NCBI RefSeq assembly: GCF_017308015.1
Contig: NZ_JAFKFW010000025.1
Span: 1-64,000, forward strand
Direction of reading: 5' to 3'
From: Allobosea sp.
Lineage (GTDB): Bacteria > Pseudomonadota > Alphaproteobacteria > Rhizobiales > Beijerinckiaceae
DNA length: 64,000 nucleotides
The stretch's first letter is position 1. Each line of letters opens with the position of its first letter. The notes beneath the pieces were generated by a model. That model did not search any database. It had not been told where the DNA came from and saw only the letters and a list, made by a program, of their open reading frames with translations. A program made the position numbers and the translations under genes. Below are positions 1 through 64,000 of this stretch, one piece after another.

Positions 1-501
1 GAGCGTCTCCCAGCTCAGGTTGAGCCCGTCGAAATCGGCATAGCGCCGCTCCAGCCGCGTCACGATCCGGAGCGTCTGGGCATTGTGGTCGAAGCCGCCG
101 AAACCGGCCATGCACTCTTCCAGCGCGTCCTCGCCGGTATGACCGAACGGCGTGTGGCCGAGGTCATGGGCCAGCGCCAAGGCCTCGGCCAGATCCTCGT
201 CGAGGCCGAGCGCGCGCGCCAAAGCACGAGCGATCTGCGCCACCTCGATCGTATGGGTCAGGCGCGTCCGGTAATGGTCGCCCTCATGAGAGACGAAGAC
301 CTGCGTCTTGTGCTTCAGCCGACGGAAGGCGGTCGAATGGATGATGCGGTCCCGGTCGCGCTGGAATTCGCCGCGCGTCGCCGAGGCCGGCTCCGCCACC
401 AGTCGGCCGCGGCTCGTCGTCGAGCGGCAGGCATAGGGCGCGCGCCAGCGCTCTCCGGGCTCATGGCCGGCCGGCGGGATCGGGCTCTGTGGATAGGGCA
501 T
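1..501 (-). CDS. dGTPase-like HD phosphohydrolase (partial, C-terminus outside window)
   Basis: N-terminal 167 codons of a deoxyguanosinetriphosphate triphosphohydrolase-like protein, which hydrolyses dNTPs to deoxynucleoside plus tripolyphosphate. The start ATG (499-501, read on minus) gives [12 protein letters not shown]. The conserved entry region [14 protein letters not shown] and the HD metal site in [17 protein letters not shown] are visible. The frame runs open to base 1, so the rest of the gene lies to the left. It is divergent from the iron-sulfur protein gene at 588, with 86 bp between the starts. Family assignment is firm; whether it is a true dGTPase or a homologue with another dNTP preference cannot be told. 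Confidence 0.88.
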
Positions 502-587
502 GGCAGCCTCGTCGCGGACCCATGCTTGTAGAGCCGCTGCCGGGCCATTACCTTTCCGGGCAACCAGGGTGCAAGGAGCATCTGATC

Positions 588-938
588 ATGTCGACCGATC
601 TTGCGGTCAATCCGCGGGGCATCGCGGTGACCGCAAACGCCGCGAAACGTATTCTTTCGGTAATGGCGAGCGAAGCGCCGGGTGCGATGCTGCGCGTCAG
701 CGTCGCCGGTGGCGGTTGCTCCGGTTTCCAGTACATCTTCGACATCGACCGGGAAAAAGCGCCCGACGACCTCGTCATCGAACGCGACGGCGCCAGGGTG
801 CTGATCGACGAAACCTCGCTCGACCTGCTCGAAGGCTGCACAATCGATTTCGTCGACGACCTGATCGGCCAGTCCTTCCGCATCACCAACCCGAACGCAA
901 CGAGTTCCTGCGGCTGCGGAACGTCCTTCGCGGTGTAA
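588..938 (+). CDS. erpA: Iron-sulfur cluster assembly A-type carrier (ErpA/IscA family)
   Basis: A-type Fe-S carrier of 116 residues that passes clusters from the SUF/ISC machinery to apo-enzymes. The three family cysteines are present: one in GGGCSGFQY (about residue 45) and two in SSCGCGTSF near the C-terminus. The start ATG at 588 follows a good AAGGAG at 573-578; an in-frame upstream start at 489 would add residues with no family resemblance and overlap the divergent dGTPase gene. ErpA and IscA cannot be separated reliably from sequence alone, so the symbol is the best guess. Confidence 0.9.
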   Translation: MSTDLAVNPRGIAVTANAAKRILSVMASEAPGAMLRVSVAGGGCSGFQYIFDIDREKAPDDLVIERDGARVLIDETSLDLLEGCTIDFVDDLIGQSFRITNPNATSSCGCGTSFAV

Positions 939-985
939 GGCGAAAGCGGACGAGCAAGCGTCCGGCCCCAGCCACCCGTTCTGGC

Positions 986-2092
986 TCAGGCTGCGTGCCC
1001 CGCCGAGCGCTCCAGGACGGGCCTGCCATACTGCCCGAGCTGCATGATCGCGGCATCGAGAACGACCTCGCCGAAAACCCTAACGAGATCGCGGTCGAGC
1101 TTCCCGCCCATCGCGACGAGTGCCGCATAGGCCTCGCCCGGCGGTATCGGTGGCTTGTAGCTGCGTCGCTCGATCAGGGCGGCATAGACGTCGCAGATGG
1201 TGATGATCCTGACAGCATCGGGGATGCCGCTGCCGCTGAGCCTGTGCGGATAGCCGGAGCCGTCGAGGTACTCGTGATGCGAGAGCACCGCGGCCAGAAC
1301 GACCGGTGCGAAGCCGCCTTGCGTGACCAGCATGTCATGGCCGATGCCGGGATGCTCGCGCATGACCTCGCGCTCGGCCGGCGACAGGCTCGCGGGTTTG
1401 CGCAGGATATCAAGTGGAATCCGGGCCTTGCCGATATCGTGCAGCACCGCTGCCTCGCCGATAAGTCTTCGATCGGCCTCGCGGAAGCCGAGCCGATGAG
1501 CAAAGGCCGCGGCCAGCCCAGAGACGAGCAGACAATGCTGATAGGTCGCATCGTCATGCCGCCACACCATGTCGAGCCAGGAATTGAGATCGCCACTGTC
1601 GGCGGCACGGTTGAGGGCGGTGACGCTGTCCTCGATCGCCTGCTTCGGTAGCCCCAGGCCAGCTTCCGCTGCTCCCATCAGATCGGAAAGACCGGCGGAG
1701 GCCGCCACGAAGCGACGCCCGAGCTCCTCTGCGCTGGTGGACTGGCCTGGGGGGGCCAGCAACAGCCCGACCCTGTCGAGCAGCACCACCGCCGAAACAT
1801 CGGCGGAAAGGATTTCCGTCGCGCCGAGCGCATTGGCCTGAATTTGGCAGCGCCTCGACATGTCGCGGAGGAGAAAAAGGCAATGCGGACTGGAAGGCAG
1901 GAGAGGCGCCAGCGCCGCGCGTGCCGCCTCGATGCTGGGCCGGTCGGAAAGATCGAGATCGACGACGAGAAGGCGATCGGCCGCGTGCTGCGCGTCACCG
2001 CCAGACGGCAACAGCTTGCACGGACCCCAGACCGAGAGAATCCGCCGCAGCGCCTCGCAGCGCTCTTCGCGATCACTGAGGAGAAGAACGAT
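986..2092 (-). CDS. HD-GYP-type domain protein with N-terminal receiver-like region
   Basis: C-terminal HD-GYP-like phosphodiesterase domain with HDIGKARIP and HHEYLDGSGYP, the pattern of c-di-GMP-degrading or related signalling hydrolases. The middle of the canonical GYP loop is intact. The N-terminal part looks like a receiver-like domain. The first usual start in this frame is TTG at 2011, but the upstream codons read V-L-L-L-S-D-R-E-E-R, a natural first strand and helix of a receiver fold. An SD-like GGAGG stands seven bases before an ATC codon at 2090-2092 (minus strand). I therefore extend the gene to 2092 (368 residues) and flag the start as non-standard. The TTG start would give 341 residues with a damaged N-terminal domain. 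Confidence 0.7.
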   Translation of the reverse strand: MVLLLSDREERCEALRRILSVWGPCKLLPSGGDAQHAADRLLVVDLDLSDRPSIEAARAALAPLLPSSPHCLFLLRDMSRRCQIQANALGATEILSADVSAVVLLDRVGLLLAPPGQSTSAEELGRRFVAASAGLSDLMGAAEAGLGLPKQAIEDSVTALNRAADSGDLNSWLDMVWRHDDATYQHCLLVSGLAAAFAHRLGFREADRRLIGEAAVLHDIGKARIPLDILRKPASLSPAEREVMREHPGIGHDMLVTQGGFAPVVLAAVLSHHEYLDGSGYPHRLSGSGIPDAVRIITICDVYAALIERRSYKPPIPPGEAYAALVAMGGKLDRDLVRVFGEVVLDAAIMQLGQYGRPVLERSAGHAA

Positions 2093-2237
2093 GACTCGGC
2101 CTCCGGAGAAGCCAGCATCTCAAAGCCGAGCGGATTGATGAACCGTAAAGCCGATCATCCGGACACGGACATATCGCTAACAAAAAGATAGCGAGGGAAA
2201 GGCCGCAGGCGCCATCGGCGCCACGGCTTTCAGCACT

Positions 2238-2855
2238 TCAATGCGCCACCGTAGCGGCCGCGCTCTGCTCCAGATGGATTTCCGCGGCCATCAAGCCCTT
2301 CGGCCCGGGGCCGTAGCGTACCAGCACCGTCTGCCCCGGCACGAGTTCGACGAGACCGTAGCGGCGCAGCGTCTCCATATGGACGAAGATGTCGGGCGCA
2401 CCCTCGCCCTTCGAGACGAAGCCGAAACCGCGCAGACGGTTGAACCACTTCACCACCATGCGCTCGAGCCCGCTCGTCGGCGTGATCGCGACATTGGTGC
2501 GCGCCATCGGCATCTCGGAAGGATGGCGACCGGAGGTGGTGTCGATCGAGAGCACGCGCACCGCCTGACGGCCCCGCGCCTTGTCAACGGCTTCGAGCAC
2601 GATGCGAGCACCTTCCGCTATCGCGTTGAATCCATCGCGCTTCAGGATCGTGACATGAAGCAGCACATCCGCGCCGCCCGCCTCCGGCACGACGAAGCCA
2701 TAACCCTTGGAGACATCGAACCACTTGACGTAGCCGGTGATTTCGACCGGCACCTCCGACGCGTGATCACCGGGTCCGTCGAGCCGCATGACTCGATTGA
2801 GTGACTGGATGGGACCCATCGGTGGCCGCCCGCTCTCACCGAATTCGTCGGACAT
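2238..2855 (-). CDS. Tandem cold-shock-domain nucleic-acid-binding protein
   Basis: 205 residues with two cold-shock domains in one chain. The first (about residues 38-100) has [16 protein letters not shown] and VLLHVT. The second (about 133-198) has [14 protein letters not shown] and IFVHMET. These are the RNP1 and RNP2 single-stranded nucleic-acid binding motifs. Single CspA proteins are about 70 residues; a two-domain form is characteristic of alphaproteobacteria. A linker of about 30 residues joins the domains and the N-terminal 37 residues are unstructured-looking. Likely an RNA chaperone. The start at 2855 is the first ATG; an internal ATG (MGPIQS) is possible. Confidence 0.9.
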
Positions 2856-2947
2856 GTGCCGCTCACCCCCACGCGCAACGCTTGATTCGCACTGTCACGA
2901 TACCATTGCTGCCGATTCAGGATACAGCCTCCGATGAATCGTCCACA

Positions 2948-3712
2948 TCATCTGGCTCGGGATACGAGCCCTCCAAGCACCACCCCGCTCTCGGCCCGGA
3001 TGACGAGGTCGGCAACCGCGTCGAGTTCCGTCGGCTCGCGGTTGAGGATGACGAGTTTCGCGCCCTGGCGCTTGGCGATCACCGGCAGCGTCGCCGCCGG
3101 ATACACCACCAGCGACGAACCGACGACGAGAAACAGGTCGCATTCCAGCGCCAGCATCTGCGCCCGCCTCATCGCCTCCTGCGGCATCGCCTGTCCGAAG
3201 GAGATCGTCGCCGATTTCACGGGCCCGGTGCAGATCGCGCACGCCGGCGGCTCGCCCGTCGCCTCGAAGACCGGTCGGATCGACGCCAGTTCATGCCGCC
3301 AGCCGCAGGTCAGGCAGGTCGCATAGGTGCCGTTGCCATGCAGTTCGATCACCTTGTCCTCGGGCACGCCGGCGGCCTGGTGCAGGCCGTCGATGTTCTG
3401 CGTGACGATGGCAGGCGAGCGCCCCTCAGCCACCAGCCGGGCCAGCGCCCGGTGGCCGCTGTTCGGCACCGCCCCGCGATAATGGTCGTCCATCGCGAAT
3501 TTGCGGCGCCAGGCCTCGATGCGGACCTCGCGGCTCTCGACGAAGGCATCGTAGGGGATCGGCTTGTTGATCATCCAGGGCGAGCCGGGCGTGCGGAAAT
3601 CCGGCACGCCCGATTCGGTCGAGACGCCGGCGCCGGTGAAGCTGACGATGCTGTCCGCCTCGTCGAGCAGCGCATGCAGCGCGGCGATGGCATCCCCGGT
3701 CTCGTCCCGCAT
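2948..3712 (-). CDS. Sirtuin NAD-dependent protein deacylase
   Basis: SIR2 family protein of 254 residues that removes acyl groups from lysines using NAD. The NAD-binding GAGVSTESGVPDFRT and catalytic TQNIDGLH motifs are present, and the active-site His is in IELHGN. A zinc site is made by CLTC and CAIC. The longer in-frame extension to 3871 has no family resemblance, so the ATG at 3710-3712 (MRDETGDAI) was chosen. It is divergent from the aminotransferase gene at 3819, and about 105 bp between the starts should hold both promoters. Confidence 0.92.
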   Translation of the reverse strand: MRDETGDAIAALHALLDEADSIVSFTGAGVSTESGVPDFRTPGSPWMINKPIPYDAFVESREVRIEAWRRKFAMDDHYRGAVPNSGHRALARLVAEGRSPAIVTQNIDGLHQAAGVPEDKVIELHGNGTYATCLTCGWRHELASIRPVFEATGEPPACAICTGPVKSATISFGQAMPQEAMRRAQMLALECDLFLVVGSSLVVYPAATLPVIAKRQGAKLVILNREPTELDAVADLVIRAESGVVLGGLVSRAR

Positions 3713-3818
3713 GAACCCGCCCGATCGCTGGATTGGAAGTGCTCCAGATATGGCGCGGGTTTGCCACGCTTCCAAGACGATTGACGCAAACGCGCGCACG
3801 CCGCACATCAGGCAGATC

Positions 3819-5003
3819 ATGCCGACGACCGCCACCGCCAAGCTCAATCCCGATCTCATCGATACCGGCACGCCGCCGATCCCGGAGGCGCAGGGCTGGG
3901 CCCGCGCCTATGGTGGCACCCGTGGCCCGCTGATCGACCTCTCGCAGGCAGTGCCCGGCGCACCGCCGCCGGTGGTCTTGCTCGAAAGGCTCGCTACCGC
4001 CGCGGCCGAGCCAGGCAGCACGCGCTATGGCGGCATCACCGGTGACGCGACCTTGCGCGAGGCTTATGCCGCCGAGATCTCCCGCATCTACGGCACGGCC
4101 TTCAAACCGGCCGAGGTCGCGATCACCTCCGGCTGCAACCAGGCCTACGTCGTGACGATGATGTCGCTGGCGCAGGCCGGCGACAACGTGCTGTTGCCAA
4201 CGCCCTGGTATTTCAACCACGAGATGACGCTGACCATGCTCGGCGTGGAGGCCCGCCCGCTGCCCTGCGCGCCGGAAGCCGGCTTCGTACCGGATGCCGC
4301 GACGGCCGAGGCGCTGATCGACGAGCGTACCCGCGCCATCGTTCTCGTCACCCCCAACAACCCGACCGGCGCGGTCTATCCGCCTGAGACCATCGCCGCC
4401 TTCGCCGCGCTCTGCGCGAAGCGCGGCATCTGGCTGGTGCTGGACGAGACCTATCGCGATTTCCTGCCCGCGGACGTTGCCAGGCCGCATGAAATCTTCG
4501 CCACAACGCGCTGGCAGGATTCGGTGATCGGCCTCTACAGCTTCTCGAAGGCCTATGCGATTCCGGGCTGGCGCCTCGGTGCGATCACGGCCGGCGAGGC
4601 GGCGCTCTCCCAGATCGGCAAGGTGCTCGACTGCGTCCAGATCAGCCCCGTCCGCGCCGGGCAGGCGGCGGTAACCTGGGGCATCGACGGCATCCGCGAC
4701 TGGCGCGAGCGCAACCGCACCGAGATCAATGCGCGCGCCGACCTGTTTCGAAAGGCGATGGCGCCGCTGAACGGCTGGCGCGTGCTCTCGGCCGGCGCCT
4801 ATTTCGCCTATGTCGCCCACCCGTTCGCAGGCGTGAAGGCGGCCGAGGTGGCGCGCCGTCTCGTCGAGGATTGCGGCGTCCTCGCCCTGCCGGGCCCCTA
4901 TTTCGGCCCCGGCCAGGAGAACCACCTGCGCATCGCGATCGCCAATGTGGCGGCCGACAGGATCGAAGAACTGCGCGAGCGGCTGACGGGATTTTCGCTC
5001 TGA
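3819..5003 (+). CDS. PLP-dependent aminotransferase, class I/II
   Basis: Fold-type I aminotransferase of 394 residues. Visible landmarks are the NNPTGAVYPPE loop, the DETYRDF motif that positions the pyridoxal ring, and SFSKAY with the Schiff-base lysine, followed by GWRLG. Transfers an amino group between an amino acid and a 2-oxo acid. The natural substrate cannot be read from sequence; homologues are annotated as aspartate/tyrosine/aromatic or simply class I. The start ATG at 3819 (MPTTATAKL) was preferred over upstream in-frame codons, which read antisense to the sirtuin gene. Confidence 0.88.
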   Translation: MPTTATAKLNPDLIDTGTPPIPEAQGWARAYGGTRGPLIDLSQAVPGAPPPVVLLERLATAAAEPGSTRYGGITGDATLREAYAAEISRIYGTAFKPAEVAITSGCNQAYVVTMMSLAQAGDNVLLPTPWYFNHEMTLTMLGVEARPLPCAPEAGFVPDAATAEALIDERTRAIVLVTPNNPTGAVYPPETIAAFAALCAKRGIWLVLDETYRDFLPADVARPHEIFATTRWQDSVIGLYSFSKAYAIPGWRLGAITAGEAALSQIGKVLDCVQISPVRAGQAAVTWGIDGIRDWRERNRTEINARADLFRKAMAPLNGWRVLSAGAYFAYVAHPFAGVKAAEVARRLVEDCGVLALPGPYFGPGQENHLRIAIANVAADRIEELRERLTGFSL

Positions 5004-5011
5004 TCCCGCGG

Positions 5012-5126
5012 CGCGTCATGCCGGGGCCTGCCGCGGGCATGACGCAGAGGAAACGGCTCCTGAGCCTCGTCGGGCCCGAGCTTCTCGGGGTGACAACGCT
5101 TCGCCCCGAGAATGACGCGCAATCCT
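5012..5126. repeat. Dispersed GTCAT/ATGAC palindromic element (copy 1)
   Basis: Intergenic element built from nested inverted repeats. GCGTCATGCC at 5013-5022 is perfectly complementary to GGCATGACGC at 5036-5045. It is followed by a second pair ending in GAGAATGACGC. The same GTCAT...ATGAC layout recurs near 18.5, 21.8, 53.3, 56.9 and 57.7 kb. It sits between convergent genes. Confidence 0.7.
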
Positions 5127-5517
5127 ACCGGAACAGCGCCGCGTAGCGATCGCGATAGGCCCAGACCAGCATCGAGCCCAACACCACGAGGACGGCCGCG
5201 ACCGGCAGGCCCTGCGGATTGATCGTCGCATGAAACAGCACGATCACCGCCATGACCGGAGCGATCAGGGCGAGCCCGAAAGCCGGCACAACGTTCGCGA
5301 TCAGGCTCAACGCCCCTGTCAGGTTGATCGCCTTGATAAAGGGCCAGATGAAGCCTGAATCCTGCAGAGCTGTCTCGAAGACGACGCCGCGCGGGCTGGT
5401 CGGCGGATGGATCAGGTTCATGCCGGTGGCGAGCCACCAGAAGCCGTCAACGGCGCTGATCAGAAAAATCACCCCGAGCAGGACGCGCGGGACGGTGACG
5501 AGGAAGAGTGTCTTCAT
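5125..5517 (-). CDS. DoxX-like small integral membrane protein
   Basis: 130 residues with about four predicted membrane segments: residues 5-25, 62-80, 83-100 and 105-123. It opens with LLGVIFLISAVDGFWWL, which resembles the DoxX-like family of small four-helix membrane proteins. The stop overlaps the end of the dispersed repeat. No catalytic residues are visible and the function is unknown. It is convergent with the aminotransferase gene and stands alone. Confidence 0.75.
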   Translation of the reverse strand: MKTLFLVTVPRVLLGVIFLISAVDGFWWLATGMNLIHPPTSPRGVVFETALQDSGFIWPFIKAINLTGALSLIANVVPAFGLALIAPVMAVIVLFHATINPQGLPVAAVLVVLGSMLVWAYRDRYAALFR

Positions 5518-5612
5518 GGAGATCCAGGCCGAAAAAGAAATGGCCCCGGCAGCGCCGAAGCCATCCTTGGTCGCCTGAATCGTGCACCGGGTTCACCCGG
5601 CGCCGCAGAAAA

Positions 5613-7142
5613 TCACATCGTCGCGCCGATCTGCCAGGGCACGTATTCGGCATCACCATAGCCGAGTTCTTCGGACTTGGTCCGTTCGCCGGAAGCCACC
5701 TTGAGCAGCTTATCGAAGATCTCGCGGCCCTTCTGCTCCAGCGAGACGCCGTCGAGCACGTCGCCGCAATTGATGTCCATGTCGTCGATCATCCGCTCGT
5801 AGATCGGCGTATTGGTCGCGAGCTTCACCGAAGGCGTCGGCTTGCAGCCATAGGCCGAGCCGCGCCCGGTGGTGAATGCGAGGATGTTCGCGCCGCCGGC
5901 CACCTGCCCCGTCGCCGCGACGGGGTCGTAACCGGGCGTGTCCATGTAGACGAAGCCCTTCTCCTTGACCGGCTCGGCATAGTGATAGACCGCCGAGAGC
6001 GTCTTGGTGCCGCCCTTGGCCGCCGCGCCCAGCGACTTCTCCAGGATGGTGGTGAGCCCGCCCGCCTTGTTCCCCGGCGAGGGATTGTTGTTCATGCTCA
6101 TCCGGGCGCGCTCGGTATAATCCTCCCACCACTTGATGATGCCGACGAGCTTCTCGCCGACCTCGCGGGTGGCGGCGCGGCGCGTCAGCAGATGCTCGGC
6201 GCCGTATATCTCCGGCGTCTCGGAGAGGATCGCCGTGCCGCCATGCTCGACGAGGATGTCGACGGCGGCGCCCAGCGCCGGATTGGCGGTGATGCCGGAA
6301 TAGCCGTCCGAGCCGCCGCATTGCAGCGCCAGCATCAATTCGGAAGCCGGCACGGTCTCGCGTACCGCCTTGTTGGCGATCGGCAGCATCACCTTCAGCG
6401 CCTCGATCCCGGCGGCGACGGCCTTCTTGGTGCCGCCCGTCTCCTGGATCGTCAGCGTCCGGAAGACATCGCTTTCGGTGACGCCATAAGCCTCCTTCAT
6501 GCGGCTGATCTGGAAGCCCTCGCAACCCAGCCCGACGACGAGCACCGCCGCCATATTGGGGTTGCAGGCATAGCCCCAGGTCGTGCGCTTCAACACCTCG
6601 AAGCTCTCGCCGTTGTAATCAATGCCGCAGCCGGTGCCGTGGGTCAGCGCGATCACGCCGTCGACGTTCGGATAATCGGCGAGCAGTCCGGAGCGCTTGA
6701 CCTCCTCCGCCATGAAGCGCGCAGCCGAGGCCGAGCAGTTCACCGAGGTCAGGATGCCCACGTAGTTGCGCGTGCCGGCCTTGCCATTGGCCCGGCGGAA
6801 GCCCTCGAAGGTCGCCTGTTGCTCGACCGGCAGCACGAATTCCGGTTTGGCCTCCGCGGCGAAGGCGTAGTCGCGGTCGAAGGCATGGAAGCCGGTGTTG
6901 TGCTCGTGCACCCAGTCGCCGGGCACGATATCGGCCGTCGCGAAGCCGATGATCTGGCCGAATTTTCGGATCGGCTGATCCCTCGCGATCGGAGCGATCG
7001 CCATCTTGTGTCCGCGCGGGATACGCTTGAGCGCCTCGACCCCGGCCGCAGTCACGCCGGGATCGACGGGATCGACGGCGACAATGACATTGTCGGCGGC
7101 ATTGAGCTTGAGCGTGCGGGGCGGCACGGATTTGTCGAGCAT
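5613..7142 (-). CDS. UxaA-family sugar-acid dehydratase (altronate/galactarate dehydratase-like)
   Basis: 509 residues, the usual length of the UxaA/GarD family, Fe-dependent dehydratases of hexuronates and aldarates. An N-terminal SAF-like domain (residues 1-100) has DWVHEHNT. The catalytic domain has GTRNYVGILTSVNCSA, THGTGCG, GLGCEG and QCGGSDGYSG, with the cysteines and glycine turns typical of the family. Start ATG at 7140-7142 (MLDKSVPPR); the 72 codons upstream have no family similarity. Altronate is the default substrate guess, but no uronate pathway partner is next to it, so specificity is open. Confidence 0.85.
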   Translation of the reverse strand: MLDKSVPPRTLKLNAADNVIVAVDPVDPGVTAAGVEALKRIPRGHKMAIAPIARDQPIRKFGQIIGFATADIVPGDWVHEHNTGFHAFDRDYAFAAEAKPEFVLPVEQQATFEGFRRANGKAGTRNYVGILTSVNCSASAARFMAEEVKRSGLLADYPNVDGVIALTHGTGCGIDYNGESFEVLKRTTWGYACNPNMAAVLVVGLGCEGFQISRMKEAYGVTESDVFRTLTIQETGGTKKAVAAGIEALKVMLPIANKAVRETVPASELMLALQCGGSDGYSGITANPALGAAVDILVEHGGTAILSETPEIYGAEHLLTRRAATREVGEKLVGIIKWWEDYTERARMSMNNNPSPGNKAGGLTTILEKSLGAAAKGGTKTLSAVYHYAEPVKEKGFVYMDTPGYDPVAATGQVAGGANILAFTTGRGSAYGCKPTPSVKLATNTPIYERMIDDMDINCGDVLDGVSLEQKGREIFDKLLKVASGERTKSEELGYGDAEYVPWQIGATM

Positions 7143-7390
7143 GGCGGAAACCGGAACCTCTCGGCGCCGCGACGGCGGCGCCCGCCCCCTAGAGATGCCC
7201 CCAACCGGCTGTCTTTTCAATCGGTTCAAATCAGAAGGCCGACAGCTTCGGCCTCGCACGCCCGGAGTCGTTGCGGATGACGGTGGCGGAACCGCCGCAC
7301 TGCACCTCATCCTTGTCGCTGCCACGACGCCTGAGCCCCCTGCAGACTTGTTCGGCACTTGAGGTTATCATCGGGGCTTTGATCGATGGG

Positions 7391-7621
7391 ATGGTGATCA
7401 TGCAACTTCGTTCCACGCTCACCTGCCCGCATTGCGGCCATCGGACCACCGAGACGATGCCGACGGACGCCTGCCAGTTCTTCTATGAATGTGCCGGCTG
7501 CAGCACGGTTCTCCGGCCGAAGCCGGGGGATTGCTGCGTCTATTGCTCCTATGGCGACGTCCCCTGCCCCCCGATCCAGGAATCCAGGCGGTCCGGACAA
7601 CCCTCGCATTGCTGCGGTTAG
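7391..7621 (+). CDS. GDCCVxC-motif small cysteine-rich protein
   Basis: 76 residues with a CPHCGH zinc-knuckle pair at the N-terminus, a CAGC pair, and the hallmark GDCCVYCSYGDVPCPP motif, ending in SHCCG. The motif is that of the family whose members are sometimes selenoproteins; here the positions are all cysteine codons. Function is not established, though relatives are often found near metal-resistance genes. Two in-frame ATGs (7391 and 7400) compete and neither has a clear ribosome site; 7391 is chosen. It sits alone between the dehydratase and the L,D-transpeptidases. Confidence 0.78.
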   Translation: MVIMQLRSTLTCPHCGHRTTETMPTDACQFFYECAGCSTVLRPKPGDCCVYCSYGDVPCPPIQESRRSGQPSHCCG

Positions 7622-7722
7622 GCAAATCGAGCAACCGGTATCGGGCGGCCGGAATCGCGGGTTCACGCAACAGTAACCATCCAAGCCGATGTATCTCCTC
7701 AGACCTTCCTGAGAGATGCCCG

Positions 7723-8427
7723 ATGCTGACCCGCCGCTCGTTTACCTTCCCCGCCCTCTCCGTCGCGGCGGCGGGCCTGGCCGGATGCGGCTCGCGCAGC
7801 ATCGTCGCCCTGCCCGAGTTCGGCCAGAGCCCGCGCGGCCTTTCGACGCGCACGCTTTCCCGGCCGAACTACGCCGAGATCTATACCGAATATCCCGGCG
7901 AGCGCTTTCCGATCCTGGCCATCGACTATCAGCGGATCGATGCCCGCTATCTCAGGCAGACGGTGGAGTTTCCGCGCGATGACAAGCCGGGCTCGATCGT
8001 GGTCGATCCCGCCGGCTACCACCTCTACTTCGTGGAATCCCCGCGCGTCGCGACGCGTTACGGCGTCGGCGTCGGGCGCGAGGGCTTCGGCTGGTCCGGC
8101 GCGGCACGGATCAACATGAAGCGCGATTGGGCCGACTGGGTCCCGCCCCCGGAGATGATCGCGCGCGATCCGGCGATCAGGTCCCAGCTTGAGCAGACCC
8201 CGCGCGGGCTCGGCGTGCGCGGCGGCTCGAAAAGCCCGCTGGGTGCCCGGACGCTCTACCTCTTCGGCGAGGGGCGGGATCTCGGCTATCGCATCCACGG
8301 CACGTTCGAACCCTACACGGTGGGCACGAATGTCTCCTCCGGCTGCATCCGGATGATCAACCAGGACATCGCCCATCTCTATGCGCGCGTGTCGCTCGGC
8401 ACCCCCGTAACGGTGCTGCCTGTGTGA
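7723..8427 (+). CDS. L,D-transpeptidase (YkuD domain), lipoprotein
   Basis: 234 residues. The N-terminus MLTRRSFTF plus a hydrophobic stretch and LAGC reads as a Tat-like signal with lipobox, so the protein is probably lipid-anchored in the periplasm. The YkuD catalytic block is complete: RIHGTFEP followed by SSGCIRM, giving His, Cys and Arg. Such enzymes make 3-3 peptidoglycan cross-links or attach proteins to peptidoglycan. The start ATG at 7723 gives the signal peptide; the open frame upstream shows none. A paralogue follows at 8588. Confidence 0.9.
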   Translation: MLTRRSFTFPALSVAAAGLAGCGSRSIVALPEFGQSPRGLSTRTLSRPNYAEIYTEYPGERFPILAIDYQRIDARYLRQTVEFPRDDKPGSIVVDPAGYHLYFVESPRVATRYGVGVGREGFGWSGAARINMKRDWADWVPPPEMIARDPAIRSQLEQTPRGLGVRGGSKSPLGARTLYLFGEGRDLGYRIHGTFEPYTVGTNVSSGCIRMINQDIAHLYARVSLGTPVTVLPV

Positions 8428-8587
8428 GCCGATCGTCCGGCCATGCCGCGGCTCAGCCAGTCCGCGGCAGAGACATGGCCTTGCCAGCCGGACCGAGTAA
8501 CGGCAATCTCGGACCGGCCAAGACAGTCAACGAGCCCGCGCCGGCCTCCGGCTTCGCCGGGCAGCAGGACATGGAAAGTCCGAAATC

Positions 8588-9286
8588 ATGATCATCGATG
8601 GTAGGAATGTCGGTACTGGCGCGATGGCGTCGCTGGAGCGCCGGCCGGGCCTTGTCGACCGCCGCTCGTTTCTGGTCGGTTCGACCGTCAGCCTCGGCGC
8701 TCTGGGGCTCGCCGGTTGCGCCGGCGACGGCATGAGCCTCGCCGAAGCCCAGAAGCTCTACGGGCCGGTGCCCGACAAGAAATTCGCGATTCCCGCCGCC
8801 GACATCACCAAGGTCGATCGAAAATACTGGCGCCGCACCGTCCGCTACGAGAGCAAGGAAGAGCCGGGCACCATCATCGTCGATCCCGCCAATTACTATG
8901 TCTATCGCATCGAGGGAGACGGTAACGCCACGCGTTACGGCGCCAATGTCGGCCGCGACGGCTTCCGCTGGAACGGTGACGCCTATGTCGGGCGCAAGTC
9001 CGAATGGGCGACCTGGACGCCGCCGCCGGAAATGATCAAGCGCCAGCCCGAAGCGGCGAAATATGCGCGCGGCATGCCGGGCGGCCTCGACAACCCGCTG
9101 GGCGCCCGCACACTGCATCTCTACCAGAACGGCAGATACACGCTCTACACGATCTATGCCTCGAGCGACGAGGAATCGATCGGCTCCGGCATCACCAGCG
9201 GCTGCGTCGGCCTGCTCAGCCAGGACATGATCGATCTCTACGATCAGACGCCGGTGAAGACGAAGGTCGTCGTCCTCCCGGCATGA
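8588..9286 (+). CDS. YkuD-domain protein with degenerate active site (paralogue of preceding gene)
   Basis: 232 residues, clearly homologous to the preceding protein along its length: VDPANYYVY against VDPAGYHLY, WTPPPEM against WVPPPEM, and LGARTLHLY against LGARTLYLF. The signal region has RRSFLVG and LAGCAG, again a lipobox. In the catalytic block the family His is Tyr (TIYASS instead of RIHGTF) and the Arg after the cysteine is Gly (SGCVGL instead of SGCIRM), while the cysteine is retained. It may be inactive, act as a peptidoglycan-binding partner, or use altered chemistry. It ends 31 bp before a strong terminator. Confidence 0.85.
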   Translation: MIIDGRNVGTGAMASLERRPGLVDRRSFLVGSTVSLGALGLAGCAGDGMSLAEAQKLYGPVPDKKFAIPAADITKVDRKYWRRTVRYESKEEPGTIIVDPANYYVYRIEGDGNATRYGANVGRDGFRWNGDAYVGRKSEWATWTPPPEMIKRQPEAAKYARGMPGGLDNPLGARTLHLYQNGRYTLYTIYASSDEESIGSGITSGCVGLLSQDMIDLYDQTPVKTKVVVLPA

Positions 9287-9317
9287 GCGAATGCCATCAG
9301 CCGCGCAATGCCCATCG

Positions 9318-9344
9318 AAACCCCGGCCATCGGCCGGGGTTTTT
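9318..9344 (+). terminator. Rho-independent terminator after L,D-transpeptidase pair
   Basis: CCCCGGCC and GGCCGGGG are separated by three bases, preceded by AAA and followed by TTTTT. It closes the transpeptidase transcript. Confidence 0.88.
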
Positions 9345-9376
9345 CATGAGCGGCGGGATCGTCTATCCCTGCCGGC

Positions 9377-9840
9377 ATGACCGAACTCGTCATTCGCGCA
9401 GCGGAACAGGTCGACCTGCCCGCGCTTCAGGATCTCTATCGCCACCTCCTCCCGGACGGTGAACGCTGCCCGGACGACGAGGCAGGGAAGATTCTCGAGC
9501 GTCTCGCACGCTTCGAAGGTAGCGCCGTCCTGATCGGCTTCCTCGGCACGATCTGGTCACGAGCTGCACCGTGATCGTCATCCCGAATCTGACGCGGGGC
9601 GGCGCGCCTTACGCGCTGATCGAAAATGTCGTCACCGATGCCGGTCATCGTAACGAGGGGCTGGGAAAGGCGATCCTGAAGGCTGCGACCGATCGCGCCT
9701 GGGCAGCCGGATGCTACAAGGCGATGCTGATGACGGGCTCGAAGAAGCCGTCCACGCTGGCCTTTTACGAAGCCGCCGGCTTCGAGCAATCCAAGACCGG
9801 ATTCCAGGCCAGGCGGCTGCCGGTTCGCGCCGAGCAATAG
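9377..9840 (+). pseudogene. GNAT-family N-acetyltransferase, frameshifted
   Basis: Two open pieces in different frames together make one GNAT protein. 9377-9574 encodes MTELVIRAAEQVDLPAL up to LIGFLGT, then reads out to a stop. 9571-9840 encodes VIVIPNLTRGG, ALIENVV, the acetyl-CoA loop HRNEGLGKAIL and FYEAAGF. Reading the second frame upstream restores LVTSCTVIV, so the break is a net one-base loss (or two-base gain) at about 9551-9553, just after FLGT. It is either a real inactivation or a sequencing error. The second piece alone retains the acetyl-CoA motif but lacks the first strands of the fold. Confidence 0.82.
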
Positions 9841-9849
9841 CGATCTGCC

Positions 9850-10440
9850 TCAGCGCAGGAGCATCCGCAGCTTCGCCAGAGCCGCTGAATCGGCTTCGTG
9901 ATAGTCGATCATCGTGCGGAAGACGCCCTCGCCGGTCATCAGATAGACATTGGCCGTGTGATCCATGGTGTAGCCGCCATCGACAGGCACCTTCTTGGCG
10001 TAAGCGTTGAACGCCGTGAGCGCCGCATCGACCTGCGCCTGCGAGCCGGTGAGGCCAACCACGTTCGGATCGAAGGATTGCAGGTAGAGCGAAAGCTGCG
10101 CGGGCGTATCGCGCTCCGGATCGACCGTGATCAGGAGGATTTTCAACCGCCCTGCATCAGCCCCCAGTTGCCGGGTGAGATCGCCCAATCGCAGGAGCGT
10201 TGTCGGGCAGACTTCCGGGCAATGGGTGAAGCCGAAGAACACGGCCAGCGGACTGCCACGGAAATCGGCATCGGTCACCGGCTTGCCCGTATGATCGATG
10301 AGCGAGAAGCCGCCGCCGACCGCAGCCGGCTGCTCCATCCGCGACCGATCCGATACCCACCAGCCCATCAGGATCGAGGTCGAGACGAAGCCGACGGCCA
10401 CAACGAGCACCCAAGCCGTATAACGCACGAATTTCAGCAT
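9850..10440 (-). CDS. SCO1/SenC-family copper chaperone
   Basis: 196 residues with an N-terminal membrane anchor (residues 9-29) and a thioredoxin-like periplasmic domain. The copper ligands are CPEVC (in FGFTHCPEVCP) and the distal His in YTMDHTANVY. SCO proteins deliver copper to, or reduce, the CuA site of cytochrome oxidase. The ATG at 10438-10440 overlaps the TGA of the upstream methyltransferase-like gene (ATGCTGA), so the two are one transcript. Confidence 0.92.
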   Translation of the reverse strand: MLKFVRYTAWVLVVAVGFVSTSILMGWWVSDRSRMEQPAAVGGGFSLIDHTGKPVTDADFRGSPLAVFFGFTHCPEVCPTTLLRLGDLTRQLGADAGRLKILLITVDPERDTPAQLSLYLQSFDPNVVGLTGSQAQVDAALTAFNAYAKKVPVDGGYTMDHTANVYLMTGEGVFRTMIDYHEADSAALAKLRMLLR

Positions 10441-11017
10441 GGCCGGCGGATCCAGCGTTTCACCCGGCGCTGACAGGCGGCGTAGGAAGCGCCGAGATCG
10501 CGTCGCAGAACTCCCTCCTCGATCCGGACCTGCAAGGCGATCGCAATCAGGACCGCGAACACGAGCGCCAGCTCGATCACACACAGCCGGACCAGAAACA
10601 GACCGATGAAAAACAGGGTCTGACCAACGAAGACCGGGTTCCGCGACAGGGCGAAGCGGCCGGCGTCGATGATGGCACCCCTCTCTGCCTCGGCGGCTCC
10701 GATGCACCATGATCGCTCCATATGCACCTGCGCCCGGAGCGCCACAGCCGCGCCGATCACCGCGAGCCCCACGCCGGGGATGCCGGCCAGCAGCCCGGAC
10801 GGCGCTTCCCCGACCGGCCGCGCGCGAATGGAGGCCAGAGCACGCTTTCGGCGAAGCCGAGCCTGAACAGCAGCGCCGGCAAGCGCTGGGCCCGCGCGCT
10901 GCGGGTGAAGATCCAGATCGGCGGGCCATTCTGGCGCGCCCGCTTCATCGAAAGAAGCAGGAAGGCTCCGGCATAGACGAGTGCGGCCAGATGGGCGGCG
11001 ATCTCAGACCCGGACAA
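10434..11017 (-). pseudogene. Isoprenylcysteine carboxylmethyltransferase-like membrane protein, frameshifted
   Basis: Two frames join to one ICMT/PEMT-like methyltransferase. 11017 to about 10830 encodes MSGSEIAAHLAALVYAG through LGFAESVLWPPF. The second piece, from about 10825 to 10434, encodes RPVGEAPSGL, then SRNPVFVGQTLFFIGL, and the end motif EEGVL...YAACQRRVKRWI. The switch lies around 10815-10832 and needs a one-base change. RNP near the membrane segments and the final E...Y...RW pattern mark the family. It is upstream of, and overlaps, the SCO gene. It may be a true pseudogene or an assembly error. Confidence 0.75.
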
Positions 11018-11143
11018 ATTCGGCCTCCACCAAAAACGGCATCGAGACCTCTCGTCTACAAGCTGAAGTCACTGGAGCTTCAAGCCCTATCAAGGGGTCG
11101 AGCTCAATGGCGCCCGATGCCGCAGCTTCCGGTCCACCCAATG

Positions 11144-11171
11144 AAAAACCCCGGCCTTGCGGGCCGGGGTT
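11144..11171 (-). terminator. Rho-independent terminator after phasin gene
   Basis: Read on the minus strand: AACCCCGGCC, a short loop, GGCCGGGG then TTTTT. It lies 54 bp past the phasin stop codon. Confidence 0.85.
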
Positions 11172-11225
11172 CGCAAACGCAACTCAACGCAAGGTCCTCG
11201 GCAGCCTGTCGGCCGCCGGCCGGAA

Positions 11226-11573
11226 TCACGCCTTCGGGGCGGCCGGGACGGCCTTCGAGACGATGCCTTCGAACGGCTTGTAGGCGTCCTTGGCGAGAGC
11301 GGTGTAGAGCTCGCCCATCTTGGTGAACTGGGCGACGGCGCCCTCGAACGAGGACTTGATGAAATCGGCCTGGATCTCCAGGGCCTTGTCGAAGGTCTTC
11401 ACGCCAGCGAGCTTCTCGAGCGTGGCGGTGCCGGCCTCGAAGGACTTCTTGGCGTAGTCGGTGGTCTCGACGGCGATGGTCTGCACGCCCTTCGAGGTGG
11501 CACCGAAGGCCTTCAGGGCGGCGTCGACGTTCTCTTTGGAAGCCTTCTGGATGGTCTCGAACTGCTGGATCAT
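11226..11573 (-). CDS. Phasin family protein
   Basis: 115 residues, wholly helical and rich in Ala, Lys and Phe, with the phasin pattern of heptads (FETIQKASKENVDAAL, SFEAGTATLEKLAG, MGELYTALAKDAYKPFE). Phasins coat polyhydroxyalkanoate granules. The short length and single domain match the Phasin_2 type common in Hyphomicrobiales. No polymer synthase is in the window. The gene is monocistronic, with its own terminator, and ends in a proline-alanine tail. Confidence 0.9.
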   Translation of the reverse strand: MIQQFETIQKASKENVDAALKAFGATSKGVQTIAVETTDYAKKSFEAGTATLEKLAGVKTFDKALEIQADFIKSSFEGAVAQFTKMGELYTALAKDAYKPFEGIVSKAVPAAPKA

Positions 11574-11869
11574 GGCTCTTCTCCTGGCACGCTGCGGTGC
11601 CGCCTCAGGTGAATGGGCCAGGATGGCCCGATACGCCGCCCCAAGGTCGGGTGAGCATGATCACCACCGGGGACTGCCTGCATATTGTGCATTGCAACAT
11701 AAATGTCAAGGGAACACCGCAATGCACCAAACGCAGATCGTTCCACTGGCAACCGTTCAAGTTTTAACGGCTCCGTAACCGCATCGGCCTAACCTCGCCA
11801 ACTGTGTCCCCTGCGCCACGATGAGCCAGGCGCGGGATCGGCCCATGGTTGTGTGTTCGAGGCGGGTTC

Positions 11870-13516
11870 ATGTTGTCTGGTTGCGTTGGGTTGCGGCGGC
11901 CGCGTCTGCGGGCCGTTGCCGGTCTGATCGGTGTCGTCGCCGTAGCGGCCACGATCGCGTCCTCCCCCGCCGAGGCGCGCAAGCGCCGTCATGCCGGCGG
12001 CGGCGGATATACCCCTCCCTATGCCGCTATGGTCGTCGACGCGAAGACCGGCCGCACCCTGCATGCGGTCAACGAGGATGCTGCGCGCATCCCCGCCTCG
12101 CTGACCAAGGTCATGACGCTCTACATGCTGTTCGAGCAGATGGAGCGCGGCCGCTTCACCATGGATTCCGAGCTCAAGGTCTCGTCCTATGCGGCTTCCC
12201 AGCCGCCGACCAAGCTCGGTCTGCGTGCTGGCTCGACCATTGCCGTCGAGGACGTGATCAAGAGCATGATCACGCTCTCGGCCAACGACTCCTCCGTCGT
12301 GGTCGCCGAGAACATCGCCGGCTCCGAGGAGGCGTTCGCCGAGCAGATGACGCGCAAGGCGCGCGCGCTCGGGATGAGCTCGACGCGCTTCTACAATCCG
12401 CACGGCCTGCCCCACTCCCCGCCGAACATCACGACGGCACGTGACCTCACCATCCTCGCCCGCGCCATCCAGGAGCGCTTCCCGAAATACTATCCGCTCT
12501 TCTCGATGCGGGCGTTCCAGTACGGGAGCCGCACCATCCGCGGACATAACCGCCTGCTCGGCAAGGTCGAGGGCGTCGACGGCATCAAGACCGGCTATAC
12601 CCGCGCATCGGGCTTCAACCTGATGACCTCGGCCAAGTCGGAAGGCCGGCATGTCGTCTCGATCGTGCTCGGCGGCCGTTCCGGCGCCTCGCGCGACAAG
12701 ATCATGACCGATCTCGTTCTCGCCAGCCTGCCGCGCGCCTCGACCAGCGGCCGTTCCTCGGTGATGGTCGCCGAGGCCCCGGAGCCGGAGGAGCGCCCGC
12801 GTTCGATCCAGCAGGCCGCCGCGGAGCCGGCACCGATCCCGGTTCCGCGTCCGCGTCAGCAGCCGCAGGTTGAAGAGCAGCCGGCTCTTCCGGCCGCCGC
12901 CCGCGCCTACGCCCCGATGCCGACCACCACGCCGATCGCGCCGCCGCGCCCGGTCGCGGTCGCCGGTGGCCAGCCGCTGCAGATCTCCGGCATGCGCCCG
13001 GTCGCCGCGACGACGACGCCTTCGGCCATGCGCTGGTCGATCGGCGCGCAGCCGGCCGATGCCAAGGTCCTGCGCCCGCCGGCGAATGTCGACGTCACGT
13101 CCTCGATCGCCAGGGCGCCCGAGCCCGTCGCCGAGCCTGTGAAGGTCGCCGAGGCCAGGGCCGAGATTCCTGCCGCCCCCGTCGCACGAAAGGTCGAAGC
13201 CACCCCCGCCAAGGCCCAGGCGCCCGAGCCTGCTCCGGCCATGTCGCATCAGGCCGCGATCGTGGCCTCCGGCAAATGGGTTATCCAGCTCGGCGCCACC
13301 GACGACGAGGGCAAGGCCAAGGAAATTCTCGCCCGTGCCAAGGCCAAGGCCTCCGGCTCGCTCGCCAGCGCCTCGCCCTTCACCGAGAAGGTCGCGAAAG
13401 GTGGCTCCACCCTCTTCCGCGCCCGCTTCGCTGGCTTCGACGACTCGAAGGAAGCGCAGAATGCCTGCAACCAGTTGAAGCGCGGTGGCTTCTCCTGCTT
13501 CGCCACCCGTAGCTGA
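11870..13516 (+). CDS. D-alanyl-D-alanine carboxypeptidase (S11) with C-terminal SPOR domain
   Basis: 548 residues. It has an N-terminal signal segment (about residues 15-37), then a peptidase S11 domain with the three penicillin-binding motifs: SLTK in IPASLTKVM, SAN in LSANDSS, and KTG in GIKTGYT. A Pro/Ala-rich linker of about 170 residues follows, then a SPOR domain of about 80 residues starting at GKWVIQLGA, which binds denuded septal peptidoglycan. The enzyme trims the terminal D-Ala of cell-wall peptides, probably at the division site. The start ATG at 11870 is weakly supported; an in-frame GTG at 11849 is an alternative. Confidence 0.9.
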   Translation: MLSGCVGLRRPRLRAVAGLIGVVAVAATIASSPAEARKRRHAGGGGYTPPYAAMVVDAKTGRTLHAVNEDAARIPASLTKVMTLYMLFEQMERGRFTMDSELKVSSYAASQPPTKLGLRAGSTIAVEDVIKSMITLSANDSSVVVAENIAGSEEAFAEQMTRKARALGMSSTRFYNPHGLPHSPPNITTARDLTILARAIQERFPKYYPLFSMRAFQYGSRTIRGHNRLLGKVEGVDGIKTGYTRASGFNLMTSAKSEGRHVVSIVLGGRSGASRDKIMTDLVLASLPRASTSGRSSVMVAEAPEPEERPRSIQQAAAEPAPIPVPRPRQQPQVEEQPALPAAARAYAPMPTTTPIAPPRPVAVAGGQPLQISGMRPVAATTTPSAMRWSIGAQPADAKVLRPPANVDVTSSIARAPEPVAEPVKVAEARAEIPAAPVARKVEATPAKAQAPEPAPAMSHQAAIVASGKWVIQLGATDDEGKAKEILARAKAKASGSLASASPFTEKVAKGGSTLFRARFAGFDDSKEAQNACNQLKRGGFSCFATRS

Positions 13517-13574
13517 CCAGGGACCTGGGAAAGGAGTTCACGACATGTCGCAGACCCACTCCCCGAGCCCTTCG

Positions 13575-14294
13575 CTAGCGCTGCTTCAGAAGGACGTCCT
13601 TGGCCTGGTTGACGCGAGCGGCAAGGCCGCTGGTGCCCCCGGCATCCGGGTGGATGCGCTTCATCAGAGCCCGATGGGCTTCGCGGACCGCCTCCTCGCC
13701 CGCCCCCGGCTGAAGCCCCAGGATATCGTAGGCCTCCTGCTGCGTCATCGCGCCCGCGCCCGCCGCGCCGCGCTGCCCCGCGTCGCCATCACGCTGAGCG
13801 TCTTCACGCCAGCCGGGCGACCGGCGGTCGAGATATGCCTCTAGCAGCCGCGCGCCGTCAGGATCACGCGTGAGGCAATCGCGCATCAGCGCGGCAAGCT
13901 CAGCCATATCGAGGCTGTCGAGCGCCCGCCCCGCATAGGGGCCGGCGGTGACGCTGCCGGTCATGCCCCCGCTGTCATGGTCGAGCTCCATCTCCAGCAG
14001 AGCCGACTTGACCTTGGAGGTCGCGCCCGGCGTCGGGCCTGAACGATCGGCCCAGGGAAAGCGGATGCCGCCCGGCCCGGTCGCGCTCCAGCCAAGCAAC
14101 CAGGCGCCGATACCGCCGAGGAAGATGGCCATGTCCATCCGGCCGCGTACCATCAGGAGCCCGGCGACGCCGAGCGCGGCGACGCCTCCGCCGGTCTTCG
14201 CCAATCGCGCCAGCACCTTGGGATTGGCCCCGGCGAAGAGCTTCGCCAGCCACCAGACGAGGATCAGCACGGCAACGCCGTAGAGCAGGCTCAC
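13575..14294 (-). CDS. Membrane-anchored J-domain protein
   Basis: 239 residues. Two hydrophobic segments (about 3-22 and 35-72) precede a cytosolic part, and a compact J-domain lies at the C-terminus (QEAYDILGLQPGAGEEAVREA, then KRIHPDAGGT). The HPD triad that stimulates DnaK-type ATPases is intact. The layout resembles TIM14/DjlA-like co-chaperones. The ATG overlaps the stop of the upstream VWA-like gene (ATGA, 14291-14294), so they are co-translated. Confidence 0.85.
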   Translation of the reverse strand: MSLLYGVAVLILVWWLAKLFAGANPKVLARLAKTGGGVAALGVAGLLMVRGRMDMAIFLGGIGAWLLGWSATGPGGIRFPWADRSGPTPGATSKVKSALLEMELDHDSGGMTGSVTAGPYAGRALDSLDMAELAALMRDCLTRDPDGARLLEAYLDRRSPGWREDAQRDGDAGQRGAAGAGAMTQQEAYDILGLQPGAGEEAVREAHRALMKRIHPDAGGTSGLAARVNQAKDVLLKQR

Positions 14295-15079
14295 CGACGC
14301 CCTCCATCCATCGCGGCGATCAGCCTCTTCACCGCAGGCGTCGAGCCGGCCAGCCGCTGCATCGCCTCGCGCCCGCCAGACGCATAGGCCGCCGCCCCGC
14401 GCAGGAGATCGAGCAACGAGGCGGGCGCGTTCACGTCAAAGCGGGCATGGGCGCCGCCGGTCAATCGCGCGATCGTGGCGAAGGCGCTGCCTGCTGCCGG
14501 ATCATGTCCCTCCTGGAAGACGAAGCCGCGGATGCCGCGCAGGCCGAGTTCGCCGGCCAGCGACGCCAGCGCATCGACATCCTCCTCCATCGCATCGCCG
14601 ACATAGACGAAGGCGCGCACCGGCACGGTCCTGGCCTCATCGCGGATATGGCGCAGCACGCGGGCGATCTGGGTCTGGCCGCCCTCGCAGGCGATGCGGC
14701 GCATCAGCCCGGTCAGGCGCGCCGGCTCGCCGACCCAGCCCGAGGCACGGCACTCGCCGATCCCCCTGAAATAGACGAGTTGCACCGCAAGCCCGCCGCT
14801 TTGCGAGGTGGCATCGAACATCCGGGCCTGCAGTGAACAGGCGAGGTCCCAGGTCGGCTGGCGGCTCATCGTGGCATCGAGCGCGAAGACGAGCCGCCCC
14901 GCCTGTCCCGCCGCCAACGGCGCGAGCTGCTTCGCCGCGCCGAGGAAGCGGTCGATCTCGCCCGGCTGCGAATGCGTTGCCGGTGCGGTCATCCCCGCCT
15001 TTCCGACGGCCCGATCCTTCCTCTCGTTCATCGACCTCTTCGATCCACCTGAATCATCCTTTGCCCTGATATTGGCCAT
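14291..15079 (-). CDS. VWA-like hypothetical protein
   Basis: Up to 262 residues. A central part reads like a von Willebrand A or vWA-like Rossmann fold: LVFALDATMSRQPTW (strand plus D-x-T-x-S), VQLVYFRGIGE, and RAFVYVGDAMEE. The MIDAS serines of classical VWA domains are not all obvious. The start is uncertain: ATGs at residue 1 (MANIRAKDD), residue 17 (MNERKD) and residue 30 (MTAPATHS) are all in frame. It is the first gene of a two-gene unit with the J-domain protein, which suggests a shared role in complex assembly, but this is inference. Confidence 0.65.
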   Translation of the reverse strand: MANIRAKDDSGGSKRSMNERKDRAVGKAGMTAPATHSQPGEIDRFLGAAKQLAPLAAGQAGRLVFALDATMSRQPTWDLACSLQARMFDATSQSGGLAVQLVYFRGIGECRASGWVGEPARLTGLMRRIACEGGQTQIARVLRHIRDEARTVPVRAFVYVGDAMEEDVDALASLAGELGLRGIRGFVFQEGHDPAAGSAFATIARLTGGAHARFDVNAPASLLDLLRGAAAYASGGREAMQRLAGSTPAVKRLIAAMDGGRR

Positions 15080-15118
15080 GGCGCCGGCATTTGCTACCCG
15101 TGCGCCGGAGCGGAGGGC

Positions 15119-15973
15119 ATGCGAGTGGCTGGAATCACGGTCTTCGAGACGGTCGCCTCAATGCGTGAAGCGGTCGCCGGCTGGCATGCCGCCGGCGAGG
15201 AAGTGGCTTTGGTGCCGACCATGGGCGCACTGCACGAAGGCCATATCGCGCTGGTCAGCGAGGGCCTGCGCCATGCCAGGCGGGTGATCGCCACGATCTT
15301 CGTCAACCCGACGCAGTTCGCGCCGCATGAAGACTTCAAGAAATATCCGCGCACCTTCGACGACGATTGCGCAAAGCTAGCCGCAGCGGGCGCCGATGCG
15401 GTGTTCTTCCCCGCGGTCGAGGAGATGTATCCGGCCGGCTTCGCAACACGGGTGCTCCTGCTCGGACCGGCCGCCGTCGGGTTGGAGGACCGCTTCCGCC
15501 CGACGCATTTCGAGGGCGTGGCGACGGTCTGCTGCAAGCTCTTCACGCAATCGCGCGCCGACTATGCGATCTTCGGCGAGAAGGACTACCAGCAGCTCAA
15601 GGTCGTGACCCGCATGGCGGCCGATCTCGACCTCGGCATCCACATCGTCCCATTGGCAACGGTGCGCGAGGCGGACGGGCTCGCGATGTCCTCGCGCAAC
15701 CGCTACTTGTCCGATGAGCACCGCGCGCTGGCGCCGCTGCTCCATCGCGCGATGCAGGACCTCGCCGCGCGCATCCGGAACCGCGACGACCTGTTCAAGG
15801 CGGTTGCAGACGCCCAGAACGAGATCATCACCGCCGGCTTCGAGCTTGACTATCTGGAAGCGCGCCATGCCGAGACGCTGGCGCCGGTTGCCTCGCTGGC
15901 CGATGGACCGATCCGCCTGATCCTCGCAGCCCGCATCGGCAGCACCCGGCTACTCGACAATATTCCGGTATAG
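15119..15973 (+). CDS. panC: Pantoate--beta-alanine ligase
   Basis: 284 residues, the usual length. It joins pantoate and beta-alanine with ATP to make pantothenate, the coenzyme A precursor. Motifs: PTMGALHEGH (the HIGH-like nucleotide loop), FVNPTQFAP, YAIFGEKDYQQL, and MSSRNRYL (KMSKS-like). Start ATG at 15119. The divergent VWA-like gene starts 39 bp to the left. panB is not in the window. Confidence 0.95.
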   Translation: MRVAGITVFETVASMREAVAGWHAAGEEVALVPTMGALHEGHIALVSEGLRHARRVIATIFVNPTQFAPHEDFKKYPRTFDDDCAKLAAAGADAVFFPAVEEMYPAGFATRVLLLGPAAVGLEDRFRPTHFEGVATVCCKLFTQSRADYAIFGEKDYQQLKVVTRMAADLDLGIHIVPLATVREADGLAMSSRNRYLSDEHRALAPLLHRAMQDLAARIRNRDDLFKAVADAQNEIITAGFELDYLEARHAETLAPVASLADGPIRLILAARIGSTRLLDNIPV

Positions 15974-15978
15974 GCCGC

Positions 15979-16416
15979 CTAGAGCAGCCCCAGCCCCGCC
16001 AGCTCCCGTCGCAGCTCCTCCGGCATCTCGCCGATGTCGCCGCCATGGTCGGAGAGATCGCGCGGGGCATCCTTGGTCTGCAGATAGCGCCAGCCCTGGA
16101 AGGGGCGGAACGGGCGCGGCTCCACCGGCACGACGACCGGCTCCATCACCAGATGGCAACGGCCGATACCCTCGCCATCGGTGAAGGGACGGATATCGGT
16201 GAGGCGTTGGCGCGCCGATATCTGGCCCTTGATCACCCAGTAGAGCGAGCCACCGTCGAGGAGCTCCTCGATCCTCTTCGGCACCATGCGCGTGGTGTGC
16301 AATTGCTCGGCCGGCTCTCCCCGCGCGCGCCGCTGCGCCTGGCGCTCGGCGATCCAGTCCTCGAGATCGCTGATCGATTCCGCGCCGACGCAGAGCTTGA
16401 GCAGGTGAAGGGGCAT
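15979..16416 (-). CDS. DUF1489 family protein
   Basis: 145 residues beginning MPLHLLKLCVGAESI and containing HTTRMVPKR, GSLYWVIKG and FQGWRYLQ, the conserved blocks of the alphaproteobacterial DUF1489 family. Function is unknown. It is convergent with panC, with a six-base gap between stops, and reads in the same direction as the VOC gene at 16482. Confidence 0.87.
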   Translation of the reverse strand: MPLHLLKLCVGAESISDLEDWIAERQAQRRARGEPAEQLHTTRMVPKRIEELLDGGSLYWVIKGQISARQRLTDIRPFTDGEGIGRCHLVMEPVVVPVEPRPFRPFQGWRYLQTKDAPRDLSDHGGDIGEMPEELRRELAGLGLL

Positions 16417-16481
16417 GGCCGCAAAATAGGCCCGAGCCAGCCGGCAAGCCAGTCTCCACCGCGTTTCTCCACAACCCGGCT

Positions 16482-16838
16482 TCAGTCCGAATGCGCCAGG
16501 ACATTGACGAGCCGGTCAAACGGATCGCGGAGGAAGAAGCGCCTGACGCCCCAGGGTTCGTCGACCGGGCCATAGACGATCGCATGACCGGCCGCGCGCA
16601 CCCAGGCGAGCACCGCCTCGAGGTCGTCGACTTCGATCGAGAAATCGGGCATCGGCGCGCCCGAGCCGCCTTCGCTGGCGAAGCTCAGTTGTGGCGCCCC
16701 CGGCGCCGTCTCCGCGGCATAGGTCTGAATCCAGCCATGATCCATGACGAGGGTGAGACCGAAGAGATCGCCATAGAAGGCTTGCGCCAGGCCAAGCTCC
16801 GCGGTTGCGATATTGGCGACGATTCGCTTCACAGTCAT
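16482..16838 (-). CDS. VOC-superfamily protein (glyoxalase/bleomycin-resistance fold)
   Basis: 118 residues with the paired beta-alpha-beta-beta-beta layout of vicinal-oxygen-chelate proteins: IVANIATAELGLAQAFYGDLFGL at the first half and FSIEVDDLEAVLAWVRAAG then RRFFLRDPFDRLVNVL at the second. The metal ligands are not all evident (the second-half DPFDRLVNVL keeps an Asp-Pro turn rather than the usual Glu). Substrate unknown. It may be co-transcribed with the DUF1489 gene. Confidence 0.85.
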   Translation of the reverse strand: MTVKRIVANIATAELGLAQAFYGDLFGLTLVMDHGWIQTYAAETAPGAPQLSFASEGGSGAPMPDFSIEVDDLEAVLAWVRAAGHAIVYGPVDEPWGVRRFFLRDPFDRLVNVLAHSD

Positions 16839-16871
16839 TCCGACCTCCCGAACCAGACACGGACGCTTCCC

Positions 16872-17639
16872 ATGCGCGGACTAGCAGGCAAGGTCATCCT
16901 CGTCACCGGCTCCTCCACCGGCATCGGTTATGCGATGGCCGAGCGACTTGTCGCCGAGGGCGCCAGGGTGTTGATCCACGGCCGCGACGCGGCGGAAGTC
17001 AGTGCAGCCGTCGCCAGGCTTGGTACCGCGACGGCGGGCTCGGCCGGAGATCTCGCCGAGCCTGCAACCGCGCAGGCCATCGTCGATGCGACGTTGGCCG
17101 CCTTCGGCCGCATCGACGGGCTCGTCAACAATGCCGGCATCTATCCGCGCGGCATCCTGACCGAGACCACTGCCGCCTTCTTCGACCATATGTTCGCGAT
17201 CAACACCCGCGCGCCGCTGCTCTGCGCGGAAGCCGCGATCCGCGCCTTCCGGGCGCAGAAATCGCCTGGCGCCATCGTCACCGTCGGCTCGATCAACGCC
17301 TATTGCGGCCTGTCGAATCTCACGGTGTATTCGATGTCGAAGGGTGCGCTGATGACCATGACGCGCAACCTCGCCAACACGCTCGGCCCCGAGCGCATCC
17401 GCGCCAACCAGCTCAATGTCGGCTGGACCTGGACCGCCAACGAGGATGCGACGCAACAGCGCGAGGGCCGCAAGCCCGGCTGGCAGAACCATCTGCCGCT
17501 GCGGGACGCCCCGACCGGCCGGATCATGCAGCCGGAGGAGATCGCCGCTCACACCGCCTTCTGGCTCTCGGAGGACAGTGCGCCGGTCTCCGGGCAGATC
17601 TACGAGGCCGAGCAGTTCCCGATGATCGGGCGCGGATGA
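16872..17639 (+). CDS. SDR-family oxidoreductase
   Basis: 255 residues with the classical short-chain dehydrogenase pattern: cofactor loop TGSSTGIG, structural NNAG in LVNNAGIY, catalytic Ser in VTVGSINAY and the YSMSK pair. A late W-T-W segment (NVGWTWTAN) replaces the more common PG turn. The RANQLNVGW stretch and FWLSEDSAPVSGQ are family-typical. Substrate unknown. The stop overlaps the ATG of the following kinase gene (ATGA), indicating an operon. The start ATG at 16872 was chosen because the upstream frame is antisense to the VOC gene. Confidence 0.87.
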   Translation: MRGLAGKVILVTGSSTGIGYAMAERLVAEGARVLIHGRDAAEVSAAVARLGTATAGSAGDLAEPATAQAIVDATLAAFGRIDGLVNNAGIYPRGILTETTAAFFDHMFAINTRAPLLCAEAAIRAFRAQKSPGAIVTVGSINAYCGLSNLTVYSMSKGALMTMTRNLANTLGPERIRANQLNVGWTWTANEDATQQREGRKPGWQNHLPLRDAPTGRIMQPEEIAAHTAFWLSEDSAPVSGQIYEAEQFPMIGRG

Positions 17640-18487
17640 GCGAGGCTTCGCAAGAGGTCTTCGCCCCCTGGCTCGTCCGCTGGGGTCTCGTCTCCGACGG
17701 CGAGTCGATCAGGACCCATGCCAGCCGCCTGCTCCCTGTCCTGCGGGGCGGCACGCCTGCCATGCTCAAGCTGCCCGAGGTCGAGGACGAACGGCGCGGC
17801 TACCTGCCGCTGGAATACTGGAACGGCGATGGCGCCGCGCGCCTCCTCGCCCGCAGCGAGCATGGCGAAGCTATGCTGATCGAACGCGCCACCGGCCAGC
17901 GCTCGCTCGCTGCCATGGCCCGCAGCGGCGCCGAGGGCGACGACGAAGCGACCGCCATCCTCTGCGATGCCATCGCGGCCCTGCAGAAGCCGCGCGGACC
18001 GGCTCCCACCGGGCTGATCCCGCTCGACATCTGGTTCGAGGACCTCTTTCCGGCTGCCTCCAAGCATGGCGGCCTGCTCGCCCGCGCCGCGATGGAGGCA
18101 AACGCGCTATTGCCCACGCAGCAGGAGATCGTGCCGCTCCATGCCGATCTGCATCACGACAATGTTCTGGATTTCGAGGGACGCGGCTGGCTCGCCATCG
18201 ACCCGAAATCGGTGATCGGCGATCGCGCCTTCGAATACACGATCCTGTTCTGCGACCCCGATCTCGCCGATCCCGAGCCGGCGGTCGCCGTCGCGCCGGG
18301 CGCTTTCGAGCGCCGGCTGGAGATCGTGCTGGCGAAATCGGGGCTGGAGCGCCAGCGGCTACTGTGCTGGATCATCGCCTGGTGCGGGTTGTCGGCGAGC
18401 TGGTTCATCGAGGACGAAAACCCGCTGGCGGAGATCAACCTCTCTGTCGCCGGGCGAGCGATCGCGGCCTTGGATGCGGGCTGGTGA
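17636..18487 (+). CDS. APH-family aminoglycoside/hydroxyurea phosphotransferase-like kinase
   Basis: 283 residues. The kinase catalytic loop is HADLHHDNVL, with the DFG-equivalent Asp in WLAIDPKSVIGD. The extended block and FLEYW-like N-lobe match the APH(6)/hydroxyurea phosphotransferase family more than APH(3'). Such genes are frequent in soil bacteria without giving resistance. It is translationally coupled to the SDR gene by a 4-bp overlap, suggesting a shared small-molecule substrate, which is inference. Confidence 0.85.
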   Translation: MSEASQEVFAPWLVRWGLVSDGESIRTHASRLLPVLRGGTPAMLKLPEVEDERRGYLPLEYWNGDGAARLLARSEHGEAMLIERATGQRSLAAMARSGAEGDDEATAILCDAIAALQKPRGPAPTGLIPLDIWFEDLFPAASKHGGLLARAAMEANALLPTQQEIVPLHADLHHDNVLDFEGRGWLAIDPKSVIGDRAFEYTILFCDPDLADPEPAVAVAPGAFERRLEIVLAKSGLERQRLLCWIIAWCGLSASWFIEDENPLAEINLSVAGRAIAALDAGW

Positions 18488-18498
18488 GACGCGCCCGC

Positions 18499-18593
18499 GC
18501 GTCATTCTCGGGTGAAGCGCAGCCTAACCCAAGAACCTCTGGACGAGAAGACCCTGGCTTTCGAGATGTCCGGGTCAAGCCCGGGCGTGACGC
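18499..18593. repeat. Dispersed GTCAT/ATGAC palindromic element (copy 2)
   Basis: Intergenic element from GCGTCATTCTCGGGTGAAGC to CCCGGGCGTGACGC, with inner halves GTCATTCTCGGG and CCCGGGCGTGAC. It lies between the kinase gene and the small secreted protein. The remainder of the gap to 18751 holds nothing I recognise. Confidence 0.6.
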
Positions 18594-18751
18594 AGCCACC
18601 CTGAATCAAAGCCTGAGCACCTGCCCGCAAGCGCTTCAATCGATTCGATGATCGCCATCTTCAACCATCATTTCCGTCATGCTGTTGACGGCCCACGCGC
18701 TCCCGATAGGATGCCCAAGATTACGTTAGGTAATAAACCGCGGGATCGTCG

Positions 18752-19069
18752 ATGCGCATCATCATCCTGGCCGCGACAGCCTTGATCGGCCCGCTCGGCA
18801 TCGCCAACGCTCAAGACAAGCCGGTGCCGAAAGGCGAATTGCAGAAACTGATCGTTGGGCAGACGATCACGGCGGGAGGCTCGTTGAGCTACGGAGCCGA
18901 TGGCCGCTACACTTACAATGGCGGCAGCCCCGGCACTTACAGGATCGCCAACGGGCGCATTTGCGTGGATTTCGACAATGGCCGAGCCCGTTGCGACAAG
19001 ATCGTCAAGGATGCCGGGAACTATTACCTCATTACCAGCAAGGGAGACCGCTTCCAGTTCAAGCGCTGA
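18752..19069 (+). CDS. Small secreted protein of unknown function
   Basis: 105 residues with a clear signal peptide (residues 1-20, cleavage after ANA). The mature part is beta-rich: TAGGSLSYGADGRYTYNG, a PGTYRIANGRICVDF segment, then a paired Cys (CVDF and ARCDK, likely a disulfide) and a C-terminal GDRFQFKR. It looks like a small beta-sheet periplasmic domain. Family not recognised. The reading frame, signal and codon use support a real gene. Confidence 0.7.
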   Translation: MRIIILAATALIGPLGIANAQDKPVPKGELQKLIVGQTITAGGSLSYGADGRYTYNGGSPGTYRIANGRICVDFDNGRARCDKIVKDAGNYYLITSKGDRFQFKR

Positions 19070-19081
19070 CGGCGTCCCGCT

Positions 19082-21067
19082 TCACTCCCCCAGCACGACC
19101 ACCTTCGCGCCTTCGGCGACCTGCGCTCCCGGCTCACCCGCAACCTCGCTGACGGTGCCGTCGCGCGGGGCGGTCAGCACATGCTCCATCTTCATCGCCT
19201 CGACGATGGCGAGGCGCTGGCCCTTGGTCACGGCCTCGCCCGGCGCGACGAAGAGCGCGACGAGCTTGCCGTGCATCGGCGCCTTGACGACGCCACCCGA
19301 ACCCGCAGCGGCATCGAGATCGACGCTGAACGGATCGAACAGCGACACGGCCGTCTGCCGGCCGCGGTGGAGCGCGAACCAGACGCCACCCTCGCCCTCG
19401 GCCAGCGCAATCTCGTGCTCGCCCTCGCCGATCTCGTGACCAGGCAGGCTGACGCGCGCATCGTCGCCATGCCACTCGATCCGGGCATCGATACGCTCGC
19501 CATCGACAGTCAGCGGCAGCCCCAACGGCTGGCGCGGCATCAGCGAGAAGGCGTCGGGGTCGAGCCAGGGCGAGCGGGCCTCGCCCTCCGCCCGGTCGGC
19601 AGCCGCAATCATGCCCGCCGCCTGCCGCTCCTCCTCGAGTTGCAGCGCCGCCGCTGCGACAGCCGCCGCATCGAGCGGCTGCGGCTCGGCGCCGAGCGCG
19701 CTGATATTGCGGTCGATGAAGCCGGTATCGAACGGCCCCTTCCGGAAGCCCTCGGCCTCGGTCAATTTCTTCAGGAAGGCGAGATTGGTGCGCGGGCCGG
19801 CGACCACCGTCTCGCCCAAAGCCGCACCCAGCCGGTCGAGAGCTTCGTCGCGCGTCGCGCCATGGGCGATCACCTTGGCGATCATCGGGTCGTAGAACGG
19901 CGTCACCGTATCGCCGGCCTCGACGCCGGTATCGATGCGGATGCCCTCGCCTTCCGGGAATTGCAGCGCCCAGAGCTTGCCGGTGGAAGGCAGGAAGCCC
20001 TTTTCGGGGTCCTCGGCATAGAGCCGCGCCTCGACCGCATGGCCCTTCGCGGTGACGTCGGCCTGCGTGAAGCCAAGCGGCTCGCCCGCCGCGACCTTCA
20101 ACTGCAATTCGACGAGATCGAGCCCGGTGATCGCCTCCGTTACCGGGTGCTCGACCTGGAGGCGGGTGTTCATCTCCATGAACCAGAAGCCGTCGGCCTT
20201 CAGCCCGTCACGCCCATCGGCGATGAACTCGACCGTGCCGGCCCCGACATAGCCAACCGCCCTGGCGGCCTCGGTCGCGGCTTTGCCCATCGCGGCGCGG
20301 ACCTCATCGCTCATGCCTGGCGCCGGCGCTTCCTCGATCACCTTCTGGTGGCGGCGCTGCAAAGAGCAATCGCGCTCATAGAGATGGACGACATTGCCGT
20401 GGCTGTCGCCGAAGACCTGGATTTCGACATGGCGCGGCGAGAGCACGTATTTCTCGACCAGCACGCGGGCATCGCCGAAGGCATTCTGCCCCTCGCGCTG
20501 TGCGCTGGTGAGCGCGTCATCGAAATCCTCGGGCCGGTCGACCTTCTTCATGCCCTTGCCACCGCCGCCCGCGACCGCCTTGATCAGCACGGGATAGCCG
20601 ATGCGCCGCGCTTCCGAGCGAAGGAAATCGGCGCCCTGCTCGGCGCCGTGATAGCCCGGCACCACCGGCACGCTGGCCTTCTCGACCAGCGCCTTGGCGG
20701 CATCCTTCAGGCCCATCGCCCTGATGGCCGAAGCCGGCGGACCGACGAAGACGATTCCGGCCGCGGCGCAGGCATCGGCGAAGTCGGCATTCTCGGAGAG
20801 GAAGCCGTAGCCAGGATGGATGCAGGCAGCGCCTGCCTCCTTCGCGACGGCGAGGATCTTGTCCGCGTCGAGATAGCTCTCGCGGGCCGGGGCGGGGCCG
20901 ATATGATGGGCCTCGTCCGCCATCTGAACGAACAGCGCCTCGGCATCGGCATCCGAATAGACGGCGATGGTGCGCAGGCCCAGCCGCCTGGCGGTGCGGA
21001 TGACCCGGCAGGCGATCTCGCCGCGATTGGCGATCAGGATGGAGGGCAGCTTGGCGGCGATCGTCAT
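19082..21067 (-). CDS. mccA: Acyl-CoA carboxylase biotin subunit (methylcrotonyl-CoA carboxylase alpha-like)
   Basis: 661 residues: biotin carboxylase domain (about 1-450) with IANRGEIACRV, the ATP-grasp GGGGKGM, EEAPAPG and EMNTRLQVEHPV. A linker follows, then a biotin carboxyl carrier domain with the biotinyl lysine in VEAMKMEH (about residue 627). It supplies carboxybiotin for a carboxyltransferase. The matching beta subunit at 24515-26122 is methylcrotonyl-CoA-like, which supports a role in leucine breakdown. The ATG at 21065-21067 (MTIAAKLPSI) is the family start. A second carboxylase alpha subunit of the propionyl type is at 54687. Confidence 0.88.
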   Translation of the reverse strand: MTIAAKLPSILIANRGEIACRVIRTARRLGLRTIAVYSDADAEALFVQMADEAHHIGPAPARESYLDADKILAVAKEAGAACIHPGYGFLSENADFADACAAAGIVFVGPPASAIRAMGLKDAAKALVEKASVPVVPGYHGAEQGADFLRSEARRIGYPVLIKAVAGGGGKGMKKVDRPEDFDDALTSAQREGQNAFGDARVLVEKYVLSPRHVEIQVFGDSHGNVVHLYERDCSLQRRHQKVIEEAPAPGMSDEVRAAMGKAATEAARAVGYVGAGTVEFIADGRDGLKADGFWFMEMNTRLQVEHPVTEAITGLDLVELQLKVAAGEPLGFTQADVTAKGHAVEARLYAEDPEKGFLPSTGKLWALQFPEGEGIRIDTGVEAGDTVTPFYDPMIAKVIAHGATRDEALDRLGAALGETVVAGPRTNLAFLKKLTEAEGFRKGPFDTGFIDRNISALGAEPQPLDAAAVAAAALQLEEERQAAGMIAAADRAEGEARSPWLDPDAFSLMPRQPLGLPLTVDGERIDARIEWHGDDARVSLPGHEIGEGEHEIALAEGEGGVWFALHRGRQTAVSLFDPFSVDLDAAAGSGGVVKAPMHGKLVALFVAPGEAVTKGQRLAIVEAMKMEHVLTAPRDGTVSEVAGEPGAQVAEGAKVVVLGE

Positions 21068-21098
21068 GGCGGCGGCATCCTCAGGAGACGTGCCGTCT

Positions 21099-21812
21099 TT
21101 ATAGCCCGCCCGTTGCGTCTGTCTGCGCCTTGTTGCGCAAACCGGTTTGCGACGCTTCCGAACCCACATTCCGCCGCAGCGAGCGCCAGATCGCCCATGT
21201 CGCCTGGAAGCAGATGCCGGCGACGACAAGGTCGAACAGATATTCCGGCCAGCGCACCGGCGCGACGCGGGCGGCGAGCCCGACCAGTGCGAATCCGGTC
21301 GTCGAGATCGTGTCGTTGCGGCTCGACAGCCAGGTCGCCTTGATCACCGGGTTCTCCTCGCGCCGGAAACGCCAGAGCGCTGCGACGACGAGGAAGGCGA
21401 TGACGATGGCGCTCGCCGCCGCGAAGCCGAGCGTCCAGACCTCGATCGGCCGCGGCCGGACGATCTTGTCCCAGAGATCGTAGAGTGTGTGCAGCCCGGC
21501 GACAGCCATGACGGCGCCGATCGCGACCGCCGCGAGCCGCTCGAGCCGCGCGTCACGGCCGAAGACGATCGCGGCGATGCCGTAGAGCGCGACGTCATAG
21601 ACCCAGTCGACGCCATCCTTGAAGAGCTGCGCATTGCCGATAGCGAGAGCCCAGACGACAGTCGCCACCGCCTGGATCAGGATACCGAGCGCAATGCCCC
21701 AGATCGTGAGCGTATAGGCGCGAGCGATAGCGGGGCTCGATACCGAACTCTCTCCGCCGCCGTCATGGTCGGGCTTGTCCCGACCATCCACGTCTTGCGC
21801 CGCGTCGACCAT
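21099..21812 (-). CDS. Cation-efflux-like membrane protein; start lies inside a dispersed repeat
   Basis: About 237 residues with five or six membrane segments. Acidic pairs fit the metal sites of the cation diffusion facilitator family in transmembrane helices two and five: KDGVDWVYD and SSRNDTISTTG. The protein lacks the long cytoplasmic C-terminal domain of YiiP. The only in-frame ATGs (21818 and 21812) fall within the dispersed repeat at 21762-21926. The first 25 codons therefore come from repeat DNA and read GRDKPDHDGG-like, unlike any family N-terminus. Substrate unknown. Confidence 0.68.
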   Translation of the reverse strand: MVDAAQDVDGRDKPDHDGGGESSVSSPAIARAYTLTIWGIALGILIQAVATVVWALAIGNAQLFKDGVDWVYDVALYGIAAIVFGRDARLERLAAVAIGAVMAVAGLHTLYDLWDKIVRPRPIEVWTLGFAAASAIVIAFLVVAALWRFRREENPVIKATWLSSRNDTISTTGFALVGLAARVAPVRWPEYLFDLVVAGICFQATWAIWRSLRRNVGSEASQTGLRNKAQTDATGGL

Positions 21813-21926
21813 CCTCACTCCGTCATTCCGGACAAGCCGCGAAGCCGCGCAGACCCGGAATCCATCATAGAGCGAAGCGTTTTACGATGGATTCCGGATC
21901 TCCGCTTCGCTGCCTCCGGAATGACG
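21762..21926. repeat. Dispersed GTCAT/ATGAC palindromic element (copy 3, composite)
   Basis: Composite of two units: CGTCATGGTCGGGCTTGTCC with CCGACCATCC, then CCGTCATTCCGGACAAGCCG up to CCTCCGGAATGACGG. The second unit includes GGATTCCGG as inner stem. It overlaps the 5' end of the cation-efflux-like gene and ends just before the SDR gene stop at 21946. Confidence 0.75.
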
Positions 21927-21945
21927 GCTCGGTTCAGGCGAGAGC

Positions 21946-22707
21946 TTATCCCCGCCCGACCAGCGGTGCCTTGGTCGCCATCACCGTGACGAACAGCACG
22001 TTCGCCTCGGGCGGCAGGCCGGCCATGTGCAGCACGGTCGTCGCGACATGCTCGACATCCATCACCGCCTCGACCTTGATCGAGCCATCCGCCTGCGGCA
22101 CGCCCGTCGTCATCTTGCGCGCCATCTCGGTCAGCGCATTGCCGATATCGACCTGACCGACGGCGATGTCGTATTTGCGCCCGTCAAGCGCAGCGGTCTT
22201 GGTCAGGCCCGAGATCGCGTGCTTCGTTGCGGTATAGGCAACGGAGTTCGGCCGCGGCGCATGGGCCGAGATCGAGCCGTTATTGATGATGCGCCCGCCG
22301 CGCGGCTCCTGGTCCTTCATCACCTTGAAGGCGGCCTGGGTGCAGAGGAACGGCCCGGTCAGGTTGGTGTCGACGACCTTCTGCCAGTCCTCCAGCGAGA
22401 GATCCTCCAGCAGCACGCCGCCCGGCGCGTTGACGCCGGCATTGTTGAAGAGCACGTCGACGCGGCCAAAAGCGGCCTTTGTCTTGGCGAACAGGTTCTC
22501 GACCGAGGCCTTGTCGGTGACATCGGTCGGCACCGCCAGAGCACGCCCCTTGTCGACGCCGGAGAGCTGGATCGTCTCCTCCAGCGCATCCGCGCGGCGG
22601 CCGGCCAGCACGGTGCGGTAGCCGTCCTTCAGGAAGGCGATGGCAACCGAGCGCCCCACGCCCGAACCGGCACCGGTGATGATCGCGACCTTGTTATGTC
22701 CCGCCAT
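21946..22707 (-). CDS. SDR-family oxidoreductase
   Basis: 253 residues. Cofactor loop [12 protein letters not shown] in LFNNAGVN, Ser in [10 protein letters not shown] and YTATK at the catalytic Tyr/Lys. The conserved D in PTDVTDKAS points to NAD(P) binding. Substrate unknown. The start ATG at 22705-22707 (MAGHNKVAI) is the family start. The gene is divergent from the kelch protein, about 150 bp away. Confidence 0.9.
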
Positions 22708-22860
22708 GCGTTTCCCCGTATTTCCCTGAACCTAAATCGTTTGAGATGGCGCCCGACCATAACGGGCGAAACCGCCCAGGGGAACCATCAGACGGCCGGC
22801 ATTGCATGCGCTTGCCGCCCGCCAGCTGTGCCCTATCGTTGTAGTCGGGAGGACGACGCA

Positions 22861-23946
22861 ATGACCAGCCTGAACCGCCGCCATCTGCTCGCAGGCGCCG
22901 CCGCCGTGCTCGCTGGCCCTGCGCTTGCCCAGCAGCAGGGCCACGAGCATCACGGCCCGCAATACGAACGCCTGAGCCAGCCGGGCCGGATCGAGAAGCC
23001 GCCGCTCGCCACGACGCAGAACGTGTTCGATTCGCCGGCCCCGAAAGCAGCCTCCCCCGGCCGCTGGAGCGCCAGGGCGCCCTTGCCGCTGCCGCGCTCG
23101 GAAATGGCCTGGGCGACCGTGTTCGAGGACAAGATGCATGTCGTCGGCGGCTATGGCGAGCAGCGCACGGACCGCGCCTATCACCACGTTTATGACGGCA
23201 AGGCCGACAAATGGCATGACGGCGCGCCCCTGCCCCAGGGCGCCAACCATGTCGGCGTCGCCTTCCTCGACGGCAGGCTTTATGCGATCGGCGGCTTCCT
23301 CGAGCAGAACCGCAAGCCGCATCCGCGCTGCTTCACCTATGATCCCAAGACCGATCGCTGGGCCGAGATCGCCGCCCTGCCCCGTCCCGCCGGCTCGACC
23401 GCCGTGGTCGGGCTCGGCGGCGGTCTGCATGTCATCGGCGGCGCCATCGGCGAGACCACCGAGAGCAAGCGCTCGATCGACTGGCATCTGGTCTACGACC
23501 CGAAGGCCGATCGCTGGAGCGAGCGTACGCCTCTCCCAACCGCCCGCGATCACACCGGTACGCTCGCCATCGGCAGCCTGATCCATGTCATCGGCGGACG
23601 AGTGGATTCCTTCCACACCAACTCGAACCTGCACCATTCCTACGATCCGGCAGCGGACAAATGGACGATGCGCACGCCGATGCCGACCGGCCGCTCCGGC
23701 CATGGCGCGGTGCTCTATCGCGGCAAGGTCTTCGTCATGGGTGGGGAAGGTACCAATCGCGTCTTCGGCCAGATGGAGGCCTATGATCCGGCGACAGACG
23801 GCTGGGAGCAATATGCGCCGATGCTGACGCCCCGCCACGGGCTCGGCGCCGCGCTGGTCGGCGACGCGATCCATGTCGCCGGCGGCGGCCCGGTCATGGG
23901 CGGCGGGGTGCAGAGCGCCGTGCACGAGGCGTTTTCGTTGGGGTGA
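22861..23946 (+). CDS. Tat-exported kelch-repeat protein
   Basis: 361 residues. Twin-arginine-like signal NRRHLLAG plus a hydrophobic run and cleavage after ALA. A His-rich segment (QGHEHHGP) follows. The mature protein has about six kelch repeats, each with VVGG/IGG and a later Y-D-P-x-x-D-x-W (YDPKTDRW, YDPKADRW, YDPAADKW, YDPATDGW), giving a beta-propeller. Likely periplasmic. Start ATG at 22861 with GGAGGACG upstream. The function of these propellers in alphaproteobacteria is not established. Confidence 0.88.
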   Translation: MTSLNRRHLLAGAAAVLAGPALAQQQGHEHHGPQYERLSQPGRIEKPPLATTQNVFDSPAPKAASPGRWSARAPLPLPRSEMAWATVFEDKMHVVGGYGEQRTDRAYHHVYDGKADKWHDGAPLPQGANHVGVAFLDGRLYAIGGFLEQNRKPHPRCFTYDPKTDRWAEIAALPRPAGSTAVVGLGGGLHVIGGAIGETTESKRSIDWHLVYDPKADRWSERTPLPTARDHTGTLAIGSLIHVIGGRVDSFHTNSNLHHSYDPAADKWTMRTPMPTGRSGHGAVLYRGKVFVMGGEGTNRVFGQMEAYDPATDGWEQYAPMLTPRHGLGAALVGDAIHVAGGGPVMGGGVQSAVHEAFSLG

Positions 23947-24025
23947 ACGGAAAACGACAGGCGGATTGCCGCGGGTCGAGGCCGGGGCACCGTGTTATCG
24001 TCGAGCCGCCAACGGAGATTTCGCC

Positions 24026-24499
24026 TTGCTTCGCTCCCTGCTGATCACGTTCGCCCTGCTGATGATGGCTCCGGCCCTGCGCGCCCAGGAGCCGGCCGTC
24101 GAGGTCATCGGCATCGGTTCCACGCCAATCCGGCTCTCATCGCAATCCCTCACGGCGCTGCCCGTCGCCGAGCAAGAGGTGACGTTCGAGACCTCGAAAG
24201 GGCCGGCGACACGGCGCTACAAGGGCGTGCTGATCTGGGATGTCCTTCAGGCCAACAAGGCGCTCGACGGTCTGAAGCCCGCCGAGCAGCTGGAGAAGAC
24301 CTTCCTCGTCAGCGCGAAGGACGGTTACCGGATCGCATTCTCGATCGGCGAGATTCACCCCGATTTCGGCAACCTGCCGCTGATCCTCGTCTCGGCGGTG
24401 GACGGCAAGCCGCTTGACGGCGGCTGGCGCCTCGTCGCGCCCGGCGACAGGCGCGGCGCGCGAGCGGTCTTCGAGGTCGTGAAAATCGAATTGCGGTGA
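24026..24499 (+). CDS. Periplasmic molybdopterin-oxidoreductase-fold small protein
   Basis: 157 residues with a signal peptide (to ALRAQ) and a domain resembling the SUOX-type molybdopterin-binding fold, stripped to its small form: LTALPVAEQEVTFET, TRRYKGVLIWDVLQ, DGYRIAFSIGEI and PLDGGWRLVAPGD. The start is TTG at 24026 with GGAG eight bases upstream; the longer open frame has no family resemblance. It sits 79 bp downstream of the kelch protein in the same direction, so it may be one transcript. Molybdopterin ligands are not demonstrable. Confidence 0.75.
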   Translation: MLRSLLITFALLMMAPALRAQEPAVEVIGIGSTPIRLSSQSLTALPVAEQEVTFETSKGPATRRYKGVLIWDVLQANKALDGLKPAEQLEKTFLVSAKDGYRIAFSIGEIHPDFGNLPLILVSAVDGKPLDGGWRLVAPGDRRGARAVFEVVKIELR

Positions 24500-24514
24500 G
24501 AGGCACCTCGCCGC

Positions 24515-26122
24515 TTACATCCGGAACACGCCGAACTTCGTCTCCGGCACCTCGGCATTGAGCGTCGCCGAGAAAGCCAGCGCCAGCACGCGGCGGGTCT
24601 CGGAGGGCAGGATGATGCCGTCGTCCCAGAGCCGCGCCGTGGCAAAGTAGGGCGACCCTTCTTCTTCATAGCGGTTGCGGATCGGCGCCTTGAACGCTTC
24701 CTCGTCGGCGGCAGGCCAGCTCTTGCCCTCGGCCTCGATATTGTCGCGGCGCACGGTCGCGAGCACGCTCGCCGCCTGCTCGCCACCCATCACCGAAATC
24801 CGCGAATTCGGCCAGGTGAATAGGAAGCGCGGCGAATAGGCCCGCCCGCACATGCCGAAATTGCCCGCGCCGAAGGAGCCCCCGACGAGAACCGTGATCT
24901 TCGGCACCCGCGCCGAAGCCACCGCCGTGACGAGCTTGGCACCGTCCTTGGCGATGCCGCGCGTCTCGACATCGCGCCCGACCATGAAGCCCGTGATGTT
25001 CTGCAGGAAGAGCAGCGGAATCCGCCGCTGGCAGCACAGCTCGATGAAATGCGCGCCCTTTAGCGCGCTCTCCGAGAACAGGATGCCGTTATTGGCGATG
25101 ATGCCGACCGGGATGCCGTGGATGCGGGCGAAGCCCGTCACCAGCGTCGTGCCGTAGAGCTTCTTGAACTCGTCGAACTCCGAGCCGTCGACCAGCCGCG
25201 CGATCACCTCGCGGATGTCGTATTGCTTCTTGAGGTCGGTCGGGACGACGGCTTCGAGCTCCGCCGGATCGTAGAGCGGCTCGACCGGCTCGGCGAGGTC
25301 GATATCCGGCCGTTTCACGCTGTTGAGATTGCCGGCGATGCGCCGCGCTATCGCGAGCGCATGCGTATCGTCGCCAGCGTAGTGATCGGCGACGCCCGAG
25401 AGCCGGGCATGGATATCGGCGCCGCCGAGATCCTCGGCCGAAACGACCTCGCCGGTCGCAGCCTTCACCAGCGGCGGGCCGCCCAAAAAGATCGTGCCCT
25501 GCTTCCGGACGATCACCGTCTCGTCCGACATCGCCGGCACATAGGCGCCGCCGGCCGTGCAGGAGCCCATCACCACCGCGACCTGCGGGATGCCCTCGGC
25601 GGAAAGCGTCGCCTGATTGTAGAAGATGCGGCCGAAATGCTCGCGATCGGGGAAGACCTCGGTCTGGTGCGGCAGGTTCGCGCCGCCGGAATCGACGAGA
25701 TAGATGCAGGGCAAGCGATTCTCGCGCGCGATCTCCTGCGCCCGCAGATGCTTCTTCACCGTCATCGGGTAATAGGTGCCGCCTTTGATCGTCGCATCGT
25801 TGCAGACGATCATGCATTCGCGCCCGGCGACGCGGCCGATGCCGGCGATCATGCCGGCGGCATGGACATCGCCCTCATACATGCCGAAGGCGGCGAGCGA
25901 GCCGATCTCGAGAAAGGCCGAGCCCGGATCGGTCAGCCGCAGTACGCGTTCGCGAGGCAGGAGCTTGCCGCGCGCCGTATGGCGTTCGCGGGACTTGGCA
26001 TTGCCGCCGAGCGCGGCGGTGGCACGGTGCTGCTGGAGCTCGTCGCGCAGTCCGGCCCAGGCTTCGACATTGGCGCGCGTCTCGGCCGAATCCAGATCGA
26101 CCTTGCTCTCGATGACAGGCAC
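24515..26122 (-). CDS. mccB: Acyl-CoA carboxyltransferase beta subunit (methylcrotonyl-CoA carboxylase-like)
   Basis: 535 residues, crotonase-fold carboxyltransferase. It carries the paired oxyanion glycine loops ([17 protein letters not shown] and [22 protein letters not shown]), and the methylcrotonyl-type stretches [16 protein letters not shown] and [12 protein letters not shown]. The carboxyl is accepted from carboxybiotin of the alpha subunit (19082-21067). Start: GTG at 26122 has GAGGAG seven bases upstream; a TTG at 26143 is an alternative. Function in leucine catabolism is inferred from the family and supported by ivd at 46800. Confidence 0.9.
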
Positions 26123-26234
26123 GGGCGCGCTCCTCGACGACAATCTCCGCCGAGTTTATGGCGCGCCGCGTCGAAAACGCCAACCGGCGCGGACGCATGG
26201 ACGCGGCCATGCAAATCCGCGCCGCTGGAGCGAC

Positions 26235-26435
26235 TCATTCCTTCATCTTGTTGATCGAGCCGGTCACGGACGGCGCGGCCACGGCCCCGATCGCGCCACC
26301 GGCAATGGCTCCGATCGGTCCACCGACGAGCGCGCCGGCTCCCGCGCCGGCGGCTGCTCCTGCGATACGCTGGTCGGTCGTGTTGCAGGCCGCAAGCAGC
26401 ATGGCGAGGCTCCCCGCCCAAAAAACACTTCGCAT
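26235..26435 (-). CDS. Small glycine-zipper lipoprotein
   Basis: 66 residues from ATG at 26433-26435 (MRSVFWAGS). Lipoprotein signal with lipobox LLAACN, then a glycine-zipper stretch (AGAAAGAGAGALVGGPIG, AIAGGAIGAV) that looks like the outer-membrane YMGG/17-kDa-antigen type. The end is SINKMKE. An upstream in-frame ATG at 26453 would put charged residues before the signal. Function is not known beyond envelope. Confidence 0.75.
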   Translation of the reverse strand: MRSVFWAGSLAMLLAACNTTDQRIAGAAAGAGAGALVGGPIGAIAGGAIGAVAAPSVTGSINKMKE

Positions 26436-26502
26436 TGTCGTCCCCATCTTCACCCCAACCCCGAGGGCGAAGATGGCGGCGCCATGGCTAACGGATGGTA
26501 AA

Positions 26503-27207
26503 TCAGACCTGAACGGTTGGTCCGAATACCCGCTCGAACGCTTCCCGGAGCACCGAATCGACCTCCGGCATCGTCACCGGCAAGCCGAGATCGACCAGCG
26601 AGGTCACGCCGTGCTGGCTGACGCCACAGGGCACGATGCCATCGAAATGCGACAGATCCGGCTCGACATTCAGCGAGATGCCGTGGAACGAGACCCAGCG
26701 CCGCACGCGGATGCCGATCGCCGCGATCTTGTCCTCGATGCCGGCGCCCTTGTCCGGCCGACGCACCCAGACGCCAACGCGGTCCTCACGCCGTTCGCCG
26801 CGGACATTGAAATCATCGAGTGCGCCGATCAGCCAGCCTTCCAGCGCGGCAACGAAGCGGCGCAGGTCCGGCTGGCGCCGCTTCAGGTCGAGCATGACAT
26901 AAGCCACGCGCTGGCCGGGGCCGTGATAGGTGAACTGCCCGCCCCGCCCGGAGCGGAACACCGGGAATCGTTCGGGAGCGATCAGATCCTCGTCGCGGGC
27001 CGAGGTGCCGGCGGTGTAGAGCGGCGGATGCTCGACCAGCCAGACGCGCTCGCGCGCCAGCCCGTCGGCGATCAGCCCGGCACGGGCCTCCATCTCGGCG
27101 ACGGCCTCGTCGTAGCCGACGAGCCCTTCACTCACGACCCATTCGACCGGCTCGGACACCCCTTCCGGCAGGAAGGAGACGGCCAGTTCCTCACGCATCT
27201 TCACCAT
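26503..27207 (-). CDS. lipB: Lipoyl(octanoyl) transferase
   Basis: 234 residues. It moves octanoyl groups from acyl carrier protein to lipoyl domains. Motifs: [25 protein letters not shown] and the catalytic region [22 protein letters not shown] with the lysine, followed by GIVPCGV, which holds the active-site Cys. Near-identical to the family core. The start ATG at 27205-27207 is followed by another ATG at codon 4 (MVKMREEL). Confidence 0.95.
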
Positions 27208-27346
27208 GGCTTAACCATGTTCCGTTCAAAGTTTCCGGGCTGGCGACGACACCCGGCACGGCCCTCGTAACGCCTCTTGCGCCCAAAACCGGCAGGCAGG
27301 CAAGTTTCGCTGGACGAATTCTGAAGTAGGGTTCCGGAGACAGAAC

Positions 27347-27616
27347 GTGAAGGCCGATCTCGATCTCGTCCCGGTGGAACTCACGGTGGTGCTCGGCCAG
27401 ACCCAGATGCCGATCTACAAGCTGCTGCGCCTCGGCCGCGGCGCCATCATCGAGCTGAACACCAGCGAGACCGACGAGGTCCAGATTCTCGCGAACAACC
27501 ACCCCTTCGCCAAGGGAATCGTCGTGGTCAGCGGCGCGCGAATCTCCGTCGAGATCACCCAGATGCTCAAGCGGCCGACGATCTACACCCTGCAGACCGT
27601 CGCCGAGGCCGCCTGA
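27347..27616 (+). CDS. fliN: FliN-like flagellar motor switch/secretion C-ring domain protein
   Basis: 89 residues from GTG at 27347, with GGAG in GGAGACAG upstream. VELTVVLGQTQMPIYKLLRLGRGAIIEL and PFAKGIVVVSGARISVEITQML are the FliN/SpoA surface-presentation core. It is a stand-alone gene: no other flagellar gene lies in the window, although motility proteins usually cluster. It is only the C-terminal switch domain, so it may act in flagellar assembly elsewhere or be a remnant relocated copy. It ends before a hairpin at 27629-27658. Confidence 0.85.
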   Translation: MKADLDLVPVELTVVLGQTQMPIYKLLRLGRGAIIELNTSETDEVQILANNHPFAKGIVVVSGARISVEITQMLKRPTIYTLQTVAEAA

Positions 27617-27628
27617 ACCGGCCGATCT

Positions 27629-27658
27629 GGGGAAAAATCGCGCTTCTGCGTTTTTCCT
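27629..27658 (+). terminator. Terminator after fliN-like gene
   Basis: GGGGAAAAATCGC, a short loop, then GCGTTTTTCC forms a stem with one bulge and a run of T. It lies 12 bp after the stop. Confidence 0.6.
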
Positions 27659-27669
27659 TCATGACGCTC

Positions 27670-27698
27670 TTGTGGCGGCGGATTCGATTTGCTAGATC
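27670..27698 (+). promoter_or_regulatory. Candidate promoter of tRNA-Leu
   Basis: TTGTGG at 27670-27675 and TAGATC at 27693-27698, separated by 17 bp, lie about 45 bp before the tRNA. Plausible sigma70-like match; no other support. Confidence 0.35.
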
Positions 27699-27741
27699 GG
27701 CGCCGCTCCCTGGTTGCACCGCCCGCAACCGGAACCGAGCT

Positions 27742-27826
27742 GCGGTCGTGGCGGAATTGGTAGACGCACTACCTTGAGGTGGTAGCGGGGAGACCCGTGG
27801 AGGTTCGAGTCCTCTCGACCGCACCA
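27742..27826 (+). tRNA. tRNA-Leu (GAG)
   Basis: 85-nt tRNA with an extended variable arm and encoded CCA. The acceptor pair is GCGGTCG at the start and CGACCGC at the end. The anticodon stem is CTACC/GGTAG with loop TTGAGGT, so the anticodon is GAG (leucine, CUC/CUU). The TTCGAGTCC T-arm is intact. The 3' part, from the last two bases of the anticodon stem onward, is duplicated at 43218-43277, so this gene is the integration site of the island. Confidence 0.97.
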
Positions 27827-27831
27827 AATTC
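27772..27831 (+). repeat. Left attachment-site direct repeat (attL-like, 60 bp)
   Basis: 60 bp from CCTTGAGGT of the anticodon region to AAATTC past the CCA, identical to 43218-43277. It begins in the anticodon stem, the usual crossover zone for tRNA-targeting tyrosine recombinases. The preceding base differs at the two ends (A here, G at the right), which marks the boundary. Confidence 0.93.
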
Positions 27832-27832
27832 A

Positions 27833-27874
27833 AAAAGGCCCGAGTTAGCTATGACTTAGCAGCTCGGGCCTTTT
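27833..27874 (+). terminator. Element-supplied terminator for tRNA-Leu
   Basis: AAAAGGCCCGAG and CTCGGGCCTTTT flank an 18-base loop. It follows the left repeat directly and would end the tRNA transcript after integration pushed the native terminator to 43290-43323. Confidence 0.85.
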
Positions 27875-27942
27875 CGATTCCTGCCCTCGGACTCTGATGA
27901 TTTCTCCTGCTTGGTCCCACACTGGCGCCACTGAGGAAAATC

Positions 27943-28953
27943 ATGGCCACCATCCGCAAGCATCGCGATAAATTCCAGGTCCGCATTCGCCGTAAGGATG
28001 CCCCTGCCCTAACCCGCACATTCGCCGCTTTCAGCGATGCCAAGGAATGGGCAACGCTGCAGGAGCGCAAGGCCGATAGAGGCGAATTGGGAGCGGATCG
28101 GAAAGAGCTAGAGAGAATCACTTTAGCCAAGCTGGTGGAGCGATACCGAGACGAGGTGCTCCCGATGAAGAAGGCGGAGACCGTGGAGCGGTACATCCTC
28201 AACGCCTTCCTCCGGCATCCGATTTGCAAGAAGCGTCTCTCCGACCTGACCACCGCCGATTTCGCCGCCTATCGCGATCAGCGCCTGCGAGAGATTTCGC
28301 CCGCGTCGCTTAAGCGGCAACTCACGCCGGTCCGTAACATGTTCAAGGTCGCCCGGATGGAATGGGACATCCCCTTGGCAAGCAATCCGCTCAACGGGCT
28401 CACTTTGAAGGCCCGAGATAATATGCGGGAGCGGAGACTGCAGGACGGGGAGTACGAGAAGCTGACGGCGTCACTCGCTAAAACTCGGAACCCGCTTCTC
28501 GCGCCGATTGTCAGGTTAGCACTCGCGACCGCGATGCGTAGGGGCGAAATACTCGCACTTCGACTGAGAGACGTCGATCTCCCGCGGAAGACCGCCATTA
28601 TCCGCGAGGCTAAGAACGGCCACTCGCGGAGTATCCCCCTTACCTCCGCAGCGATCCAGGCGGTTCAGGAGGCTATTGCTCTGACTCTGCCCGGCACAGG
28701 CGACAGATTGTTTCCCATCGCCCCTGCAGCCCTCCGAGAGGCCTGGGACTGCGCGACGAGTCGGGCGGAGCTGGAGGACCTCCATTTCCACGACCTCCGA
28801 CACGAAGCGATCTCGCGGCTCTTCGAGTTAGGTCTAACCGTTCCAGAGGTAGCTTCGGTCAGCGGACATCGTACAATGTCACAGCTGATGCGATATGCGC
28901 ACGCGAATGCGCACTCGCTGCGAGCGAAGCTGGACAGCGCTCCGTCCCGGTGA
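27943..28953 (+). CDS. int: Tyrosine recombinase (integrase)
   Basis: 336 residues. N-terminal arm-binding and core-binding regions, then the catalytic domain with Arg in TAMRRGEIL, the HFHDLRHEA block carrying the second Arg, GH in SGHRTMS and the nucleophile Tyr in MRYAHAN. All four catalytic features are present, so the enzyme looks active. Start ATG at 27943, 112 bp past the left repeat. The neighbouring tRNA repeat identifies it as the recombinase that integrated the island. Confidence 0.95.
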   Translation: MATIRKHRDKFQVRIRRKDAPALTRTFAAFSDAKEWATLQERKADRGELGADRKELERITLAKLVERYRDEVLPMKKAETVERYILNAFLRHPICKKRLSDLTTADFAAYRDQRLREISPASLKRQLTPVRNMFKVARMEWDIPLASNPLNGLTLKARDNMRERRLQDGEYEKLTASLAKTRNPLLAPIVRLALATAMRRGEILALRLRDVDLPRKTAIIREAKNGHSRSIPLTSAAIQAVQEAIALTLPGTGDRLFPIAPAALREAWDCATSRAELEDLHFHDLRHEAISRLFELGLTVPEVASVSGHRTMSQLMRYAHANAHSLRAKLDSAPSR

Positions 28954-29436
28954 GTTTGAAAAACTCGCAAAGCAACTCGATGTTGAAGCAGAGGGTATGG
29001 GTCGTCCATTGACCGGACAAGCCATACCCATCTCGGCCGGTGCCGCCGCCGCTCTGACTCCAAGATAATCGCGTGAGCGGATCCCGGATCTGATCCGCTC
29101 AGCACTCTCGACTCTCACGCGAACAATTTTCATTCGAGTCAATTCTGCACAGCTGCTGCACCTCAAAATCAGCACAGTCGACTCCGGAGCGAGTTCGCGG
29201 TCTTGCAGGAGCAGATTGCAAATTTCCGGTCTCAGTAGATTCAGACAATCCGTATTACCCGACTCGACTTCTCTGCGAACGATACTCAGCTAATAAAAGT
29301 ATACGCGGCGACTCTACTGCAACCGATTGTTGACTATTGGTGCAGTAAATGCAACTATTGGCCACCATCGTTCGACCATGACACCGATTGCGGCGGAAAA
29401 ATGCATTCCCGCGACATAAAATCGAATGGGAAATTC
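28954..29436. other. 483-bp gene-free region between integrase and AlpA gene
   Basis: No convincing gene. It holds an 8-bp inverted repeat GGGTATGG/CCATACCC (28993-29000 and 29022-29029) and a 10-bp perfect one, TGAGCGGATC/GATCCGCTCA (29074-29083 and 29092-29101), with no T-run after it. Two direct ACTATTGG copies at 29333-29340 and 29354-29361 lie before the AlpA gene. It is more AT-rich than the core genome. Likely regulatory or attachment-accessory DNA. Confidence 0.5.
29333..29361 (+). promoter_or_regulatory. Tandem ACTATTGG repeats upstream of AlpA gene
   Basis: Direct repeats ACTATTGG at 29333-29340 and 29354-29361 lie 21 bp apart (two helical turns), so a bound regulator would sit on one DNA face. 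Proposed operator; no binding data. Confidence 0.4.
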
Positions 29437-29628
29437 ATGAAAACATTCATCAGACTTCCCGAAGTAAAGCAAATGATTGGAATCTCGGCAACATCGACGC
29501 TTTACGACTTGATACGAAATGGTCGTTTTCCAAAGCCAATCAAGCTTAGCCCACGGGTCTCCGTGTGGGATTCCGAGCAAATCCAAAATTGGATGGCGGA
29601 ACGCGCATCAAAGAGCGTCGCGGCTTAG
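29437..29628 (+). CDS. AlpA-family DNA-binding regulator/excisionase
   Basis: 63 residues: IRLPEVKQMIGIS then TSTLYDLIRNGRFPKPIKLS and VWDSEQIQNWMAER. This is the winged-helix MerR-like AlpA fold found next to integrases, acting as excisionase or activator of the island's excision. Start ATG at 29437; an upstream in-frame ATG at 29401 gives a less likely N-terminus. The tandem repeats upstream are candidate binding sites. Confidence 0.85.
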   Translation: MKTFIRLPEVKQMIGISATSTLYDLIRNGRFPKPIKLSPRVSVWDSEQIQNWMAERASKSVAA

Positions 29629-29647
29629 TTATAGAGGGGATTACACT

Positions 29648-29995
29648 ATGAATAGGCAGGACAAATATCGAAGCTCCTCCATCCAGAATTTCACTCAGGC
29701 CGAATTGGACAAGGCGCGGGACAATCTCGCGTTCGTGAAGCGCCGGTTCCCGGAGGAGTCGGCGAGAGAGCAGGCTGTTATCAGAGAGAAAGGTCTGGAA
29801 GATCACCGTGAAGTAATTTCGCACTACATTCGCTTTAAATCTCCGATGACGGAGCGCGAACTTGGCGTACTGCAGATGTTCGCCGATACCAGTTACGCGG
29901 GGAGTTTCGGTCGCGGCGAGCAACACGAAGCTGCAGGCGGCTCAAGCCCTGCTGATATTCTCTATCGGCCCGCCATCAAGCCAGATGGTGCATGA
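29648..29995 (+). CDS. Island hypothetical protein
   Basis: 115 residues from ATG at 29648 with AGAGGGG upstream. Hydrophilic and helix-rich: FTQAELDKARDNLAFVKRRF and PEESAREQAVIREKG. No motif recognised. It lies 19 bp after the AlpA gene and overlaps the start of the next gene (29992), so probably co-transcribed. Confidence 0.6.
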   Translation: MNRQDKYRSSSIQNFTQAELDKARDNLAFVKRRFPEESAREQAVIREKGLEDHREVISHYIRFKSPMTERELGVLQMFADTSYAGSFGRGEQHEAAGGSSPADILYRPAIKPDGA

Positions 29996-30303
29996 TGGAG
30001 TCTTTGAGATGCCTTCTTGCCGAGATCGACACAGCGTTTCGCCTCGGCGACTACGCCGACTGCCTCCATGGGCTCGGCGTGATTGAGCAAAATATCGAGG
30101 CGCTGACGCAGGAGCCTGACGCGCTGTTTCGGCTAAGCCGAGGGCTAGCCGCATTACGCATGCTCCATGCCCAGCATGAACGGGAAGGTCGGACCGCCCT
30201 CGCCGCTGACGCCGCCCGCCGGATCGCGGAGGTCGAGCAGCGTGTTGCCGAGCTAGCCCGATTGGCGGAGGCGGAAATGCGGCAGCGAGGTGGGGCGAAC
30301 TGA
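29992..30303 (+). CDS. Island hypothetical protein, coiled-coil
   Basis: 103 residues. ATG at 29992 overlaps the stop of the previous gene. Strongly helical, with the heptad-like AARRIAEVEQRVAELARLAEAEM suggesting a coiled coil near the C-terminus. No family recognised. The next gene starts 13 bp after its stop, which supports one operon. Confidence 0.6.
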   Translation: MMESLRCLLAEIDTAFRLGDYADCLHGLGVIEQNIEALTQEPDALFRLSRGLAALRMLHAQHEREGRTALAADAARRIAEVEQRVAELARLAEAEMRQRGGAN

Positions 30304-30316
30304 GAGGCGGTTGCGG

Positions 30317-31918
30317 ATGAAGGTATTTTCTCTCGAAGAAGCACGGGACCGGCTCCTTAAAGAGACGGGGCCGGTCAAGGAGCGGGATTGGCTCGTCCCC
30401 CAGGCAACGGCCTCATCGCCAACCAATCGCCCTGCACTGGAGTTCAACGAGACGCGGCCCGATTTAGCGATTCGGAAAGCTGCCGAGGTTCTGTTGGAGG
30501 CTGGACTGCCGCTTTATCTCCGACTCGGCCGCCTCGTCTGGCTGCGAGAAGTTGCATCTAAGGACTGGGAGCGGAAGCCGCTCATCGTGAAACGCTTCGC
30601 GGACGAGGCGATGAAGGAAAACCTGCGAGATGAACTAAGCCAATTGACGGACTGGCGGGGACGGAATGGAAAAGCCATCCCGGTTCCGCCACCCGTCTAC
30701 AATATGATGCCCGAGCTTGCGTGGAAGCTGGGCGTCGTGCCCGAGGTCGAAGGGCTCTTCATGGCGCCGACGCTCAGACCTGATGGAACGGTGCTGCTGC
30801 GCGAGGGGTATGACGCGGCGACTCGGCTGCTTCTCGTAGACGTGCCGAGGTTGCCAGCCATTCCCGACCGGCCAAGCCGAGCGGACGCGGAGGCGGCGCT
30901 TGTTGCGTTGAAGGGTCTGCTTCGAGAATTCCCATTCCGAGATGAAGCGGATCAATCCGTCGCGTTGGCGCTCATCCTCGCAACCGTGGTGCGCGGAGCC
31001 TTGGGGCATATCCCCCTGACTGTGATTCAGGCGCCAGAGAAGGGCTCGGGCAAATCCTTCCTCGTGGATATTGCGAACGTGATAGCGACCGGGCAGCGCT
31101 GCTCGGTAGTCGCCGCGCGATCGGAGGTCGAAAAATGGGAAAGGCAGATCGCGCTGAGCGTCGCGAGCGGCGATCCCATCGTGTCCCTCGACAATTTCAA
31201 CGGGGAGCTCAAAAGCGATTTGCTCGCCCAGTTGGTCACGCAGACGAAGGTGAAGGCGCTGCTGCCGTACGGCCGGGACATGGTGGAACTTGAGTGTCGG
31301 TCCGTGCTCACGGTCAACGGGAACGGCGTGCGAGTCGCCGATGACCTTGGCCGGCGAGTTGTCCTTTGTCGGCTCGACGCTGGAATGGAGCGGCCTTGGG
31401 AGAGGGCGTTCGAGGGGAGGCCGCTGGACGAGATCGGCCGGAACCGCGGACGCTACATCGCAGCGGCGCTGACAATCGTCCGGGCGTACCTCGCGGCGGG
31501 AGAGCCAGTGGACCTCGAGCCGCTGAACGGTTTCGAGGACTGGGGTCGGTTCGTGCGCGGCCCGCTGGTGTGGCTGGGGCAAGTCGATCCAGCAGCGACG
31601 CAGGCCAATGCGATGAGGGACGACACTGGCCTGCAGAGCCTGGGCGTCGTCTTCGCGGCGATGGCTGAGGCGTGCGGAGTGGGCGAGGACAATGCCCGGA
31701 CACTCAACGAGATGCTCGGCGATGCGCCCGCTGGGCGGGATGGCGAGTGGGCCAGATTACAGGACGCGTTCGCCGAGGCGGTTGCCCCAAAGCCGCTAAC
31801 CCCATTGAGCCTGGGCCACGCTCTGCGGAAGGCAGCTAACCGCGTGATCGGCGGCCACCGGTTGAGGAACCGAAGCAATCGGCTGGGAACGAAGGAATGG
31901 TGGATCGACCGCGCGTAG
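30317..31918 (+). CDS. P-loop replication ATPase (primase/helicase-like)
   Basis: 533 residues from ATG at 30317. Walker A is in APEKGSGKSFL (lysine about residue 246) and a Walker B-like acidic pair in VSLDNFNGEL (about 290). NGNGVRVADDLGRRVVLCRLD fits the sensor/arginine region of phage-type superfamily 3 or DnaB-like primase-helicases. The C-terminal TPLSLGHALRKAANRV region ends in KEWW, a winged-helix-like tail. No zinc-finger primase domain is seen at the N-terminus, so helicase/ATPase is safer than primase. The stop is followed at once by the iteron cluster. Confidence 0.75.
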   Translation: MKVFSLEEARDRLLKETGPVKERDWLVPQATASSPTNRPALEFNETRPDLAIRKAAEVLLEAGLPLYLRLGRLVWLREVASKDWERKPLIVKRFADEAMKENLRDELSQLTDWRGRNGKAIPVPPPVYNMMPELAWKLGVVPEVEGLFMAPTLRPDGTVLLREGYDAATRLLLVDVPRLPAIPDRPSRADAEAALVALKGLLREFPFRDEADQSVALALILATVVRGALGHIPLTVIQAPEKGSGKSFLVDIANVIATGQRCSVVAARSEVEKWERQIALSVASGDPIVSLDNFNGELKSDLLAQLVTQTKVKALLPYGRDMVELECRSVLTVNGNGVRVADDLGRRVVLCRLDAGMERPWERAFEGRPLDEIGRNRGRYIAAALTIVRAYLAAGEPVDLEPLNGFEDWGRFVRGPLVWLGQVDPAATQANAMRDDTGLQSLGVVFAAMAEACGVGEDNARTLNEMLGDAPAGRDGEWARLQDAFAEAVAPKPLTPLSLGHALRKAANRVIGGHRLRNRSNRLGTKEWWIDRA

Positions 31919-31933
31919 CGTGAGCCGGGTATG

Positions 31934-32126
31934 GCTGCTGGGGTTGCTGGTGTTGCTGGTGATGTTTCCAAAAGCGTTCGGCGCCCTTTCCCTTCGCACC
32001 AAAATTTATTGTGGGTTTATATCACCAGCATCCCCAGCAATTCTATAAAATTTCAATAAAATCAATTGTTTATGGCGCATGCGATGGCCGAAAATTGATC
32101 CCCGGCTATCCCCAGCATCACCAGCA
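31934..32126. other. Candidate replication origin: iteron cluster around AT-rich DNA
   Basis: 9-bp units A[TA]C[AC]CCAGC: three on the minus strand at 31934-31963, two on the plus strand at 32022-32039, two at 32108-32125. The first 20 bp TTGCTGGTGTTGCTGGTGAT matches the reverse complement of 32021-32040 at 18 of 20 positions. The sequence between the second and third sets (about 32040-32080) is AT-rich with runs of A and T. This sits directly after the ATPase gene. Iterons plus an AT-rich unwinding zone are the standard origin layout, but function is inferred. Confidence 0.6.
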
Positions 32127-32137
32127 GAGGAACGAAT

Positions 32138-32560
32138 ATGAACGAGGAAGTCAGCCCGGCTATAGGCGCCCTGCTCGACCTAATGACCAATCCCAGCCTG
32201 ACAATAGGCCAGCGCATCGAAGCCGCCCGCGCGATTATCGAGTTTGAGGCTCCGCCGGCCGTTTTCGAACTCGCCCGCTCTTTCCTGATGGGGGTCGCTG
32301 AGAACGCGGACTTCGATCTGAAGATCAGGGCGCTTCAGCTGGTCCGCAAAGTTGAGGCCCGTCGAGTCGTGCCCGGCGAAGGGCAGGCCAAGCATGATGT
32401 CGCGCTGGCCGAGCGGATGGCTGCGGCGCGGGAACGATTAGCCGCGCGGGCCGAAGGGCGGTGGACCACACCTAACGTTGAATCGCTCGCTGAACACGTC
32501 GAGGGCAATGGGCTGGCGGCAAGGTTGCAGCGGGCGAGGCTAAGCAGCTTGCGGACATAA
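32138..32560 (+). CDS. Island hypothetical protein
   Basis: 140 residues with AGAGGAACG upstream of ATG at 32138. Helical, with many Arg and Ala (AERMAAARERLAARAEG). No motif recognised. It follows the origin-like region and is followed by the gene at 32624 with 63 bp between. Confidence 0.6.
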   Translation: MNEEVSPAIGALLDLMTNPSLTIGQRIEAARAIIEFEAPPAVFELARSFLMGVAENADFDLKIRALQLVRKVEARRVVPGEGQAKHDVALAERMAAARERLAARAEGRWTTPNVESLAEHVEGNGLAARLQRARLSSLRT

Positions 32561-32623
32561 GATGACTGGTACAAGCTGCTGAATCAACGCTTATCAGGCT
32601 CGTTTCAGGATTAGAGGGTACGA

Positions 32624-32947
32624 ATGTTCGGATGGCTCAAAGATAAGCAGATCAAAGAGCAGAAGAAATTATTGTTCCAGAATAGCGCTGCGTCCAAGGT
32701 GCTTGCAGGCTTCTATCTAGCAACCGGCGACAGCGCGAATGGCGCGCGCATGGAAGCTCATGAGGAACAGAATCGCCTCATTGCGCTATCCGTTGACGAG
32801 GATGCCAAGATTGATGCTGCCGATCTCAAAATCGCCCTTGATATCAATCAGGATTTGAGAAAGCACCATCAGCGCTCGTTGCCGATGAATGGTCCTTTTG
32901 ATGAGATATATCGGCCTATGCTTGGCTGGGATAAATATTTCGAATAA
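32624..32947 (+). CDS. Island hypothetical protein
   Basis: 107 residues from ATG at 32624. N-terminal helix with Lys-rich start (MFGWLKDKQIKEQKKL), hydrophobic residues at 25-35 (KVLAGFYLATG) and a C-terminal WDKYFE. No motif recognised. The base composition is lower in GC than the core genome. Confidence 0.55.
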   Translation: MFGWLKDKQIKEQKKLLFQNSAASKVLAGFYLATGDSANGARMEAHEEQNRLIALSVDEDAKIDAADLKIALDINQDLRKHHQRSLPMNGPFDEIYRPMLGWDKYFE

Positions 32948-33020
32948 ATCGATCATCCAAAGATTCGGATTGTTTCTTTATAATTAGACTGAATATCGAC
33001 CATTAATCGAGGGCGGCGTT

Positions 33021-33212
33021 TTGAAGCTACTATTTGCTGTACTGCCCTTGTTCGCCGCAACGGCGCTGATGTTTCTAGCAGTACGCCTAATTCCCCCTGA
33101 GAGAGGGAAATCAGACCCTGAAGTCGAGATCAAAACTCGTCGCGATTTAGTTATTTCTTTGATTGCCGCTGTGGTCGTTGTCGGCCTAGTCATTTGGGCA
33201 ATAGTCAAATAA
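33021..33212 (+). CDS. Small two-helix membrane protein
   Basis: 63 residues starting with TTG at 33021 (GAGG upstream). Two hydrophobic segments (about residues 3-23 and 43-62) flank a charged loop, RLIPPERGKSDPEVEIKTRRD. Function is unknown; the hairpin-like topology is compatible with many small membrane proteins. Confidence 0.5.
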   Translation: MKLLFAVLPLFAATALMFLAVRLIPPERGKSDPEVEIKTRRDLVISLIAAVVVVGLVIWAIVK

Positions 33213-33238
33213 CGAGCAGAAGACCGAAGCGCTTGCCT

Positions 33239-33808
33239 TCAGGACGTCGCGCCTCGTCTCAATATCCGAAACACGCTCGCCCGCCCGATCCCTAGCTTCC
33301 CGGCGATGGCATCTCCGCTTTCCCCACTCGCCCGCAACGCCATCACCTCGTCCGCCTTCGCCCGCGCAGTCGGCGATCGCCCCTTGTACTTCCCCTCCGC
33401 CTTCGCCTTAGCGATGCCCTCGCGCTGACGTTCGAGCATCAGGTCCCGCTCAAAGGCGGCAATGCCGCCGAGGACGGTTAGCATCAGTTTCCCGGTAGGC
33501 GTGCCCGTGTCCACGTTCATCGACAAAATACGAAGCGTGACACCGTTGGCCTCCAGGTCTTTGGCGATCTGCAGAAGGTCGGAAGTAGATCGCGCCAGCC
33601 GGTCCGGCTTGGTCACGATAAGCGTATCACCCTCTCGCAGATACTCCAGCGCTCGGTCCAACTCCGGCCGCTTCGTCGCAACGGCGGAAAGCTCCTCATG
33701 GAATAGTTTCGCGCAGCCCGCCGCCCGCAGGTCGCGCAACTGCGCCTCCAGTCCGGCCTTCTGGTCGGTCGTCGAGGTGCGGGCATAGCCCACCGTTTGG
33801 CCCGTCAT
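33239..33808 (-). CDS. Serine recombinase (resolvase/invertase family)
   Basis: 189 residues from ATG at 33808 (MTGQTVGYARTS). The catalytic Ser is in YARTSTTDQ; the conserved Arg/Asp region is in KPDRLARSTSDLL, and GKLMLTVLGGIAAFERDLM is typical of the family. The C-terminal helix-turn-helix is RASGESGDAIAGKLGIGRASVFRIL. It probably resolves co-integrates or inverts a segment; targets unknown. TGATAC repeats lie immediately upstream (33844-33936). An extra in-frame ATG lies at 33820. Confidence 0.9.
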   Translation of the reverse strand: MTGQTVGYARTSTTDQKAGLEAQLRDLRAAGCAKLFHEELSAVATKRPELDRALEYLREGDTLIVTKPDRLARSTSDLLQIAKDLEANGVTLRILSMNVDTGTPTGKLMLTVLGGIAAFERDLMLERQREGIAKAKAEGKYKGRSPTARAKADEVMALRASGESGDAIAGKLGIGRASVFRILRRGATS

Positions 33809-33843
33809 CACTGGCTCCATCGGCTCACAAAGTTAAGGAATCA

Positions 33844-33936
33844 GTGATACAACAGTCTCAAAATAGCAAGTGCCATTCTTATGATACTACGAGGGTGCGA
33901 CTTTTATCGTATCACTAGGGCTTGCCCAATTGATAC
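33844..33936. promoter_or_regulatory. TGATAC repeats upstream of resolvase (candidate res site)
   Basis: TGATAC occurs at 33845-33850, 33882-33887 and 33931-33936, and inverted as GTATCA at 33909-33914. Four copies of a hexamer in under 100 bp beside a serine recombinase resemble res subsites. Not seen elsewhere in the flanks I checked. Inference only. Confidence 0.45.
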
Positions 33937-34672
33937 TGCTGCGCGGGGCGATGAGGAGAAGGGTTGAAAATGACCTCACATTCTCGACAGCGGAGCCATA
34001 TCCACCGGCATTGATGACGGACCACGATCGGGAAACGGGGCATCAATACGGCGCCGGTCCGGTGGCGCGCGACGGCGTCAATGCGGAGAAACGTGGTGCG
34101 GGTTAATTACGCCGGAACCGCCCCCCACGGCCACGCCACGCGTTCGAGCCATATCGTCCGGTGGCCGGACAGGCCATACCGTCTGGGCCGGAAAGTATAG
34201 AAGCGTCAGCGGAGCCGGGAACGGCCCTGGCAGCGTTAGGATCGTCGTTCGCTCTTTGCCGGGAACTCGCGGCGCAGGGTCGTCACAAAAAGCGAACCCC
34301 ACCCCCCTCTTTTTTCAATCCGGCATACCCGGCTTTCGCCGATGCCGCCCCGCCTCTCGCGCCTACTACGACCTTCTGCCGCAGAGCGGATTTTTCGAGG
34401 ATATGGCTCGACCTCGGCGCTGGTCACGCGGAATTGCTCTGCACTTTCAAACGTCGCCGAAGCCGCTGATCGTCCCTAGCCGTTTCCGTGGTTGAAGCGC
34501 ATCGCGCCTCGAGTGGAAGCTGTGATTTCGTTTAAGAGCGGACTTGGCATTGCGTTGTCGAACATGGTCAACGTCCCTAAGCATCAACGTCGTCTTCCGC
34601 GCTCACCAAACCGTGTGCTAATCTTTCTTCCAGCTGCGATTCCGCTGGAGCGGCGCTGAGGGGCACCGCCGT
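33937..34672. other. Gene-free region between resolvase and restriction operon
   Basis: No gene supported. Open frames here (34078-34302 and 34161-34469, on both strands) overlap each other and lack family motifs. A palindrome GTCCGG/CCGGAC sits at 34156-34170, followed by GGACAGGCCATACC, close to GGACAAGCCATACC at 29016-29029. The end of the region should hold the restriction operon promoter, but I see no clear -35/-10. Confidence 0.5.
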
Positions 34673-37600
34673 ATGGGTTTTGCTGATAATCCGATCATCA
34701 CCTCGCCGTTCGACAAGCCGAATTGGCATTTCGAACTCGACAATGACGGCCAGCCGACCGGCGCCAAGCTGGCGGGACGTCGTGAGAGCGTTCAGGTCGT
34801 GCCGGTCGCCGCGAGTCGCCGACGGTCTAACCTTCAAGGTTCGCTGGCGCTGGACGATACCACGGGCGGATCGCGAGTCACGACGAATGCACTCGTCAAT
34901 GAAATCCGAACGCACGTGGATCAATGGCGCGCGTTGCCTCCCAGCCAATGGGGGGTAACGCCGGAGACGCAGCGATTGCTCCTGCATTGGCGCGATGAGG
35001 ATCGGACGCGAAAGCTCTTCTTCTGTCAGCGAGAGGCAGTTGAGACGCTGATCTATCTTACCGAAGTCGCGCCGGGCCGATTCAAGAGGCAGATCGAAGA
35101 CGCCAACGCCGAGGCCAATCCGGGTCTCTATCGGCTTGCTTCGAAAATGGCCACCGGTTCCGGAAAGACAACCGTGATGGCGATGATCATCGCGTGGCAC
35201 GCTGTGAATAAGGCGCGCCGTTCCGGCTCAAAGCTCTTTTCGAACGCCTTCCTCATTATCGCCCCGGGCATCACTATCCGCGAGCGTTTGCGCGTTCTGA
35301 TGCCTGAAGCGCCGGACAATCTTTATGAGGCCCTGAACATCGTCCCGACGGACATGATGGACGGCGTTCGTAAGGCGCGGGTTGTGATTACCAACTATCA
35401 CGCCTTCATGCTGCGCGAAACCGAGCAGGTTTCGAAACTCAACCGGCGAATCCTCGGCGGACGCGACGGCGAGAAAAAGTTTACGGAAACCGAAGGCCAG
35501 ATGATCGCGCGCGTTGCGCCCGAGCTCATGGGTCGCAAGGGCGTCATCGTCCTCAATGATGAAGCCCATCATTGCTACCGCCACAAAGTCGGCGGGGATG
35601 AAGAGGTCCTTTCGGCGGAAGACCGTCGGGAAGCCGAACAGAATGAAAAGGCCGCGCGCGTATGGATCGGCGGTGTCGAGGCATTTGACCGCAAGATCGG
35701 TGTCCGCGCAGTCTATGACGTGTCAGCCACGCCTTTCTTCCTGCGCGGCTCGGGCTATCCAGAAGGAACCCTGTTCCCGTGGGTGGTGTCGGATTTTGGA
35801 CTGCTGGACGCCATCGAGAGCGGCATTGTCAAGGTGCCGCGTTTGCCAGTGCTGGACGACTCCATCCAAGGCGATTTGCCGAAATTCAGGAACGTCTATG
35901 AGCATGTGAAGACGAGCTTACCAAAGAAGGGGCGCGGCAAACAGGCCAAGGCGCTAATGGACCCGCAGAAGCTCGATAGCCTGCTTCTTTCGGCAATTGA
36001 CGCCCTCTATCGTCACTATGAAAAGACCTTCGCGGCCTGGAAGCGGGAGCCCGAGCTTGGCCGGCCGCCGGTATTCATCGTCGTTTGCAACAACACTGCC
36101 ACCTCGAAACTCGTCCATGACTGGATCGCGGGCTATGAGGTGACGGAAGGCGAAGGCGAAGCGAAGCAATCCCGCAAGGTACCGGGCGCGCTTCGCCTGT
36201 TCTCCAATATCGACGACAATGGCCGAGAGATCGGTCGAAGGCGAACACTGCTGATCGACAGTGAACAGCTGGATAGCGGCGACGCGCTTTCCGACGATTT
36301 TCGCAAGATCGCGGCGCGTGAGATTGAAGACTTCAAAAACGATTTGCGCCGACGCGGCGACGGCCGCGACCTAGAGAAACTGACGGACGCGGACATTCTT
36401 CGCGAGGCAATGAACACGGTCGGCAGACCCGGCAAGCTCGGTGCTGACATTCGCTGCGTCGTATCCGTTTCGATGCTGACCGAAGGGTGGGACGCGAACA
36501 CCGTCACACACATCATGGGTGTGCGCGCATTTGGCACGCAGCTTCTTTGCGAGCAGGTAGTGGGGCGCGGGCTTCGCCGTGTGTCCTATGAGGTGGACCC
36601 AGCCACGGGTCACTTCCCGGTCGAGTACTGCGATGTCCTGGGCGTGCCCTTCACCTTCGCCCAACAAGGCGCGAACGTCGCGCCAAAAGCACCGCCGCGC
36701 GTCACCCGTGTACGTGCGATGGATGATCGAGTTCAATGGGCGATCCGCTTCCCGAATGTCGAGGGCTATCGCATTGTCTTTCCGCGCAAGCCGTTGAAAG
36801 CCGTCTTCACGAAGGATAGTGCACTTGTGCTGTCGCCGGACAACATTCCCATGCGAACGGAGGTGGAGCCATTCATTGGCGAAGGCTTCACACTCGATTT
36901 GCGCGAGCACGCTGATAAGCTGCGGCTGAAGTCTGTCATCTTCGACGTGGCGGGTTTCCTGTTGCGGGAAAAGTTCCGCGACGCTGACGGCAACCTCGAA
37001 GTCTGGCGCTATCCCGAGTTGGTCCGTATCACGGAAAACTGGTTCGCCCAGTACTTGAAACCCATCGGCGGCTTCCGGCCCGAATTTTTGAAATGGCGCT
37101 CGCTTGCGATCATGGCGGTTGAGAAAATCCACCGCGCGCTCGCAGCTTCCATCCCCGCGCCACCCGACGGATCGGAAGAGCACGGGCTTAAGTTGCCGAT
37201 TCTGAACCCGTACAATCCTGAAGGCTTCTCCCAGAATATCGACTTCAACACGTCCAAGACGACGCTGTTCGATACGCGGGACGGAAAATGCCACCTAAAC
37301 TTCATCGTGGCTGATCAGGACTGGGAGGCGGGCTTTGCGACGCAACTCGCGGCCATCCCTGAGGTCATCGCCTATGTGAAAAATCACAATCTCGGCTTCG
37401 AGGTGCCTTACGAGCATCAGGGCGAAACGCGGCGCTACCGGCCGGACTACATCGTGCGGGTGGACGACGGCGCGCCCGAGCCGCTGAACCTTGTGGTTGA
37501 GATCAAGGGCCTTCGCGACGGGCGGGACGCGGCCAAGGCCGACACGATGGCGAAGCTCTGGATTCCCGCCGTGAATAACGCCAAGGTTCACGGACGCTGG

Positions 37601-37681
37601 GACTTCCTCGAATTCAAGGACATTCCATACGACGTCGAAGCGCGCATCCGCGCTTTCGTGCGCACGCGCATGGCAGCATGA
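34673..37681 (+). CDS. Type III-like restriction endonuclease subunit (helicase plus PD-(D/E)XK nuclease)
   Basis: 1002 residues. Superfamily 2 helicase: Walker A MATGSGKTT (lysine about residue 165), DEAH in LNDEAHHCYRH (about 295), motif III SATPFF and motif VI VGRGLRR. A C-terminal PD-(D/E)XK nuclease has RPDYIV (about 924) and VVEIKG (about 943). This is the layout of Res-type subunits; the BPTD_3080-like restriction family is the closest group I know. It is co-oriented with the gene of unknown function and the methyltransferase, ten bases to the next ATG. It should cut unmethylated DNA using ATP. Confidence 0.9.
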   Translation: MGFADNPIITSPFDKPNWHFELDNDGQPTGAKLAGRRESVQVVPVAASRRRSNLQGSLALDDTTGGSRVTTNALVNEIRTHVDQWRALPPSQWGVTPETQRLLLHWRDEDRTRKLFFCQREAVETLIYLTEVAPGRFKRQIEDANAEANPGLYRLASKMATGSGKTTVMAMIIAWHAVNKARRSGSKLFSNAFLIIAPGITIRERLRVLMPEAPDNLYEALNIVPTDMMDGVRKARVVITNYHAFMLRETEQVSKLNRRILGGRDGEKKFTETEGQMIARVAPELMGRKGVIVLNDEAHHCYRHKVGGDEEVLSAEDRREAEQNEKAARVWIGGVEAFDRKIGVRAVYDVSATPFFLRGSGYPEGTLFPWVVSDFGLLDAIESGIVKVPRLPVLDDSIQGDLPKFRNVYEHVKTSLPKKGRGKQAKALMDPQKLDSLLLSAIDALYRHYEKTFAAWKREPELGRPPVFIVVCNNTATSKLVHDWIAGYEVTEGEGEAKQSRKVPGALRLFSNIDDNGREIGRRRTLLIDSEQLDSGDALSDDFRKIAAREIEDFKNDLRRRGDGRDLEKLTDADILREAMNTVGRPGKLGADIRCVVSVSMLTEGWDANTVTHIMGVRAFGTQLLCEQVVGRGLRRVSYEVDPATGHFPVEYCDVLGVPFTFAQQGANVAPKAPPRVTRVRAMDDRVQWAIRFPNVEGYRIVFPRKPLKAVFTKDSALVLSPDNIPMRTEVEPFIGEGFTLDLREHADKLRLKSVIFDVAGFLLREKFRDADGNLEVWRYPELVRITENWFAQYLKPIGGFRPEFLKWRSLAIMAVEKIHRALAASIPAPPDGSEEHGLKLPILNPYNPEGFSQNIDFNTSKTTLFDTRDGKCHLNFIVADQDWEAGFATQLAAIPEVIAYVKNHNLGFEVPYEHQGETRRYRPDYIVRVDDGAPEPLNLVVEIKGLRDGRDAAKADTMAKLWIPAVNNAKVHGRWDFLEFKDIPYDVEARIRAFVRTRMAA

Positions 37682-37690
37682 GGCGCAACG

Positions 37691-38902
37691 ATGCTCGGCT
37701 CGGCATTATATTATCCACACATAGACATCGACGACGGCGAATGGCTCCGCTCGGCAGTATTGTTTTGGGACGAGATCAAAACCATCGCGCCACGCGCGAT
37801 TGCGCAACCCTATCGGAATTCCGACACCAACATTCTATGGCGCGAAGGCTTCATTGAACCGCTGCGTTGCGACTTACATCCAGAGTTACTTGATGTCCTC
37901 GGCAAGCGCGTTGTTGGTCTTGTGAATCGGGGCTTTTTTCAAGCGGACTTGGAGGCCGATCGCATGACGCGCGACCCCAATCGCTTCGCGCTGATGCACG
38001 CTGACAAGATCGGCATGGGAATTCGCGATCAGTTTCGATACGCCAACTTGCATCCTGAGAAACTAACGCCAGCCCTCCGAGCGCTCGCCATGCGGGCCGG
38101 ATTATCTCACATACATGCCGAAAAAATTGATCCCGAACTGCGTGATTTGCTGGACGAAATCCAGTTTGTCGCGATGCACCCGAATAAGATGTCTCGGCAG
38201 CTGGAGCATATGACGCGTCGTGTTGATCGGCGATTCAACAACGATGGCGAATGGCTGTTGGTCGATGACCGGTTCGCAGAAGTCTATATGGCCGCCCTCG
38301 CCGCACTGCTGTCGAAGGAAACAGAGCTAGCGGCGCTGACCAATGAAGAGCCTTCGATGGGCGTGAACCTCCACACCTTATTGGATGACGTAAAGCCTTC
38401 ATCGCAGTCGGATAAGAAGGGAGCGCTTATTTCATTCGTCATGGAGGCGCTTCGCGTCGATCCGGAGACGCGCGTCGACAAGCTTCTGGCGTTTCGGCGC
38501 GCTCGCAAGGTCCAACTTGCGGAACTATCCGGACATTTCGAAGAATTGTCTGCCAAGATCGTCGCCTGCGAAAACAGCAAGGAACTCAAAGAAAGAGCGA
38601 AACAGGTCTACCAGACACGCATTCGCCCCAAGTTGGAGGCGCTGAAGGACGAACTGACGGACAACTCGATCCAGGCCGTGTGGGAGGGCGTCCAGCGTGC
38701 CGTCACGGTCTCCGTCCCTGCCGGCGGAGCGCTGGCATATTTCACAGGGCTGACTGGCACGACGCTCCTAGCGGCAGGCGCGGCAATTTCAGTCACGGAC
38801 GTAGCCGTGAAGACCCACCTCGCGCGGAACAAGGCTCGCCGCGCATCGCCCTTTACGTATTTGCTCGATGTCGAGCGCAAATTCTCAGTGCGTGATTTCT
38901 GA
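37691..38902 (+). CDS. DUF6236-like protein within the restriction-modification operon
   Basis: 403 residues. The N-terminus LYYPHIDIDDGEWLRSAVLFWDEI is close to the DUF6236 start (YYP plus WL, LFWD). The middle is helical and charged. Residues about 345-375 (VPAGGALAYFTGLTGTTLLA then AAISVTDVAV) form a hydrophobic stretch that could be a membrane hairpin. No catalytic motif recognised. Its stop overlaps the methyltransferase start by one base (TGATG), so the three genes are one operon. The role in the restriction system is unknown: accessory subunit or separate effector are both possible. Confidence 0.7.
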   Translation: MLGSALYYPHIDIDDGEWLRSAVLFWDEIKTIAPRAIAQPYRNSDTNILWREGFIEPLRCDLHPELLDVLGKRVVGLVNRGFFQADLEADRMTRDPNRFALMHADKIGMGIRDQFRYANLHPEKLTPALRALAMRAGLSHIHAEKIDPELRDLLDEIQFVAMHPNKMSRQLEHMTRRVDRRFNNDGEWLLVDDRFAEVYMAALAALLSKETELAALTNEEPSMGVNLHTLLDDVKPSSQSDKKGALISFVMEALRVDPETRVDKLLAFRRARKVQLAELSGHFEELSAKIVACENSKELKERAKQVYQTRIRPKLEALKDELTDNSIQAVWEGVQRAVTVSVPAGGALAYFTGLTGTTLLAAGAAISVTDVAVKTHLARNKARRASPFTYLLDVERKFSVRDF

Positions 38903-41730
38903 TGGCCAAATCTCCCAAGCCCACCGATGTCGATCACTTCGCCCATGGCGGCGCGAAGCGCTACAACATTCCGACGGCGGAAAATCAGGGCCTCGTGCCG
39001 GACGACGACAAAGCGGTGAAGGTGCTGCGCTATCCGCGCAACCCTGACCTTGACCCGCAACTCGTTTGGCGCGGGAAGGATGCGGAGGACGCTGGCGATT
39101 TGGAAGTGGCTGCGCCGCCGGTCTTCATTCAGGAGAAAATCCATCCGCGCGCGCTGATCGAGAATTTGCGCAAACAGTCCAAAGCGCGGCGAAACGATGC
39201 AGCCCCGCAAATCGACTTCTTCCATGACTTCAACGGCCTGCCCGAAAGCTGGAAGGAGGACGCGACTGAAAGCTACTACCATGACGAGGGCAAGTGGTCT
39301 AACCGGATGATCCTGGGGGACAGCCTGCTTGTCATGGGCAGCCTTGCTGAGCGCGAAAAGCTGCGGGGCAAGGTTCAATGCATCTATTTCGACCCGCCCT
39401 ACGGGATCAAGTTCAACTCCAATTGGCAGCCCTCGACGAAAAACCGGAAGGTGGACGAAGGAAAGAGCGCTAGCGTCAGTCGAGAGCCTGAGGTAGTGCG
39501 CGCATTTCGAGATACTTGGAATGATGGAATACACTCATACCTGAGTTATCTCCGTGATCGAGTTCAGGCATGTCGAGAGCTGCTGACTGAATCAGGAAGT
39601 TTTTTTGTTCAAATTGGAGTAGAGAATTCTCATCTCGTTCGTTCAATTTGTGACGAGGTATTCAGGCAAGAAAACTATATTTCAGAAATTTCGATCCAAA
39701 AGACAGGTAGCCAAAGCGGGGATTTTATTCAATCAAATCATGACATCATAATTTGGTATGCGCGCAATAAAGAGCATGCGAAATCATACTACAAATCAAT
39801 TTTTCTCGAAAGAGATGGCAAGCCGTCGCCTGATGATTTGAAGAAAAACACTTTAGACCGAGATGATTTTGGCGCGTACCCCCTCACATCGGACGGCTAT
39901 CGTGAGACTACAACGGTAGATTTCAATCATGAAAATCAGAAATTTCATCCGGGAGCGGGGCGTCATTGGGGCGTGACAGTCCCAGAGCTAGAAAGAGTGG
40001 CGCGGGCGGGTCGTATTGTTAAGCAAGATAAGCAAGTACGACTTCGGTATTTTTGGGACGACTACCCAGTAATGTCTCTTGGGTCATATTGGAATGACGT
40101 TGGTGGCGCGTCTGGAAAGGTATACGTCGTACAGACAACCCCCAAAGTTATTGAACGCTGCCTGTTAATGACTACCAGGCCTGGCGATCTCGTAATGGAT
40201 CCTACGTGCGGTTCCGGCACTACGGCCTTTGTAGCGGAGCAATGGGGACGACGCTGGATCACTATCGACACAAGCCGGGTTGCGCTGACGCTGGCCCGTG
40301 CCCGGCTGATGGGCGCGAAGTTCGACTTTTATCATCTCAAGGACAGTAAGACCGGCGCGGCGGAAGAGGCGAAACTAACTGGCAGGCCGCCAGCCGAGGG
40401 GCCTTTCATCGACGATATTCGGCAAGGCTTTGTCTACAAGCGAGTGCCGCATGTCACGTTGAAATCAATAGCGAGTAATTTAGAAATCGACGTTATCTGG
40501 GAGAAGTTTCAGACCCGGATGGAGCCGTTCCGCAGCGCGTTAAATAGCGCGCTCGGGCGCAAGGACGCATGGGAGGAGTGGCAAGTCCCGCGCGAGGCGG
40601 ATACCAAGTGGCCTGCCGCCGCGCGCGAGGCCCATGTCGAATGGTGGCGCCTTCGCCGTGAGCGCCAAGCCGAGATGGACGCCTCCATCGCCCGAAACGC
40701 CGATGTCGAATACCTCTATGACCAGCCAATCCCCGCGAAGGGCGTCGTGCGCGTCGCCGGGCCGTTCACGGTGGAAAGCCTCTCGCCGCATCGTGTGCTG
40801 CCCTTGGGCGAGGACCCGTTCCTTGCCGAGATGCTTGGTGCCGACGATGGGGCGGACGTCGAACCGGAGCCAATGCAGGAAGCGGTGCCGCCGACGGACT
40901 TCGCGCAAATCGTCTATGAGAACCTGCTCGCCTCGGGCGTGCAGAATACCAAGAAAGGTGAAACGCTAAAATTCGATTGGCTGAAGCCTCGCGTCTCGCG
41001 CTCGGGCCTTGTGCCATTCGAGGGGCAGTACCTCGAAAACGGCGAGGTGCGCCGTGCCGGCATCTGCATCGGCCCGGAATATGACACAGTGGGCTTCGAT
41101 CTCGTGCAGCGCGCCGTCAAAGAGGCGCGCAATGCCTTCTTCGACGCTCTGATCATCTGCGGATTCGCTTTTGCCCCTGAGGTGGATGACACGCGGCTCG
41201 ATTTCCCCATCACCGTGCTCAAGGCCCGCATGAATCAAGACTTGCGCATGGGGGACAAGCTCAAGGCGACGGGCGCGGGTAATCTCTTTGTCGTGTTTGG
41301 CGAGCCCGACATCGTGACCCGCAAACTGGACGGCGACATGGTGCAAGTCGAAATCCGGGGCATGGACATTTTCGATCCGACCACCGGACAGGTGCGATCC
41401 TCGCGGCCTGTCGCTGAGATCAAGGCCGCAATGGCCGCGGATCCCGAACTAACTGCGGACCAATTCTCCGACATCCGCAACGACGTGGCGGCATGGTTCA
41501 TCGACGATGATTACGACGAAGACAACTTCTTCGTGCGGCAAGCTTATTTTGTTGGCGATAGTCCATACGAGGGCCTCAAGCGGGCATTGAAAGCTGAGAT
41601 CGATGAGACGGCATGGGAGGACATGAATTCCACCATTTCACGCCCATTTGCGCGACCCGCGAGGGGGAGCATTTGCGTGAAGGTAATCAACCATTTCGGC
41701 GACGAAGTGCAAAAGGTGTTCGTGGTATAG
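38902..41730 (+). CDS. Type III-like DNA adenine methyltransferase (Mod)
   Basis: 942 residues. Amino-methyltransferase motif IV DPPY (about residue 164, in YFDPPYGIKF) comes before motif I DPTCGSGTT (about 433), the beta-class order used by type III Mod proteins. The interval between them is expected to hold the target-recognition region. That interval (about 39480-40240) is AT-rich: my hand count gives 119 G+C in 300 bases at 39541-39840, against 42 in 60 at 40621-40680. The mosaic suggests exchange of specificity. It protects host DNA and should work with the helicase-nuclease subunit upstream. Confidence 0.9.
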   Translation: MAKSPKPTDVDHFAHGGAKRYNIPTAENQGLVPDDDKAVKVLRYPRNPDLDPQLVWRGKDAEDAGDLEVAAPPVFIQEKIHPRALIENLRKQSKARRNDAAPQIDFFHDFNGLPESWKEDATESYYHDEGKWSNRMILGDSLLVMGSLAEREKLRGKVQCIYFDPPYGIKFNSNWQPSTKNRKVDEGKSASVSREPEVVRAFRDTWNDGIHSYLSYLRDRVQACRELLTESGSFFVQIGVENSHLVRSICDEVFRQENYISEISIQKTGSQSGDFIQSNHDIIIWYARNKEHAKSYYKSIFLERDGKPSPDDLKKNTLDRDDFGAYPLTSDGYRETTTVDFNHENQKFHPGAGRHWGVTVPELERVARAGRIVKQDKQVRLRYFWDDYPVMSLGSYWNDVGGASGKVYVVQTTPKVIERCLLMTTRPGDLVMDPTCGSGTTAFVAEQWGRRWITIDTSRVALTLARARLMGAKFDFYHLKDSKTGAAEEAKLTGRPPAEGPFIDDIRQGFVYKRVPHVTLKSIASNLEIDVIWEKFQTRMEPFRSALNSALGRKDAWEEWQVPREADTKWPAAAREAHVEWWRLRRERQAEMDASIARNADVEYLYDQPIPAKGVVRVAGPFTVESLSPHRVLPLGEDPFLAEMLGADDGADVEPEPMQEAVPPTDFAQIVYENLLASGVQNTKKGETLKFDWLKPRVSRSGLVPFEGQYLENGEVRRAGICIGPEYDTVGFDLVQRAVKEARNAFFDALIICGFAFAPEVDDTRLDFPITVLKARMNQDLRMGDKLKATGAGNLFVVFGEPDIVTRKLDGDMVQVEIRGMDIFDPTTGQVRSSRPVAEIKAAMAADPELTADQFSDIRNDVAAWFIDDDYDEDNFFVRQAYFVGDSPYEGLKRALKAEIDETAWEDMNSTISRPFARPARGSICVKVINHFGDEVQKVFVV

Positions 41731-41975
41731 CCGATACAACTGAAGCAATCGAAGTATGGAGTGCAATGAGCGGCGAAGCCAAAAGTATCGCTGGGGTGAT
41801 ATCTGCGCGCAGATGCCGAACGAACGGGGGATAAGAAGACCTAGGTCGACGGCGGCCGCAAGCATGAGCCCACGACGGACAACATTCGCCAAGCTTGGCC
41901 TGAACGATTTTATGGCTGCGACACAAAGCCATCGAAGGCAAGTGCCTCACCTGTCGGCAGATTGGTAGTGGCTGA
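41731..41975. other. Gap between mod and IS remnant
   Basis: No gene supported. It contains a tight cluster of AvrII, SalI and NotI sites at 41838-41857. Open frames in both directions lack family motifs. Confidence 0.5.
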
Positions 41976-42485
41976 CCTGAGACCCTTTTCTCCTCTGACC
42001 TGAGGGAGAGTTCTGGGTTAGGTGATCCGAGACCATTTGCTGGACAGCCGGAAGGTAGAGTTTCCGGCCTTCGATCACGACGGTGGGCTGGGTGCTCCGC
42101 CGGGATTCTGCAGCAGGATCGGGGGCTTGTTGCCGATGGCCCCGTGCGGCCGATCCTCGTTATAATATCTGAGCCAAACCTCCATCTTTTCGGCCGCGTC
42201 CGCAAGTGTCAGGAACCAGTGGGTGTTCAGGCATTCGCAGCGAAAGCGCCCGTTGAACGCCTCGATGAAAGCATTGTCGGTGGGCTTGCCCGGCCGCGAG
42301 AAGTCGAGCGTGACGCCCTTGGCATAGGCCCACAGGTCGAGATCGCGGCTGACGAACTCGGAACCCTGATCGACCCGGATCGTCTTCGGATAGCCCAGTC
42401 TCGCGCAGACGCGTTCCAGCGTGACGACGCCGGTCTGCTCACACTGCCGCATCCGCCGGACCACTCGGCGGCCATCCAACCTCAG
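41976..42485 (-). mobile_element. Remnant of an IS3-family insertion sequence
   Basis: The transposase 3' end and an end-like sequence TGACCTGAGACC (from 41976, a related TGATCCGAGACC near 42020) are present. The 5' part, including the upstream frame and first catalytic Asp, is missing. The other boundary (about 42480-42490) is not marked by an inverted repeat, so this is a truncated, probably inactive copy. Confidence 0.75.
42075..42479 (-). pseudogene. IS3-family transposase fragment (DDE domain, C-terminal part)
   Basis: Retains the second Asp in TIRVDQGSEF, the conserved GRPGKPTDNAFIEAFNGRFR block with the catalytic Glu (FIEAF) and the YYNEDRPHGAIG tail. The N-terminal frame and the first catalytic Asp are lost; upstream residues read as non-homologous. 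It cannot be an active transposase. Confidence 0.85.
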
Positions 42486-42517
42486 TATCGCTGCTTACTC
42501 TTCGATCACTCTGCGTT

Positions 42518-42934
42518 TCAGGATGACGGTGTCTTCATGTTGATCCAGCTCCAAAATGAGTGAAGCCGATTCGACCAACGGTGGGTGAAGATCAAAAACC
42601 CCAGCGCCAGAGACCAGATTGCAAATCGTACGGCTTCTCGACCCGACATCTCTGCTTCCAAAGATGCAGCCCAATAGGCTTGGTAGTTCGTGCAGTTCAC
42701 CCAATCCTGGAACGTATGCGGCGCTAACGATTTAACCCCATCTCCGAAGAACGGGCTCTTCGTCAGCAGAGTTTTGCAGTCTGGGATAAACGGCGCGCGC
42801 AGTCGCCACATATCGTAAGCAGACCAGCAAGCGACAGCAAGAAAGTACACGCCCCCTGCAACGAGCAGCAGCCAAAATACGAATGCCACTCGGCGCCATC
42901 TAGTATTTAATCGCGCTTGAGCAGCCGCCCACAT
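42518..42934 (-). CDS. Small membrane protein of unknown function at the island's right end
   Basis: 138 residues from ATG at 42932-42934 (AGGGG upstream). Two or three hydrophobic segments (residues about 17-36 and 102-118), a periplasmic-type loop with Cys pairs (IPDCKTLL and WVNCTNY) and a basic, Trp-rich tail. The longer open frame reaching 43609 crosses the right repeat and the terminator, so the shorter start is correct. Function is unknown. Confidence 0.65.
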   Translation of the reverse strand: MWAAAQARLNTRWRRVAFVFWLLLVAGGVYFLAVACWSAYDMWRLRAPFIPDCKTLLTKSPFFGDGVKSLAPHTFQDWVNCTNYQAYWAASLEAEMSGREAVRFAIWSLALGFLIFTHRWSNRLHSFWSWINMKTPSS

Positions 42935-43217
42935 TTTCTGGCCCCTGTGCTGAATCCAATGGCGACCATACCTTTCCCCGTCCACCGGACAAGACTCTGC
43001 CCGGTCGGAAGAATGGGTACGAGCACAGGTAATCCCGGTCCCACTCTGGTCCCACTCACTGGCGCCAACGATGTCCCGGACTCGAAAGCGCTCACTACCC
43101 TTGCCTCGATTCGGCAAGCGAGTTAGCTTCCGTATACAGTTGAAATCATATGAGTTTCGGGAAGGGATTTGGCGCCAATCCAGCCATCGCGCGAGCACGA
43201 TCTCCATGAGATTTTTG
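42935..43217. other. Right-end DNA of the island up to the attachment repeat
   Basis: No gene seen. GGTCCCAC, TC, ACTGGCGCCA at 43048-43067 matches the left copy GGTCCCACACTGGCGCCA at 27913-27930 with a two-base insertion. A further GGTCCCACTCT precedes it at 43037-43047. These may be integrase arm sites. Confidence 0.45.
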
Positions 43218-43277
43218 CCTTGAGGTGGTAGCGGGGAGACCCGTGGAGGTTCGAGTCCTCTCGACCGCACCAAATTC
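43218..43277 (+). repeat. Right attachment-site direct repeat (attR-like, 60 bp)
   Basis: Identical to 27772-27831. It contains the anticodon loop, T-arm and CCA end of tRNA-Leu but no 5' half, so it is not a functional tRNA. The island ends here. Confidence 0.93.
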
Positions 43278-43488
43278 GGACAATGTCCAGCGAAAGGCGA
43301 CCTTCGGGTCGCCTTTCGCGTTTCCGGGCATTGCCAGACGCTTGCACCCGAATCCTCACGTATTGCCGCAACAGCGTTTCGTCCCCCCGCCAAGCGCCGG
43401 AACACTCCCGTCACCAATCGGGCTGACAGGCCGTGCAACTTTGGTAACGTAAACCGGCCGTCAAGCATTCTCCGCAATTCTCCGCGAT
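43278..43488. other. Core DNA between island end and GH25 gene
   Basis: Contains the native tRNA terminator (43290-43323). Beyond it, to 43488, there is nothing I recognise; it should hold the lysozyme promoter. Confidence 0.5.
43290..43323 (+). terminator. Native terminator of tRNA-Leu, now at the right end of the island
   Basis: GCGAAAGGCGACC, TTCG loop, GGTCGCCTTTCGC then GTTT. A 13-bp stem with a stable UUCG tetraloop. It starts 13 bp after the right repeat, exactly where the tRNA's own terminator would have been before integration. Confidence 0.9.
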
Positions 43489-44475
43489 ATGAACGCCCGC
43501 CGCATGCCCCGTTTCCGTGCCCTGCCCCTTCTGGCTGCCGCCGCTTTCGCGGTGCTCGGCGGCTGCGTGGCGCTCGACAGCTACCCGTCGAAAGGCGATG
43601 CCCGGCCACATCCCGGCGTCGCGGCGGCGCATAACTACCCGATCCATGGCATCGACATCTCGCGCTGGCAGGGCGAGATCGACTGGAGCGCCGTCAAGGC
43701 GGCCGGCACCCGTTTCGTCTACATGAAGGCGACGGAGGGCGGCGACCATGTCGACCCGACCTTCCGGCGCAACTGGGAAGGCGCGCGCCGCGCCGGCATC
43801 CCGCGCGGCGCCTATCATTTCGTCTTCTGGTGCCGCCCGGCCCATGAGCAGGCGGTCTGGTTCAAGCAGCAGATCCCGAACGATCCCGATGCGCTGCCGC
43901 CGGTGCTCGACGTCGAGTGGAACGGCCATTCGCGGACCTGCCCGCAGAAGATCGATCGCGAGCTCGCTCGCGAGAAGATCGCGCTCATGCTGACCGAGCT
44001 CGAGCAGCTCACCGGCAAGAAACCGGTGATCTATACCGATATCACCTTCCATCGCGAGGTGCTGGAGGGGCAGTTCAACAACTACCCCTACTGGATTCGC
44101 TCGACCGCAGCCCTGCCGGAAGCGCGCTACAGCAACCGCCCCTGGGCTTTCTGGCAGTTCACCACCACAGGCCGCGTGCCCGGCATCAAGGGCGACGTCG
44201 ACCGCAACGCCTTCTTCGGCAGCGAGAGCCAGTTCGCCGGCTGGCTACGCGGCGAATACGATATCGGCACGCGCCGTTGGGATCGTCGCGAGGGGCCCGC
44301 ACAGCCTACGCCGGTCCAGCAAACGCCGCTGCCTCCCCCCTCCGCACCGTCTGTCCCCGCCGAGCCGCAGGAGCCAAGCGACGTGCCCGTCGCGCGCATC
44401 CCCGGCAGCGTGCCGGCCGTCGCCTCGACCATGCGGGCCATGGACAATCAGCTCGAGCCCGTCGTCCTCGACTGA
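43489..44475 (+). CDS. GH25 lysozyme-like lipoprotein (first of tandem pair)
   Basis: 328 residues. Signal with lipobox (LGGCVA). GH25 fold: HGIDISRWQGEIDW, KATEGGDHVDPTF, YHFVFW and the acid PVLDVEW, with conserved DVDRNAFFG near the C-terminus. Pro-rich tail. GH25 enzymes cleave the peptidoglycan MurNAc-GlcNAc bond. A paralogue follows at 44595. Start ATG at 43489. Confidence 0.9.
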   Translation: MNARRMPRFRALPLLAAAAFAVLGGCVALDSYPSKGDARPHPGVAAAHNYPIHGIDISRWQGEIDWSAVKAAGTRFVYMKATEGGDHVDPTFRRNWEGARRAGIPRGAYHFVFWCRPAHEQAVWFKQQIPNDPDALPPVLDVEWNGHSRTCPQKIDRELAREKIALMLTELEQLTGKKPVIYTDITFHREVLEGQFNNYPYWIRSTAALPEARYSNRPWAFWQFTTTGRVPGIKGDVDRNAFFGSESQFAGWLRGEYDIGTRRWDRREGPAQPTPVQQTPLPPPSAPSVPAEPQEPSDVPVARIPGSVPAVASTMRAMDNQLEPVVLD

Positions 44476-44594
44476 GCGGGCGGTCGAATCGCGCCGGTTA
44501 ACCAAGGCTGAAATTCATTGTTCGACTGCGTCGCAATTCTAACCGGCGTTTAACCACGCTCCCGGCATCTGGACCTGTGATGCGGGAGAAACAC

Positions 44595-45563
44595 ATGCCA
44601 GCGCGCAAGCTGACCAGCGGACGGATCGGGCTGAAAGCCCTCGCCTTCGCGGCTCTGATGTTAGGTCTCGTCGAGCCGGCGCAGGCGCTCTACCCGAAGA
44701 AGGGTGACAGCGCTCCGCATCACGGCGTGCGCGACGCACGGCGCAAGGTCATCCAGGGCATCGACGTCTCCCGCTGGCAGGGAGAGATCGACTGGCAGAA
44801 GGTCAAGGGCGCGGGCACGCGCTTCGCCTTCATCAAGGCGACCGAGGGCGGCGACCATCTCGACCCGAATTTCAAGCGCAACTGGGCCGAGGCGAAGAAG
44901 CACGGCGTCGCGCGCGGCGCCTATCATTTCGTCTGGTGGTGCCGCTCGGCCAAGGAGCAGGTGCGCTGGTTCAAGAAGCACATCCCGCGCGATCCCGACG
45001 CGCTGCCGCCGGTGCTCGACGTTGAATGGCAGAACGGTTCGCAATGCACCCGCAGGATCTCGAAGGAGCTGGCGCTCGCCAAGATCGCGGAGATGCTGAA
45101 GGGCCTGCGCGAACACACCGGCAAGAAGCCGATCATCTATACCGACATCAATTTCCACGAGGACGTGCTCGAAGGCGAGCTCAACGATCACCCCTTCTGG
45201 CTGCGTTCGACGGCTGCGCCGCTGGCGAAGCGCTACGAGCGCGACCGCTGGGAGTTTTGGCAGTTCACCACCACCGGCCGCGTTCCGGGCATCACCGGCG
45301 ATGTCGACCGCAATGCCTTCTTCGGCAGCGAGCGTGAATTCGACGCCTGGCGCCAGGGCCGCTTCGACATCGGTTCGCGCAAATGGCATGGCAGCGAGCC
45401 CAAGGTCGCGGCACGAACGCCGCCGCCCACTCCGGCAGGCTTGCGTGCGCCCAGGGAAGCCGGCGGCACCAGGCTGAAATTTGCCCCGCCCGGCCGCATC
45501 CCGAACGCGCGCACGGCCGATAACCGCCGTGCCGACGTGACGGGCTCGATCGCAAGGGACTGA
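44595..45563 (+). CDS. GH25 lysozyme-like secreted protein (second of tandem pair)
   Basis: 322 residues from ATG at 44595 with GGGAGAA upstream (earlier in-frame codons lack an SD). Signal peptide to AQA, no lipobox Cys. Same GH25 block as the preceding gene (GIDVSRWQGEIDW, KATEGGDHLDPNF, YHFVWW, PVLDVEW), with charged tail. The pair shares exact motifs, so it is a duplication; the first is lipid-anchored, the second probably free. Confidence 0.9.
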   Translation: MPARKLTSGRIGLKALAFAALMLGLVEPAQALYPKKGDSAPHHGVRDARRKVIQGIDVSRWQGEIDWQKVKGAGTRFAFIKATEGGDHLDPNFKRNWAEAKKHGVARGAYHFVWWCRSAKEQVRWFKKHIPRDPDALPPVLDVEWQNGSQCTRRISKELALAKIAEMLKGLREHTGKKPIIYTDINFHEDVLEGELNDHPFWLRSTAAPLAKRYERDRWEFWQFTTTGRVPGITGDVDRNAFFGSEREFDAWRQGRFDIGSRKWHGSEPKVAARTPPPTPAGLRAPREAGGTRLKFAPPGRIPNARTADNRRADVTGSIARD

Positions 45564-45690
45564 GAGCCCCCAATATAACCCGGAGGAGTCGCGACGCCAC
45601 CTTTTGCCGGCTGTCATGCCGTCGTCACATCCGCAGCGCCCTTAGACAACGCGCTGCCGGACTGGTCCGCAGCGATTGCGAACATCCGGC

Positions 45691-46683
45691 ATGCTCAGCG
45701 ATCTCCAGTCCCAATCCGGCATCATCTGGGCCTATCGCTTCGACGAGGACGGAGCACCCAGCCGCGTGCCGCGCGACGAGATACCGGATCTCGTTCCTGC
45801 CGAGGGCTTCGTCTGGCTCCATCTCGATCTCGTCCACACCCGCGCCCAAAGCTGGATCGCCGAGCAGGATCTGCCGGACACGACGCAGGAAGCCTTTCTC
45901 TCGCATGAGCCACACCAGCGGCTCGACCATTCCGCCAGTCTCGCCTGGGGCGTCTCGCACGATCTGATCCGCGACATCGCCGACAAGTCCGAGGATGTCG
46001 GCGCGCTGCGCTGGATCATTGGCGAGAAGTTCCTGCTGACCGGCCGGCGTGAGGCGCTGCACTCGATCCGCATGACGGCCGAAGCGCTCGATCGCGGCGA
46101 GCCGGCTTCCAGCCCGGCCGGGCTCTTCGAGCAGATCATCGAATACATCATCGACGACGTCACCGATGCCGTCGTGCGCCTCGTCGACGAGACCGACAGC
46201 GTCGAGGACCATATCCTGCTCGACCGCCTGCATGACGGACCGCAGCGCGTCGGCGCGGTCCGGCGCACGGCAGTCAGGCTGCATCGCCAGCTCAGTGGCC
46301 TGCATGTCCTGTTCCGTCGCTTCGCCGAGACCCAGTCCGGCCGCAGCGCGCCGGATGCCGTCAAGGCCGCGGCGACCCGATTGCTCCAGCGCGTCGACGG
46401 CCTGCATCACGACGTCCAGTCAGTGCAGGACAGGGCAAGGCTGCTGCAGGACGAGATCGCCGCCCGCTCGGCCAGCCGCACCAACCGGCAGCTCTATGTG
46501 CTCTCGCTGCTGACAGCACTTTTCCTGCCCGCAACCTTCATCACCGGCCTGTTCGGCATCAATGTGAAGGGCCTGCCCTGGATCGAATCGGAGGCCGGCG
46601 CCTTCTATGTCGCGCTGGCCTGCATCTTCGCCGCCACGCTGACGATGATCCTGCTGCGCCGCCGCGGCGTGATCGGCGACTGA
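45691..46683 (+). CDS. CorA/ZntB-type divalent cation transporter
   Basis: 330 residues. Long cytoplasmic helical domain, then two C-terminal membrane segments (about 275-296 and 308-326). The signature at the channel mouth is GIN (FGINVKGLPWIE), the ZntB/CorA variant. Start ATG at 45691 (TTG at 45676 is possible). Mg2+ versus Zn2+ cannot be decided. It stands between the lysozyme pair and ivd. Confidence 0.87.
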   Translation: MLSDLQSQSGIIWAYRFDEDGAPSRVPRDEIPDLVPAEGFVWLHLDLVHTRAQSWIAEQDLPDTTQEAFLSHEPHQRLDHSASLAWGVSHDLIRDIADKSEDVGALRWIIGEKFLLTGRREALHSIRMTAEALDRGEPASSPAGLFEQIIEYIIDDVTDAVVRLVDETDSVEDHILLDRLHDGPQRVGAVRRTAVRLHRQLSGLHVLFRRFAETQSGRSAPDAVKAAATRLLQRVDGLHHDVQSVQDRARLLQDEIAARSASRTNRQLYVLSLLTALFLPATFITGLFGINVKGLPWIESEAGAFYVALACIFAATLTMILLRRRGVIGD

Positions 46684-46799
46684 GGCGGCAAAGCATACCG
46701 CCCAGCCGCGCCGGCCAATTTTTGCACAGTCTGTCTCGCCTCCTTTTCGCGCTATAAGCGCGGTTCGACGACGGAAGCCGTCAGAATCGAGAGGTTCCC

Positions 46800-47972
46800 A
46801 TGCTCGCCAACGCGCCGCGCCCGTTCAATTTCGATCTCGGCGAGACTGCCGATGCGATCCGCGACACCGTCCATGCCTTCGCGCAGGAGAAGATCGCCCC
46901 GCGCGCCGAGGAGATCGACAGGACCAACCAGTTCCCGCGCGACCTCTGGCCGGAGATGGGTGCGCTCGGCCTGCACGGCATGACGGTCGCGGAAGAGTAT
47001 GGCGGTACGGGTCTCGGCTATCTCGAACATTGCATCGCGGTCGAGGAGGTCAGTCGGGCCTCGGCCTCGGTCGGCCTGTCCTACGGCGCCCATTCGAATC
47101 TCTGCGTCAACCAGATCAGCCGCAACGGCAACGAGGCCCAGAAGCGGAAATACCTGCCGAAACTGATCTCCGGAGAGCATGTCGGCGCGCTCGCCATGTC
47201 CGAGCCGGGCTCGGGCTCGGACGTCGTTTCGATGCGCACACGAGCCGACAAGAAGGGTGACCGCTACGTCCTCAACGGCAACAAGATGTGGATCACCAAC
47301 GGCCCGATCGCCGAGACGCTCGTCGTCTACGCCAAGACCGACCCCGAAGTCGGTCCGCGCGGCATCACCGCCTTCCTGATCGAGAAGGGCATGAAGGGTT
47401 TTTCGACCCACCAGAAGCTCGACAAGCTCGGCATGCGCGGCTCCGACACCTGCGAGCTCGTCTTCCAGGATTGCGAGGTGCCGGAGGAAAACGTGCTCGG
47501 CACGGTCGGGCGCGGCGTCAATGTGCTGATGTCCGGCCTCGACTACGAGCGCGTCGTGCTGGCGGCCGGCCCGCTCGGCATCATGCAGGCGGCGCTCGAC
47601 GTGGTCATGCCCTATGTCCATGAGCGCAAGCAGTTCGGCCAGTCGATCGGCGAGTTCCAGCTCGTCCAGGGCAAGGTCGCCGATATGTATGTCGCGATGA
47701 ATTCCTGCCGTGCTTATGTCTACGCCGTCGCCAAGGCCTGCGACCGCGGCGAAACCACCCGCGAGGACGCGGCCGGCGCAATCCTGATCGCGGCCGAGAA
47801 GGCGACGCAGGTCGCGCTCGATGCCATCCAGCTTTTGGGCGGCAACGGCTATATCAACGACTACCCGACCGGCCGCCTGCTGCGCGACGCCAAGCTCTAC
47901 GAGATCGGCGCCGGCACCAGCGAGATCCGGCGCATGCTGATCGGCCGGGAGCTGTTCAACAAGACGAAGTGA
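46800..47972 (+). CDS. ivd: Isovaleryl-CoA dehydrogenase
   Basis: 390 residues, acyl-CoA dehydrogenase fold. [19 protein letters not shown] and [32 protein letters not shown] are the FAD-binding and catalytic blocks; the end [11 protein letters not shown] is family-typical. The [14 protein letters not shown] stretch matches the isovaleryl subgroup. It acts before the methylcrotonyl-CoA carboxylase whose subunits are encoded at 19082-21067 and 24515-26122. Start ATG at 46800. Confidence 0.92.
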
Positions 47973-47986
47973 GGCTAGAGGGCCTC

Positions 47987-48505
47987 ATGCCCCTCTACTT
48001 CGCCTATGGCCTCAACATGGATCCGGTCGGGATGGCGGAGCGCTCCCCGAAGGCGCAGCCGCTCGGCCCCGCCCGCTTGCCGCGCCACCGCTTCATCGTC
48101 ACCCGCGACGGCTATGCCTCGGTGATCCGCGACCCCCGCGAGGAGGTCCATGGCGTGCTCTGGGACTGCTCGCTCAGCGACATGCGTGTCCTCGACAAAT
48201 TCGAGGAACTCGCCAGCGGGCTTTATGTGAAGATCAGCCAACCGGTGATCGTGCCGGGCGGGGCCAAGCGCGCACTGATCTATATCGGCCGCTCCGCCGA
48301 CCCGGGACGGCCGCGACCGGGCTATATGGAAACGGTCATCGCCGGAGCGAAACATTTCGGCCTGCCAGAGACTTACATCGCCGGCTTGAATCGCTTTCTG
48401 ACCAAGCCGAATCCCGATCTGAAGAGCTTGAATCAGGATGCGAGCGCGCCACTGCCGCCCGGCCCGGTGAAGGGCGTGCGGCCAAGGGCGCTGGCGCCGA
48501 AATAG
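47987..48505 (+). CDS. Gamma-glutamylcyclotransferase-like (AIG2 fold) protein
   Basis: 172 residues from ATG at 47987. YFAYGLNMDP, VHGVLWDCS and the acidic residues in DKFEELASG form the AIG2/GGCT fold. The substrate (gamma-glutamyl dipeptide or other gamma-glutamylamine) is not determinable. It is 14 bp after ivd in the same direction and ends at a strong terminator. Confidence 0.85.
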   Translation: MPLYFAYGLNMDPVGMAERSPKAQPLGPARLPRHRFIVTRDGYASVIRDPREEVHGVLWDCSLSDMRVLDKFEELASGLYVKISQPVIVPGGAKRALIYIGRSADPGRPRPGYMETVIAGAKHFGLPETYIAGLNRFLTKPNPDLKSLNQDASAPLPPGPVKGVRPRALAPK

Positions 48506-48516
48506 CCCCAAATGGC

Positions 48517-48543
48517 AAGGGCCGCTCGCGCGGCCCTTTCTTT
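48517..48543 (+). terminator. Terminator after GGCT-like gene
   Basis: AAGGGCCGC, TCGC loop, GCGGCCCTT then TCTTTA. It sits between convergent genes and may serve both strands. Confidence 0.82.
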
Positions 48544-48564
48544 ATTGGGGGAAGCTGGCGGCGC

Positions 48565-50358
48565 TTAAGCCGCCAGCCCCTTGGCCAGCTCGCTGACCTG
48601 CTTCTCGAACAGCGCGCGATAGGCGCCGTCCTGCCGGGTCAGCAGGGCCTCGTGCGGGCCCTCCTCGATCACCCGGCCGCGATCGAAGACCAGGATGCGG
48701 TCCATCGCCCTGACCGTCGAGAGACGGTGCGCGATCACGATCGTGGTGCGGCCTTCCATAAGGCGCTCGATCGCCTGCTGGATCAGCGCTTCCGATTCCG
48801 AATCGAGGCTCGAAGTCGCCTCGTCCAGGATCAGGATCGGCGCATCGGCCAGGAAGGCGCGGGCCAGCGCGACACGCTGGCGCTCGCCGCCCGAGAGCTT
48901 GATGCCGCGCTCGCCGACGAGCGTGGCGTAGCCCTTGGGCAGGCGCATGATGAAGTCATGCGCGTTGGCGAGCTTCGCCGCCTGCTCGACCTGCGCCAGG
49001 CTCGCGCCCGGCCGGCCATAGGCGATGTTCTCCGCCAGCGAGCGGTGGAACAGCACCGGCTCCTGCTGCACGATCGCGATCTGCTGGCGCAGGGACGCCT
49101 GCGTGACATCGGCGATATCCTGCCCGTCGATCGCGATGCGGCCCGAGGTCACGTCGTAGAGCCGCTGCACCAGCTTGACGAAGGTCGTCTTGCCGGAACC
49201 CGAGCGGCCGACGAGGCCGACCTTCTCGCCGCCACGGATGGTCAGCGAGAAATCGCGGTAGAGCGGATCGTGATGACCTCCGTAATGGAAGGTCACGTCC
49301 TCGAAGGCGATCTCGCCCGCGGTCACGCCCATGTCTACCGCACCCTTCCGGTCCGGCACGCCATAGGGAAGGTCGTGCATCCAGACGAGCTCCTCCATGT
49401 CGTTGACCGAGCGCTGCAGGTTGTGGACGTGCTGGCCTACGTCGCGCAGATAGCCATGCACCACCGCATAGGCCGTCAGCACGAAGGCGACGTCGCCGGG
49501 CGAGGCCTGCCCGTTCGCCCAGAGCCAGATCACCAGGCCGATCACCGCCGCGCGCAGGAAGAGCAGCACGATATTCTGGCCGGTGCCTGACCAGGTGCCG
49601 CGCAGCCAGGCGCGCCGTGTGCGGAGGCTCCACTTGGAGACGACCGTCGCCAGCCGCAGATCCTCGCGCGCCTCGCCGCCATAGGCCTTCACCACCGGAT
49701 TGCAGGTTATCGCGTCGGCCAGCGCGCCGCCGAGCCGCGTGTCCCAGGCATTGCCGAGCCGCGCAGCCGGTGCGACGAAGCGAAGCGAGAGCACCAGCGT
49801 CAGCCCGATATAGGCGAGCGCGCCAAGCGCCACGACGAGCCCCATCGCCGGCCAGTGCCAGGCCAGCACCGCCGTCATGCCGAGCAGGATGACCAGCGAA
49901 GGCAGCAGCGCGATCAGGATCGTGTCGGTCAGCAGGTCGAGCGCCCACATGCCGCGCGTGATCTTGCGCACCGTCGAGCCCGCGAAATTGTTCGCATGCC
50001 AGTCGGTCGAGAAGCGCTGCAGGCGTGCGAAAGCCTCCTGCGAAACGTCGCTCATTGTCCGCAACGTCATGATTGTCAGGCCGACAAAGGCGAAATGCCG
50101 CCCGAGCACCATGATCGCTGCGAGCACCATCATCGCGCCGAGCGCCCAGAGCGCCGCTTCGGTGCCACCCGCGCCGCTCGATACCGCGTCGACGAGACGG
50201 CCGGCATAGACCGGGGTGAACAGCTCGGCGAGCGTGGCGGCGACGGTGACACCGGCCACCCAGGCGACCTGCCCCGGCTGACGGGCCCAATGGCGGAACG
50301 TGAAGCCGAGAACGGCCCGGAACGGCTCCCGCCGCCCGGTTTGAGTATCGTGAGACAT
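48565..50358 (-). CDS. ABC exporter, fused membrane and ATPase domains
   Basis: 597 residues. The N-terminal six-helix membrane domain is followed by the nucleotide-binding domain: Walker A GRSGSGKTT, signature LSGGERQRVALARA, Walker B ILILDEATSSLDSE and the H-loop IAHRLSTV. This is the MsbA/half-transporter type, acting as a homodimer. Substrate unknown. A short leader-like ORF with a strong ribosome site lies upstream at 50498-50548. Confidence 0.9.
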   Translation of the reverse strand: MSHDTQTGRREPFRAVLGFTFRHWARQPGQVAWVAGVTVAATLAELFTPVYAGRLVDAVSSGAGGTEAALWALGAMMVLAAIMVLGRHFAFVGLTIMTLRTMSDVSQEAFARLQRFSTDWHANNFAGSTVRKITRGMWALDLLTDTILIALLPSLVILLGMTAVLAWHWPAMGLVVALGALAYIGLTLVLSLRFVAPAARLGNAWDTRLGGALADAITCNPVVKAYGGEAREDLRLATVVSKWSLRTRRAWLRGTWSGTGQNIVLLFLRAAVIGLVIWLWANGQASPGDVAFVLTAYAVVHGYLRDVGQHVHNLQRSVNDMEELVWMHDLPYGVPDRKGAVDMGVTAGEIAFEDVTFHYGGHHDPLYRDFSLTIRGGEKVGLVGRSGSGKTTFVKLVQRLYDVTSGRIAIDGQDIADVTQASLRQQIAIVQQEPVLFHRSLAENIAYGRPGASLAQVEQAAKLANAHDFIMRLPKGYATLVGERGIKLSGGERQRVALARAFLADAPILILDEATSSLDSESEALIQQAIERLMEGRTTIVIAHRLSTVRAMDRILVFDRGRVIEEGPHEALLTRQDGAYRALFEKQVSELAKGLAA

Positions 50359-50682
50359 AGCGTCATTCGGCGCCAGGACGGCTGCCGACTCCGAAATCAG
50401 GCGAAGACGACGACGCGCGCCGGCTTCGGCAAAGAAATAAAAGGGTTTGAAAAAGGCTCAGGAGACCGCCCGGAGGCGGGCCTCGTGCGAGACCGGCCTA
50501 GTGCCGGATTGGTCGCTTGGGAGTGGCTGCGGTGTTGATGAATTTCATTCAGCCCTCCCTTTCTTGAGTTGGAGCCTAGGCGAAGAAAGATGCCTGATTG
50601 TTGGGCAGCGCGCAAGCCTGCCTTTCATGAAAGGACTGCGCGAGCCGTCTTCGCCCAGTTCAAGGCAGGGTCGTGCGCCGGC
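50359..50682. other. Leader region upstream of the ABC exporter
   Basis: Mostly non-coding. On the minus strand it holds a 17-codon ORF (50498-50548) and, 20-40 bp beyond it, a GC-rich inverted repeat GCCCG/CGGGC followed by CTTTTT, which could be an attenuator hairpin. The exporter starts at 50358. Confidence 0.45.
50498..50548 (-). CDS. Possible leader peptide (16 residues) upstream of ABC exporter
   Basis: AGGGAGG ribosome site five bases before ATG (50546-50548); the frame reads MKFINTAATPKRPIRH and stops at 50498. A GC-rich hairpin with T-run follows. The arrangement suggests translation-coupled attenuation of the exporter. No homologues recognised; this rests on the RBS and position. 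Confidence 0.3.
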   Translation of the reverse strand: MKFINTAATPKRPIRH

Positions 50683-50856
50683 TTACCAGAACAGCGCCAC
50701 GAGCCGCGCCGCAATCACCAGCAGGAAGGCGGCGATGATCGTGCCCAGCACCTGCTGGCGCTTGGCGTGGTTGGGCCAGCGCCGCGCGAGCAGCCGCCCC
50801 AGCGGCTTGCGGAAGACGAAAGCTGCGACCAGCAGAACGATGACATAGTGGGACAA
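50683..50856 (-). CDS. Small two-helix membrane protein (57 residues)
   Basis: TTG start at 50856. Hydrophobic N-terminus (HYVIVLLVAAFVF), a basic middle (RKPLGRLLARRWPNHAKRQQ) and a hydrophobic C-terminus (VLGTIIAAFLLVIAARLVAL). It starts 11 bp after the rhodanese stop on the same strand, so it is likely translated in the same transcript. The topology with a positive cytoplasmic loop is consistent with a real small protein. No family recognised. Confidence 0.5.
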   Translation of the reverse strand: MSHYVIVLLVAAFVFRKPLGRLLARRWPNHAKRQQVLGTIIAAFLLVIAARLVALFW

Positions 50857-50866
50857 GATCTAAGTC

Positions 50867-51280
50867 TCAGCCCTTCTTGTCCGCGGGAGCCGTATCAACC
50901 GGCGCCGCGGCCTTCTTCCAGGCGCCGAATCCGCCGGCAACATGCGCGACGGGCTTCAGCCCCATCTCCTGCGCGACCTGCGCGGCCAGTGCGGAGCGCC
51001 AGCCGCCGCCGCAGAAGAAGACGAAGCGCTTGTCCTGCTGGAAAACCGGCTTGGCATAGGGACTTTCCGGATCGATCCAGAATTCCAGCATGCCGCGCGG
51101 GCAATGGAAGGCGCCGGGCATTCGCCCTTCCCGCTCAAGCTCGCGCGGATCGCGCAGGTCGACGAAGACGACGTCCTCATGGCCGTGCAGCGCCCGCGCC
51201 TGCTCGACCGTGAGCGTCTCGATCAGGCTTTCGGCTTCGGCGACCAGCGCCTTGTAGCCCTTGGTGATGGTCTGCGGCAT
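50867..51280 (-). CDS. Rhodanese-domain sulfurtransferase
   Basis: 137 residues from ATG at 51278-51280 (MPQTITKGYK). A single rhodanese domain with VVFVDLRDPRELE, PGAFHCPRG and the catalytic Cys in FFCGGGWRSA. Moves sulfur between thiols. The long upstream open frame to 51943 is antisense to the next gene. A short charged tail follows. Confidence 0.9.
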   Translation of the reverse strand: MPQTITKGYKALVAEAESLIETLTVEQARALHGHEDVVFVDLRDPRELEREGRMPGAFHCPRGMLEFWIDPESPYAKPVFQQDKRFVFFCGGGWRSALAAQVAQEMGLKPVAHVAGGFGAWKKAAAPVDTAPADKKG

Positions 51281-51415
51281 GGCTGTCGCCCTCCCCGATT
51301 CCGGGCGCACCGTGGCGGCTCGCCGCCACAGCGTCAATGCCATCCGGCTTGTGGCTCGTATGGCTTCGCGACAAGCTGCTTGCCTCTCAGGCTCCCGAAA
51401 TGGCAGAGCGGCAGC

Positions 51416-52108
51416 ATGCTCGGTTTCAGCAATCTGGACATCATCGCGTTCGCGTTCTTCGCCATCTCCTGGGTCGGCTATCACTATGCCGTCGAGCTCG
51501 GCCCGCATGCCGCCGGGACGCTGAACATGCGGATGAACCTGCGCCGCGCCCGCTGGATCCGCGAGGCGGCTGGCCGTGAGGTGAGGATCGTCGACACGCA
51601 GGTCATGGGCGGACTTCAGAACGGCACCGCATTCTTCGCCTCCACCTCGCTGATCGCGATCGGCGGCACGCTCACCCTGCTGAACTCGACCGAGCGCGTC
51701 GTGGCGATCTTCAGCGACCTCCCCTTCGTGCCGATGACGCTGCGCTCGGTCTGGGAGATGAAGGTGATCGGCCTTGCCGGCGTCTTCGGCTACGCATTCT
51801 TCAAGTTCGCCTGGGCCTACCGGCTGTTCAACTACTGCGTCATCCTGCTCGGAGCCCTGCCGCCCTTCGACAGCAAGGACGAGAAGGCGATGGCCCACGC
51901 CGTCCACGAGACGACCGAGATGAACATCGCCGCCGGCCGTCATTTCAACCGTGGTCAGCGCGCCTTCTTTTTCGCGCTGGCCTATCTCGGCTGGTTCCTC
52001 GGCCCGGTCACCTTCATCGGCTTCACCGGCGCGGTGCTGGTCGCGATGTATCGCCGCCAGTTCGCCTCCGATGCCTCCCGCGTCTTCAGATATCCGAGCC
52101 AGCCATGA
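51416..52108 (+). CDS. DUF599 family membrane protein
   Basis: 230 residues with three or four membrane segments (about 5-25, 71-87, 115-138, 187-210), and the DUF599 blocks WVGYHYAVE, NLRRARWIRE, AYRLFNYCVILLGALP and NRGQRAFFFALAYLGWF. Function is unknown. Start ATG at 51416. Its stop overlaps the next ATG (52105, ATGA). Confidence 0.85.
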   Translation: MLGFSNLDIIAFAFFAISWVGYHYAVELGPHAAGTLNMRMNLRRARWIREAAGREVRIVDTQVMGGLQNGTAFFASTSLIAIGGTLTLLNSTERVVAIFSDLPFVPMTLRSVWEMKVIGLAGVFGYAFFKFAWAYRLFNYCVILLGALPPFDSKDEKAMAHAVHETTEMNIAAGRHFNRGQRAFFFALAYLGWFLGPVTFIGFTGAVLVAMYRRQFASDASRVFRYPSQP

Positions 52109-52374
52109 GCATCGAACCCGAGGCCATAGAGCGCGCGATCCTCGACCTGCTCGCCCAGCGCGGCGCGGGTCTGACGATCTCGCCGATGGATGTCGCCCGC
52201 CGCCTCGGCGGTGACCATCCCGACGGCTGGGGGCCGTTGATGCAGCCGGTGCGCCGGGCCGCCGTGAAGCTGATGAAAGAAGGCCGGCTCGTCATCACCC
52301 GCAAAGGCCGCCCGGTCGATCCCGACGACTTTCGCGGGGTCTATCGGCTAGTGCTGCTGGCGCCGGCGCCCTGA
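52105..52374 (+). CDS. DUF3253 family protein
   Basis: 89 residues: EAIERAILDLLAQRG, TISPMDVARRLG, RRAAVKLMKEGRLVITRKGRPVDPDDFRG. This is the small DUF3253 winged-helix-like fold. It overlaps the end of the DUF599 gene, so the two are co-translated. Function unknown. Confidence 0.85.
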   Translation: MSIEPEAIERAILDLLAQRGAGLTISPMDVARRLGGDHPDGWGPLMQPVRRAAVKLMKEGRLVITRKGRPVDPDDFRGVYRLVLLAPAP

Positions 52375-52375
52375 T

Positions 52376-53164
52376 TCACGGTGCCGGGAAGAGCTCATCC
52401 GTATAGCCGGCAAGCCGGTACGCAACCAGGCCGACCCATTCCTTGAACCCGTTATCGGCAATTTCGAGCGCGCGCGGCGCGCGGCTGTAAGGCCGAATGA
52501 AGTCGCCCGGCTCACCGCTCGACCAGAAATCGACCGGAAAGGCCTCGACCACGAACCCCGCCTTGCGGAACACGCCCATCGAGCGCGGCATGTGCCAGGC
52601 CGAGGTGACCAGAAGCCAGCGCTCGCCGGGTTTGGGGTCGACGAGCCTGCGGGTGAAGGCGGCGTTCTCGCGCGTATTGCGCGACTTGTCCTCCAGGATA
52701 AGCCGGGCGGGGTCGAGCCCGAGCCCTTCGAACAACAGCTTTGCGCCGTCCGCTTCGGTCACGGTCGCTTCCGAGATCAGGTTGGCGGCCCCGCCGGTGA
52801 AGACGACCTTCGCCTGCGGATGCAGCCGCGCCAGTTCGACCGCCTTGGTCATGCGCGCCGCCGAAGAATTCATCGCGACATCGCCGCGCGCCATCCCGAT
52901 CGCGCCGCCGAGCACGACGATCCCGGTGACCGGCGTCTTGCGAGCATCCTGCTGCGGGAAACGATCCTCCAACGGCCGCAACACGGCGCGCGGCAACGGG
53001 CTGAACGCCATCAGCCCAAGCGCGGTGAGCGCGATCAGTCCAATCCAGCGCGCCGGCCGGGCAAAGCGTGTGAAGGCGAGCAGCCCCGCGAGGCCCGCTA
53101 GCAGGATGGCGAAATTGACGGGCGACAGGACGAACCAGACGACCTTGGACAGAATGAAGAACAT
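52376..53164 (-). CDS. YdcF/DUF218-family membrane protein
   Basis: 262 residues from ATG at 53162-53164. Two N-terminal membrane segments (about 10-27 and 37-55), then the DUF218 domain: IVVLGGA, AVELARLHPQAKVVFTGG, GLDPARLILEDKSRNTRENA and LLVTSAWHMPRS. Related proteins act in cell-envelope glycan or vancomycin-type resistance (SanA/ElyC). Convergent with DUF3253. Confidence 0.88.
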   Translation of the reverse strand: MFFILSKVVWFVLSPVNFAILLAGLAGLLAFTRFARPARWIGLIALTALGLMAFSPLPRAVLRPLEDRFPQQDARKTPVTGIVVLGGAIGMARGDVAMNSSAARMTKAVELARLHPQAKVVFTGGAANLISEATVTEADGAKLLFEGLGLDPARLILEDKSRNTRENAAFTRRLVDPKPGERWLLVTSAWHMPRSMGVFRKAGFVVEAFPVDFWSSGEPGDFIRPYSRAPRALEIADNGFKEWVGLVAYRLAGYTDELFPAP

Positions 53165-53460
53165 CGAGGACCCGGATGGAGGACAGATCGATCCAGTCCT
53201 AACCGCAAATGCTGACGGCTTTCTGAAAGCAGAAATCGGCACGGCCGCTTAAAAGCTTCCAGGCCTTCATCCCGAGGGCTTGGCACGCTTCCTCGCAATG
53301 ACGGCAAGAAGCACCTCCCCCTGAGAATGGTGCGGGGTCCCGGATGAAGTGCCGCGGAAATCCGGGATGGCCCGGGCATGTCGACCCCGGACTTCCCTCT
53401 CGAGTCACGGACTAACTCGCAGACAGTCTCTTGTGATCAGGGCGGCAAGGCGAACTCGGT
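53165..53460. other. Intergenic region with dispersed repeat
   Basis: Repeat copy 4 occupies about 53266-53405; no gene supported. Confidence 0.5.
53266..53405. repeat. Dispersed GTCAT/ATGAC palindromic element (copy 4)
   Basis: TTCATCCCGAGGGC...TTCCTCGCAATGACGG, then a run of CCGGG half-sites (GGGGTCCCGGATG, CCGGGATGG, CCGGACTTCCC). The end is near 53405. Confidence 0.55.
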
Positions 53461-53967
53461 TCAGCGGATGATCTGCGGCGGCGATTGCGGGCGCCGTCCG
53501 CCGGCCCGCGGCAGGGCCTTCGCAAGCTCGATCGCCCGCCCGGCGACCTCGCGCAACTCGCAGCCTGCCTGCCGCCCCGCCTGCAGAGCCTCGCGCTGAG
53601 TTGCGCCGTAGAAGGCGCATTTCTGCGTGACATAGCTTTCCCAGGCGAGCTGCAGGGCTGCGAGCCTGCTGCGCTGGCCGGCATCGAGCCCTCGGCCCGC
53701 AACCTGCAGAGCAAGGGTCAGGCGCTCTCGCCACGCCGCTTCCTCGCGCCGGGCACAGGCCGCCTCGGCGCTGCGCGGATCGTTGCTGGCCGCACGCACG
53801 CATGCCACCGCGACTGCGCCGATACAGGCCGATTGCGAGGCACCCGCATCGCGCAGGCAGCCGGAGAGCGCCGCGAGATCGGTCCGCAGCGTCGGCGAGG
53901 TCTGTGCAACCGCCGGCGCGGTCGCAGCGAGGCTGCACAGGAGCAGGATCGTCCGAAAAGCGCTCAT
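53461..53967 (-). CDS. LprI-like (DUF1311) secreted protein
   Basis: 168 residues from ATG at 53965-53967. Signal peptide cleaved after AVAQ. Cys-rich helical protein with AWESYVTQKCAF, GRQAGCELREVAGRAIEL resembling lysozyme-inhibitor LprI/DUF1311 proteins. Two GH25 lysozymes are 9 kb away, but no link is implied. Function inferred. Confidence 0.7.
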   Translation of the reverse strand: MSAFRTILLLCSLAATAPAVAQTSPTLRTDLAALSGCLRDAGASQSACIGAVAVACVRAASNDPRSAEAACARREEAAWRERLTLALQVAGRGLDAGQRSRLAALQLAWESYVTQKCAFYGATQREALQAGRQAGCELREVAGRAIELAKALPRAGGRRPQSPPQIIR

Positions 53968-54017
53968 ACCGCCATCATGCCAGCGGCAGCGCATCGATCA
54001 AGAGTGTCGTTGCGACC

Positions 54018-54638
54018 TCACGTGATCGGCAACGGCAGCGCCGCCTGCGCCGCCGACCGGGCGAAGAGCGTTTCATACCATCGCTCGGCACGCGGCCGCG
54101 CGATCCGCTCCACCGGCATGTTGAGCCAGCGATGCACGCCGCACCCCACCGCGATATCCGCCATGCCGAAGCGCTCGCCGGCCAGGAAGGGGCGATCCGC
54201 CAACTGCGCCTCGAGGATCGTCATCAGCGTCTCGGCCCGGCCGATCCCATCAGCGATCGCCTTCGGATCGGTGAAGGCCGGCACCTTGCGCACCACGCCC
54301 CAGAGCACCGGCGCCAGTGCGGGCTGCAACTCCGACTGCATCCAGTCGATCCAGCGATCGGCCAGCACGCGCCGGGCCGGGTCCTCCTCCCAGAGCACGC
54401 CCGAGGCATAGCGGGCGGCGAGATAGCGCAGGATGCTGCTCGACTCCCAGAGGACGAGTTCCCCGTCGCGCAGCACCGGAATCTGCCGGTTCGGATTCAT
54501 CGCCGCGAACTCGGGCGTATCGAGCCCTCCGAACGGCCCGCCGACATCGATCCGCTCGAAGGCCTGCCCGGCTTCGCCCGCGGCCCAGACCACCTTCTGG
54601 ACGTTGATCGAGCTCAACCGTCCCCAGATCGTCAGCAT
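54018..54638 (-). CDS. Glutathione S-transferase-family protein
   Basis: 206 residues. N-terminal thioredoxin-like domain (MLTIWGRLSSINVQKVVWAA, NPNRQIPVLRDGE, ESSSILRYLA) and helical C-terminal domain (AGERFGMADIAVG). The Ser in the LSSINVQK loop is in the position of the catalytic residue in many bacterial GSTs. Substrate unknown. Upstream of pccA on the same strand by about 48 bp. Confidence 0.9.
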   Translation of the reverse strand: MLTIWGRLSSINVQKVVWAAGEAGQAFERIDVGGPFGGLDTPEFAAMNPNRQIPVLRDGELVLWESSSILRYLAARYASGVLWEEDPARRVLADRWIDWMQSELQPALAPVLWGVVRKVPAFTDPKAIADGIGRAETLMTILEAQLADRPFLAGERFGMADIAVGCGVHRWLNMPVERIARPRAERWYETLFARSAAQAALPLPIT

Positions 54639-54686
54639 GTCAGATTCCTCAATCGCTTCGCCCCGCCAGATGACCGGGCGATATCC

Positions 54687-56687
<2,001 letters not shown>

Positions 56688-56845
56688 GCGCGGCCACTCC
56701 CGGCTTCAGACCAGACTGCAATAGCCGGGGTCTATGGGATGCCGCAACTGCCGTCCACCGATGCGAAAGTCGGCTATCGGCCAAGCCGTTGTGCAAGGAT
56801 GCACAGGTCCGGGTGCCGCGTCGTTGGCGGGAGCGCTGCCTAACG

Positions 56846-56940
56846 CCGTCATGCCCGGGCCTGACCCGGACATGTCTCGCAGGAAGGGGCTCCCTCTTCC
56901 GGCCTGATATTCTCGGATCAAACCCGAGAATGGCTCTGGG
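56846..56940. repeat. Dispersed GTCAT/ATGAC palindromic element (copy 5)
   Basis: GCCGTCATGCCCGGGCC with CCCGGACATG, and a second TCTCGGATC/CCCGAGAATGG pair. It lies in the intergenic region between pccA and the gene at 56942. Confidence 0.6.
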
Positions 56941-56941
56941 C

Positions 56942-57394
56942 TCAGCTGGCGAGCAGGACGACGCGGGGGGCAGCGCCGACACCGCCCCGGACCACGTCCT
57001 TCGCAGCGCCCTTGGCAAAGGCGAAGGCCAGCAAGGTCTCGTCGCAATGCTCGGCTTCGCGGGCGATCTCGTTGGCGATGCGTTGGGCGGTCGCGGTCGG
57101 CCCCTCGCCGGCCGAAAGCGTCGTGACCAGCCAATGCGCCTTGTCGCGGTCGATCACGCCGGTCGGGCGGTTCTCCCAGACGGCGAAATCGACGACCAGC
57201 GCGACAAGGTAATCCGCATATGCTTTGCAGCTTTGCTGCACGGCGCGATCGAGCGCGACCAGAACATCGACGATATCCCGCGTGATGACGATATCATTCA
57301 AGATGTTGCGCTGAAGCATCTTGACGTCTTCTTCGTCGATCGCACGACGATCCATCACGCGATCGACGAATTCACAAAGCTCATGATCCATCAT
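56942..57394 (-). CDS. Hypothetical protein
   Basis: 150 residues from ATG at 57392-57394 (MMDHELCEF). A helix-rich start with DEEDVKMLQRNILND and HCDETLLAFAFAKGAAKD. Family not recognised. It overlaps repeat copy 5 at its 3' end and stands upstream of pccA on the same strand, about 255 bp away. Confidence 0.6.
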   Translation of the reverse strand: MMDHELCEFVDRVMDRRAIDEEDVKMLQRNILNDIVITRDIVDVLVALDRAVQQSCKAYADYLVALVVDFAVWENRPTGVIDRDKAHWLVTTLSAGEGPTATAQRIANEIAREAEHCDETLLAFAFAKGAAKDVVRGGVGAAPRVVLLAS

Positions 57395-57772
57395 GCTCGA
57401 ACCCCTGTCCGGCGTTGTTTTGTGCCGGTACGTCCCTGCTGTGGGAACACCATGCACCCCGCCTCGGCATCAGGTGGTTAACGCGCAAATCTGAACGGAT
57501 ATTCAGGTTAAACGGAACTGAGTCGTCTTGGTTGCGAGGATGTTACTGCGCTGGGCGCAGGCGCAGTCGGGCGATCGATAGCGTCCGGCCAGAACGGCCT
57601 TTGTCATTCCGGGGCTTCGCGTCGCGAAGAACCCGCAGCCCACGACCGGGTCTCCCGTTCGCAGCCGAACACCGAATGCTTCACCCAGTCGTGGCTTCGA
57701 ACTCGCACCGTTGGCGCGTTCCGGAGTGACGAAGGCTACGCCGCGAAACAATGCGGTCGGCTATAAACAGCT
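57395..57772. other. Intergenic region with dispersed repeat
   Basis: Holds repeat copy 6 (57603-57731). The remainder, including a CTGCGC/GCGCAG hairpin near 57550, has no gene. Confidence 0.5.
57603..57731. repeat. Dispersed GTCAT/ATGAC palindromic element (copy 6)
   Basis: GTCATTCCGGGGCTTCGC/GCGAAGAACCCG at the start, ending CGTTCCGGAGTGACGAAGG. The first stem (GGGCTTCGCG/CGCGAAGAACCC) is perfect apart from one base. Confidence 0.65.
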
Positions 57773-58450
57773 CTATGCTGTCACGGCCTTGGGCAATCCG
57801 AGCGCCGCCGGCAGCTCCGGGAATTCACGCAGGACATGCCTGGCGCCCAGCGAGACGAGCTTCTCGACTGGCTGGAAACCCCAGGATACGGCGACGGGCA
57901 CCGCTCCGGCAGCCACTGCCATCTCGATATCGAAGGAGCTGTCGCCGACCATCGCCGTGCGTTCCGGCGCCGCTCCGGTCTCCACCATCGCCCGCTGGAT
58001 CATGCCGGGATGCGGCTTCGACGGCGCATCGTCCGCCGACTGCACCGTGTCGAACAAGCCCTGCCAGCCATGCCGTGCAACGATGAACTCGGCGCCCTTG
58101 CGCGACTTGCCGGTAGCGATGCCGAGCTTCAGCCCGGTATGGCGCCTCAACTCGGCCAACGTCTCGGCGACGCCGGCGAAGAGGGGCTCGTCCAGCGAGG
58201 GATCGCTCTCGGCCCGCAGTCGCATCGTACCGAAGACCTGGCGATAGGTCTCGGTCAGCATATCGTCGGGCTCGGCGAGTCCGGCGAGCTGCGCCATCGC
58301 GACATCCAGAGTCAGCCCGACAATGCCGAGACCGGCCTCGCGCCCCGGATGAACCCGGCCGCAGCGCCTGAAGGTCTCATACTGCGCTTCGAGGATGATC
58401 GCCTCGGAATTGATCAGGGTGCCGTCGAGATCGAAGATGATGAGGTCCAT
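57773..58450 (-). CDS. HAD-superfamily phosphatase (phosphoglycolate phosphatase-like)
   Basis: 225 residues. Motif I DLDGTLINS, motif II ATGKSRKG, motif III KPHPGM and motif IV GDSSFDIEM are all present, with the alpha-helical cap of the HAD-IA type. The substrate is a small phosphoester, not deducible here. Start ATG at 58448-58450. Stops 41 bp before repeat copy 6. Confidence 0.9.
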   Translation of the reverse strand: MDLIIFDLDGTLINSEAIILEAQYETFRRCGRVHPGREAGLGIVGLTLDVAMAQLAGLAEPDDMLTETYRQVFGTMRLRAESDPSLDEPLFAGVAETLAELRRHTGLKLGIATGKSRKGAEFIVARHGWQGLFDTVQSADDAPSKPHPGMIQRAMVETGAAPERTAMVGDSSFDIEMAVAAGAVPVAVSWGFQPVEKLVSLGARHVLREFPELPAALGLPKAVTA

Positions 58451-58524
58451 ACCGGCGATCTAGCCCGGATCGCCCCGGCGATCCACTGCAACCCCGGCAT
58501 GGCATCATCCCGCTCGCAGACGTC

Positions 58525-59025
58525 TCAACTCCTGGCCTCGCGGGCGCAGGTATCGACCGCCTTGCGCAGATCCGCACCGTCGAGCCCCTTGGCGCGCGCC
58601 TCCTTGCGGCATTCCGAGCGCTGGGCGAGGTCCGGGCGCTTGCCGTTGAAGCAGGCAGTCAACGCCGCGATCCGTTCCGAGCCCTGCAGCTTGCGCCCGT
58701 CGGCCTCTTCCTTGCAGGCCGCCCGCGCCGCAGCCGCCGTCGGCTTGCCGTCACGCGTGAGGCCGTCCCGGGCATAGAGCTGCACGCCCGGAAACTTGCC
58801 CTGCATGCAGATGCGCATCGCGGCGCGCAAGTCGTCACCCGCAAGTGCGATATTCTCGGAAACGCAGTCCTGCCGGGCTTTCGCCCGCTCCGCCCGCGGG
58901 ATCGGCTCATCCGCCGACGCCGCCCCGACTGTTTGGGCAGGCGTTTTTGCCGGCGTGGCATTCTGTGCCTGGGCGGCCCCGCCAAAGCCGAGAACGAAAG
59001 CGGCAACGATCACAAAAGAACGCAT
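58525..59025 (-). CDS. PsiF-like repeat secreted protein
   Basis: 166 residues from ATG at 59023-59025. Signal peptide (cleavage after AQA). Three PsiF-like repeats with paired cysteines: DCVSENIALAGDDLRAAMRICM, ACKEEADGRKLQGSERIAALTAC and ECRKEARAKGLDGADLRKAVDTC. PsiF repeats are known from phosphate-starvation-induced genes in enteric bacteria; induction here is only inferred. Divergent from nothing, stands alone. Confidence 0.78.
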   Translation of the reverse strand: MRSFVIVAAFVLGFGGAAQAQNATPAKTPAQTVGAASADEPIPRAERAKARQDCVSENIALAGDDLRAAMRICMQGKFPGVQLYARDGLTRDGKPTAAAARAACKEEADGRKLQGSERIAALTACFNGKRPDLAQRSECRKEARAKGLDGADLRKAVDTCAREARS

Positions 59026-59129
59026 GGTCAGCCCCTCCGGTGACAAGAACATAATTAGAACAGAAAGCGTTTTGTTCCGCAACTGTTCTCTTACGTTTCG
59101 TCACCTCCAAAGGAGAGGCGAGAGCCGCG

Positions 59130-60383
59130 TCACTCGTCCGGCGCTTCGACGATCGGGTCGTAGGGCGCGTCGTCGAAGCCGAGCAGGTTCCAGCTCTGGC
59201 GCATATGCGGCGGCAGCGGCGCGCTGACGTCGATCGTGCCCTTGCCGCGCGGATGGGGCAGCACGATCCGCCGCGCCAGCAGGTGCAGCTTGTTCTGGAT
59301 GCCGCCGGGCAGCTCCCAGTTCTGGATGTTGAAATATTTGGGATCGCCGATGATCGGGTGGCCGATATGAGTGGTATGGGCGCGCAACTGATGCGTACGG
59401 CCCGTCACCGGCTTCAGCGAGAGCCAGGCGAGCTTCTGCGCCGCGGTCTCGACCACGGCGTAATAGGTCACGGCATGCATCGCGCCGTCCTCGCCATGCT
59501 TGGCGACGGCCATGCGCTGGTCGCCGTCATAAGCCTCCTCGCGGGCGAGATAGGTCGAGATCCGGCCCTGGCGCACGCGCGGCACGCCGACGACCAGCGC
59601 CCAGTAGACCTTGCGGGCCGACCGCGAGCGGAAGGTCTTGGCCAGCGTCGCCGCCGCAAAGCGCGACTTTGCGATGACGAGGCAGCCGGCCGTATCCTTG
59701 TCGAGCCGGTGGACGAGGCGCGGCTTCTGCCCGTCCTTGGCCGTCAGGGCCTCCAGCATCTGGTCCACATGGCGCGTCGTGCCGGAACCACCCTGCACGG
59801 CCAAGCCCGCCGGCTTGTTGAGGACCAGGACGTCGTCGTCCTCATAGAGCGTGATCGAGCGCAGGAAGCCGACCGTGTCCGCATCGGCCTTGGCCGAGCG
59901 CGGCCGCTCGGCCTGCTCCTCCAGCCGGAGCGGTGGGATACGCACGGTCTGCCCCTCGGTGAGCCGGTCCTTGCTGTCGGCGCGCTTGCCGTCGACGCGC
60001 AACTCGCCCTTCCGGACGATGCGCTGGATATGGCTGAAGGAGAGCTGCGGGAAGCGCGCCTCGAGGAAGCGGTCGATCCGCATCTCGTTCTCGTCCGGCG
60101 TCACCACGAGCTGCTGCACGCCTGTCGAGAGCACCTGCGCCGTCTCGGCCTTCACCTGCGCGCGGGTCGGCTTGGGAGCCTCTTCCGCCGGACGTGGGCG
60201 GGCAGGGCGCTGCACACGCTCCTCGCCGCCGGCCGGACGCGCCGCGGCACGACGCCGGGCATCGTGGCTCGGCCGCTTGCCGCGCGGAGCGCCAGCGGAT
60301 GGCGGCTTGCCGCCGCGCGAGGGGCCGCCAGAGCCCTTGTTTCCGGCGCCCTTGCCGCCGGGGCCTTTGCCGCCCGTCTTCAT
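59130..60383 (-). CDS. RluC-type RNA pseudouridine synthase with Lys/Gly-rich N-terminus
   Basis: 417 residues. The first 95 residues are a low-complexity GGKG/Arg/Pro-rich extension (GGKGPGGKGAGN). Then an S4 RNA-binding domain (ELRVDGKRADSKDRLTEGQ) and the RluA-family catalytic domain with the Asp in VHRLDKDTAG. The family isomerises uridines in 23S rRNA. Its stop (59130) and start (60383) are firm; the start overlaps the crcB stop at 60380-60383. Site of modification unknown. Confidence 0.87.
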   Translation of the reverse strand: MKTGGKGPGGKGAGNKGSGGPSRGGKPPSAGAPRGKRPSHDARRRAAARPAGGEERVQRPARPRPAEEAPKPTRAQVKAETAQVLSTGVQQLVVTPDENEMRIDRFLEARFPQLSFSHIQRIVRKGELRVDGKRADSKDRLTEGQTVRIPPLRLEEQAERPRSAKADADTVGFLRSITLYEDDDVLVLNKPAGLAVQGGSGTTRHVDQMLEALTAKDGQKPRLVHRLDKDTAGCLVIAKSRFAAATLAKTFRSRSARKVYWALVVGVPRVRQGRISTYLAREEAYDGDQRMAVAKHGEDGAMHAVTYYAVVETAAQKLAWLSLKPVTGRTHQLRAHTTHIGHPIIGDPKYFNIQNWELPGGIQNKLHLLARRIVLPHPRGKGTIDVSAPLPPHMRQSWNLLGFDDAPYDPIVEAPDE

Positions 60384-60763
60384 GACATGCTCCGCATCAT
60401 TGCGAGGCCACCGACCAGCGCCGCCAGCGACAGCACGACCGAGCCGATCACATAGGTGGCCGCCAGCATCGTCTCGCCCCGCTCCCAGAGCAGGACGGCG
60501 TCGAGCGAGAAGGCCGAAAAAGTGGTGAACCCACCGAGAATGCCCGTCGCCAGGAAGAGGCGCAGGCCCTGTGGCACGCCCTCGCCCGCGCGGAAGGCGA
60601 ACCAGCCGGCGACCAGCCCCATCAGGGCCGAGCCGATGATGTTGATGGCCATGGTCCCATAGGGGAAGCTCATGCCCAACCAGCGCGGCGACACCATATT
60701 GATGCCGTGGCGCAGGGCGCCGCCGATGCCGGCGCCTACAAAAACAAAAGCGGTGGAGATCAT
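60380..60763 (-). CDS. crcB: Fluoride ion exporter CrcB/Fluc
   Basis: 127 residues. Four membrane segments and the Fluc signature GTMAINIIGSALMG and GGFTTFSAFSLD, where the Asn and the Phe box line the fluoride pore. Start ATG at 60761-60763; earlier in-frame codons to 60820 would add hydrophilic residues. The stop overlaps the start of the pseudouridine synthase gene (ATGA). No fluoride riboswitch is recognised upstream. Confidence 0.92.
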   Translation of the reverse strand: MISTAFVFVGAGIGGALRHGINMVSPRWLGMSFPYGTMAINIIGSALMGLVAGWFAFRAGEGVPQGLRLFLATGILGGFTTFSAFSLDAVLLWERGETMLAATYVIGSVVLSLAALVGGLAMMRSMS

Positions 60764-60888
60764 CGCTGTGGAATAGAGTGCACTGGCGCCTTGCACAAAC
60801 GAAATCCGCCGCAATTGCACGGCTCGCTGCAGCCGGACAGGAAGCCCGGCATCAGGACAGACCAGCCGGAACGAGGGGAATGGCAGGG

Positions 60889-61233
60889 ATGCATCTTCAG
60901 GTTCGGATCGGCGGCGCGGGGCTGCTTGCCGCCATGGTGACCCTCGGCTCTGCGGCCGCCTTCGCCCAGCAGCGCGGCGGCACCGACTGGCCGACGGAGA
61001 AATGCAATCGCTACAAGAAGGCCTATGACCAGTCGATCGCGCGCCTGGGCAAGAGAGGCCTCGGCCCGGAGTTTCTCGCCAGCCACGACGCCTTCCTCGC
61101 TTCGAACTGCCAGGCCCGCGCCGAGGTCTGCGCCCGCAGCAAGGAGGAGCTCGATCTGGCCAACCGGCTCGTGGTGATGGCGATGAACAGCGGCATGGCG
61201 AGCACCTTCCTGCCGTTCAACTGCCGCAGCTGA
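60889..61233 (+). CDS. Small secreted protein of unknown function
   Basis: 114 residues from ATG at 60889 (GAGGGG ten bases upstream). Signal peptide to FAQQ. Mature part has three cysteines (KCNRYKK, SNCQARAEVC, FNCRS) and several helices. Family not recognised; an ATG at 60880 would give an SD too close. Convergent with the rarA group. Confidence 0.65.
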   Translation: MHLQVRIGGAGLLAAMVTLGSAAAFAQQRGGTDWPTEKCNRYKKAYDQSIARLGKRGLGPEFLASHDAFLASNCQARAEVCARSKEELDLANRLVVMAMNSGMASTFLPFNCRS

Positions 61234-61240
61234 GCGAGGC

Positions 61241-61420
61241 TTACGCGTCGTCGCGTCTCCTCAGGCGCGGATGCACATAGAGCTCGAAGGCAATGGTCAG
61301 CACGATGAAGACCAGTGCGATGGCAAAGGCCACGACCCAGTAGGAGACATCGTCCTTCGAGACGAACCAGCCCGCGATAACCGAGGGCACGATCATGAAC
61401 AGGCGCGCCAGCAAAAACAT
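61241..61420 (-). CDS. Small membrane protein
   Basis: 59 residues from ATG at 61418-61420. Two membrane segments (about 3-20 and 29-48), basic end RLRRRDDA. It starts two bases after the rarA stop on the same strand, so it is translated in the htrA-rarA operon. Function unknown. Confidence 0.6.
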   Translation of the reverse strand: MFLLARLFMIVPSVIAGWFVSKDDVSYWVVAFAIALVFIVLTIAFELYVHPRLRRRDDA

Positions 61421-61422
61421 CC

Positions 61423-62730
61423 CTACTCTCCCCGCTCCTGCCGGAGCCGCTCCCAATATTCCAGCCGCTTGCGGATCTCGCGCTCGAAGCCCCGCTCGGG
61501 CGGGTCGTAGAAGCGCTGCCGGCCGAGCGCATCCGGCCAGTAGTTCTGGCCGGAGAAGGCGTCGGGCTGGTCGTGGTCATAAGCGTAGTCGGCGCCGTAA
61601 CCCTCCTCGCGCATCAGCTTGGTCGGTGCGTTGAGGATGGTCTTGGGCGGCGTCAGGGAGCCTCGCTCCTTCGCCACCCGCACCGCCGCCTTGTAGGCGG
61701 TATAGGCCGCGTTCGATTTGGGCGCGGTCGCCAGATAGATCACGCAGTTGGCGAGCGCGAGTTCGCCCTCGGGTGTGCCGAGCTGCTCATAGGTCTGCGC
61801 CGCTGCCCGCGCGTGCAGCAGGGCCTGCGGATCGGCGAGTCCGATATCCTCGACCGCCATACGGACCAGGCGACGCGCCAGGAAGCGCGGATCCTCGCCG
61901 GCATCGAGCATGCGCGCGAAATAGTAGAGCGCCGCATCCGGGTCGGAGCCGCGGATCGTCTTGTGGAGGGCGGAAATCAGGTTGTAGTGGCCGTCCTGGG
62001 CCTTGTCGTAGATCGGCGCGCGGCGCTGGATCACCTCGGACAAGCCGTGCTCGTCGAGAAGCTCGCCAGGCTTAGCCGCCCGCCAGATCTCCTCGGCCAG
62101 GGTCAGCACCGCCCGCCCGTCGCCATCGGCGAAACGCGCGAGCGTGAGGCGTGCCTCAGGCGTCAATGGCAGTTCACGCCCCTCCAGAACCTCGGCCCGG
62201 CCGAGCAGGAAGAGCAGCGAGCCCTCGTCCAGCGACTTGAAGGTCAATACGCGCGCCCGCGACAGCAGCGCGGCATTCAGTGCAAAGGATGGATTCTCGG
62301 TCGTCGCCCCGACCAGCGTGATCGTGCCGTCTTCCATGACGGGCAGAAAGGCATCGAGCTGGGCCCGGTTGAAGCGATGGATCTCGTCGACGAAGAGCAG
62401 CGTGCCGCGGCCGCCGAGCCTGCGTCCGCGGGCCGCCTCGAATACCTTCTTGAGATCGGCGACGCCGGAGAAGATGGCGCTGATCTGCTCAAAGCCGAGA
62501 TCGACCAGCCCGGCAAGCAGCCGGGCCACGGTCGTCTTGCCGGTGCCCGGCGGTCCCCAGAAGATCAGGCTGCCGATCGTGCCCGACGCGACAAGCCGCG
62601 TCAGCGCGCCGTCCGGCCCGGTCAGGTGCTCCTGGCCGGCGACCTCGGCCAGCGTCGTCGGCCGCAGGCGATCGGCCAGCGGTCGCGGACCGGACTTATC
62701 CAGCCCCGAAGCTGCGAACAGGTCGCTCAC
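61423..62730 (-). CDS. rarA: Replication-associated recombination protein A
   Basis: 435 residues, AAA+ ATPase of the RarA/MgsA/WRNIP1 family. Walker A GPPGTGKTT, Walker B LFVDEIHRFN, sensor 1 GATTENPSF, and the C-terminal domain with DQPDAFSGQNYWPD. It acts at stalled replication forks. The ATG overlaps the stop of the HtrA-like gene (62727-62730) and the 59-residue gene follows. Confidence 0.95.
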   Translation of the reverse strand: MSDLFAASGLDKSGPRPLADRLRPTTLAEVAGQEHLTGPDGALTRLVASGTIGSLIFWGPPGTGKTTVARLLAGLVDLGFEQISAIFSGVADLKKVFEAARGRRLGGRGTLLFVDEIHRFNRAQLDAFLPVMEDGTITLVGATTENPSFALNAALLSRARVLTFKSLDEGSLLFLLGRAEVLEGRELPLTPEARLTLARFADGDGRAVLTLAEEIWRAAKPGELLDEHGLSEVIQRRAPIYDKAQDGHYNLISALHKTIRGSDPDAALYYFARMLDAGEDPRFLARRLVRMAVEDIGLADPQALLHARAAAQTYEQLGTPEGELALANCVIYLATAPKSNAAYTAYKAAVRVAKERGSLTPPKTILNAPTKLMREEGYGADYAYDHDQPDAFSGQNYWPDALGRQRFYDPPERGFEREIRKRLEYWERLRQERGE

Positions 62731-64000
62731 CCCGGGAAGACCGAGGTGATCGTCTGGCCGCCGCGCGAGATCGTCACCTCCCAGGCCCGCCTGCGCTCCT
62801 TCAGGACAGTCTCCACCTCGCGCGAGCTGTTCATGCGCTCACCGTTGAGCGCCATGATCAGATCGCCCTTCTGGAAGCCGACGCTGGCCGCCGTGCTGCC
62901 CTCCTCGACCTCGCTGACGACGACGCCCTCGTTGCCCGTCTCGATCGAAAGCTCTTCGGCAAGCGCCGGCGACATGTTGCCGACCGTCAGGCCGGCCAGC
63001 GGCGAGCGGCTGGCGATCTTCACCAGGTCACGCGGCCGCGTCTCGGGCGCCGCCACGAGTTTGATAGGGACCGAGATGCGCTTGCCGCCACGCAGCACGC
63101 TGAGCATGGTCGTCCCGCCGATCGGCCGGGTCGCAAAGCGGTAGCCGAAGGATTCGGGGTCATCGACATTGACGCCGTCGACGGAGAGGATGACGTCCGA
63201 GCGCTTGAGGCCTGCCTGGTCGGCCGGCCCCTTCTCGACGACGCTGGCGACCACCGAGCCGGCCGGCCGGTCGAGTCCGAGCCCGTCCGCGACCTCTGCC
63301 GTCAGGCTCTGCAGCCGCGCTCCGAACCAGGGACGCTTGACCGTCTTGGCGCCGGCCTTGGCACTGTCGACGACGAGGCGCACCATTGCCGAGGGAATTG
63401 CGAAACCGATACCGACGCTGCCGCCGGAGCGTGAGTAGATCGCGGTATTGATGCCGACGACGCGGCCCTTCATGTCGATCAGCGCACCGCCCGAATTGCC
63501 CGGATTGATCGCCGCATCCGTCTGGATGAAGGACTGCGCGTCGCCGACGCCGATCTGCGTGCGCGCCAGCGCCGAGACGATGCCCTGCGTCACCGTCTGG
63601 CCGACGCCGAAGGGATTGCCCATGGCGAGCACGATGTCGCCGACCTGAAGCTCATCGGTATCGGCCAGGGCAATCGCGGTCAGGTTCCTGGCCTCGGCGA
63701 GCTTGAGCACGGCGAGATCGGTGCGCGGATCGCGCAGCAGGATCGTGGCCTCGACCTCACGCTTGTCGGCGAAGGCGACCTTCACCTCGCTCATGTTCTC
63801 GATGACGTGGTTATTCGTCACCACGAGCCCGTCGCCGGCATCGACGATCACGCCGGAACCAAGCGAGCGCTGCACCCGCTCGCGCGGCACGCCGAAGCCG
63901 CCATCGCCGAAGAAGCGGCGGAAGAACGGGTCGTCCATGAAGGGATTCTGGGGACGCTTCTCGACGCGCGCGCCATAGACGTTCACGACCGCGGCCTGCG
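62727..64000 (-). CDS. HtrA/DegP-type periplasmic serine protease (partial, N-terminus outside window)
   Basis: About 424 codons. Trypsin-like domain with the triad in TNNHVIEN (His), DPRTDLAVLK (Asp) and GNSGGALID (Ser), followed by two PDZ domains (GSVVASVVEKGPADQAGL and EEGSTAASVGFQKGDLIMALNG). The frame stays open to base 64000: QAAVVNVYGARVE is in frame and family-like, so the signal sequence is outside. Overlaps rarA by 4 bp (ATGA). Confidence 0.93.
   Translation of the reverse strand, partial: QAAVVNVYGARVEKRPQNPFMDDPFFRRFFGDGGFGVPRERVQRSLGSGVIVDAGDGLVVTNNHVIENMSEVKVAFADKREVEATILLRDPRTDLAVLKLAEARNLTAIALADTDELQVGDIVLAMGNPFGVGQTVTQGIVSALARTQIGVGDAQSFIQTDAAINPGNSGGALIDMKGRVVGINTAIYSRSGGSVGIGFAIPSAMVRLVVDSAKAGAKTVKRPWFGARLQSLTAEVADGLGLDRPAGSVVASVVEKGPADQAGLKRSDVILSVDGVNVDDPESFGYRFATRPIGGTTMLSVLRGGKRISVPIKLVAAPETRPRDLVKIASRSPLAGLTVGNMSPALAEELSIETGNEGVVVSEVEEGSTAASVGFQKGDLIMALNGERMNSSREVETVLKERRRAWEVTISRGGQTITSVFPG

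Follow-up and report, generated by a model that had tools for sequence, protein, structure and literature searches.

What is a gene of the DUF6236 type doing between the restriction and the modification gene of a type III-like operon, and does it work with them? The question arises in the window, by which we mean the whole stretch of 64,000 nucleotides that was analysed, from Allobosea sp. (contig NZ_JAFKFW010000025.1). A first-pass annotation had placed a DUF6236-like gene between res and mod, with a one-base overlap to mod, and both points are borne out by the ORFs and junctions of the operon:

34673..37681, forward strand: res, an ORF of 1002 aa encoding a helicase-nuclease of the BPTD_3080 family
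37678..37693, forward strand: res/DUF6236 junction, with ATGA on the res stop, a 9-bp gap and then the DUF6236 ATG
37691..38902, forward strand: DUF6236 gene, an ORF of 403 aa, occupant of the res-mod slot
38900..38904, forward strand: DUF6236/mod overlap, TGATG, a one-base stop/start overlap
38902..41730, forward strand: mod, an ORF of 942 aa encoding a DNA methyltransferase

Judging from its motifs and family matches, the operon is a type III-like restriction-modification (RM) system of the BPTD_3080 family. Type III Res proteins are defined by SF2 helicase motifs and a C-terminal PD-(D/E)XK motif, and the window Res has both, as GSGKT, DEAH, QVVGRGLR and a C-terminal RPD...EIK found by pattern, in addition to a ResIII domain (Pfam). 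It matches BPTD_3080 (NCBIfam NF046055) with 1146.9 bits, against a curated cut-off of 800, while the type III Res models of PADLOC match it weakly and no PDB relative was found at E 0.01. Mod carries DPPY at residue 164 and DPTCGSGT at residue 433; its DPPY precedes the SAM-binding motif, which is the order of beta-class methyltransferases. It matches the N6_N4_Mtase family (Pfam, 1.1e-30), the PADLOC model MTase_III (931 bits), the Mod subunit of EcoP15I (4zcf, 2.6e-13) and another Mod (6k0w, 4.7e-14). The operon thus resembles EcoP1I and EcoP15I in combining a Res helicase-nuclease with a Mod methyltransferase, but differs from them in having res before mod and a gene in between. The three genes probably share one transcript, and the position of the DUF6236 stop over the mod start would couple its translation into mod. 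Promoter and terminator scans gave matches no more frequent than in shuffled sequence.

In classical EcoP1, mod stands before res. The promoter of res lies inside mod in that system, according to PMC3874151. Compared with EcoP1/EcoP15 the "reversed order" noted in the first-pass annotation is real, but as an anomaly it does not stand. The Res family was surveyed in 80 loci: 64 from genomes (searches of 289, 61, 398 and 297 partly overlapping genomes; of these 64, 63 score above the cut-off of the family), 15 from plasmids (part of 39 plasmid records matched) and the window. The survey contains near-duplicates (e.g. L099/L100, L043/L044 and L137/L155) and one locus, L157, with a match under the cut-off and a Res out of frame. 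The order is res then mod on one strand in 60 loci, mod then res in 14 and unreadable in six, which have no mod in the DNA examined. Since 60 of the 74 readable loci are res-first, this order is normal in this Res clade and was discarded as the odd feature of the operon. Parsimony on a quick Res tree with long branches, above all that of L157, gives raw counts of 13 changes between occupied and empty slots, 36 changes of cargo and two changes of order.

The res-mod junction is more variable. Counting at this junction alone, with a mechanical threshold of at least 55 aa that may misplace some starts and miscall some small ORFs, the slot is occupied in 43 of the 60 res-first loci, window included, by 56 ORFs (one to five per locus) that fall into 28 BLASTP clusters at 1e-4. 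The other 17 loci have an empty slot, with res-mod gaps of -1 to 167 bp, and in four of them res and mod overlap by one base. The final cargo gene ends no more than 30 nt from the mod start in 42 of the 43 occupied loci, with the exact one-base overlap in 21, and 17 have a first cargo gene whose start forms ATGA with the res stop. As a minor observation, the slots of L127 (five ORFs) and L144 (four ORFs) have two gene families in common, PDDEXK_4 and one without a name.

The closest relatives found show three states of this slot. The nearest Res, that of L152, is 76% identical to the Res of the window, and its slot holds a different protein of 227 aa which does not cluster with DUF6236; it resembles a PD-(D/E)XK nuclease by eye only and has no Pfam or PADLOC match. 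Similarity between the two loci at the DNA level runs from the start of res to 37650, breaks, and resumes at the mod start codon (38902) to continue to the mod stop (41730); no match was found outside res and mod. A further lapse of similarity inside mod, at 39663-40149, lies between the two methyltransferase motifs, where one would look for a target-recognition domain. A frame change after residue 127-135 divides the mod of L152 (L152:8699-11547), which has 76% identity to the window Mod over residues 1-127 and 64% over residues 128-942 in a different frame, so this copy may be decaying or misread. The viral contig L176 has a Res 67% and a Mod 60% identical to those of the window and an empty slot. 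Outside the 80 loci, the Res-bearing viral contigs L177, L178 and L180 also have no gene in the slot, and in L179 the res-mod region is shortened and rearranged. The best argument for exchangeable cargo at the junction is that DUF6236, another gene or nothing stands at one and the same place in the nearest relatives identified. With an empty slot in a 67% relative and an unrelated gene in a 76% relative, related Res/Mod pairs exist without DUF6236.

The identity of the cargo was sampled by a Pfam scan that covered 20 of the 56 ORFs and a PADLOC scan of 10. Half of the 20 exceed the cut-off of a Pfam family (GmrSD_N, NYN, Bro-N in two, PIN in two, REase-ARP/PDDEXK_13, PDDEXK_4, HepT-like and FRG), seven of them of nuclease or toxin types, and the matches of the other 10 are weak or absent. 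PADLOC matches at E <=0.001 were obtained for five of the 10 ORFs scanned, and none for the other five. Four of the 10 match the defence-candidate models PDC-S11 (1.1e-93), PDC-S42 (8.2e-18 and 3.8e-4) or PDC-M55C (PDC-M55C/HEC-05, 6.5e-31 and 1.5e-22), and there is a weak match to NYN (1.8e-6). The PDC families are putative candidates proposed by a guilt-by-embedding approach, as PMC12988326 describes them.

A different picture is obtained by following DUF6236 itself. The first-pass annotation had seen in it a possible co-effector or sensor in a defence system, and a genome check for its co-occurrence with Res/Mod covered 30 other DUF6236 loci: 25 genome contigs, three viral contigs and two plasmids, including two (L074 and L075) whose matches cover only 34 and 18 residues. 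The flanks on both sides reach at least 500 bp in 26 loci, at least 1 kb in 22 and at least 3 kb in 16. Within this flanking DNA, a Res relative accompanies none of the 30 genes, and one locus, L071, has a weak Mod match of 50 residues from an N6_N4 methylase on the opposite strand. This outcome corresponds to the genomic part of what the first-pass annotation had named as refuting its idea. On these loci the role of a dedicated Res/Mod partner is not supported and was discarded; a defence role remains plausible, as that of an independent cargo. The closest DUF6236 relative (L051, Hoeflea marina, 83% identical) is separated from its neighbours on either side by about 300 bp. The genes of L004 (10001-11221), L077 and L078 lie among phage or prophage head and tail genes, as read by eye. 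Few relatives stand beside clear defence genes; that of L065 does, being preceded by hsdM and hsdS and followed by a Cap4 nuclease. In L066 a D12 methylase adjoins the gene. In the class-level sample of 289 genomes DUF6236 is rare, with two matches, the window's own and a weak partial one (G114).

The protein itself differs from the Pfam family DUF6236 (PF19749) in falling just under its cut-off, with 25.6 bits (23.1 in another scan) against 26.2, and in having four copies of an HxxK motif. The family is nevertheless matched at E <=0.1 by each of the 25 sequences aligned, that of the window among them, with 7.9e-13 as the best value. Two features can be placed on it:

37994..38236, forward strand: four copies of the motif [LIM]HxxK[LIM], with His at residues 103, 121, 142 and 163
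38723..38815, forward strand: moderately hydrophobic C-terminal stretch, residues 345-375

The histidines are spaced by 18, 21 and 21 residues (units within residues 103-168); four copies were reached in none of 100000 shuffles, and the relatives have from 0 to 5 HxxK matches. The hydrophobic stretch, from which membrane insertion had been proposed, does exist, but 54% of 68 control proteins attain the value of its 19-residue hydropathy peak (1.38 at residue 348). Insertion was therefore discarded as a strong feature and the case for it is weak, although the whole-protein peak falls in the C-terminal 110 residues of 27 of 28 sequences and is higher in several. No PDB relative was found (best E 1.8), nor any strong PADLOC match among 25 members of the family, of which one matches PDC-S39 at 0.0011; the best match of the window protein is JetA at 0.034.

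Several scenarios may explain these observations. We consider it fairly probable that DUF6236 is exchangeable cargo in the slot of an element-borne BPTD_3080 RM operon, and most likely an independent, single-gene, second-line phage defence. The operon is carried by a 15.4-kb element integrated in a tRNA-Leu, and its res-mod junction, a slot with differing occupants, would be a place where accessory genes come, go and swap; DUF6236, found elsewhere apart from Res/Mod, is its present occupant and would act alone against phages, without being an RM subunit. Counting against this reading are the lack of a strong PADLOC match for DUF6236, its single occurrence in the slot, the scarcity of relatives beside clear defence genes and the frame change in the mod of L152. 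Precedents exist for such an embedding: the gene lies between res and mod of a known defence system, like the candidates of the guilt-by-embedding approach, which are genes inside defence operons (PMC12988326), and like DarTG2, embedded between hsdS and hsdR of a type I locus (PMC12255303). Another unrelated defence or toxin gene inside a defence operon is PrrC in EcoprrI (PMC12707154). Unlike PrrC and DarTG2, which occur in type I loci, the window cargo lies between res and mod in a type III-like family, and unlike the PDC candidates, DUF6236 has no strong match among the PADLOC models.

The precedent of PrrC opens an alternative in which the Res/Mod complex would silence a toxin encoded in the slot and its inhibition by a phage would set the toxin free, as with EcoprrI. 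The layout is indeed like that of PrrC inside its type I RM locus (PMC12707154), the close stop/start spacing is kept over unrelated cargoes, and several of the families in the slot resemble toxins (PIN, HepT). Nevertheless, the linkage to be expected of a PrrC-like gene was not found, with no Res in the flanking DNA of any of the 30 other DUF6236 loci despite the hsdM and hsdS of L065, and the other cargo or lack of cargo in the closest Res/Mod backbones counts against a specific silencing contact; we regard this arrangement as improbable. A bolder version, in which the junction would be a dedicated effector socket that couples whatever gene lands there to the RM operon and fires it when restriction is evaded, strikes us as similarly doubtful; it would make DUF6236, the bearer of the HxxK repeat, a new class of effector.

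Another scenario grants the slot no function: it would be just a tolerated insertion point, and DUF6236 a passenger without a defence role, with a selfish or other one. DUF6236 occupies the slot in one case of the survey, the window itself, which leaves room for neutral hitchhiking, and elsewhere, in the 13 loci viewed, it stands alone in varied places, some of them amid ordinary-looking genes. Yet most occupied loci show a neat fit of the cargo to mod, and cargo that can be identified tends to belong to nuclease, toxin-antitoxin and defence-candidate families, so that we give this explanation little chance. The least likely role is that of a third subunit or regulator of the RM system, limiting Res until Mod has acted, for instance, for which the tight spacing, the one-base overlap with mod and the third gene reported at some type III loci (PMC8259958) speak, but against which stand the 67%-identical relative with an empty slot and the 76% relative with an unrelated gene in it. 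The m4C type III systems described in PMC8259958 resemble the window in having an additional gene, but theirs encodes a helicase/ATPase and lies 5' of mod, whereas DUF6236 has no ATPase match (Pfam) and is replaced by other genes at related loci.

No literature naming DUF6236 or BPTD_3080 was found. Among the matches listed from the literature on RM accessory and embedded genes, titles and abstract beginnings contain no description of a res-mod slot, and type III loci may be among those treated in the preprint on embedding. Should the slot prove general, screening the res-mod junctions of this Res family would yield many candidates for single-gene defences: the 28 slot clusters found here already include several without any family match. 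The natural presence of DUF6236, another gene or none on related Res/Mod backbones would also permit testing directly whether embedded genes work together with the RM enzyme or independently of it.

The carrier of the operon, the last part of the favoured exchangeable-cargo reading, is delimited by the following features:

27742..27826, forward strand: tRNA-Leu (GAG), the integration site
27772..27831, forward strand: left attachment repeat of 60 bp, the 3' part of tRNA-Leu and the next bases
27943..28953, forward strand: tyrosine integrase of the element (Pfam), adjoining the left repeat
30290..31918, forward strand: DNA polymerase/primase-like protein of the element
33239..33820, reverse strand: serine resolvase/invertase (Pfam)
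43218..43277, forward strand: right attachment repeat, identical to the left repeat at 60 of 60 positions

The element thus spans 15.4 kb (window 27772-43277) between perfect 60-bp direct repeats. Its right flank is present in 46 of 61 genomes, the window's own included. In six of the nine relatives' loci examined the left and right flanks meet with the same 60 bp as overlap, that is, the site is empty; in the other three the left flank is absent from the DNA examined, and none of the nine contains a match to element DNA. As the perfect repeats, the integrase and the empty sites in relatives show, the operon is cargo of an integrated element. Megablast found no relatives of it in phages; among plasmids it returned nine records, the best places being a short stretch at an IS3 remnant only. 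This IS3-type remnant, a short ORF with an rve_3 integrase core (42075-42479, reverse strand), lies inside the element and adjoins mod. Just to the right of the element, two adjacent and similar genes of 328 aa occupy 43489-45563.
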